From an uncultured Mucilaginibacter sp. (lineage in GTDB: Bacteria; Bacteroidota; Bacteroidia; Sphingobacteriales; Sphingobacteriaceae), in contig CAISPD010000056.1 in the NCBI GenBank assembly GCA_903887275.1, positions 1-36,341 of the forward strand: a stretch of DNA of 36,341 nucleotides, written 5' to 3'. The translations under genes and the position numbers were made by a program. Numbering within the stretch: the first letter of the stretch is position 1; each line of letters starts with the position of its first letter. The notes beneath the pieces are model-generated. The model made no database searches, had not been told where the DNA came from, and saw nothing but the letters and a program-made list of their open reading frames with translations. Below are positions 1 to 36,341 of the stretch, piece after piece.

Positions 1-1
1 T

Positions 2-1228
2 GTTGACCCGGCAGAGGAAATTCGTGCAGTGGTGGAAGGTGTTATTGATATCGTTCGTAGTAACGGCGATAGTGCCTTACTGAGCTATGCTGCTAAATTC
101 GATAAAGTTGAATTAAAAAAGCTTGCGATTGAAAAAGAAGAGCTTGACAGTTTGGCCTCTACCCTGCTTCCCGAACAAAAACAGGCTTTACAAACGGCCT
201 ATGCGAATATTTACAAGTTCCACCAGTCGCAGTTAAAACCCGAAGACAAGGTTGAAACCATGCCCGGCGTAAGCTGCTGGCGCGAAATAAGACCTATAGA
301 AAAAGTTGGTTTGTATATTCCCGGTGGCACTGCGGTTTTACCAAGCACTTTCCTGATGCTTGGCATACCGGCGAAGATCGCAGGTTGTCATGAGATCATC
401 GTGTGCTCGCCGCCGCAAAAGGATGGCAAAGTGAACGCCTATATCGCTTTTGTTGCCCAATTATTGGGAATAGAAAAGATATACCTTGTTGGCGGTGCGC
501 AGGCTGTAGCAGCGATGGCTTATGGTACGGAAAGTATTGCTAAAGTCGACAAGATATTTGGCCCCGGTAACCAATATGTAACCAAGGCCAAGACGATCAT
601 CCAATCAACCACCAACACGGCCATTGATATGCCTGCCGGGCCATCTGAGGTATTGGTAATAGCCGATGAAAGCGCTGTTCCTGCATTTGTAGCGGCAGAT
701 CTGCTGGCTCAGGCGGAGCATGGCGTTGATAGTCAGTCGGTATTGGTAACTACCTCTACGGCAATCGCAGAACAAACTATTTCCGAATTGGAAAAGCAAT
801 TGCCTGTACTGCCAAGGGCTGCAATCGCTCAAAAAGCAATTGATAATTCCTATATCGTGCTGGTAAAGGATTTGGATGAAGCTATGGCGTTCAGCAATGC
901 TTATGCGCCTGAACACCTGATACTATCGACGGCTGATTGGCAAAGTATAACCGAAAAAATAATCAACGCTGGATCGGTATTCCTCGGCAATCTGACACCG
1001 GAAAGCGCCGGGGACTATGCTTCAGGTACTAATCATACCCTGCCAACCAGCGCCTTTGCACGGTCATATTCGGGAGTTTCGGTTGATTCATTTGTAAAGA
1101 AGATCACTTTCCAGCATATTACGCCGGAAGGGATTAAAAATATCGGGCCAACGGTGGAGATCTTAGCAGAATTGGAGGGTTTACAGGCACATAAGAATGC
1201 GGTAAGTATAAGGTTGTCTGAGCCATGA
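2..1228 (+). CDS. hisD: Histidinol dehydrogenase (5'-truncated by window edge)
   Basis: Frame is open from base 2 (VDPAEEIRAVVEGVIDIVRSNGD...). HisD motifs present: GLYIPGGTAVLPST, VGGAQAVAAMAYGTESI, GPGNQYVTKAK, DMPAGPSEVLVIAD, APEHL. The ORF-track start at 29 (GTG) is internal. Confidence 0.97.
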   Translation, partial: VDPAEEIRAVVEGVIDIVRSNGDSALLSYAAKFDKVELKKLAIEKEELDSLASTLLPEQKQALQTAYANIYKFHQSQLKPEDKVETMPGVSCWREIRPIEKVGLYIPGGTAVLPSTFLMLGIPAKIAGCHEIIVCSPPQKDGKVNAYIAFVAQLLGIEKIYLVGGAQAVAAMAYGTESIAKVDKIFGPGNQYVTKAKTIIQSTTNTAIDMPAGPSEVLVIADESAVPAFVAADLLAQAEHGVDSQSVLVTTSTAIAEQTISELEKQLPVLPRAAIAQKAIDNSYIVLVKDLDEAMAFSNAYAPEHLILSTADWQSITEKIINAGSVFLGNLTPESAGDYASGTNHTLPTSAFARSYSGVSVDSFVKKITFQHITPEGIKNIGPTVEILAELEGLQAHKNAVSIRLSEP

Positions 1229-1303
1229 TTCGTCGGATTCAGGGATTTAAGGATGGCACAAATTCTATTGAATCCTTCCGCAAATAAAAATTGAAGTATA
1301 ACA
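1229..1303. repeat. Intergenic self-complementary repeat (GGATTCAGGGATTTAAGGAT ... GAATCCTTCC)
   Basis: ggattc/gaatcc and aaggat/atcctt inverted matches between hisD and hisC. Confidence 0.5.
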
Positions 1304-2350
1304 ATGTTTGACATCAACAATATCATACGCCAAAACATTAAAACGCTCAAACCCTACTCCTCGGCACGCGATGAGTATCAGGGTGAGGCAAGTGTTTATC
1401 TGGATGCGAATGAAAATTCCTTTGGTTCGCCATTGGAACAAAGCTATAACCGTTACCCCGACCCCTTACAGTTCGAGGTAAAAAAACGTCTGAGCGAGAT
1501 CAAGGGTGTACCACCAAAGCATATTTTTTTAGGCAATGGCAGCGATGAAGCCATAGATATCCTGTTCCGCAGTTTTTGCAATCCGGGAGTTGACAATGTG
1601 ATCCTGGTTCCGCCGACCTATGGCATGTACGAGGTATCAGCTAACATTAATGATATTGCCATCAAACACATACCCCTAACCGAAGATTTCCAACTGAATC
1701 TGGAAGGAATTGCGGAAGCAATCGATGAAAAAACCAAACTGATCTTTATTTGCTCGCCCAATAACCCTACCGGCAATTCTATAAACCGCGAGGATATTGA
1801 AACCGTACTTGCCAATTTTGACGGCATTGTGGTTATCGACGAAGCCTATATTAACTACAGCCGGCAAAAGACTTTTATTCAGGAGTTGACAGAATACGCT
1901 AACCTGGTTATCCTTCAAACGCTTTCCAAAGCCTGGGGCTTAGCTGGGTTGCGTTTAGGCATGGCCTTCGCCAGCGAAGAGATCATCGAGGTGATGAACA
2001 AGGTGAAACCTCCTTACAATATCAATGAGGCATCACAGCAACTGGCAGTTAAAGCATTACAAAATATAGACCTGATAAATCTTTGGATCCGGGAAACTTT
2101 AGCCGAAAGAGACAAATTAGTACTTGAATTAAAAGACTTTGATTTTGTACTCGATATTTTCCCTTCCGACGCCAATTTTATCCTGGTAAAAACAACAGAT
2201 CCAAAAGGCATCTATAACTATTTAGTAAGCAAAGGCATCATCGTACGCGACCGTTCAAAAGTTGAGTTATGCGAAGGATGCCTGCGCATAACCATAGGAA
2301 CACCGGAAGAAAACATAACGCTAATACAAACTTTAAAAAAGTATAAATGA
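1304..2350 (+). CDS. hisC: Histidinol-phosphate aminotransferase
   Basis: Class I/II aminotransferase: [48 protein letters not shown]. Located between hisD and hisB. Confidence 0.97.
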
Positions 2351-3495
2351 GCGCAGCCAAAAAAGTATTATTCATCGACCGCGATGGCACTCTGATATTG
2401 GAAACCATCGATGAGCAGATCGATTCATTTGCTAAACTTGAGTTTTACCCGGGTGCTTTAACCTGGCTTCCCCGAATAGCAAAAGAACTGGATTTTGAAC
2501 TGGCCATGGTAACTAACCAGGATGGTTTGGGTACAGACAAATACAAAGAAGAAGACTTTAACGTTATCCAGAATTTTGTCTTGAAGACCTTCGAAAACGA
2601 GGGTGTTAAATTTTCGGATCTTCATGTCGACCGCACTTACGCCAGAGACAATGCCCCTACCCGCAAACCGGGGACGGCATTACTGACTAAGTATTTCGAC
2701 ACTGAAAAATACGATCTGGCAAACTCCTTTACCATAGGCGACCGCAAGAACGATATTTTATTGGCTAAAAACCTCGGTGCAAAATCAATCTGGCTGAACA
2801 ACGGTTCGAACCTTGGCGGAAGCGAGTTCACCCAGGAACAGCATGATGCTTTACATGAAGTGATCGCGCTGGAAACAACCGACTGGAAAGCAGTTTATGA
2901 GTTTTTAAAACTCGGCCAGCGTGTAGCCGAACACCGGCGCACCACAAAAGAAACTGACATCTATATCAAAGTAAATTTAGATGGCAAGGGCGAAGCTAAA
3001 ATTTCAACGGGTTTGCATTTTTTCGATCATATGCTTGAGCAAATTGCCAAACATGGCGGTATTGACCTGGAGATTAAAGCCGAAGGCGATCTGCATATCG
3101 ACGAGCACCATACCATTGAGGATACCGGCATTGCCATAGGCGAACTTTTCGCCAAAGCACTGGGCGACAAACGAGGTATCGAACGCTATGGCTTCTGCCT
3201 GCCGATGGACGACTGTCTGGCGCAGGTGGCAATCGATTTCGGCGGACGGAACTGGATCGTATGGGATGCAGATTTTAAACGCGAAAAAATTGGCGAAATG
3301 CCAACGGAAATGTTTTTCCATTTCTTTAAATCGTTCTCTGATGCTTCCCGCTCAAATTTGAACATCAAGGCAGAGGGTCAAAACGAGCATCATAAGATAG
3401 AAGCGATATTTAAGGCTTTTGCTAAAGCGATAAAAATGGCGGTCAAGCGCGATGCGGACAGGATGGTTTTACCATCAACAAAAGGCGTGTTATAA
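2347..3495 (+). CDS. hisB: Bifunctional histidinol-phosphatase / imidazoleglycerol-phosphate dehydratase
   Basis: N-terminal HAD (FIDRDGTL) plus C-terminal IGPD ([47 protein letters not shown]). Overlaps hisC by 4 nt. Confidence 0.97.
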
Positions 3496-3572
3496 AGTAG
3501 CAGTGGCGGTAGAAGTTGCAGTCGGATGCATACTAAAAACTGCTACTGCCCCTGCTACTGCAACTCAAAAAG
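3496..3572. repeat. Intergenic self-complementary degenerate repeat (AGTAGCAGT... / ...ACTGCTACT)
   Basis: agtagcagtggcggtagaagttgcagt ... actgctactgcccctgctactgcaact between hisB and hisH. Confidence 0.7.
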
Positions 3573-4163
3573 ATGATAGGAATCATACGATACGGAGCCG
3601 GTAATATTTTCAGCCTGACAGCAGCTTTAGAGCGGCTCGGCATAGCCTATGGCATGGTGTATAATGAGGCTGATTTTGAGCAGTTCGATCGCTTCATTAT
3701 TCCCGGTGTCGGGCATGCCGGTGCGGCAATGCACAAGTTACAGCAGAGCGGTTTGGTGGACAGGATCAAATCGCTGCAAAAACCAACGCTGGGCATTTGT
3801 GTAGGCATGCAACTCCTGACCGCACATTCCGAAGAAGGCGATGCCGAAATGCTGGATATCTTCCCGATACAAACCAAAAGATTTACGGATAGCGCCGTAT
3901 ATAAAGTGCCCCATACTGGCTGGAATCGCGTGAATCAGGAAATTACAAATCCCTTATTTGCAAATATTCCCAACGGTTCACACTTTTACTTTGTACATTC
4001 ATACTTTATTGAGTTTAACCCGGCATATACTTTGGCTTCAACTGACTATAGTACAAAGTTTTCGGCTTCTATCTGGAAAGATAATTTTTACGCCGTACAA
4101 TTCCACCCCGAAAAATCGGGTAAATACGGTGAACAACTCCTCACTAACTTTTCTAATATTTAA
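3573..4163 (+). CDS. hisH: Imidazole glycerol phosphate synthase, glutamine amidotransferase subunit
   Basis: IIRYGAGNIFSL, PGVGHAG, LGICVGMQLL, FHPEKSG; class I GATase. Confidence 0.96.
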   Translation: MIGIIRYGAGNIFSLTAALERLGIAYGMVYNEADFEQFDRFIIPGVGHAGAAMHKLQQSGLVDRIKSLQKPTLGICVGMQLLTAHSEEGDAEMLDIFPIQTKRFTDSAVYKVPHTGWNRVNQEITNPLFANIPNGSHFYFVHSYFIEFNPAYTLASTDYSTKFSASIWKDNFYAVQFHPEKSGKYGEQLLTNFSNI

Positions 4164-4169
4164 CAGAAC

Positions 4170-4919
4170 ATGTATATCATTCCCGCAATAGATATTTTAG
4201 ATAAAAAGGTTGTACGGCTGCGCGAAGGCGATTACGAACAGGTTACCTCCTATGACGTTACGCTCGAGGATATGATCGGGCAATACAAATCATACGGCAC
4301 AGAAATGATTCATATCATAGACCTCAACGGTGCAAAAAACGATTTCAGCAACCAGCAATATCTGTTTGATGTAATCAGCAAAACTGACATGAAGGTGCAA
4401 TACGGTGGCGGTGTGCGTAGTATCGAAAAAGTAAAAGAACTGATCGCTGCCGGTGTATACCGGGTTATTGTAGGCACACAGGCGCTGACGAATCCTGATT
4501 TTTTACCCAGCCTGGCGCAGGAAATTTGTGGCAAAGACAAATGCGCCGACCATGTGATCGTAGCAATTGACGTTTTGGATGAAGTGATCAAATATTCGGG
4601 CTGGATGGAAAGTTCGCCGATAAAACTCATGGACTATGTTGACCGCTGCCTTCAACTGGGTTTCTTCAGGTTTTTGTGTACGGACATCAACAAAGATGGC
4701 AAATTGGGTGGTGCAGGCATTGAACTTTATCAGAAATTATTGGATCATTCGCCATTCATCAAATTGATAGCTTCGGGAGGTGTAAGCTCTATGGATGATA
4801 TCGCCCAATTGAACAAAATCAAAGTTGAATCCTGCGTCGTTGGTAAGGCCATTTACGAAGGCAAGATCAGCATCGAAGAAATTAAAAACTGGAACTTACA
4901 GTCGCTCATTTCAATTTAA
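4170..4919 (+). CDS. hisA: ProFAR isomerase
   Basis: [38 protein letters not shown]; operon position. Confidence 0.96.
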
Positions 4920-4926
4920 AGCAAAA

Positions 4927-5691
4927 GTGTTAACTAAGAGAATTATACCCTGTTTAGATGTAAAAGATGGCCGCACCGTAAAAGGTGTCAACTTTGTAGA
5001 CCTGCGTGATGCAGGCGACCCGGTTGAGCTGGCCTGGAACTACTCGCAACAAGGTGCCGACGAATTGGTTTTCCTGGATATAACCGCCACGCATGAGCGT
5101 CGGAAAACGATGGTGGAGCTGGTAAAATCTGTTGCAAGGCAGATCAATATCCCTTTTACCATTGGTGGCGGAATCAACGAAATTGCGGATGCGGATGCCT
5201 TGCTAAATGCTGGCGCTGATAAGATATCCATCAACTCTGCCGCAGTACGTAACCCGGCCTTGATCGATGAGCTGGCAAAGGCTTTTGGAGTACAGTTTGT
5301 GATTGTGGCGGTGGATACACGGCGCGTGGGCGATCAGAACCTGGTACATTTGAACGGAGGGCGAATAGCAACTGAAAAAGATACTTTCGAATGGATACTG
5401 GAGGCAGAGCGACGCGGCGCAGGTGAAATATTACTTACCTCTATGGACCACGATGGCACTAAAGGGGGGTTTGATAATGTGTTTCTGAAACGCGTAAATG
5501 ATGCGGTACATATACCGGTAATTGCTTCAGGCGGTGCAGGTTCGGTACAGCATTTTGTAGATGTATTTGAAAAAACAAATGTGGATGCGGCACTGGCAGC
5601 TTCAGTATTCCACTACGGAGAAATATTGATTCCCGATCTGAAGGCCATCTTAGGCCGGCACCAGGTAGCGGTAAGGCAAATATTTAATTAA
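4927..5691 (+). CDS. hisF: Imidazole glycerol phosphate synthase, cyclase subunit
   Basis: [35 protein letters not shown]. The ORF-track start at 4825 lies inside hisA; a GTG at 4927 gives the family-typical N-terminus. Confidence 0.95.
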
Positions 5692-5747
5692 AAAAAGCGG
5701 CAGTTATTTGTTTGAGCAAAGACCCTGACCAGCATTAACGAATCATA

Positions 5748-6335
5748 ATGAATATCGATTTCAACAAAGGAGACGGATTAGTACCGGTAATAATACAGGA
5801 CGAACATACGCTTGAAGTTTTGATGCTGGGCTATATGAACCGGGAGGCTTACGATAAAACAGTAGCTGAAAAGATTGTTACCTTTTTTTCGCGAAGTAAA
5901 AACCGTTTATGGACCAAAGGCGAAACCAGCAATAACTTCCTTCATGTAAAAAGCATACAGGAAGATTGCGACCACGATACCCTGCTCATCAAAGCAAGTG
6001 CTGATGGCCCAACCTGCCATACGGGTGCAAGAAACTGTTTTAACACCGAATACAACCAAAACTTCATCCTGCAATTGGAGCAGATTGTCAACGACCGCTT
6101 TGAAAACCCAAAAGAAGGCTCTTACGTCAATAAACTTCGTGAAAAAGGACTGAATAAAATTGCGCAAAAGGTAGGCGAAGAAGGAGTAGAAACGGTGATC
6201 GCTGCCCTGGCCCAATCCGAACAGGAACTGATCGATGAAGCGTCTGACCTGGTTTTCCACCTCATTGTTTTGCTCCGCGAAAAAGGCTTGAGTTTGGAGA
6301 CCATTGCGAAGAATTTAGAACAGAGACATAAATAA
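5748..6335 (+). CDS. hisIE: Phosphoribosyl-AMP cyclohydrolase / phosphoribosyl-ATP pyrophosphohydrolase
   Basis: HisI: VIIQDEHTLEVLMLGYMNREAYDKT, RSKNRLWTKGETS, GPTCHTG. HisE: SYVNKLREKGLNKIAQKVGEEGVETVIAA. Confidence 0.96.
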   Translation: MNIDFNKGDGLVPVIIQDEHTLEVLMLGYMNREAYDKTVAEKIVTFFSRSKNRLWTKGETSNNFLHVKSIQEDCDHDTLLIKASADGPTCHTGARNCFNTEYNQNFILQLEQIVNDRFENPKEGSYVNKLREKGLNKIAQKVGEEGVETVIAALAQSEQELIDEASDLVFHLIVLLREKGLSLETIAKNLEQRHK

Positions 6336-6426
6336 GTCTGAAGTCCATAGTCGATAGTCCATAGTCGATAGCTCAATCGAAGCACGACTCAAACTATGGT
6401 CTATGGTCTATTGACCATCGACTAAA
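6336..6426. repeat. Intergenic self-complementary degenerate repeat (AGTCCATAGTCGATAG... / CTATGGTCTATGG...)
   Basis: agtccatagtcgatagtccatagtcgatag ... ctatggtctatggtctattgaccatcgact between hisIE and the WD40 gene. Confidence 0.75.
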
Positions 6427-7335
6427 ATGATCATTGCAGAAAAAATAGCCGAACTGACAGGCCACGCTAATCCGATATTTACACTGGAGCTTTCGCAACT
6501 GCCGGGTATTTTGTTTAGCGGCGGTAACGACAAAGGCTTGGTAGAATGGAGCCTGGAACGCAATGAGTTCATGAAGGTGTTGATGCCCGTTTCTGCCTCA
6601 ATTTATGCGATACATGGTCCTGCAAATTACCCTATTCTATTAGCTGGATTGCGTAATGGCCTTATCCTGATTTTCGACTTCATCGAACAAAAAATAGTTA
6701 AAACATTAAAGCAACATCAGTCGGCTGTATTCGATATCAAGTCTATTCCAAACAAAAAAGAATTCCTGGCTGCGTCCGAAGATGGCACCATATCAGTTTG
6801 GAGCCTGGACACGTTTGAAATTTTATATTCCGTTAAAGTGTCTGACGATACCATCAGAAGCATTTCCATTTCACCCGACCAAACACGGGTGGCATTTGGA
6901 TGCCGCGATAATTCAGTAAAAATATACGATCTTATTGATTATAGCCTGATCAATACGCTGATTGGCCATACTATGCCGGTGTTTTCAGTTGAGTACTCCC
7001 CGGATGGTAAATACCTGGTTTCGGGCGCACGCGATGCGCAAATAAAGATTTGGGACGCCTTATCCTTCGAACTTATAAATAGTATTCCGGCCCACTTGTT
7101 TGCAATAAACCATATCAGTTTTCATCCCAGCAAACCCTGGTTCGCAACCGCAAGCATGGACAAGAGCATAAAAATATGGAGTGCCGACGATTTTAAGCTG
7201 CATAAAACCATCAACCGGGAAAAAGGCTATGATGCCCACAAGTTATCTGTCAACAAACTGGTATGGGACGGCGATCATCTGATTTCTACAGGAGACGACC
7301 GGAGAATTATCACCTGGAAAATAAAATTTGATTGA
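6427..7335 (+). CDS. WD40 repeat protein
   Basis: Repeated WD blocks: DGTISVWSLD, DNSVKIYDLI, DAQIKIWDAL, DKSIKIWSAD; no obvious signal peptide. Confidence 0.9.
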   Translation: MIIAEKIAELTGHANPIFTLELSQLPGILFSGGNDKGLVEWSLERNEFMKVLMPVSASIYAIHGPANYPILLAGLRNGLILIFDFIEQKIVKTLKQHQSAVFDIKSIPNKKEFLAASEDGTISVWSLDTFEILYSVKVSDDTIRSISISPDQTRVAFGCRDNSVKIYDLIDYSLINTLIGHTMPVFSVEYSPDGKYLVSGARDAQIKIWDALSFELINSIPAHLFAINHISFHPSKPWFATASMDKSIKIWSADDFKLHKTINREKGYDAHKLSVNKLVWDGDHLISTGDDRRIITWKIKFD

Positions 7336-8142
7336 TTACCGATTGATCGAATAGCGCTTTATAATGTGCAATTTATGGGTATACCGTTGCTGTTCTTCGG
7401 AAAAAATGCCTTCCGTGTCGATGGGATCTATCTTAACCCTACCTGAGGCATGAATGATCTGCGAATTATTCAGCAAGATACCAACATGCATGATCTTTCC
7501 TTCCTGATTGTTAAAGAACGCCAGATCACCCAATCGCGCATCGGCCAGCGAATCAACCGTTTGGCCCTGCTCGGCCTGCATCCATGCATCACGTCGTAAA
7601 TTAAAGCCCTGCAGGCGGAAGACTGCCTGCGTAAAGCCTGAGCAGTCGATACCATAATGTGTTCTGCCGCCCCACAGATAAGGCGTATTTAAAAATGATT
7701 TTGCGGTAATTTCGATGGGTTCGGTCTCACCAATTTCGCCTATGATCTCAAATTTTTCGTTATTAATATGGCAGGTTGTGCCTTTTAAAAATACCAGTGA
7801 ACTGGCAACTGGTAAATAAAGCACACTATTATCTGGCTTTTTCCAGGCCTGAGTAACGGCACGATAAGTAATCGGAGGCGAAACCAATTTAAAGCTTCGG
7901 TAGGCCAAATGCCCCAGCATGGCAAACTGCAACCTGCCTATCCAGCCTTCGTAGTTGTCGAAATCGGTAATGATCTTAACCCACCGGTCTTTCCATTCAA
8001 GAATTTCGAAAGCTTCCCCGAATAATAGCTGAGATACCTGCTCGCTTTTGTCGCTGGGTTCGGCCCGTAGGGGTATTACTGCTAAATTACATATACCGTA
8101 TTCCATTTTTTGGCATAAGTTCGCTGGGGTATCAGGGTGCAA
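7336..8142 (-). CDS. SH3-domain / NlpC-P60 (C40) cell-wall peptidase
   Basis: Catalytic motifs YLWGGRTHYGIDCSGFTQAVF, MHVGILL, IIHASG; N-terminal SH3b-like region. Confidence 0.9.
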   Translation of the reverse strand: MHPDTPANLCQKMEYGICNLAVIPLRAEPSDKSEQVSQLLFGEAFEILEWKDRWVKIITDFDNYEGWIGRLQFAMLGHLAYRSFKLVSPPITYRAVTQAWKKPDNSVLYLPVASSLVFLKGTTCHINNEKFEIIGEIGETEPIEITAKSFLNTPYLWGGRTHYGIDCSGFTQAVFRLQGFNLRRDAWMQAEQGQTVDSLADARLGDLAFFNNQEGKIMHVGILLNNSQIIHASGRVKIDPIDTEGIFSEEQQRYTHKLHIIKRYSINR

Positions 8143-8169
8143 CTATAAGTTAAAAAAATGATTAAAAAA

Positions 8170-8203
8170 ATAGGGGGATATAATAATTATTATATCCCCC
8201 TAT
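8170..8203 (-). terminator. 34-bp perfect palindrome, likely intrinsic terminator of the ferredoxin gene
   Basis: ATAGGGGGATATAATAATTATTATATCCCCCTAT. On the minus strand it is followed by a T-run (TTTTTTTAAT). Confidence 0.8.
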
Positions 8204-8222
8204 CAGTTAAACTGTAACAATT

Positions 8223-8576
8223 TTATTCGTTAAGGTGTAGCCACTCTTTCTTTGCCAATAATTCTTCCTTTGATTCACGTACATCTTCATCATCAACGCA
8301 GCAGTCAACAGGGCAAACTGCCGCACATTGTGGCTCATCATGAAAACCAACGCACTCTGTACATTTATCCGGAACTATGTAATAGATATCGTCAGACAGC
8401 GCTGCTTGTGCTTCTTCCGCATTTAAAGTATTGCCATCGCCAAAATCTATCAAACCCTTTAATCCGGTTCCATCCGAAAACCGCCATGCCGCACCCGCAT
8501 CATAAATAGCATTATTTGGGCATTCAGGTTCGCAAGCCCCACAGTTAATACATTCGTCGGTGATTTTAATCGCCAT
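8223..8576 (-). CDS. 4Fe-4S dicluster ferredoxin
   Basis: CINCGACEPECP and CTECVGFHDEPQCAAVCPVDCC motifs. Confidence 0.92.
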   Translation of the reverse strand: MAIKITDECINCGACEPECPNNAIYDAGAAWRFSDGTGLKGLIDFGDGNTLNAEEAQAALSDDIYYIVPDKCTECVGFHDEPQCAAVCPVDCCVDDEDVRESKEELLAKKEWLHLNE

Positions 8577-8603
8577 ATTTTCTAAAATCTTATAATCTAC
8601 AAT

Positions 8604-8611
8604 TACCTTTG
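8604..8611 (+). promoter_or_regulatory. Candidate Bacteroidota -7 element (TACCTTTG) for the acyl-CoA reductase gene
   Basis: TAnnTTTG match in the divergent intergenic region; no clear -33 seen. Confidence 0.4.
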
Positions 8612-8677
8612 CCTCGCTGAAAAGGCACGCAAATATAACAAAAAATCACTTTTGGGGTTTAAACCCATACCATTTAT

Positions 8678-9703
8678 ATGTCAAAATTTGAAACCAAGTA
8701 CCTGGTCGATGTATTTTCTGCCCTGGGTAATCAGTTAAAATCGCCTGATGAGTCGCTTAGCGCGTTGATTCAGGATGAACATTTTTATAACGCCTGGTTT
8801 ACCCCCGAAAATGTTGATTTAGCAGTAAGATCCATCGGTGAAATGCTGAATAGCACCAGTCTGCATGCATGGTTAGCTAAATATCCCGGCGAAAACAGTA
8901 AACAGTCAAAAAAAGTCGGACTGATTTTAGCTGGAAATATCCCGCTTGTTGGCTTTCATGACGTTTTAAGCGTGCTGGTGAGCGGCAACCATGCTCTGAT
9001 CAAAGCTTCATCACAAGACGGTCGACTGATCAAAGAAGTCTTGCGGCGCCTGCTGCTGATAGAACCGGCATTTGCCGACCAGTTTACTTTTGTTGAACGA
9101 TTGGAAGGTTTTGATGCAGTTATCGCAACCGGCAGCAATAATTCGTCCAGATATTTTGATTATTATTTCAGTAAAGTACCGCATATCATCCGCCGGAACA
9201 GGAACAGTTTAGCGGTATTGACCGGCAATGAAAGTAATGAACAACTGTTTCAGCTGGGTAAGGATATTTTTAATTTTTTTGGATTGGGATGCCGAAATGT
9301 ATCGAAGATCTATGTACCCGCAGGCTACCGGATGGCTACATTTTTTGAAGCTATCGAGCCTTATCATACCATCATTGATCATCACAAATACAATAATAAC
9401 TATGACTATAACAAATCGATCTACCTGGTTAACCGTAACGACCATCTGGACAATGGCTTTTTGCTGGTAAAAGAGGATACCGGGCTGATCTCACCTCTGG
9501 CTGTGTTGTTTTATGAGTATTATGACAGTCTGACTTCGTTAAATGATAGCCTGTCAAAGTTATCGGATCAAATACAATGCATTGTGGGCAATGCAGCTTT
9601 ACAGGTCAGCAGTCAGCTTGTAGATTTCGGGCAAAGCCAGCATCCTGCATTATGGGATTATGCCGATGGTGTAGATACAATGGATTTCTTGACAAAGCTT
9701 TAA
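8678..9703 (+). CDS. Acyl-CoA reductase (LuxC-like)
   Basis: LILAGNIPLVGFHDVLSVLVSGNHALIKASSQDG, ATGSNNSSRYFDYYFSKVPHIIRRNRNSLAVLTG, GLGCRNVSKIYVP; adjacent to the ferredoxin. Confidence 0.8.
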   Translation: MSKFETKYLVDVFSALGNQLKSPDESLSALIQDEHFYNAWFTPENVDLAVRSIGEMLNSTSLHAWLAKYPGENSKQSKKVGLILAGNIPLVGFHDVLSVLVSGNHALIKASSQDGRLIKEVLRRLLLIEPAFADQFTFVERLEGFDAVIATGSNNSSRYFDYYFSKVPHIIRRNRNSLAVLTGNESNEQLFQLGKDIFNFFGLGCRNVSKIYVPAGYRMATFFEAIEPYHTIIDHHKYNNNYDYNKSIYLVNRNDHLDNGFLLVKEDTGLISPLAVLFYEYYDSLTSLNDSLSKLSDQIQCIVGNAALQVSSQLVDFGQSQHPALWDYADGVDTMDFLTKL

Positions 9704-9719
9704 AATAACGATACCTTTG
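9689..9719 (+). promoter_or_regulatory. Candidate Bacteroidota promoter TTG-N20-TACCTTTG
   Basis: ttg at 9689-9691, tacctttg at 9712-9719, ahead of the 67-aa ORF and ftsE-like gene. Confidence 0.5.
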
Positions 9720-9802
9720 GCACAAGGGAAAAGGGAAAAGGTGAAAGGCGAAAGGTAGTCCTTTGTAACTTTGCCCTTTTAGCTTTCACCTTTAACCTCA
9801 AC
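9720..9802. repeat. Intergenic self-complementary degenerate repeat (AAGGGAAAAGGTGAAAGG... / ...CCTTTT...TTTCACCTTT)
   Basis: aagggaaaagggaaaaggtgaaaggcgaaagg ... cctttgtaactttgcccttttagctttcaccttt. Confidence 0.75.
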
Positions 9803-10006
9803 ATGTATATCATCAAAGTAAAGGGCGTTGCCAAAATACCGGATTACGTACAGCTGCGCGACGATAAATTTACCTTGCTGGCTTATTTCAGAGTTGACAG
9901 GCCTGAAAAGTCGTTGGACAAGGTTGGTTTGGGGGCAAAAACCGAATATATTATGAATATTGTCAAAGATCTTCCCTTTGGACAGATCCTTAAATTAGAG
10001 ATTTAA
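9803..10006 (+). CDS. Conserved small protein of unknown function (67 aa)
   Basis: Intact ORF with 1-nt spacing to the downstream ABC ATPase; no motif recognised. Confidence 0.7.
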   Translation: MYIIKVKGVAKIPDYVQLRDDKFTLLAYFRVDRPEKSLDKVGLGAKTEYIMNIVKDLPFGQILKLEI

Positions 10007-10007
10007 A

Positions 10008-10694
10008 ATGGTCGGAAATTCAATTATAAAACTTAGCGGCGTAGATATTTTTCAGCAAAAGCACCTGGTTCTTTCACAGGTAGACCTGCATATTGATAAA
10101 GGCGATTTTGTTTGGCTGATCGGCCAGACAGGTTCCGGCAAAAGCAGTTTGCTGAAAGTGATTTATGGCGACCTGGCCATTGGTTCGGGGAATGGCGACG
10201 TTTGCGGGTACCAATTGAACAACCTTACTGCAAAAGATATCCCTTTTCTTCGCCGCAAACTGGGCATCGTATTTCAGGATTTCCAGCTTTTGACCGACCG
10301 GACAGTTGAGCAGAATCTTGAATTTGTAATGAAAGCTACAGGCTGGAAAGACAAAAAGTTAATAGCCGAAAGGACTTTAGACGTACTCGAAAAAGTAGGT
10401 CTTCGTTCAAAACTTAAAAAAATGCCCCACGAATTATCAGGTGGTGAGCAACAGCGCGTGGTGATTGCCCGTGCACTGATCAACGACCCCGAAATCATTC
10501 TGGCCGACGAGCCAACTGGTAACCTTGACCCCGATACTTCCGAAGAGATCGTATTATTGCTTAAACAGATCAGTCAGTCTTCAGGTACTGCTATACTTAT
10601 TGCGACCCACGATTACCACATCATCCGAACTTTCCCTTCACGCATCATTAAATGCGAAAGCGGCAAGGTTTTGGAGGACGTGCATATAGCCTGA
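10008..10694 (+). CDS. ftsE: FtsE-like ABC transporter ATP-binding protein
   Basis: Walker [10 protein letters not shown], signature LSGGEQQR, Walker [13 protein letters not shown]; overall FtsE/LolD-like. No FtsX in this window. Confidence 0.75.
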
Positions 10695-10747
10695 TGAGCT
10701 ATTAGTTCATCTAAATTTTTGGAACAATTTTCCTATTTTGTAACTTG

Positions 10748-10796
10748 TAACAATATTGTTAGCCAGCTATAAACAATGTGCCTAACAACATTGTTA
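10748..10796. promoter_or_regulatory. Pair of operator-like 14-mers upstream of the tolC-MFP-RND-RND operon
   Basis: TAACAATATTGTTA (10748-10761, perfect palindrome) and TAACAACATTGTTA (10783-10796), differing at one base. Confidence 0.55.
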
Positions 10797-10886
10797 CTAT
10801 TACTTATTGACTGAATTTTCCAGTTTTACAAAATATTTCCACGGCAAGTAAACTGTCAGTTTCAGCGTTATGCCGGAATTTATTCT

Positions 10887-12284
10887 ATGAAAGCATTTTT
10901 TTTTTATAACTACCTAAACTTGCAGATCCAAACCACGTGGCGACAAGGTATACTGATCGCAGTTTTTATTATAGTTCAGGTTTTAGGGTCAAACCTGGCC
11001 CATGCACAAAAGAATGACAGCGCAAAATTCAGAACGCTGAGTTTATCGCAATGTATCGAATATGCCTTACATCATCAGCCAGCTTATAAAAGGGCACAGC
11101 TTGGCGAATCCATTACCAAAACCACCAATGATATTAATCTTTCCGGGCTATTACCTCAGGTAAACGCTTCGGGAAATCTGGTACATTACTTTAAACAATC
11201 AAGTCTGAGTTCAACAAATTCGACGGGGAGCAGTACAACTACCAGTGGCTCGGGAGGGCATTCAAATAGCTTTGTGCCACAACTATCGGCCACACAAAAT
11301 ATTTTCAACCCGGCCCTGTCTTACGCATCGAAAAGCGCACCGTTGTACATGAAACAATCGCAGCAGGTTACAGACAGTACCCGGATAGGTTTGGTAGCTA
11401 ATACCAGCAAAACCTTTTATGCCCTGTTGCTAACACTGGAACAAATTGACGTTTTAAAGGAAGATACAGCACGCCTTGGTAAAAATGTACGTGATACCTA
11501 CCGCCAATACAAGGGTGGTATAGTTGATGAAACTGATTATGAAGAGGCTACCATAACGCTTAATAATTCGCTGGCGCAATTAAAACAAGCCAGAGAGAAT
11601 GTGGTACCGCAATACGCAGCACTAAAACAGGTCATCGGTTTTGCGCCAGACAGTCAGTTCAATGTGAAGTTCGATACGGTTGAGATGATGCGCCAGATAT
11701 CGATCGATACAACGCAGCAACTACAATACGAAAAACGTGTAGAAATGCAGGTGCTTTCAACCCAAAAGCAGCTACAACATCTGCAAACCAATTATTACCG
11801 TATGGCTTACTTGCCAACTGTGTCGGCATTCTTCAATTATAATTACGGATTTGGTAGCAATAGTCTGTCAACGCTGTTCAATACCGGGTATCCGAGTTCA
11901 CTATTAGGGCTATCCTTAAACATCCCCATATTTACAGGCTTCTCCAGAGTCAACAATGTTAAAAGATCCAAATTGGAAGAGGATGTTTTAAATCAGGATG
12001 AATTTGCATTGAGATCGCAGATCAATACCGAATACACATCGGCTTTAGCTAACTATAAAAGCAACCTTTACAACCTGGCACAATTACGTAATAACGTAAA
12101 CCTGGCCAAACGGGTATATTTTGTAGTTACCCTGCAATACAAAGAAGGGATTGTTGCATACCTGAATGTAATAACAGCCGAATCGAACCTGATAACATCT
12201 GAAATTAATTATATAAACGCCTTATTCCAGGTATTATCGAGTAAGATCGACCTGGAAAGATCAATGGGCACAATTTCTTACTGA
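10887..12284 (+). CDS. TolC-family outer membrane efflux protein
   Basis: Hydrophobic leader ending ...NLAHAQ, LSLSQCIEYALHHQP, coiled-coil repeats, C-terminal EGIVAYLNVITAESNL. Confidence 0.9.
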   Translation: MKAFFFYNYLNLQIQTTWRQGILIAVFIIVQVLGSNLAHAQKNDSAKFRTLSLSQCIEYALHHQPAYKRAQLGESITKTTNDINLSGLLPQVNASGNLVHYFKQSSLSSTNSTGSSTTTSGSGGHSNSFVPQLSATQNIFNPALSYASKSAPLYMKQSQQVTDSTRIGLVANTSKTFYALLLTLEQIDVLKEDTARLGKNVRDTYRQYKGGIVDETDYEEATITLNNSLAQLKQARENVVPQYAALKQVIGFAPDSQFNVKFDTVEMMRQISIDTTQQLQYEKRVEMQVLSTQKQLQHLQTNYYRMAYLPTVSAFFNYNYGFGSNSLSTLFNTGYPSSLLGLSLNIPIFTGFSRVNNVKRSKLEEDVLNQDEFALRSQINTEYTSALANYKSNLYNLAQLRNNVNLAKRVYFVVTLQYKEGIVAYLNVITAESNLITSEINYINALFQVLSSKIDLERSMGTISY

Positions 12285-13492
12285 TGAGCAACTTTAGCAA
12301 TAAGCCTACATCGATGAACCAAGTTTTGAGATATATCACCATAGCAAGTTTTGTTGCCCTGGCGGCATGCACAAAAAAGCCGGCACCAGCCACTGTTATT
12401 GTGCCTGTGAATTTATTAAAGATAAGCCCTAAGGCGGTTAGTTATTTTGATAATTACCCGGCTACAACCACGGCACTGAGTCAGGTAAATTTGCTGGCAC
12501 AGGTACAGGGTTACATTACCGGGATCTATTTTAAAGAAGGTTCACATGTTAAAAAAGGCGAAAAACTTTACGAGATCGATCGTCGGATCTATCAGGCCAA
12601 TTACGATGCCGCAGTTGCAAACCTGAAAGTAGCAGATGGCAACCTAACTCAGGCGCAGCAGGACGCAGATCGATATGAGTATCTGAACAGCTATAATGCT
12701 GTAGCAAAACAATTGTATGACCACGCCGTGATCGCCCTTCAAAATGCCAAAAACCAGGTTAAAGCAGCCGACGAGGCCGTAAAGTCGGCAAGGGCCAGTT
12801 TAGCCTACGCCATTATAACAGCACCATTTGACGGCACCATTGGCCTGAGCCAGGTAAAAACCGGAAACTTTGTTACGCCAGGATCTACGGTGTTGAATAC
12901 GATATCGACAGATGATCCCATAGCCGTTGACTTTGTGATCAATGAGAAGCAATTGCCGCGCTTTGAAAAACTGGCAAAAAGCAAGGCCGACAAGGTTGAT
13001 TCTTTATTTACAATTTTATTGCCCGACAATACCCTTTATCCGCATACGGGAAAAATATCGGTGATTGACAGGGCAGTTGACCCGCAGACCGGCTCGATCA
13101 CCATCCGCCTGGTATTCCCTAATCCCGACTATTTTTTAAGGGCCGGAATGAGCTGCGTAGTAAGGGTACATAACCAGGATACCGCGCCGCAGCTGGTATT
13201 GCCCGGGAAAGCTGTTGTTGAACAAATGGGCGAATATTTTGTGTTTACTGCAAAAGATTCCGTCATTACTACCAAAGAGGACAGTAGCAAGGGCTTGCCG
13301 GGTAAAAAAACTTTGGTTGCATCGCAGAAAAAAGTGGTAGTGGGACAAACCATTGGCGGGAATATTATAATTAAAAGCGGCATAAAAGTTGGCGACAGGA
13401 TAGTGGTTGATGGTGTGCAGGCTTTGCACGAAGGCGTACCGATCACCACTTCGAACAAGTTGCCCGCAGCAGGTGGCCGTGGCGGGAAATAG
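12284..13492 (+). CDS. RND efflux periplasmic adaptor (membrane fusion protein), predicted lipoprotein
   Basis: Lipobox-like FVALAACTKK; VNLLAQVQGYITGIYFKEGSHVKKGEKLYEID; PFDGTIGLSQVKTGNFVTPGS. Confidence 0.92.
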   Translation: MSNFSNKPTSMNQVLRYITIASFVALAACTKKPAPATVIVPVNLLKISPKAVSYFDNYPATTTALSQVNLLAQVQGYITGIYFKEGSHVKKGEKLYEIDRRIYQANYDAAVANLKVADGNLTQAQQDADRYEYLNSYNAVAKQLYDHAVIALQNAKNQVKAADEAVKSARASLAYAIITAPFDGTIGLSQVKTGNFVTPGSTVLNTISTDDPIAVDFVINEKQLPRFEKLAKSKADKVDSLFTILLPDNTLYPHTGKISVIDRAVDPQTGSITIRLVFPNPDYFLRAGMSCVVRVHNQDTAPQLVLPGKAVVEQMGEYFVFTAKDSVITTKEDSSKGLPGKKTLVASQKKVVVGQTIGGNIIIKSGIKVGDRIVVDGVQALHEGVPITTSNKLPAAGGRGGK

Positions 13493-13551
13493 TACGGATA
13501 TAGTTGTCCGGAACAATATTTCCGGGTTGTTTTTTCACAAGACACTAAAGC

Positions 13552-16500
13552 ATGATCGCTAATACGTTTATAAAAAGACCGGTTACAGCAATTGTGATCT
13601 CGATAGTACTGGTGATCACCGGTGTGATTTGTATTTTCAATTTACCGGTTGACCAGTACCCTGACATTACCCCGCCTATAGTACAGGTTAACGGGCAATT
13701 TACGGGCGCTGATGCGCAAACCGTAGAGCAAACCGTTGCCACCCCGGTTGAGCAGCAGGTAAACGGTACTCCAGGAATGGAATACATGCAAAGCAACAGC
13801 ACCAATAACGGGCTGATGACCATGAACGTAACGTTTAAGGTTGGTACCAATATTGATGTTGCCGCGCTCGACGTACAAAACCGGGTAAGTATTGCCACTC
13901 CACTTTTACCGGCTGTTGTAAGTCGGCTTGGGCTGACCGTAAGGGCATTGAATCCCAGCATGTTAATGATGGTGGCGATCTATTCGCCAAAAGGCAGCCA
14001 TAAGATCACTTTTCTCGACAACTTTACCAATATCTTTATTCAGGATGCCTTATTGCGGGTGCCGGGCGTAGGCAGTATCAACCGTTTTACGGATGATTTC
14101 AGCATGCGTATCTGGATGAACCCGGAAAAAATGGCTGCCTATAAACTTACACCTGCTGATGTGATCAGTGCCCTAAACTCCCAAAATGTGCAGGTTGCGG
14201 CGGGAACAGCAGGCGTGCCTCCCCAGGCATCTAACCAAACCTATGAACTTGGCATCCTGGTTAACGGCCGTTTAAGTAAAGTATCCGAATTTGAAAATAT
14301 CGTTGTAAAAAGCGTACCCACAACCCGCGAGTTGGTTTATCTGAAAGATGTTGCCCGGGTTGAGCTGGGAAAATTTACGTTCTCCAGCAATTCATTTGTC
14401 GATGGCAAAAGGGCGTCGTACCTGCAAATTTATCAGGCACCGGGAAGTAATGCGCTCGAGACAGCCAAAGGTGTTTACGCAGCACTGGCTAAACTAAAAC
14501 AGACTTTCCCGGCCGATGTGGAATATAGTGTACCCTTTGAATCGGTAACGGTAGTTAAAGTTTCCATGAGCGATGTGGTAGGAACGCTATTGAAAACCCT
14601 GGCATTGGTTGCCGTAGTAGTTTTGTTATTCCTCCAGAATTTAAGGTCGACATTGATACCGGTATTAGCCATACCCGTTTCTATTTTTGGCACCTTTTGT
14701 TTCTTTATCCCGCTGGGCTTTACCATCAATACGCTTACCATGTTTGGCTTTGTGCTTGCTATAGGTATTGTTGTTGATGATGCTATCATTGTGGTAGAAG
14801 CAGTACAACATTATATCGACGAAAAAGGTATGTCGCCGAAGGAAGCTACCTATATGGCCATGCGCGATATATCGGCGCCGGTAATTGCCATTGCGTTGAT
14901 CCTGGCAGCAGTTTTTGTTCCCGTTGGATTTATTCCGGGTATTGTGGGGCGTTTATACCAGCAGTTTGCGATTACTATTGCGATTTCTGTGATGATTTCT
15001 GCATTTATAGCCCTTTCGCTGACGCCAGCATTGTGTACGCTTCTGCTTAAACCAAGTACCATCAACAAAGAAGCAAAGGGATTGGATAAACTGTTCTTCC
15101 GTTTCAACAAATGGTTCGACAAGATAACCGAGCACTATACCGAAGGTGTGCGCCGATCAATCAAAGCATCAAAATTTATTATTATTCTATTGGTTTGTAT
15201 TTGCGCCGGGGCCTATTTCCTTTTTCAGCAAAAACCCTCGGGCTTTATACCGTCTGAAGACGACGGCAACCTGTATGTTACCTATCAGCTGCCTCCGGCA
15301 TCTTCTACTGCACAGTCGGTTGAGATCATGAACAAGCTGATGAAAGTTGTAGGATCTACGCCAGGTGTGGCACATTTTGCAGCATTATCAGGCCTCAACG
15401 TGGTTACTAATGCTTCCAACTCTAATAACGGAACCATTTATTGCCAGCTGGCACCCTGGGACGACCGCAACAATGAAAATGAACAGGTGCCGGGCATTAT
15501 CAGTGTGTTGCAGAAAAGGATTGCTGATGCCGGCATAAAAAACGCCAACGTAGAGGTGATCCAACCATCGCCGCTACCGGGTATAGGCGCTACCGTTGGC
15601 TTTAGTTTACAGCTTGAACAACGGAGTACCAACGATGATGTACATGCTTTTGAAAATGTAGTTGACCGCTTTATTGCCGAAGCCAATAAAAACCCGGCAA
15701 TTACCAATGCGTTCAGCTTTTATTCGGCTCATACGCCCAATTACAACCTGACTGTCGACAGGGATAAATGTGAAAAGCTCGGCATCAATGTATCTGATGT
15801 GTTTACCACGATACAAGCCTATATGGGCAGTTTGTACATCAACGATTTTACTACCTATAACCGCACTTTTCACGTAGTGGTGCAGGCAGATACCGCCTAC
15901 CGGAAGCTGATTTCTGATATGGATAAATATTATGTTCGAAATCAGGCAGGCAATATGGTTCCACTGGGTACCGTCATCAGTTACAAACCTACGGAGGCTG
16001 CGCCATTGATATCGCATTTTAATATTTTCCGTTCGGCAGAGATCGACGGCATATCGAAGCCCGGGCATAGTAATACCGAGGCGATAGATAGCCTTAAAGC
16101 CGTTGCTGCAAGGGTATTGCCACAGGGATACACCTATGAATTCTCGGGTTTAAGTTTTGAGGAGATCAATGCAGGTTCTACAACCATATACATTTTCCTG
16201 TTTTCCATCGCTTTTGTGTTCCTGTTTCTGGCAGCATTGTATGAAAGCTGGTCGGTACCATTTTCGGTGCTATTTGCGGTTCCGGTTGGCGCCTTTGGTG
16301 CGATATTGGGATTAGCACTGTTGCCTAAACTGACAGATAATGTTTATGCACAGATAGGCCTGGTAACACTGATCGGGCTGGCAGCAAAGAACGCCATCCT
16401 TATCGTGGAGTTTGCCAAGATCAGGGTGGATCGCGGTGAGGATCTGTTACAATCTACGTTGGATGCCGTAAAACTACGCCTGCGCCCCATTGTAATGACC

Positions 16501-16806
16501 TCGCTCGCCTTTATACTCGGTGTATTGCCATTGGTATTTGCTTCGGGTGCCGGTGCTGTAGCACGCCAAACCATTGGCATCACGGTGCTTGGAGGTATGC
16601 TTGCGGCTTCAACCCTCGCCATCTTTATTGTACCGGTTCTTTTTGTGCTCATCACTAAACTAAGTTATGGCAAAGCCAAACTGGATGATCTGAAAAAGCA
16701 CCATCTTGAACTGATGGAAAAAGCCCAAAAGGTTGAGCAGCAAAACATTGACCCTGAATTGGAATTTGAAATAGAAAAGTCGCGCCAGCTTAATAATCTA
16801 GCATAG
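13552..16806 (+). CDS. RND efflux permease (HAE1/AcrB type), pump 1
   Basis: MIANTFIKRPVTAIVIS, DQYPDITPP, FGFVLAIGIVVDDAIIVVEAV, IGLAAKNAILIVEFAK, Phe/Gly-rich TM segments. Confidence 0.95.
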   Translation: MIANTFIKRPVTAIVISIVLVITGVICIFNLPVDQYPDITPPIVQVNGQFTGADAQTVEQTVATPVEQQVNGTPGMEYMQSNSTNNGLMTMNVTFKVGTNIDVAALDVQNRVSIATPLLPAVVSRLGLTVRALNPSMLMMVAIYSPKGSHKITFLDNFTNIFIQDALLRVPGVGSINRFTDDFSMRIWMNPEKMAAYKLTPADVISALNSQNVQVAAGTAGVPPQASNQTYELGILVNGRLSKVSEFENIVVKSVPTTRELVYLKDVARVELGKFTFSSNSFVDGKRASYLQIYQAPGSNALETAKGVYAALAKLKQTFPADVEYSVPFESVTVVKVSMSDVVGTLLKTLALVAVVVLLFLQNLRSTLIPVLAIPVSIFGTFCFFIPLGFTINTLTMFGFVLAIGIVVDDAIIVVEAVQHYIDEKGMSPKEATYMAMRDISAPVIAIALILAAVFVPVGFIPGIVGRLYQQFAITIAISVMISAFIALSLTPALCTLLLKPSTINKEAKGLDKLFFRFNKWFDKITEHYTEGVRRSIKASKFIIILLVCICAGAYFLFQQKPSGFIPSEDDGNLYVTYQLPPASSTAQSVEIMNKLMKVVGSTPGVAHFAALSGLNVVTNASNSNNGTIYCQLAPWDDRNNENEQVPGIISVLQKRIADAGIKNANVEVIQPSPLPGIGATVGFSLQLEQRSTNDDVHAFENVVDRFIAEANKNPAITNAFSFYSAHTPNYNLTVDRDKCEKLGINVSDVFTTIQAYMGSLYINDFTTYNRTFHVVVQADTAYRKLISDMDKYYVRNQAGNMVPLGTVISYKPTEAAPLISHFNIFRSAEIDGISKPGHSNTEAIDSLKAVAARVLPQGYTYEFSGLSFEEINAGSTTIYIFLFSIAFVFLFLAALYESWSVPFSVLFAVPVGAFGAILGLALLPKLTDNVYAQIGLVTLIGLAAKNAILIVEFAKIRVDRGEDLLQSTLDAVKLRLRPIVMTSLAFILGVLPLVFASGAGAVARQTIGITVLGGMLAASTLAIFIVPVLFVLITKLSYGKAKLDDLKKHHLELMEKAQKVEQQNIDPELEFEIEKSRQLNNLA

Positions 16807-16808
16807 GG

Positions 16809-19800
16809 ATGATTGCCAATACTTTCATAAAAAGGCCGGTAACAGCTATCGTTATATCACTTGTTCTGGTATTGTCGGGATTGATTTGCATGTTTAACCT
16901 GGCGGTAGATCAATACCCTAATATATCGCCACCAAGTGTTTCCATCAACGGCTCTTACACCGGTGCGGATGCTGAAACTGTTGAACAAACCGTAGCCACC
17001 CCTATTGAAGAGCAGGTAAATGGCACACCCGGAATGGAGTATATGCAAAGCACAAGCACCAATAGCGGAGGTGTGGGCATCCGGGTAACTTTTAATATTG
17101 GCACCAATGTACATATCGCTGCACTTAATGTGCAAAACAGGGTAAGTATTGCTGCGCCAATATTACCTGCAGTTGTAAGTAAACTTGGTTTAAGTGTAAG
17201 GGCCAGCAATCCCGATCAATTGATGCTGGTGTCCATCTACTCGCCAAAAGGAACACATGATATTACCTTTCTGGATAACTATACCAATACTTTTATACTC
17301 GATGCACTATTGCGTGTACCTGGTGTAGGTGATGCCGGTGCCTGGAGCGATAATTTCAGTATGCGTATCTGGATGAATCCCGAAAAAATGGCTTCTTACA
17401 GCCTTACCCCATCGGAGGTGATCAGTGCGCTAAGTTCACAAAACGTATATGTAGCGGCCGGATCAGTTGGCGCACCGCCACAGGCTTCGAACCAGACCTA
17501 TGAAACCGGTATATTAGTAAATGGGATGCTGAATAAGGCAGGCGATTATGAAAAGATGATCGTTAAAACGATACCAAACACAGGTAAGATCGTATATCTG
17601 AAGGACGTGGCCAGGGTTGAATTAGGTAAGTTTTCCTATTCAAGCAATAGTTTTGTTGACGGACATAGCTGCTCAACGATCAGAATATTTCAGTCGCCCG
17701 GCAGCAATGCCTTACAGACCGCCGAAAACATTTATAAAGAACTGGCCAAACTCAAAAAATCATTCCCATCCGACGTTGACTACCTGATACCTTTTGAGTC
17801 GATCACGATCATTAAAGTTTCGATGAAAGAAGTTATCGGTACACTGCTCAAGGCATTGGCACTGGTAGCTATTGTGGTATTCCTTTTCCTCCAAAACTGG
17901 CGCTCTACCATCATTCCCATACTGGCTATACCAGTTTCTATACTTGGCACCTTCTGCCTGTTTATCCCTTTAGGGTTTACCATCACTACGCTTACCATGT
18001 TTGGTTTTGTATTGGCCATTGGTATTGTAGTTGATGACGCCATTATTGTGGTTGAAGCGGTTCAACATTATATAGACGATAAGCACATGTCGGCCAAAGA
18101 GGCTACCTATCATGCCATGAAAGAAATTTCGGCACCTGTGGTAGCCATTGCGCTCATACTGGCTTCAGTATTTGTACCGGTAGGATTTATACCTGGAATT
18201 GTGGGCCGGTTATACCAGCAGTTTGCGATAACTATTGCCATATCTGTTATTATTTCGGCATTTGTAGCCTTGTCACTCACGCCTGCGCTGTGTACGTTAC
18301 TACTTAAACCAAGTCATCATGAAAGTAAAAACTTTAAATGGCTCGATTGGTTTTTTGAACACTTTAACCGCATTTTCGAAAAGCTTACACACCGGTATAC
18401 CAATGGTGTACAAAAAAGTATTAAAGGTGCCCGATATATTATTATCCTGCTGATCTGCATATGCATTGGCACTTACGGCTTGTTCAGGATCAAACCTTCA
18501 GGATTTGTACCGAATGAAGATGGTGGTCGCCTTTTTGTTACCTACCAGTTACCCGATGCAACATCAACAACGCAGTCGGTTACTCTGCTAAAAAAACTGA
18601 TGAAAATTGTAGATGCCACACCCGGTGTTGCGCACTTTGCAGCTTCCTCGGGTTTTAACATCCTTAACGGTGGGGCCAATTCAAACGCAGGTTCGATGTT
18701 TTTAATGTTAAAACCCTGGGATGAACGCACAAGCAAGGAAACAAAAATTGAAGGGCTGGCAGCCGCTCTGAAGTTGCGTTTTGCCAAAGCCGGCATAAAA
18801 AATGCCAATATCGTAGTTATACAGCCTCCACCTATTCGCGGGATAGGACTGGCGGCCGGTTATAGTGCCCAAATTGAAGAAGGTAATTCTACCGATGACA
18901 TTCATGCTTTTGAAAAAGCTGTGCACAAATTTGTAGCAGCAGCACAGAAAATACCAGCAACGTCGACAGCATTCAGCTATTATTCGGCACATACGCCGAG
19001 TTATGATTTGACTGTTGACCGGGAAAAATGCCAGAAACTGGGTGTGAATATCGGCGATGTTTTTTCTACCATGCAGGCCTATATGGGCAGCATGTTCGTT
19101 AATAATTTTACGCTATATCGCAGAACATACCATGTTGTGGCACAAGCCGACACCAATTTCCGTGCATTGATCTCAAATATGGACAAGTACTATGTCCGCA
19201 ACCAGGCAGGCCAGATGCTGCCTCTAAGTACGCTTATTCACTATAAACCAACTGCCGCAGCACCGCTGATCACACACTTCAATATATTCCGCTCGGCTGA
19301 AGTTGATGGTGCTATACCTGAGGGTTACAGCAGCGGGCAAAGTTTGGAAGCCTTAAGACAGGTAGCGGCTAAGGTATTGCCAAGGGGCTATACCATTGAG
19401 TTTTCGGGATTGAGTTATGAAGAGATAAAAGCGGGCTCAACAACCGTCTATATATTCATACTATCCATCACCTTTGTGTTCCTGTTCCTGGCTGCGCTTT
19501 ATGAAAGCTGGTCGGTCCCTTTTTCGGTAATGCTGGCCGTGCCGATCAGTGCATTTGGAGCAATCCTGGCGCTCTACATGATACCGCCACTTACCAACAA
19601 TGTTTATGCGCAGATCGGGTTGATCACCCTGATAGGGCTGTCGGCTAAAAATGCGATCCTGATCGTTGAATTTGCAAAGATACGTGTTGACAGAGGCGAA
19701 GAATTGATCAAGTCGACACTGGAGGCAGTCAAGTTGCGCCTGCGGCCTATTATCATGACCTCTATGGCCTTTATTCTGGGTGTGTTACCACTATGCCTTG

Positions 19801-20108
19801 CAACCGGTGCCGGTGCAGCGTCGAGGAATACCATAGGCGTTACGGTACTTGGTGGTATGATCGCATCGGTATCCCTGTCGATATTTATAGTGCCTGTTTT
19901 GTTTGTGCTTTTAACCCGGTTTTCCTATGGTAAAAAGAAACTGAACTGGCTGCGCGAAAACCACGAATTGTTGATGGAAAAAGCCCGTAAAGTTGAATTG
20001 CAAAACATCGATCCAGAACTGGAATATGATATAGCCCAGGCCAAAGCATGGCATGAGGCGGAACGGGAAAATTCAGATATAAAAACCGGAGACAGCCCCT
20101 CTCTGTAA
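16809..20108 (+). CDS. RND efflux permease (HAE1/AcrB type), pump 2
   Basis: Paralog of the upstream ORF with the same N-terminus and TM motifs; starts 2 nt after the upstream stop. Confidence 0.95.
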   Translation: MIANTFIKRPVTAIVISLVLVLSGLICMFNLAVDQYPNISPPSVSINGSYTGADAETVEQTVATPIEEQVNGTPGMEYMQSTSTNSGGVGIRVTFNIGTNVHIAALNVQNRVSIAAPILPAVVSKLGLSVRASNPDQLMLVSIYSPKGTHDITFLDNYTNTFILDALLRVPGVGDAGAWSDNFSMRIWMNPEKMASYSLTPSEVISALSSQNVYVAAGSVGAPPQASNQTYETGILVNGMLNKAGDYEKMIVKTIPNTGKIVYLKDVARVELGKFSYSSNSFVDGHSCSTIRIFQSPGSNALQTAENIYKELAKLKKSFPSDVDYLIPFESITIIKVSMKEVIGTLLKALALVAIVVFLFLQNWRSTIIPILAIPVSILGTFCLFIPLGFTITTLTMFGFVLAIGIVVDDAIIVVEAVQHYIDDKHMSAKEATYHAMKEISAPVVAIALILASVFVPVGFIPGIVGRLYQQFAITIAISVIISAFVALSLTPALCTLLLKPSHHESKNFKWLDWFFEHFNRIFEKLTHRYTNGVQKSIKGARYIIILLICICIGTYGLFRIKPSGFVPNEDGGRLFVTYQLPDATSTTQSVTLLKKLMKIVDATPGVAHFAASSGFNILNGGANSNAGSMFLMLKPWDERTSKETKIEGLAAALKLRFAKAGIKNANIVVIQPPPIRGIGLAAGYSAQIEEGNSTDDIHAFEKAVHKFVAAAQKIPATSTAFSYYSAHTPSYDLTVDREKCQKLGVNIGDVFSTMQAYMGSMFVNNFTLYRRTYHVVAQADTNFRALISNMDKYYVRNQAGQMLPLSTLIHYKPTAAAPLITHFNIFRSAEVDGAIPEGYSSGQSLEALRQVAAKVLPRGYTIEFSGLSYEEIKAGSTTVYIFILSITFVFLFLAALYESWSVPFSVMLAVPISAFGAILALYMIPPLTNNVYAQIGLITLIGLSAKNAILIVEFAKIRVDRGEELIKSTLEAVKLRLRPIIMTSMAFILGVLPLCLATGAGAASRNTIGVTVLGGMIASVSLSIFIVPVLFVLLTRFSYGKKKLNWLRENHELLMEKARKVELQNIDPELEYDIAQAKAWHEAERENSDIKTGDSPSL

Positions 20109-20120
20109 CAATAAAACCGA

Positions 20121-21605
20121 TCAAACGTTCCCGGCGATCATTGCAGAATCGTCGCTGGTTGCCGCTTTTCCTTCTTCGACAACACCCGGATAACCGAAAA
20201 GCTTTCTTTCTTTGATCACCGCAGCAACATCAGCCGGCACAAACTCTTCCCATACCGACGAACCACTGCTGATCTGGCTCAACACTTTATCCGTATGTAC
20301 GTGAAGGTTCTTTTCGTTATAGTGACTGATATCCTCTATCTTATTATTGGAGATCAGGTAACGGTAAAGGTCTATGAGGTGCTGTGGCGGGTAAAAACGC
20401 AGACAGTTCATGATGATACCGTCTCTGAAAGTAGGGTAAATATACAGTTTAACATTTCTGCTGAACAGCGTTGCAAAGGACTCGAGAATGCCGCCTGGCA
20501 AATCCTGGTAATGCTCTTCAGCAAATATATATTCAAGGTTTGGATAGCCAAGTACAACCCCCATTTTCAGTTTGGTGATCTTTGACAGGAAGGCTACCAA
20601 TTTATAATACTCATGAAAATTCGAGATCAATACCGTTTGCCCCAGAGAACAGAGTATGTCAACCCGATCTAGGAAGTCTTTCTCGTTGATCTCGGCAGTT
20701 TGCGCAGCATTTCTTTCCGTCAAAGCCTGCAGGGTGAGCTCGGCGACCACGATCACGTTATTCTTATCAACATCAGGCTCCTGTAAAAACTGCTTGACCC
20801 CGGTATTCAGCATATCCAGGTGAACATTGACCAGGGGACGGAACCGACCACGCAGCACCACGATATTCTTTTTATACAATACTTCAGAAGGCTGCAGGTT
20901 TTTACCATCCGGACCAAATACAGCAGCATCAGAGAAGCCATATTTAACCAGATGCAAACTCATTAAACGGTTATCTACTTTGGTAAAATCGGGCCCTTCA
21001 AAGCGGATCATATCGATCTGGATACGGTCGGTTGAAAGGTCATCCAGCAGCGATTGAATGAATATAGATGGCGCATCATGATAATAGAAACAAGCATACA
21101 TGAGGTTCACACCCAAAATACCTACAGCCTGCTGTTGCAGGTTATTATCATTATCTAAAAGCTTTACGTGTAATACAACGTCGTTAAAACCACCGTTTGG
21201 TGTTAACTGGTATCTTACACCCATCCAGCCGTGTCCCTCATTGGTTTTATGATAATTTAGGGCGGCCATGGTATTTGAAAAGGCAAAAAAGGTGGTAGTA
21301 TCACCCCGCAATGCTGAAAGGCGCTCAATCAAAAGGCCGTATTCGTGATCAAGCATCGATATCAGCCGAGCCTCACTCACATAACGGCGCACCTGTAATG
21401 CGCCGTATATGGCATCAGAAAAAGTCATGTCATAAGCCGACATGGTTTTAGCGATAGTACCCGAAGAAGCACCGGCTTTGAAAAAATTGGCTGCAACATC
21501 CTGCCCTGCCCCAATTTCGGCAAATGAACCATAGATCTTAGGATCGAGATTGATCGTTAGAGCTTTCTGCTTGGTTCCGATCTCCTTATTATATACGGCA
21601 CTCAT
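20121..21605 (-). CDS. Conserved Bacteroidota protein of unknown function (494 aa)
   Basis: Long intact ORF convergent to the RND operon; resembles a conserved Bacteroidota family, no catalytic motif recognised. Confidence 0.8.
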   Translation of the reverse strand: MSAVYNKEIGTKQKALTINLDPKIYGSFAEIGAGQDVAANFFKAGASSGTIAKTMSAYDMTFSDAIYGALQVRRYVSEARLISMLDHEYGLLIERLSALRGDTTTFFAFSNTMAALNYHKTNEGHGWMGVRYQLTPNGGFNDVVLHVKLLDNDNNLQQQAVGILGVNLMYACFYYHDAPSIFIQSLLDDLSTDRIQIDMIRFEGPDFTKVDNRLMSLHLVKYGFSDAAVFGPDGKNLQPSEVLYKKNIVVLRGRFRPLVNVHLDMLNTGVKQFLQEPDVDKNNVIVVAELTLQALTERNAAQTAEINEKDFLDRVDILCSLGQTVLISNFHEYYKLVAFLSKITKLKMGVVLGYPNLEYIFAEEHYQDLPGGILESFATLFSRNVKLYIYPTFRDGIIMNCLRFYPPQHLIDLYRYLISNNKIEDISHYNEKNLHVHTDKVLSQISSGSSVWEEFVPADVAAVIKERKLFGYPGVVEEGKAATSDDSAMIAGNV

Positions 21606-21821
21606 AGGGTATGTTTGTTAAGGTCAAATGCTGCCAATTACAAGCTGTTGTAAGTTACGCAAAAATAGGATTTTTTGATGAACGGTTTGGGCAGAAAAAA
21701 CTTAAATAATACCTGCCAAATAATTTATAAAGACTTTAAAAAAAATTGGCCGGCGTTTTTGCCAGCCAAAACTCCTAATTTTTGAAAAATATGCCCTGAA
21801 TAAAACTTCTTTAAAAAAAGA

Positions 21822-21852
21822 TTTGCGCAGAAAATTAAAAAGCTTACTTTTG
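21822..21852 (+). promoter_or_regulatory. tRNA-Pro promoter, TTTG-N19-TACTTTTG
   Basis: Match to the Bacteroidota -33/-7 consensus (TTTG ... TAnnTTTG), ending 9 nt before the tRNA. Confidence 0.7.
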
Positions 21853-21861
21853 CAGCCCCGA

Positions 21862-21935
21862 CGGGGTGTAGCGTAGCCCGGTATCGCGCCACATTTGGGA
21901 TGTGGAGGCCGCAGGTTCGAATCCTGCCACCCCGA
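21862..21935 (+). tRNA. tRNA-Pro (UGG)
   Basis: 74-nt cloverleaf CGGGGTG...CACCCCGA; anticodon loop TTTGGGA in CCACA/TGTGG stem; T-arm GCAGGTTCGAATCCTGC; CCA not encoded. Confidence 0.95.
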
Positions 21936-21979
21936 CGAAACAAAAGCCGCTTCTGAGTAATCAGAGCGGCTTTTTTGTT
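21887..21979. repeat. Left direct repeat (attL-like; tRNA-Pro 3' half plus terminator)
   Basis: 93 bp, identical to 32083-32175 except one position (C21930 vs A32126). Confidence 0.9.
21942..21976 (+). terminator. Intrinsic terminator of tRNA-Pro
   Basis: AAAAGCCGCTTCTGAGTAATCAGAGCGGCTTTTTT hairpin plus T-run. Confidence 0.85.
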
Positions 21980-22374
21980 GCTGTTATATTTTGTAATAAA
22001 TACAATGGCTCTCTTATAGAACAAATTACAAACAATAGCTTTTCTTTACGATTTTTTTTTCACCTATAACCACGAGGATCAACCAGCTATCAAATTAATT
22101 TTTCAATTTTTTTCAGATATAAGGCTTTATTTTCAGAATTAAAACCTCGATAATATGGCGCTTTAACTGCCAAACTCTAATGATTTAATTATCATAATAT
22201 TATAGCCAATTTTCAATAATAAATACCTAAGCAAACCCGATTTGAACTTATATTCTTTTAGGCTGTAAACTATTTATAGCTATTAAAAAATATCATTTAC
22301 GATTAAACCCTTTATTATTTCAACCGTCATAACTAAAACAATAACAAAAACGTAAAACAAAAAAATTAAAAATC

Positions 22375-22818
22375 ATGAAAAAACTTATCACCCTTTCTAT
22401 CGTAGTATTAAGCTCAGTAGTAGCATTTGCACAAACTACTCCAACCACAACAAAAAAAGACGCAAAAGCTGACATTGCAAAAGCAAAAGCTGACCTGGCA
22501 TCGCAGAAAAAAGATGTTGCTTCAGACAAAGCTGATATTAAAACCGACAAGGCAAATTTAAAAACTGACAAAGCTACTTTGGCATCGGCTAAAACTACTT
22601 TAGCTACAGCTAAAACAGATAAAGATTCCAAATCAGTAATACCTGCTGATAAAGCTGCAGTGCAAACTGCAAAGGCTACTGTAAAAACTGATAAAGCTGA
22701 TATCAAATCTGATAAGGCTGATGTAACTACAGACAAAGCTGATATAAAAGCCATGAAATCGGATATCAAAGAAATGAAAAAGAGTAACGGCTCTCATCAC
22801 GGTAGTCACAAGCATTAA
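22375..22818 (+). CDS. Secreted Lys/Ala/Asp-rich heptad-repeat protein with His-rich C-terminus
   Basis: Signal peptide MKKLITLSIVVLSSVVAFAQ; repeats such as DKADIKTDKANLKTDKATL, DKADIKSDKADVTTDKADIK; tail SHHGSHKH. Confidence 0.8.
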   Translation: MKKLITLSIVVLSSVVAFAQTTPTTTKKDAKADIAKAKADLASQKKDVASDKADIKTDKANLKTDKATLASAKTTLATAKTDKDSKSVIPADKAAVQTAKATVKTDKADIKSDKADVTTDKADIKAMKSDIKEMKKSNGSHHGSHKH

Positions 22819-22879
22819 TAAAAATATCTCCAATTGCTGGTGCTAAGAAAGAGATAAATTTATCCCATTCAGCATTAGT

Positions 22880-22917
22880 TAAACAATAATAGCCAGTTAT
22901 CTGGCTGTTATTGTTTA
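22880..22917. terminator. 17-bp-stem hairpin downstream of the heptad-repeat gene
   Basis: TAAACAATAATAGCCAG-TTAT-CTGGCTGTTATTGTTTA, one mismatch (G-U possible). Confidence 0.6.
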
Positions 22918-23041
22918 GTGGGCAAGTAACTTAATACTGATTGTTATATTTTTACCCAAAAGGCTAGTAAAAATACAAGATCCTCTTTCGAACTTATCCA
23001 AATTCACTCTATACTAATAGTCACCCAACCATTATTGATCA

Positions 23042-23935
23042 ATGAACAAAAAAATTTACTTCTCCTCAATATTGCTTTTCCTTTTATTGTGCAGCCGGTT
23101 TGCATTTTCCCAAACAACTGCAATAGATACCCTGGGGGATTTTAAAAGCATTAAAAAAGCGTCGTTAAAAGTTGGTTTAAATTATTTAAACAATTCAGTT
23201 TACCTAGGGCGAGCAGACACCGTGAATACTCCCCTCATCGAGCCAAACTTGAAATATACATTTGCAAATGGCATCTATTTTTCGGGCAATGTGCAAATAG
23301 TACCAAACCGAAAAACAAATAAATTGGATGGAGGAAGTATCAGTGCCGGATATGATTACGATATCGGTAATAATTGTAGTGGGAGCCTTTCATTTACTCA
23401 ATTGTTTTATAGTGCTACCAGTACGCAAATAGGCTCTTCTATTGGAAGTACGATCAATGCGAATATTGATTATGATATCAGCGACGTGATAACCCCATCA
23501 CTTAGTATCGATTATAATATATTAAAACAAGGGTTCGGCAGTGATGTGATGGTCAATTTTGGCATCTCGCATGACTTTGCTCAGGAAAGCATATTTGCCG
23601 GCGACGACATTGGCCTGATCTCGCCAACTGCAACGGTTAATGCCGGAACCCAGAACTTTTATTCCGCGTTTTTAACGCTGAAAAAATACAAATTACCCAA
23701 AGCCGGCAAAGCCCAAAAACTATTATCAGCCCAAGATGCCAAACTGGCCAAATTTCAATTACTGGATTTCGAATTTGCTGCTCCTATCGAATACAAAACA
23801 GGTCCAGTACTTTTTAGTTTTACGCCAACCTATGCCTTTGCAGAAAATAAGCTTCCGGCCAGTATCACTAAAGGGATGGTTTCGACACAAAGCGGCCTCT
23901 TCTTTTTTGAAATTGGAGCTTCGGTCAAATTTTGA
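23042..23935 (+). CDS. Secreted protein, probable outer-membrane beta-barrel, unknown function
   Basis: Signal peptide MNKKIYFSSILLFLLLCSRFAFSQ; alternating aromatic/polar strands; terminal Phe (GASVKF). Confidence 0.65.
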   Translation: MNKKIYFSSILLFLLLCSRFAFSQTTAIDTLGDFKSIKKASLKVGLNYLNNSVYLGRADTVNTPLIEPNLKYTFANGIYFSGNVQIVPNRKTNKLDGGSISAGYDYDIGNNCSGSLSFTQLFYSATSTQIGSSIGSTINANIDYDISDVITPSLSIDYNILKQGFGSDVMVNFGISHDFAQESIFAGDDIGLISPTATVNAGTQNFYSAFLTLKKYKLPKAGKAQKLLSAQDAKLAKFQLLDFEFAAPIEYKTGPVLFSFTPTYAFAENKLPASITKGMVSTQSGLFFFEIGASVKF

Positions 23936-23973
23936 TCCGGCACTGAATTCTTTTGGTTTGCAATACGAGGGCA

Positions 23974-24183
23974 CTATTCAGTCCTGGTTTTTCTTGTTGT
24001 GATTTTAAACGGATAATACAATGGACAAAAGCTTACAAAGCTGGTTAAAATAAATATTGCAGCGAAGACCAGTAAAATTATTGCAAGCGTACCGGAAATA
24101 ATATTTGCATAAAATAATACAGCAATTGTTATGGCGACCAGAACCCGCAGTGCCCGGTCTATTGTTCCCATGTTCTTTTTCAT
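23974..24183 (-). CDS. DUF2892 / YgaP-like small membrane protein
   Basis: Two hydrophobic helices, MGTIDRALRVLVAI start, FCPLYYPF motif. Confidence 0.75.
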   Translation of the reverse strand: MKKNMGTIDRALRVLVAITIAVLFYANIISGTLAIILLVFAAIFILTSFVSFCPLYYPFKITTRKTRTE

Positions 24184-24265
24184 CTTTTTAATTTTTTGTT
24201 AAAGATAAAAAGCACGACAGGCTGGGATGGTTACAAATGTTACAATAGCGTTGCAGGGTGGTTTT

Positions 24266-24904
24266 TCAGCACATATCAAAATCATTCAGCAGCTTGATTT
24301 CATTCCGATAAAGAACAATTTTCCCGTCATTCTCCAGTTGTTTGAGTAAACGCGAAATCACAACTCTGGAAGTTGCCAATTCATCAGCGATCAAATAATG
24401 TGAAGCCCGAATTACACTTGAGCCTGAGAGCCGCTGCTTTTCCTTAAGATAAGCAATTAAACGGTCGTCTAACTTATGGAATGCAATACTTTCAATTGAT
24501 TTCAATAGTTCAAGAAAACGTAGGTTAAAGCTGCGCATGATATAATTTTTCCAACCCGGATACTTGCAAAGCCATTCATCCAGTTTGGTATGCGGTATTG
24601 CGATCAAATCAACATCTTCTTCTGCAATTGCCTTCACTTCGCTTTTTTTTGCTTCCAGACAGCAACTATAGGCCATAGAACAACTCTCGTTGCTTGAAAG
24701 GTAATATAAAAGGATCTCTTTACCGGTTTCGTCCTTCTTTAGAACCTTTAGTGTGCCATTGATCACCATAGGCATCATATGGATATACTTACCATAATCC
24801 ATAATAATATCGCCTTCTTTGAAGTGCTTCAATGTTCCAAATTCGTTTATTTCCCGAAGCAAACCGGGTTCAAATATGGCTTCAAAATAACCAGTATTAT
24901 CCAT
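24266..24904 (-). CDS. Crp/Fnr-family transcriptional regulator
   Basis: cNMP-binding-like beta-roll (GDIIMDYGKYIHMMPMVINGTLKVLKKDETGKEILLYYL) and C-terminal HTH (ASHYLIADELATSRVVISRLLKQLENDGKIVLYRNEIKLL). Confidence 0.88.
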   Translation of the reverse strand: MDNTGYFEAIFEPGLLREINEFGTLKHFKEGDIIMDYGKYIHMMPMVINGTLKVLKKDETGKEILLYYLSSNESCSMAYSCCLEAKKSEVKAIAEEDVDLIAIPHTKLDEWLCKYPGWKNYIMRSFNLRFLELLKSIESIAFHKLDDRLIAYLKEKQRLSGSSVIRASHYLIADELATSRVVISRLLKQLENDGKIVLYRNEIKLLNDFDMC

Positions 24905-24944
24905 AGCGCTAATTTAGCAGAAATTACCTGCTATAAGTCTTGCG

Positions 24945-25256
24945 TTATTTAACGTACTTTTTAACACTGGTCCATGTGCCGCCATTAACTACATTATTAA
25001 AGCCATTTTGCTTAAGAATAGATTTGGCTTGCCAACTCCTGCCCCCGCTTTGACAAAAGACCACAATATTACTTTTATGCTCGAATTTCGACAGCTGGTT
25101 TACTATTTCCGCTACCGGTATGTTTACCGAGCCTTTAATATGGCCACCGGCAAATTCTTCCCGGGTGCGAACATCAACTAAAAAAGCTCCTTCACTAATA
25201 ATGGTTTGCAGGTCGGGCGATGTGCTTCCGCCGAACAATTGCTTGAAAATATTCAT
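24945..25256 (-). CDS. Single-domain rhodanese (sulfurtransferase)
   Basis: FLVDVRTREEFAGGHIKGSVNIPV, active-site loop CQSGGRSW. Start at 25256 preferred over 25325: 4-nt overlap with the DUF983 stop and a typical N-terminus. Confidence 0.9.
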   Translation of the reverse strand: MNIFKQLFGGSTSPDLQTIISEGAFLVDVRTREEFAGGHIKGSVNIPVAEIVNQLSKFEHKSNIVVFCQSGGRSWQAKSILKQNGFNNVVNGGTWTSVKKYVK

Positions 25257-25681
25257 GTTGTTGGATGATTTTTTTGATAGTTTTCGGCTGCGTCGGGCAC
25301 ATAATGCAGGCCCGGTGTTAACCAATGCATTAATAATATTCGCGAATACCGGTAATTAAATGGTGCCAGTAAACTAACAACGCTTAGCATAATGCCCAGG
25401 TAAAGCCAGGGGTTTTCGCTGCCGGAAAGAATGTAGGTGCCAACGGCAAGCGTTACAAGTTCGGCGACTATAAAGGCATAGCCAACGTACATTGCTGCAT
25501 AAAAATAGCCCGGCTCCCTTTCATATAACATACCGCACCTGGGGCAATTTTTCAATATCTTTTGCCCCTTAAAGCTATATGCCGGATTAGCAAAGACCTT
25601 GCCTTCACGGCATTTTGGACACCTTGCATTTACAATAGCTGGCCAGATTCTTAAATTCTTTTGTTCTGATTTCTTTATCAT
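25253..25681 (-). CDS. DUF983 membrane protein with CPxC zinc-ribbon-like motifs
   Basis: RCPKCREGKVF, NCPRCGMLYEREPGYFYAAMYVGYAF, followed by TM helices. Confidence 0.85.
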   Translation of the reverse strand: MIKKSEQKNLRIWPAIVNARCPKCREGKVFANPAYSFKGQKILKNCPRCGMLYEREPGYFYAAMYVGYAFIVAELVTLAVGTYILSGSENPWLYLGIMLSVVSLLAPFNYRYSRILLMHWLTPGLHYVPDAAENYQKNHPTT

Positions 25682-25864
25682 TTACTTCATCTTAAAATAG
25701 ACTAATATTTTTTCGAGCGGGCAGAATTTTGTTATTGATGATTGAAATAAATTGAAACCTACAAAAACAGCCAGCCATAACCAGTTGATATTTACAAAAT
25801 GAGCTAATGTTACGCTGGTAAGGACAAAAATCCCTGCAACAGCCCGTACAACACGTTCTTTCAT
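25682..25864 (-). CDS. DUF2892 / YgaP-like small membrane protein
   Basis: ERVVRAVAGIFVLTSV, second helix, SSITKFCPLEKIL. Confidence 0.8.
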   Translation of the reverse strand: MKERVVRAVAGIFVLTSVTLAHFVNINWLWLAVFVGFNLFQSSITKFCPLEKILVYFKMK

Positions 25865-25875
25865 GATTTTTTTAT

Positions 25876-26181
25876 TCAGATTGATTTTTCGACATCCAAT
25901 ACAAAGGCCCTGGCAGGAAAACTTCCACCTAAGCTTTTGTTATAATTCATAATAAGTTCCGCACCCAGTGTTGCTTTTTCCTGACTGGTAAAGGTGAAGA
26001 TCATGACCGAGTCGGCCTGTTCATCGCCACTGGCAAACCAGTCTGCAAGCATATTTTGATTATTTCCGTTCCTGTGTCCTATGATATTGCTTGTACTGAA
26101 CACATCAATTTCAGCTTGCTTGAATATTTTGCTGATATCGCCCAGAAATTCATTTAAACAGGTAACTATTAATAGTTTCAT
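25876..26181 (-). CDS. Small PII-like / ferredoxin-fold regulatory protein adjacent to the RND pump
   Basis: MKLLIVTCLNEFLGDISKIFKQAEIDVFSTSNIIGHRNG resembles the PII/CutA-like beta-alpha-beta start; 2-nt gap to the RND gene. Confidence 0.55.
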   Translation of the reverse strand: MKLLIVTCLNEFLGDISKIFKQAEIDVFSTSNIIGHRNGNNQNMLADWFASGDEQADSVMIFTFTSQEKATLGAELIMNYNKSLGGSFPARAFVLDVEKSI

Positions 26182-26183
26182 AT

Positions 26184-29100
26184 TCAGGATTCTAATGGTT
26201 TAACATCATTTTTACGCATCATCTTGAAATATAACAGGGGTACTACGATCAAGGTCAAAAATGTTGAAGTTATTGTGCCGCCCATCAGAGAAATTGCGAG
26301 CCCCTGAAAAATTGGATCGAATAGTATGATCACAGCTCCTAAAGCAACGGCCCCTGCAGTCAACAAAATAGGGGTTGTGCGAACCGCACCCGCTTCAATA
26401 ATAGCCTGCTTCAAGTGGATCCCTTCATTTAGCCGGATATTTACAAAGTCGATCAACAATATCGAATTACGGACCATAACTCCGGCCAACGCTATAAACC
26501 CGATCATAGAAGTTGCTGTGAAATAAGCATGCAATAACCAATGCCCCAAAATGATCCCGATTAGTGATAATGGTATGGCGGCAAGCATGATCAACGGTAC
26601 CGTAAAATTCTGGAACCAGCCAACGATTAGGATATAGATCAGAATAATAACTACTGCGAACGCAATGCCGAGGTCGCGAAAGACCTCGAAAGTGATCTGC
26701 CATTCTCCATCCCATTTTAAACTGTAATTGTCTTCAAATTCTGGCTGATGAGTATATTCTTCTTTTAATGAGAATCCCTTTGGCACTTTTAAGGTATTTA
26801 AATGATCTGAGACATCCGAAATGGCATAAGAGGGACTCTCCAGGTTTCCGGCCATATCACCGATCACATAAACAACTTCCTTTTGATTTTTGCGATAAAT
26901 ACTTTTGGCTTTTATTTGTCTGGTCACCGTTACCAGATCTCGTATGGGCACAACATTCCCTTGCATGCCAATAACCTTTACGTCGAGAATGTCGTTGATA
27001 TCTGTCTTACTGTCATCGCTGAGTTGCAACTTAATTGCCGTTTGGCTATACGAAGCCGGCTCCGAGATATTGCCCGATATCATCCCCCGCAAGGCAGCAT
27101 TAACTGTCGCAGCGATCTGGGCTGTGACCACACCATAATGCATAGCCTTTTCTTTGTTCACTTCAAGGTGGTATTCTGGCTGGTCTGCCGCAACCATCCA
27201 ATCAACATCAACTACATTTGAAGTTCTATCCAATAGGCCTTTTACCTGATCAGCAACTTTTATTTGTTCATTATAGTTTGGACCATATATTTCGGCAACT
27301 AAAGTTGATAATACAGGAGGCCCGGGTGGCACTTCTACGATTTTCACATTAGCATTATACCTTTTGGCGATAGCCTGAATTGGCTCCCGCATTTGCTTTG
27401 CTATCGCATGACTCTGAATATTTCGGTCATTTTTATCAACCAGATTCACATGTATATCGGCCACATTTTCGCCTCTGCGCAAGTCATAGTGTCTTACCAA
27501 TCCATTGAAACTGATTGGGGCTGAAGTACCAATATAGGTTTCGTAATTTTTAACCAGTGATTGGCCGGAAACACAAGCAGCAATATCTTTGGCTGCCGCC
27601 TGTGTCGCCTCAAGTGTGGTACCTGCGGGCATATCTATCACCACTTGAAATTCATTTTTATTATCAAAAGGCAGCATTTTTACGGCAACCGCTTTGGTAT
27701 AAAACATAGATAGCGAAGCAAAAAGAATAACAACGGTACTTAAAATAAATGTCCACCGTTTCCAGCGGGTTTCCAATAAGGGCTGAATGAAAGAGCGGTA
27801 AATCTTATAAATTCGCGTTTCTTCGAGTTTCAGCGAATGATGCTCCTCTTCGGATTTTACAGGTTTTTCTTTTTCACGCAGGAAGATAAATCCCAAATAA
27901 GGTGTGAGCGTTAAGGCAACAATTAACGATAATATCATCGCTATGGATGCACCAATTGGCATCGGGCTCATATACGGGCCCATCATTCCGGAAACAAAGG
28001 CCATAGGTAAAACCGCGGCAATGACCGTAAATGTTGCCAATATGGTTGGATTACCTACTTCATTGATGGCATATATGGCCGCCTGTAGCGGCGGCAATTT
28101 TTTCATTTTAAAATGCCGGTGCATATTCTCGGCGATGATGATCGAATCGTCAACAACAATACCTGTTATAAATACCAACGCGAACAGCGTGATCCTGTTC
28201 AGTGTATAATGCATAAAATAATAAGCAAACAAGGTAAGAGCAAACGTTACCGGCACTGATAAAAACACCACCAATCCTCCCCTCCAGCCCATTGCCAGCA
28301 TTACAAATACCGTAACTACTACGATAGCTATGAATAGGTGGAACAATAATTCAGATACTTTATCCGATGCAGTTTCTCCGTAATTTCTGGTTACCGTCAG
28401 GTGCACATCGTTGGGCAACAGATCTTTTTTTAGATATTCAACTTTATTCAGAATAAGTTCAGATAATTTCATCGCATCTGCACCCTTCTTTTTAGCAATG
28501 GAAAGTGTTATAGCCGGATAGTTTGATTTAAAGTTTCCAGCATCTTTCAGATTAGCCTTGCCGTATCCAAATAGCACATATTGGCTGGGACTCTCGGCTC
28601 CTTCTTCCACTTTTGCTATTTGCTTCAGATACACTGGCTGCTGCTGATTAACTCCTACAACCAGATTGGCCACATCCTCTGACGAGTTTAGAAAATTACC
28701 GGTAGTTACTGAAAAAGCTGTATCTTTTTGCAAAAGGTTGCCACCGGGTAATTGCATATTGCTTCCTTGTATCTGCTTACTTAGTGATAAAAAATCAATA
28801 TGGTTTTCAGCCATTTTGCTTTTATCCAGCACAATTTTTATTTCACGATCCCGGCCGCCAATAATTTTTATATCAGAAACATCATTGATCTTTTTGATCT
28901 CATTATCCAGTTCCTGCCCTATTTGCTTTAACTGGTAGTCATCGTATTTATCGCTCCACAAAGTCAGACCCAATACCGGAACATCGTCTATCGCCCTGGT
29001 TTTTATGAGCGGTAGCGTGATGCCCTGGGGCATTTTATCCATATTCTTCATTAATTCGCTATATAATTTTACAAGCGAGCGTTCTACATCTTCGCCAACA

Positions 29101-29402
29101 TAAAACTGAACAATGACCATGGCCTGTCCCTGCATCGAAGTGGAATAAACATATTCGACGCCCTTTACATTGGAAATCATTTTTTCAATAGGTGCAGCCA
29201 CTTTAGTTTCTACATCTTTGGGCGAAGCGCCTGGATAACCTATAAATATATCAGCCATCGGAACCTGTATTTGCGGTTCTTCTTCCCTGGGTATCAAAAA
29301 AGTACTGTATCCGCCTATCAGCAAAAAGGCGAGCATCAGCAATATTGTAAGTTTCGACTGTAAAAATGCCTGGGCAATGTTGCCTGCAAATCCGTTCTTC
29401 AT
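26184..29402 (-). CDS. RND efflux permease (AcrB superfamily; island pump)
   Basis: FLIPREEEPQIQVPMADIFIGYPGASPKDVE, ALVFITGIVVDDSIIIAENMHRH, IGFIALAGVMVRNSILLIDFV. Confidence 0.93.
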   Translation of the reverse strand: MKNGFAGNIAQAFLQSKLTILLMLAFLLIGGYSTFLIPREEEPQIQVPMADIFIGYPGASPKDVETKVAAPIEKMISNVKGVEYVYSTSMQGQAMVIVQFYVGEDVERSLVKLYSELMKNMDKMPQGITLPLIKTRAIDDVPVLGLTLWSDKYDDYQLKQIGQELDNEIKKINDVSDIKIIGGRDREIKIVLDKSKMAENHIDFLSLSKQIQGSNMQLPGGNLLQKDTAFSVTTGNFLNSSEDVANLVVGVNQQQPVYLKQIAKVEEGAESPSQYVLFGYGKANLKDAGNFKSNYPAITLSIAKKKGADAMKLSELILNKVEYLKKDLLPNDVHLTVTRNYGETASDKVSELLFHLFIAIVVVTVFVMLAMGWRGGLVVFLSVPVTFALTLFAYYFMHYTLNRITLFALVFITGIVVDDSIIIAENMHRHFKMKKLPPLQAAIYAINEVGNPTILATFTVIAAVLPMAFVSGMMGPYMSPMPIGASIAMILSLIVALTLTPYLGFIFLREKEKPVKSEEEHHSLKLEETRIYKIYRSFIQPLLETRWKRWTFILSTVVILFASLSMFYTKAVAVKMLPFDNKNEFQVVIDMPAGTTLEATQAAAKDIAACVSGQSLVKNYETYIGTSAPISFNGLVRHYDLRRGENVADIHVNLVDKNDRNIQSHAIAKQMREPIQAIAKRYNANVKIVEVPPGPPVLSTLVAEIYGPNYNEQIKVADQVKGLLDRTSNVVDVDWMVAADQPEYHLEVNKEKAMHYGVVTAQIAATVNAALRGMISGNISEPASYSQTAIKLQLSDDSKTDINDILDVKVIGMQGNVVPIRDLVTVTRQIKAKSIYRKNQKEVVYVIGDMAGNLESPSYAISDVSDHLNTLKVPKGFSLKEEYTHQPEFEDNYSLKWDGEWQITFEVFRDLGIAFAVVIILIYILIVGWFQNFTVPLIMLAAIPLSLIGIILGHWLLHAYFTATSMIGFIALAGVMVRNSILLIDFVNIRLNEGIHLKQAIIEAGAVRTTPILLTAGAVALGAVIILFDPIFQGLAISLMGGTITSTFLTLIVVPLLYFKMMRKNDVKPLES

Positions 29403-29406
29403 CTTT

Positions 29407-30522
29407 TTATCTGTTAATTTTTACAGCTGCACCGTTAAATAGCCTGCCATCCGCACTTACAATAAATTGCTCGTGCGGGGCAAGGCCGCTAAGCACTTCC
29501 ACCTGGTTTCCCTTCACTTTCCCTAGCCTCACCCAGCGAAGCAGTGCAGTATTATTATTTCCAATGGTATAAATGCCCGTAAGTTGACCTTTTTGTTCGA
29601 TAGCCTTCAACGGTACCATTACCTGATCTACATCCTGATTATTGATTGTTGATTGCTTAGCCGGAATCGATAAATTGGCATACATTCCAGCAAATAAGCC
29701 GGCTTTGTCTTTGTCCGATATAATTACTTTGATCAGGTATTGTCCTCCGCTAAACTGCGAGGATTGATTAATTTGACTAACCTTACCGTTGATCATTTTA
29801 TGAGCAGCATCAATAGCGATAGTCACGTTAGCACCCTCCTTTACCTGGCTGATCAAACTTTCCGGCACCGTAGCGCTAACCTGATAGTTGCCGTTTTGTT
29901 CAACAGTCAGAATTGGCATACCCGGATTTGCCATGCTCCCCGCATCCATTAATTTTTGGGTGACTACCCCATCAAATGGAGCCAGTAAATTGGTATAGCC
30001 AAGCGTTGCATTGATCTCGTTTTTCATCTGTTTAGCTTGTTCTAACCTTGACTTTGCCGAACTATATTGCTGGGTAATATTCTCCAGCTCTTTTGCCGAG
30101 GCACTTTGTTGTTTATACAATACCGTAAATCGGCCAAAGTCTTCTTGTGCGTTTTTCAATGCTACTTCAGCTTCTGAAATCATTGCATCTGTTTGTGCCC
30201 GTTTTGCTAGAATGTCATTATTACTTATAGTAGCCAATAATGAGCCTTTTGCAACGTGATCGCCGACCTTTACCTTAATCGCGGTAATGTAACCCATTAC
30301 CCTGGTGCTGATATTGGCAGTTTGGGCTGATTCTATCTGGCCGCTCACATTCAAAGCCTGTTGCTGATCAGTAGCCGGAGTAGTGATGGTTACTGCTATA
30401 GCTGTATCAATAGTTGAAGGCTTGTCACTTTTTATATTTGAAGAACAGGCACTTAGTGAAAGCAGTCCTATACTGGCAATTGCTTTAAAAGTTCTGAAAG
30501 TAGCATTAATGGCTGTACTCAT
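29407..30522 (-). CDS. RND periplasmic adaptor (MFP), predicted lipoprotein
   Basis: Lipobox LLSLSACSS; ANISTRVMGYITAIKVKVGDHVAKGSLLATI; LLAPFDGVVTQKLMDAGSMANPG. Confidence 0.9.
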   Translation of the reverse strand: MSTAINATFRTFKAIASIGLLSLSACSSNIKSDKPSTIDTAIAVTITTPATDQQQALNVSGQIESAQTANISTRVMGYITAIKVKVGDHVAKGSLLATISNNDILAKRAQTDAMISEAEVALKNAQEDFGRFTVLYKQQSASAKELENITQQYSSAKSRLEQAKQMKNEINATLGYTNLLAPFDGVVTQKLMDAGSMANPGMPILTVEQNGNYQVSATVPESLISQVKEGANVTIAIDAAHKMINGKVSQINQSSQFSGGQYLIKVIISDKDKAGLFAGMYANLSIPAKQSTINNQDVDQVMVPLKAIEQKGQLTGIYTIGNNNTALLRWVRLGKVKGNQVEVLSGLAPHEQFIVSADGRLFNGAAVKINR

Positions 30523-30532
30523 TTTTATGGAA

Positions 30533-31876
30533 TTATTTGTTAGTGGTGGCGGTTAAGAATTGCAAGTAAAACCGGGTTAAATTCATGGTAAAGTTGGCCT
30601 GGGCCAGCGCAAATTTTTGTTGTAGCAGCTGTGATTGCGCCATCAATACATCAGTGGTGTTAATTAAGCCTTGCTGATAGCGGTTTTGCAGTATCCGAAG
30701 CGATTCATCGGCCTGTTCAATAGCTGCTTTGTGTTGCTTTATTTCAAAACTTGCATCCGAGAGGTCATTAATAGCTTTATTGAATTCTAACTGGCTCTGC
30801 TCACGTTGCAGTGCCAATTGTTCGCCCAATTTGTCGCGTTCAAGTTTCTGAATGGTAATGGTATTTTTAGTTTTGTTTCCTTTAAATATATCCCAGGATA
30901 ATTGCACACCGACCAGATATGAATTTGCACCGAAACCTGTTAAGCGGCTATCATTATATTGGTAGTTCCCAAAAGCATTAAGCCGTGGCAGGAAACTCAT
31001 CTGGCTTGATCTGATCATCATATATGATGCGTCAATCGCTTTTTGAATAGCCATAAAATCCGAACGTTTTGAACCAATACTTTGCACGGAGTCGTTGATC
31101 TTCCTGATCGACTCAAAAGCCGGATCGATACGATATAATGTTCCGCTTTTTACTCCCATCAGTAAACTCAGGTAGTCGCAGGCATCCCGTACGTTCCTTT
31201 TCGCTTTGTTCAAATTAGTTTCAACCATATTTAATTGTACCTGAGCGTTCAATAGGTCAGACTTTTGAATCAGGCCCTGCTGAAAATGATTGTTGGTATA
31301 GACATAAACAGCATTTGTAGTTGCCAATGCGTCTTCCAAAACGTTAACTGCATTGTTGGCCAATTTCAATTGCAAAAAGGCTTTCTGCACCTCAAATGTT
31401 AGATACTCTATTGTCCGTTGGGTTTTGTACTGATATACTTCAGCTTCTATTTGGGCTGCTTTTCTCATATACAGCATGTCCATATTCAGGATCGGTTGTT
31501 GTATTTCCAGCTTGGTCATAAAGTCGACTGTACCGGTGGGATGGTTCAATAGCCCCGGAACAAAATCATTTTGAGTGATCGATCTTTGTTCTAATTTATA
31601 ACCAAAGGCATTTAATGGGTCATTTGTGCCCATTCCAGTTACAGAAAATCCCACCTGCGGGAGAAAGGCTGCCTCGGTTTTTTTATAATTGGCTAAGGCT
31701 ATTTTTTCGTCCATTTTTGCCAAACGGATGTTCCTATTGCTGGCCAGCGTTGCTTCAATAGCCTCGTTCAAGGTTAAATTTTTAGTGCTGTCCTGTGCAA
31801 GGCATCTTACACTAAATGCACTTATCGAGAAAATTACTAACAGACCTTTTAAAATAAGATAGCGTTGGAAATTCAT
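30533..31876 (-). CDS. TolC-family outer membrane efflux protein
   Basis: Signal peptide; LTLNEAIEATLASNRNIRLAKMDEKIALANYKKTEAAFLPQVG; C-terminal QQGLINTTDVLMAQSQLLQQ. Confidence 0.9.
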   Translation of the reverse strand: MNFQRYLILKGLLVIFSISAFSVRCLAQDSTKNLTLNEAIEATLASNRNIRLAKMDEKIALANYKKTEAAFLPQVGFSVTGMGTNDPLNAFGYKLEQRSITQNDFVPGLLNHPTGTVDFMTKLEIQQPILNMDMLYMRKAAQIEAEVYQYKTQRTIEYLTFEVQKAFLQLKLANNAVNVLEDALATTNAVYVYTNNHFQQGLIQKSDLLNAQVQLNMVETNLNKAKRNVRDACDYLSLLMGVKSGTLYRIDPAFESIRKINDSVQSIGSKRSDFMAIQKAIDASYMMIRSSQMSFLPRLNAFGNYQYNDSRLTGFGANSYLVGVQLSWDIFKGNKTKNTITIQKLERDKLGEQLALQREQSQLEFNKAINDLSDASFEIKQHKAAIEQADESLRILQNRYQQGLINTTDVLMAQSQLLQQKFALAQANFTMNLTRFYLQFLTATTNK

Positions 31877-31893
31877 TCGTATTTAATTTCCTT

Positions 31894-31901
31894 CAAAACT
31901 A
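31894..31901 (-). promoter_or_regulatory. Candidate -7 element (TAGTTTTG on minus strand) for the island efflux operon
   Basis: Matches TAnnTTTG upstream of the TolC start at 31876; no consensus -33, with the palindrome there instead. Confidence 0.5.
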
Positions 31902-31922
31902 TCGGCATCTGAAAAGCTAAAT

Positions 31923-31938
31923 GGTAACATATGTTACC
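31923..31938. promoter_or_regulatory. Perfect 16-bp palindrome, candidate Crp/Fnr operator
   Basis: GGTAACATATGTTACC, about 47-62 bp upstream of the TolC start codon. Confidence 0.65.
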
Positions 31939-32082
31939 TACTGTCCATCGTAATAGCAATTTATGCGGGGAGAGGTATTATTTAACTGAAAGTGGTGCAA
32001 TGTAGAAATCACTTTATTGTTTAATAAAACCAACATCAAATGGGATTAAACCATTGTTTATCAATTATTTAAAATAAAAGTA

Positions 32083-32175
32083 CGCCACATTTGGGATGTG
32101 GAGGCCGCAGGTTCGAATCCTGCCAACCCGACGAAACAAAAGCCGCTTCTGAGTAATCAGAGCGGCTTTTTTGTT
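32083..32175. repeat. Right direct repeat (attR-like; truncated tRNA-Pro 3' half plus terminator)
   Basis: Starts CGCCACATTTGGGATG...; lacks the tRNA 5' half and promoter; the one mismatch breaks an acceptor-stem pair. Confidence 0.9.
32138..32172 (+). terminator. Duplicated tRNA-Pro terminator hairpin
   Basis: Identical to 21942-21976 (offset 10196). Confidence 0.8.
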
Positions 32176-32756
32176 TTTTGACAACTTTTGGCCTTGACAA
32201 AAAGACCCATTTTTAAGTACATTTTGAGTTGAATGTCTAGTAAAAATAGCTGCTTTATCAAAATCTGTAAACCACCACAATAACGCTAAATTCTTTAAAG
32301 TTTCGATAGGCTTTACCCACAAACGTATTATTTAATTTATTAGCAAATAGGGTCAGGTTGTCAAAAGCCAAATAGACCGGAAAGGCAAAATATTTACGAT
32401 GAAATTTATTGTTATTAAATTAATGAAGGGCCAATTAACCTAAACGTTTTTTTAGGCCATTGCTACAAAGTTAGTGTGTCTGAAATTATTTTTCAAGTAT
32501 GATATAACCTATGCAAAAACCTTTTGGTAATCGGGCAACAAGAAAACATGCAGATTTACGGGTTTCTAATTTAAATCGACAACCTTTCAATTCCAAAATT
32601 TCTCGCAGTTACCAATCATCCATCAGGTAATGATTAACATTAAAGTGTCGAAACCTATATTTTAAAGTGATTCCAATCATAGCTTAAAGCTTTGGTATCC
32701 GGTAATTTTAAAAAACGGACTTTTTCTTCAACAATTTAAAACTCTTTGAGAGGGGT

Positions 32757-34298
32757 ATTAATCGGGTATCAAACGACGATCTTTTATTACTAATTGATAG
32801 TATTAGCGATTACGCGATTGTTATGCTAGATAGGGATGGTGTAATAACAAGTTGGAACAAAGGAGCGCAAAACATTAAAGGGTACGACGAAGATGAAGTA
32901 ATTGGCAAAAATTTTTCAATCTTTTACCTGCCAGAAGACATTAAGAAAGATATCCCTTCAAAGAATCTGGAAATAGCAATTAAAACCGGTAGTTATTCGG
33001 TAACCGCAAAAAGATTAAAAAAGGACGGATCGTTATTTTGGGGTTACATGGTAATTACAGCTTTATATGACAATGAAGGCAAATTGCGGGGATTCGCTAA
33101 AATAACCCAGGATATTACAAAACAGAAAACCCTTCAGGATGACCTGGACAACCTTCACATCGAATTTGAGAACAAAACCAGAGAAAAGCTAAAAATCGCT
33201 TTAAAAGAAAATATCGATTATAAACGGGCCATAGATCAATCGGCAATCGTAGCTATCACTGATCAAAAAGGGATCATAACACATGTAAATGACAATTTTT
33301 GCAGTATTTCCAAATATTCGCGGGCTGAACTAATTGGCCAGGATCACCGTATGCTTAATTCCGGCTACCATGATAAAGCATTTATAAAGGACCTTTGGAA
33401 AACAATCGCCGGGGGCAAAATCTGGAGGGGTGAGTTTCGAAATCGTGCTAAAGATGGTAGTTTCTATTGGGTCGACGCTACGATCATACCATTTGTTAAT
33501 GCGCAAGGAAAACCCTATCAATACATAGCTATCAGGTCAGATATTACGGCCCGAAAAGTATACGAAGAAAAAATGAATGCCTTGAATGCTGATCTGACCC
33601 GTCAAAAAAAGGAATTAGAGATATACAATGAACAATTAGAACAATTTGCCTACGTGGCGTCTCATGATTTGCAGGAACCACTACGAATGATAACCGGCTT
33701 TCTTAACCAACTGGAGCTTAAATACAATAACGTACTTGATGACAAAGGCAGAAAATTCATCGGTTTCGCAGTTGATGGCGCCAAACGAATGAAATCTATC
33801 ATTCTGGATCTACTTTATTATTATCGAATAGGAAAGGCCGATGAAGATTTAGAAATGGTTGATCTAACCGAATTACTTAACGGGGTTTTATCACTTTTTC
33901 AGCACGAGAAGGGGGCAAAAATAAAGTACACCAATTTACCGGTAATAACTACACACAGATCGCAAATAAGGCAGGTGTTTCATAATCTAATCGGGAATGC
34001 TATTAAATATCGAAGAGCAGAAATACCGCTCTTATTAAACATTTCCTTCAATGAAAATGATACGCACTACCAGTTTGCAATTAAAGACAATGGAATTGGA
34101 ATATCTGAAGAATATTTTGACAAGATTTTTATCATATTTCAACGACTTCATAGCAGTGCTGAATACAGTGGAACAGGAATGGGGTTAGCAATAACCAAAA
34201 AAATTGTAGAAAATCTGGGAGGTACTATATGGCTTGAATCAACAATCGGCAAGGGCACTACCTTTTACTTCACTTTGGCTAAAGACTTTAAAAAATGA
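32757..34298 (+). CDS. Multi-PAS sensor histidine kinase (start uncertain; first ATG at 32823)
   Basis: Two PAS/PAC domains (ITSWNKGAQNIKGYDEDEVIG; ITHVNDNFCSISKYSRAELIGQDHRMLNSGYHDKAF), H-box FAYVASHDLQEPLRMI, N/G boxes FHNLIGNAIKYR, IKDNGIGI, GTGMGLAITKKIV. Homologous PAS sequence (LLLIDSISDYAIVMLD) begins upstream of the first ATG. Confidence 0.85.
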   Translation: MNRVSNDDLLLLIDSISDYAIVMLDRDGVITSWNKGAQNIKGYDEDEVIGKNFSIFYLPEDIKKDIPSKNLEIAIKTGSYSVTAKRLKKDGSLFWGYMVITALYDNEGKLRGFAKITQDITKQKTLQDDLDNLHIEFENKTREKLKIALKENIDYKRAIDQSAIVAITDQKGIITHVNDNFCSISKYSRAELIGQDHRMLNSGYHDKAFIKDLWKTIAGGKIWRGEFRNRAKDGSFYWVDATIIPFVNAQGKPYQYIAIRSDITARKVYEEKMNALNADLTRQKKELEIYNEQLEQFAYVASHDLQEPLRMITGFLNQLELKYNNVLDDKGRKFIGFAVDGAKRMKSIILDLLYYYRIGKADEDLEMVDLTELLNGVLSLFQHEKGAKIKYTNLPVITTHRSQIRQVFHNLIGNAIKYRRAEIPLLLNISFNENDTHYQFAIKDNGIGISEEYFDKIFIIFQRLHSSAEYSGTGMGLAITKKIVENLGGTIWLESTIGKGTTFYFTLAKDFKK

Positions 34299-34714
34299 AT
34301 GGTGTTCAGTTACTATTAGTAGAAGATAACGAAGGAGATATTTTCGCTACTCTTGACGCTTTTGAATCAAGCATGGTTATTAATAATATCATTGTAAAAA
34401 CCGATTGCGACCAGGCAATCAGCTATTTTAAAAAAATAGCTAGCACTGAGGATTTGCCCGATCTTGTTTTATTAGATATAAATCTACCCAAAATCTCGGG
34501 CCACGAAGTACTAAAGTACTTAAAACAACATCAGGAATATAAAGCCATTCCTGTAATTATGTTTACATCGTCCTCTTCTGAAGATGACATAACAAAAGAC
34601 TATCGAAATGGTGTCAATAGCTTTATCACCAAACCAATAGAATACTCAGACTATGTTGGAGTATTAAAAAGGATTGAAGAATTTTGGCTGAAAATATCGG
34701 GAATTTCATATTGA
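34295..34714 (+). CDS. Response regulator (single receiver domain, Rcp1-like)
   Basis: LLLVEDNEGDIFATLDAF, DLVLLDINLPKISGHEVL, VIMFTSSSSEDDI, SFITKPIEY; 4-nt overlap with the kinase gene. Confidence 0.93.
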   Translation: MNGVQLLLVEDNEGDIFATLDAFESSMVINNIIVKTDCDQAISYFKKIASTEDLPDLVLLDINLPKISGHEVLKYLKQHQEYKAIPVIMFTSSSSEDDITKDYRNGVNSFITKPIEYSDYVGVLKRIEEFWLKISGISY

Positions 34715-34959
34715 AACTAATAAAAGTTACATGTATTGCCTCCCAATAACAGCATCGTATAAAGTCTGAAAGACTTCAGCTGCAAAAACGTTATTCAATC
34801 GGTTATATCTATAAATCTAGCTTAATCTGAGCATTTTGTTTGAAGCCATCTATAATTGCAAAAAACAAAATAACACCAATTGGGAATATAAGAAAACAGC
34901 CTAAGGGTACGCATTGCCAGGTGTTTAAAAAGGAGAAAAATAGAAAACGGCCAAAAGCT

Positions 34960-35487
34960 TCAATTGTCGTTTGAAGCCAAATCCGTCAAACTTTTTAACG
35001 AACCGTCAGGAATCTGATCTTGTTTGATATTAAAGTTGCAGTAGGTCTGGCAATTGTTTAAAGCCGGGAGTATTTCAGTACTCAATATTACTTTTGACCA
35101 TTTGGCTGATTCCTGATCGAAAACAAATAATGAATTCTTTTTAATGTCATAATAGAACCAGGCAATTGTACTGGCCCCATTAAAGGTTGTCCTTTTCAAG
35201 GCTACCTGAAAACCATTTAATATCCTGGGGTCAATTTGCTTAATGACTGCTATTTTAGGACCTGGGTACATATTTTGAAGTTGTCGTACAACAGGGGTAT
35301 TGTAAACTAAATCAATAATAGCATTTTTAAACAGAACTGCCCTTTCGCCAATCGCAAGTGTCTCCTGCCCTTTGTCGAAATCTATGGTGAATAACTTCGA
35401 TGTTGGATTAGCGTCCACAACATTGTTTTGGGCGTGCCCCCATTGGTAAACCAAAATTAGCAGAAGTAAAAGTTTTAGTTTGTTCAT
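34960..35487 (-). CDS. Secreted hypothetical protein
   Basis: Signal peptide MNKLKLLLLLILVYQWGHAQ; no family recognised. Confidence 0.6.
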   Translation of the reverse strand: MNKLKLLLLLILVYQWGHAQNNVVDANPTSKLFTIDFDKGQETLAIGERAVLFKNAIIDLVYNTPVVRQLQNMYPGPKIAVIKQIDPRILNGFQVALKRTTFNGASTIAWFYYDIKKNSLFVFDQESAKWSKVILSTEILPALNNCQTYCNFNIKQDQIPDGSLKSLTDLASNDN

Positions 35488-35790
35488 TGCAAATCAGTAA
35501 ATGAAGTTCACGTTTGGCTTGCAATATTAATACCAAAGGCACGGCTAGCTACACTACTCAAAGTAGTAGGTAACCTTTATCCAGGGAAAATCGTTGGCGC
35601 TATTTCTCGTTAGATTTTCGATAAAACCGCCCTGATCTTTGATGTATCGAACCCAAATGAATATTTTGAACAATACTTACCTTCAGTTTAAATGCTTTTA
35701 TCTAGTTCCGATACTACTACTTTGAGGAATAAAAAAGAGATAATTGAATTGCTCGCAGCTAATAACTTTGCATTGAAAATTTAATAAAAC

Positions 35791-36003
35791 ATGGAGGATA
35801 AGGACATCCTGTTTTACTTGTTGGCGGCGATGCTATTCTGTTCTCTCATAGCTGCGATCTATAATTTCATCAGATATCTTCAGTTTTTAGGAACCGGTAA
35901 ACTGTTCTATGTGCACTCGCACGCTAGTAAATTGAAGGTTTTTTTAGTATTTGGAGTTATATTTGGCCTATTAATGTATCTGAATTATACAGATATAATT
36001 TAG
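35791..36003 (+). CDS. Small two-TM hypothetical membrane protein
   Basis: Two hydrophobic segments (LFYLLAAMLFCSLIAAIYNFI; VFLVFGVIFGLLMYLNY). Confidence 0.5.
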   Translation: MEDKDILFYLLAAMLFCSLIAAIYNFIRYLQFLGTGKLFYVHSHASKLKVFLVFGVIFGLLMYLNYTDII

Positions 36004-36341
36004 AAGGCTAAGCAAAGAGTAGTTATAGATTTAATTGAAGACACATTATCATATTTTGTATTGAAAAACAAAATATAAACGGCTACAAAAAAATTGCGGC
36101 TTCACATGCATAAAAAGCACCTTTCAAGAAAAGGAAAAGATGGCAATTATATACCAATAGCGATTAATAATATTATGGATCAGGAAGGTGCCCTATGAAG
36201 TTTGACAATACCGAACCAATACTCGCATAACACCTTTAATTGCTCAATAAAAACAAACAAATCCATTGGCTTGACCATATAGGAATTTGCTTGATTGGAA
36301 TACGCATCATTTACATCCTGGTGCGAATTAGAAGTTGTCAA

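Follow-up and report, generated by a model that had tools for sequence, protein, structure and literature searches.

Gene organization and promoter elements

The operon lies in a window of 36,341 nucleotides from an uncultured Mucilaginibacter sp., the window being the whole stretch of DNA that was analysed. Nine genes, all on the minus strand, occupy positions 23974–31876 in the order given by the original prediction (Table 1). They are closely spaced, as had been claimed, with gaps of 10 nt between TolC and MFP, 4 nt between MFP and RND, 2 nt between RND and PII, 11 nt between PII and DUF2892, 0 nt between DUF2892 and DUF983, 40 nt between rhodanese and Crp, and 82 nt between Crp and the last DUF2892 gene. 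Of the 4-nt overlaps that were also mentioned, a single one is real, the ATGA at the DUF983–rhodanese junction. Furthermore, a separate promoter and operator precede the last DUF2892 gene, which thus may form a transcript of its own within the same regulon.

Table 1. Genes and promoter elements of the locus
Feature	Position	Strand	Basis
Perfect palindrome operator GTAACATATGTTAC, upstream of operon	31924..31937	-	conserved before TolC in clade loci
Bacteroidota -7 box TAGTTTTG (TAnnTTTG), ends 17 nt before TolC start	31894..31901	-	sequence and spacing
TolC-family outer membrane channel	30533..31876	-	Pfam OEP 1.9e-50
Periplasmic adaptor (MFP, RND_mfp family)	29407..30522	-	HlyD_D23 1.3e-19; TIGR01730 192 bits, over cut-off
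RND permease, taken as reference for the clade	26184..29402	-	Pfam ACR_tran 5.6e-166
PII-fold protein	25876..26181	-	AlphaFold2 model and Foldseek
Short DUF2892/YgaP-like membrane protein, conserved core	25682..25864	-	Pfam YgaP-like_TM 7.2e-13
DUF983 membrane protein, two CxxC pairs	25253..25681	-	Pfam 5.9e-5
Single-domain rhodanese, 103 aa, ATG at 25256	24945..25256	-	Pfam Rhodanese 2e-17
Crp/Fnr regulator	24266..24904	-	Pfam HTH_Crp_2 and cNMP_binding
Second operator GTAACATTTGTAAC, before last gene	24230..24243	-	match and spacing
-7-like box TATCTTTA of last gene, 16 nt before start codon	24200..24207	-	spacing
Second, longer DUF2892/YgaP-like membrane protein	23974..24183	-	Pfam 2.2e-21

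The TolC–MFP–RND–PII order was found again in 45 of 46 loci with a PII-like gene, a DUF2892 gene follows immediately downstream in 39 of 48 loci (about 0.02 expected), and one locus (L089) reads TolC–MFP–RND–DUF2892–DUF983–rhodanese–Crp. Given this recurrence, the arrangement is far beyond chance, and an artefact or chance gene order was rejected.

Cysteines are conserved in several of the smaller proteins. Cys48 of the short DUF2892 protein is kept in 99% of 102 homologues, Cys53 of the longer one is conserved, and all four cysteines of the DUF983 protein are present in 6/6 homologues. The rhodanese has the active-site loop CQSGGR, a CX4R-type loop with the catalytic cysteine; Cys68 occurs in 24/24 homologues and Arg73 in 95%. 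The two YgaP domains are separate open reading frames in the window, with no rhodanese–PF11127 fusion.

At both operators, 29 nt separate the operator centre from the start of the -7 or -7-like box. The exact match to GTAACANNTGTTAC is the single one in the 3.9 Mb host genome; one-mismatch sites elsewhere in this genome were at chance level (12 versus 17 for the reversed pattern) and were set aside. When the region was scanned for sigma-70 promoters, shuffled sequences scored more matches than the real one, as expected of a scan that excludes Bacteroidota -7/-33 promoters. With at most one mismatch, the operator precedes 39 of 112 clade operons at a spacing of 29–30 nt, compared with 0.9% of random windows, and about half of the clade loci have no close operator match.

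The permease clade and the PII-fold protein

The RND permease falls below every curated NCBIfam RND subfamily cut-off and thus received no subfamily name in the NCBIfam scan; CusA/CzcA membership was rejected, with 261.5 bits for TIGR00914 against a cut-off of 701. Its TM4 carries the motif VDDS(I)..EN, and its closest solved structures are the drug pumps MexK, TriC-like and CmeB. The clade forms one side of a branch with tree support of 100/100 and spans eight or more phyla. Among the Bacteroidota sampled (46 genomes), clade RNDs are 54–100% identical to the window's permease, whereas no other RND encoded there exceeds 28%.

In Bacteroidota, the PII-fold protein and then a DUF2892 protein are encoded downstream of the clade RND. 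A DUF2892 gene lies within 3 kb of 38 of 47 clade RNDs and of none of 100 control RNDs (p = 6e-27); the corresponding counts are 13/47 versus 2/100 for rhodanese (within 10 kb) and 8/47 versus 0/100 for SQR (within 20 kb). Homologues from Chlorobi, Cyanobacteria and Pseudomonadota adjoin SQR, rhodanese, DUF2892 or persulfide-dioxygenase-like genes or SqrR/BigR-type repressors, and ArsR, YeeE and MBL genes are also found next to non-Bacteroidota homologues. A neighbouring FAD protein of Paracoccus matches human SQR (~4e-61), and a protein at locus L009 matches Aquifex SQR (3e-40). In two neighbouring ArsR proteins, which cluster with HlyU, SqrR, BigR and YgaV, both RSS-sensing positions are occupied by cysteine. 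Clade-like RNDs of Flammeovirga (L084) and Alloyangia (L172) have no sulfur neighbours among the annotated genes; the association between clade and sulfur genes is thus strong, but not universal. No SQR was detectable in the host genome in searches with different SQR types, so that sulfane sulfur must arise elsewhere, for example from cysteine catabolism.

The neighbourhood is conserved across Bacteroidota and beyond, so that the original prediction withstands one of the refutations it had named, a neighbourhood found nowhere else. The prediction is supported in part: sensing or removal of a sulfur species by the module is backed by this conserved neighbourhood, by the SQR, rhodanese, persulfide-dioxygenase-like, TauE, YeeE and SulP partners and by the operator shared with a sulfur regulon. 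Nothing pointed specifically to the metal-thiol or electrophile substrates that it also listed, and the permease is far below the CusA/CzcA cut-off. As judged from sequence comparison, the permease clade is a distinct, widely conserved RND family that moves with sulfide and sulfane-sulfur detoxification genes.

The name PII-like had been given to the fourth gene product, and its sequence score is not significant: the Pfam P-II score of 13.6 bits is under the cut-off of 25, the PROSITE signatures PS00496 and PS00638 occur in 0 of 104 homologues, and a sequence search for solved PII relatives returned no match. Nevertheless, the fold confirms the name. The AlphaFold2 model (pLDDT 86.9) has the beta-alpha-beta-beta-alpha-beta fold with a T-loop, and Foldseek gave 148 matches at E<=0.001, of which the 50 listed are all PII or PII-like; PII, GlnK, SbtB and PotN head the listed PDB matches. 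According to this model, the protein belongs to the PII fold. A near-invariant tryptophan, Trp48, lies inside the disordered T-loop. The gene is mostly absent from clade loci outside Bacteroidota, and its product had no plasmid match.

PII-NG proteins linked to RND pumps are known (PMC7726332), and the window protein shares with them the linkage to an RND pump, at 45 of 46 loci, and the lack of PII signatures. The operon might accordingly serve metal or metal-sulfide efflux, with a PII-NG-type metal sensor and a pump for metal ions or for metal-sulfide complexes formed under sulfide stress. PII-NG in Geobacter is linked to CzcABC and responds to cobalt (PMC7726332), metal-sulfide export has been suggested for the sulfide-induced Azospira RNDs (PMC5358917), and the adaptor scores on CzcB. 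We regard this reading as unlikely, however, because the metal-type (CzcA/CusA) partner pump of PII-NG is not found here (261.5 against 701 bits), the VDDS motif is HAE-type, the closest solved relatives are drug pumps, and it is sulfur enzymes that recur in the neighbourhood, where neither copper nor cobalt genes were prominent.

The Crp/Fnr protein and the regulon

Across 396 Bacteroidota genomes, the combination of promoter and operator stands mostly ahead of sulfur genes and the RND operon. The operator pattern gave 86 sites in 43 genomes, compared with 7 for the reversed pattern, and these lie mostly ahead of sulfur and thiol genes. Persulfide dioxygenase, SQR, rhodanese and TauE genes have the operator in common; OsmC-type peroxiredoxin, Trx, TrxB and DsbD are also members of the regulon, in which cytochrome bd recurs. 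The sites are often beside a Crp/Fnr gene with a C-x5-CC motif like that of the window, and 20 of 30 Crp genes are within 10 kb of an operator site, with 0.36 expected. The motif is present in 28 of 30 distinct Crp homologues; in the window protein it comprises Cys75, Cys81 and Cys82, at and in the phosphate-cassette helix (residues 76–84 in the AlphaFold2 model). A Bacteroidota-wide sulfur regulon is thus well supported, and the Crp/Fnr protein is the likely regulator of the module. No sulfane-sulfur sensor for Bacteroidota is described in the literature searched.

The thiol genes of the regulon also bear on whether the pump exports organic thiols, persulfides or electrophile–thiol conjugates (e.g. 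cysteine persulfide), which would leave the sulfur part to be cleared by the sulfur genes. Small organic molecules are typical RND cargo, and OsmC-type peroxiredoxin, Trx, TrxB and DsbD would fit such a role. However, the commonest partners (SQR, persulfide-dioxygenase-like, TauE, YeeE and SulP) act on inorganic sulfur and no thiol-conjugate enzymes recur, which makes such a pump quite improbable. Least probable of all is a nitrosative-stress operon under an HcpR2-type NO-sensing Crp/Fnr: the operator agrees with GTAACnnnnGTTAC, the predicted binding motif ahead of hcp for HcpR2 from Bacteroides and others (PMC1274295), hcp is downstream of two sites (L200 and L252) and the recurrent cytochrome bd tolerates both NO and sulfide, but the window operon has no hcp, the gene follows only 2 of 87 listed sites and is the only NO-detoxifying gene that turned up, and HcpR2 membership was rejected since both hcp-site genomes are without a window-like Crp (E<=1e-16) and sulfur genes dominate the C-x5-CC Crp regulon.

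Proposed mechanism and comparison with known systems

We consider it reasonably probable that the locus is a Crp/Fnr-controlled sulfane-sulfur stress operon, whose pump would export zero-valent sulfur or polysulfide with the PII trimer as its gate. The gene order, the clade, the sulfur partners, the operator with its regulon, the PII fold and the conserved cysteines form the basis of this reading. Against it weigh the lack of a detectable SQR in the host, the amphiphilic organic molecules that RND pumps usually transport, the unaltered H2S oxidation of the Azospira deletion (PMC5358917), the agreement of the operator with the predicted HcpR2 motif (PMC1274295), the clade loci with no close operator match and the scarcity of the PII-like gene beyond Bacteroidota. 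The operon would be directed at persulfide, polysulfide and zero-valent sulfur. The C-x5-CC cysteine triad of Crp/Fnr sits where a cyclic nucleotide would bind, and the protein most likely senses reactive sulfur via thiol modification; it would then activate from the GTAAC-N4-GTTAC site centred near -41.5, the position of a class II activator. Sulfane sulfur would be bound by the active-site cysteine of the rhodanese and may then pass, in a cysteine relay at the inner membrane, to the DUF2892 proteins, in each of which one cysteine is near-invariant. The clade pump probably expels reactive sulfur from the cell, and the MFP–RND–TolC assembly would in that case remove polysulfide or zero-valent sulfur located in the membrane or periplasm. 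RND pumps are not known to export sulfur. On the cytoplasmic side, the trimeric pump is probably bound by the PII-fold trimer, via the tryptophan-bearing T-loop of the latter. GlnK gates AmtB and SbtB gates SbtA; by analogy, the trimer would gate the pump on an energy or sulfur cue, a proposal of PII control over an RND pump.

More tentatively, a previously unrecognised RND family in eight or more phyla, including green sulfur bacteria, may carry polysulfide or zero-valent sulfur through both membranes and out of the cell, with PII-trimer gating in Bacteroidota and Chlorobi, a new C-x5-CC class of Crp/Fnr sensor in Bacteroidota and a source of globules in Chlorobiaceae. Chlorobaculum tepidum forms its extracellular sulfur globules 'by an unknown mechanism' (PMC12285230); if this extended proposal is true, the Chlorobiaceae version of the pump would feed them. 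One clade shared by Chlorobiaceae, Bacteroidota and Pseudomonadota offers a testable candidate for zero-valent sulfur export, and for Bacteroidota a sulfane-sulfur regulon and its sensor are predicted.

The original prediction knew of no defined pathway of this composition, a view tempered by RND–sulfur loci (PMC12423496; PMC5358917) and RND-linked PII-NG (PMC7726332). The proximity of RND pumps to sulfane-sulfur ArsR repressors was already noted in 2025 (PMC12423496), and the window operon is thus a variant of something already noted. In Azospira suillum, expression of an RND–MFP–SQR operon was high during H2S oxidation and transposon fitness data implicated the operon, although its deletion left the H2S oxidation rate unchanged (PMC5358917). 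At the Pseudomonadota SqrR/BigR/sHdrR ArsR loci (PMC12423496; Azospira Dsui_3440-3443, PMC5358917), DUF2892, rhodanese and SQR stand next to RND–MFP as here, and plasmid-borne Pseudomonadota loci (L087, L088, L169-L171 and L173) carry RNDs of the window's clade. Nevertheless, the regulator of the Pseudomonadota loci is of ArsR type instead of Crp/Fnr, TolC is often missing, and neither PII-like nor DUF983 genes were seen in them.

The Geobacter PII-NG/CzcABC locus (GSU2134-2137, PMC7726332) likewise joins a PII-fold protein without PROSITE PII signatures to a tripartite RND pump, but that pump is a CzcA-type metal exporter, whereas the window's stands with sulfur genes and falls in a non-HME clade of its own. 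E. coli YgaP, a rhodanese fused to PF11127, has the two domains that stand side by side in the window; the differences are the separate genes, the two DUF2892 paralogues and the tie to a pump. The HcpR2 regulon (PMC1274295) shares the operator consensus and the Crp/Fnr family with the window, which differs in its sulfur-gene targets, its C-x5-CC motif and a valine instead of proline at the specificity position (CRP Glu181). Finally, as in GlnK–AmtB and SbtB–SbtA, where a PII trimer is encoded with its transporter partner, the putative partner in the window, as suggested by gene adjacency, is the RND pump.

Operon architecture and the pump clade

Gene calls, Pfam matches and spacing bear out the nine-gene minus-strand operon in the order originally predicted: TolC, MFP, RND, PII-like, DUF2892, DUF983, rhodanese, Crp/Fnr and a last DUF2892. 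From TolC to rhodanese the intergenic distances range from a 4-nt overlap up to 11 nt; the rhodanese–Crp and Crp–last DUF2892 gaps are 40 and 82 nt, respectively. The rhodanese is of the catalytic type, with the active-site loop CQSGGR, and both DUF2892 proteins carry a single near-invariant Cys (99% of 102 and 9/9 sequences). The core order in Bacteroidota is TolC-MFP-RND-PII-DUF2892, and one compared locus (L089) has TolC-MFP-RND-DUF2892-DUF983-rhodanese-Crp. At another, L186, the operator is immediately followed by a DUF983-Crp pair, and no PII-like gene was detected in that genome; this points to DUF983 as part of the sulfur regulon rather than of the pump.

Coordinates of the operon, its operators and neighbouring genes in the window
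Feature	Position	Strand	Remarks
Pump operon	23974-31876	−	nine genes
Operator	31924-31937		perfect GTAACA-N2-TGTTAC match, the sole exact match in the genome
Second operator	24230-24243		one mismatch; precedes the last DUF2892 gene
Second, ordinary RND operon	10887-20108	+	TolC, HlyD adaptor, two tandem ACR_tran permeases (1084 and 1099 aa); MdtABC-like
Lys-rich repetitive secreted protein and outer-membrane-barrel-like protein	22375-23935	+	convergent with the operon end

Homologues of the Lys-rich and barrel-like proteins both adjoin an operator-preceded rhodanese gene at locus L195, and the barrel-like homologue also lies near two clade pump loci (L098 and L127).

Compared with PII-linked RNDs from 46 Bacteroidota genomes, the window permease (26184-29402) is 54-100% identical; with the other RNDs listed from the same genomes, identity is at most 28%. 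None of the curated RND subfamilies claims it. In a maximum-likelihood tree, a branch with 100/100 support sets apart 36 clade members, drawn from Bacteroidota, Chlorobiota, Calditrichota, KSB1, Acidobacteriota, Armatimonadota, Myxococcota, Geobacteraceae, Cyanobacteria and Pseudomonadota. One homologue family (f38) clusters in the tree with the RND of Chlorobaculum thiosulfatiphilum (79% identity); thus, green sulfur bacteria carry the clade pump. Arg978 of the window permease, an Arg in 94% of the clade, occupies what we take from motif comparison to be the position of the AcrB proton-relay Lys940.

The PII-like assignment failed by sequence (Pfam 13.6 bits, cut-off 25) and held by fold. The AlphaFold2 model (pLDDT 86.9) shows the PII topology, beta-alpha-beta-beta-alpha-beta, and a disordered T-loop; among the top PDB matches listed, its nearest neighbours are GlnK/PII, SbtB and PotN. 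Both PROSITE PII signatures are absent from all 104 homologues, 99% of which keep Trp48 in the T-loop; the gene was found in 80/396 genomes. In the Chlorobiaceae PII-like proteins examined, the T-loop contains an additional CxC motif.

Operator, regulator and regulon

Alignment of upstream regions yielded the palindrome GTAACA-N2-TGTTAC. Both window operators are centred exactly 29 nt upstream of a Bacteroidota -7 box, which places the centre near -41.5, the class II activator position. With at most one mismatch, the operator lies upstream of TolC at 39/112 clade loci versus 0.9% of random windows. The joint pattern (palindrome, 21-23 nt, TAnnTTTG) gave 15 matches in 60 relatives versus three for reversed controls, and within the genus it is present only in genomes holding the operon; 396 Bacteroidota genomes contain 86 sites, in 43 genomes, versus seven controls.

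Of the 37 genomes that encode a protein closely homologous to the window Crp/Fnr, 28 contain the pattern, versus 15 of the 359 others (kinship ignored); 20 of the 30 Crp genes of this type have a site within 10 kb (0.36 expected). These homologues have in common a near-invariant recognition helix, SR[VE]xxSR, and 28 of 30 distinct ones have C-x5-CC, whose cysteines map at and in the phosphate-binding-cassette helix of CRP.

Over both pattern searches, 87 downstream genes were listed, a labelled gene within 450 nt being taken over a nearer unlabelled one. They comprise 16 TolC-family genes (mostly the pump operon), 13 MBL/persulfide-dioxygenase-like, 11 rhodanese, eight TauE, four SulP, three Crp, three cytochrome bd, two YeeE, two SQR, one DUF2892 and one OsmC; the unlabelled rest includes two DsbD, thioredoxin, thioredoxin reductase, redoxin and two hcp. 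The Crp/Fnr group of the window type thus serves sulfur genes, and these data show or strongly support the sulfur regulon, the operator geometry and the Crp/Fnr partner. One genome has a 27-kb sulfur island (L250 and L251; G325 C1:2653000-2680000) that carries seven operator-promoter sites; TauE, MBL-rhodanese and SQR genes are among its members. At L191, L195 and L199, a family of membrane proteins of ~75-80 aa with the motif N(I/V)GCCG and no Pfam match precedes rhodanese under the same operator.

The sequence GTAACnnnnGTTAC was predicted in 2005 as the site of HcpR2, an hcp regulator with Pro at the position equivalent to CRP Glu181 (PMC1274295), whereas the window-type group mostly has Val. 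Both hcp genes with operator sites belong to genomes without a window-like Crp; the DNA motif is therefore common to at least two Crp/Fnr groups.

Sulfur neighbours and a possible mechanism

Control pumps from the same genomes served as the yardstick for neighbour counts in Bacteroidota. Of the clade RNDs, 38/47 have DUF2892 within 3 kb (versus 0/100 controls), 13/47 have rhodanese within 10 kb (versus 2/100; best-scoring 150 rhodaneses) and 8/47 have SQR within 20 kb (versus 0/100), kinship being ignored throughout; DUF2892 is immediately downstream in 39/48 loci (~0.02 expected). Cytochrome bd, MBL-fold proteins, YeeE/YedE, TauE, SulP and ArsR also recur. The original prediction was that the operon senses and removes a sulfur species, thiol, metal-thiol or related electrophile and that the pump exports the product; its sulfur part is supported by this genomic context and the regulon, beyond what the sequence alone could reveal. 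Metal operons are already known to encode PII proteins linked to RND pumps, termed PII-NG (PMC7726332). Efflux of metal or metal sulfide, export of organic thiols and a response to NO each fit the partner genes less well than sulfur does; as to what the pump carries, each may still apply.

For the sulfur system, Crp would sense sulfane sulfur through its cysteines, rhodanese and DUF2892 may pass sulfur on to the membrane, and the PII-like trimer could gate the trimeric pump. The pump's cargo would be sulfur in hydrophobic or polysulfide form; RND pumps load from membrane and periplasm and so suit such a cargo. No SQR is detectable in the host genome; thus, the sulfur here probably derives from cysteine or thiosulfate metabolism.

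Homologues and known systems

The original prediction required the gene neighbourhood to be conserved elsewhere, and clade RND with DUF2892, at some loci also with rhodanese or SQR, recurs across Bacteroidota and outside. Among the plasmid-borne homologues examined, DUF2892 with combinations of rhodanese, SQR and ArsR lies beside RND in Pseudanabaena, Paracoccus denitrificans, Sphingomonas, Azospirillum, Methylocella, Rhizobium (two strains) and Novosphingobium. DUF2892 is the sole sulfur-type neighbour in Vibrio, and Alloyangia and Flammeovirga (a Bacteroidota plasmid) have no such neighbours among annotated genes. Comparison with solved structures identified the FAD proteins tested as SQRs; two ArsR proteins have HlyU, SqrR, BigR and YgaV as their nearest relatives and retain Cys at both sensing positions. 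At five Chlorobiaceae loci (L080, L083, L151, L155 and L158) a persulfide-dioxygenase-like MBL gene lies downstream of the pump operon.

Under H2S-oxidising conditions, Azospira suillum strongly expresses an RND, SQR and MFP operon, which transposon fitness data implicate as well; a DUF2892 gene is up about tenfold. H2S oxidation was nevertheless no slower once the SQR operon had been deleted (PMC5358917). For the surroundings of sulfane-sulfur ArsR repressors, a 2025 survey lists RND pumps among the nearby genes (PMC12423496). Both sets of published data agree with a sulfur-linked pump neighbourhood.
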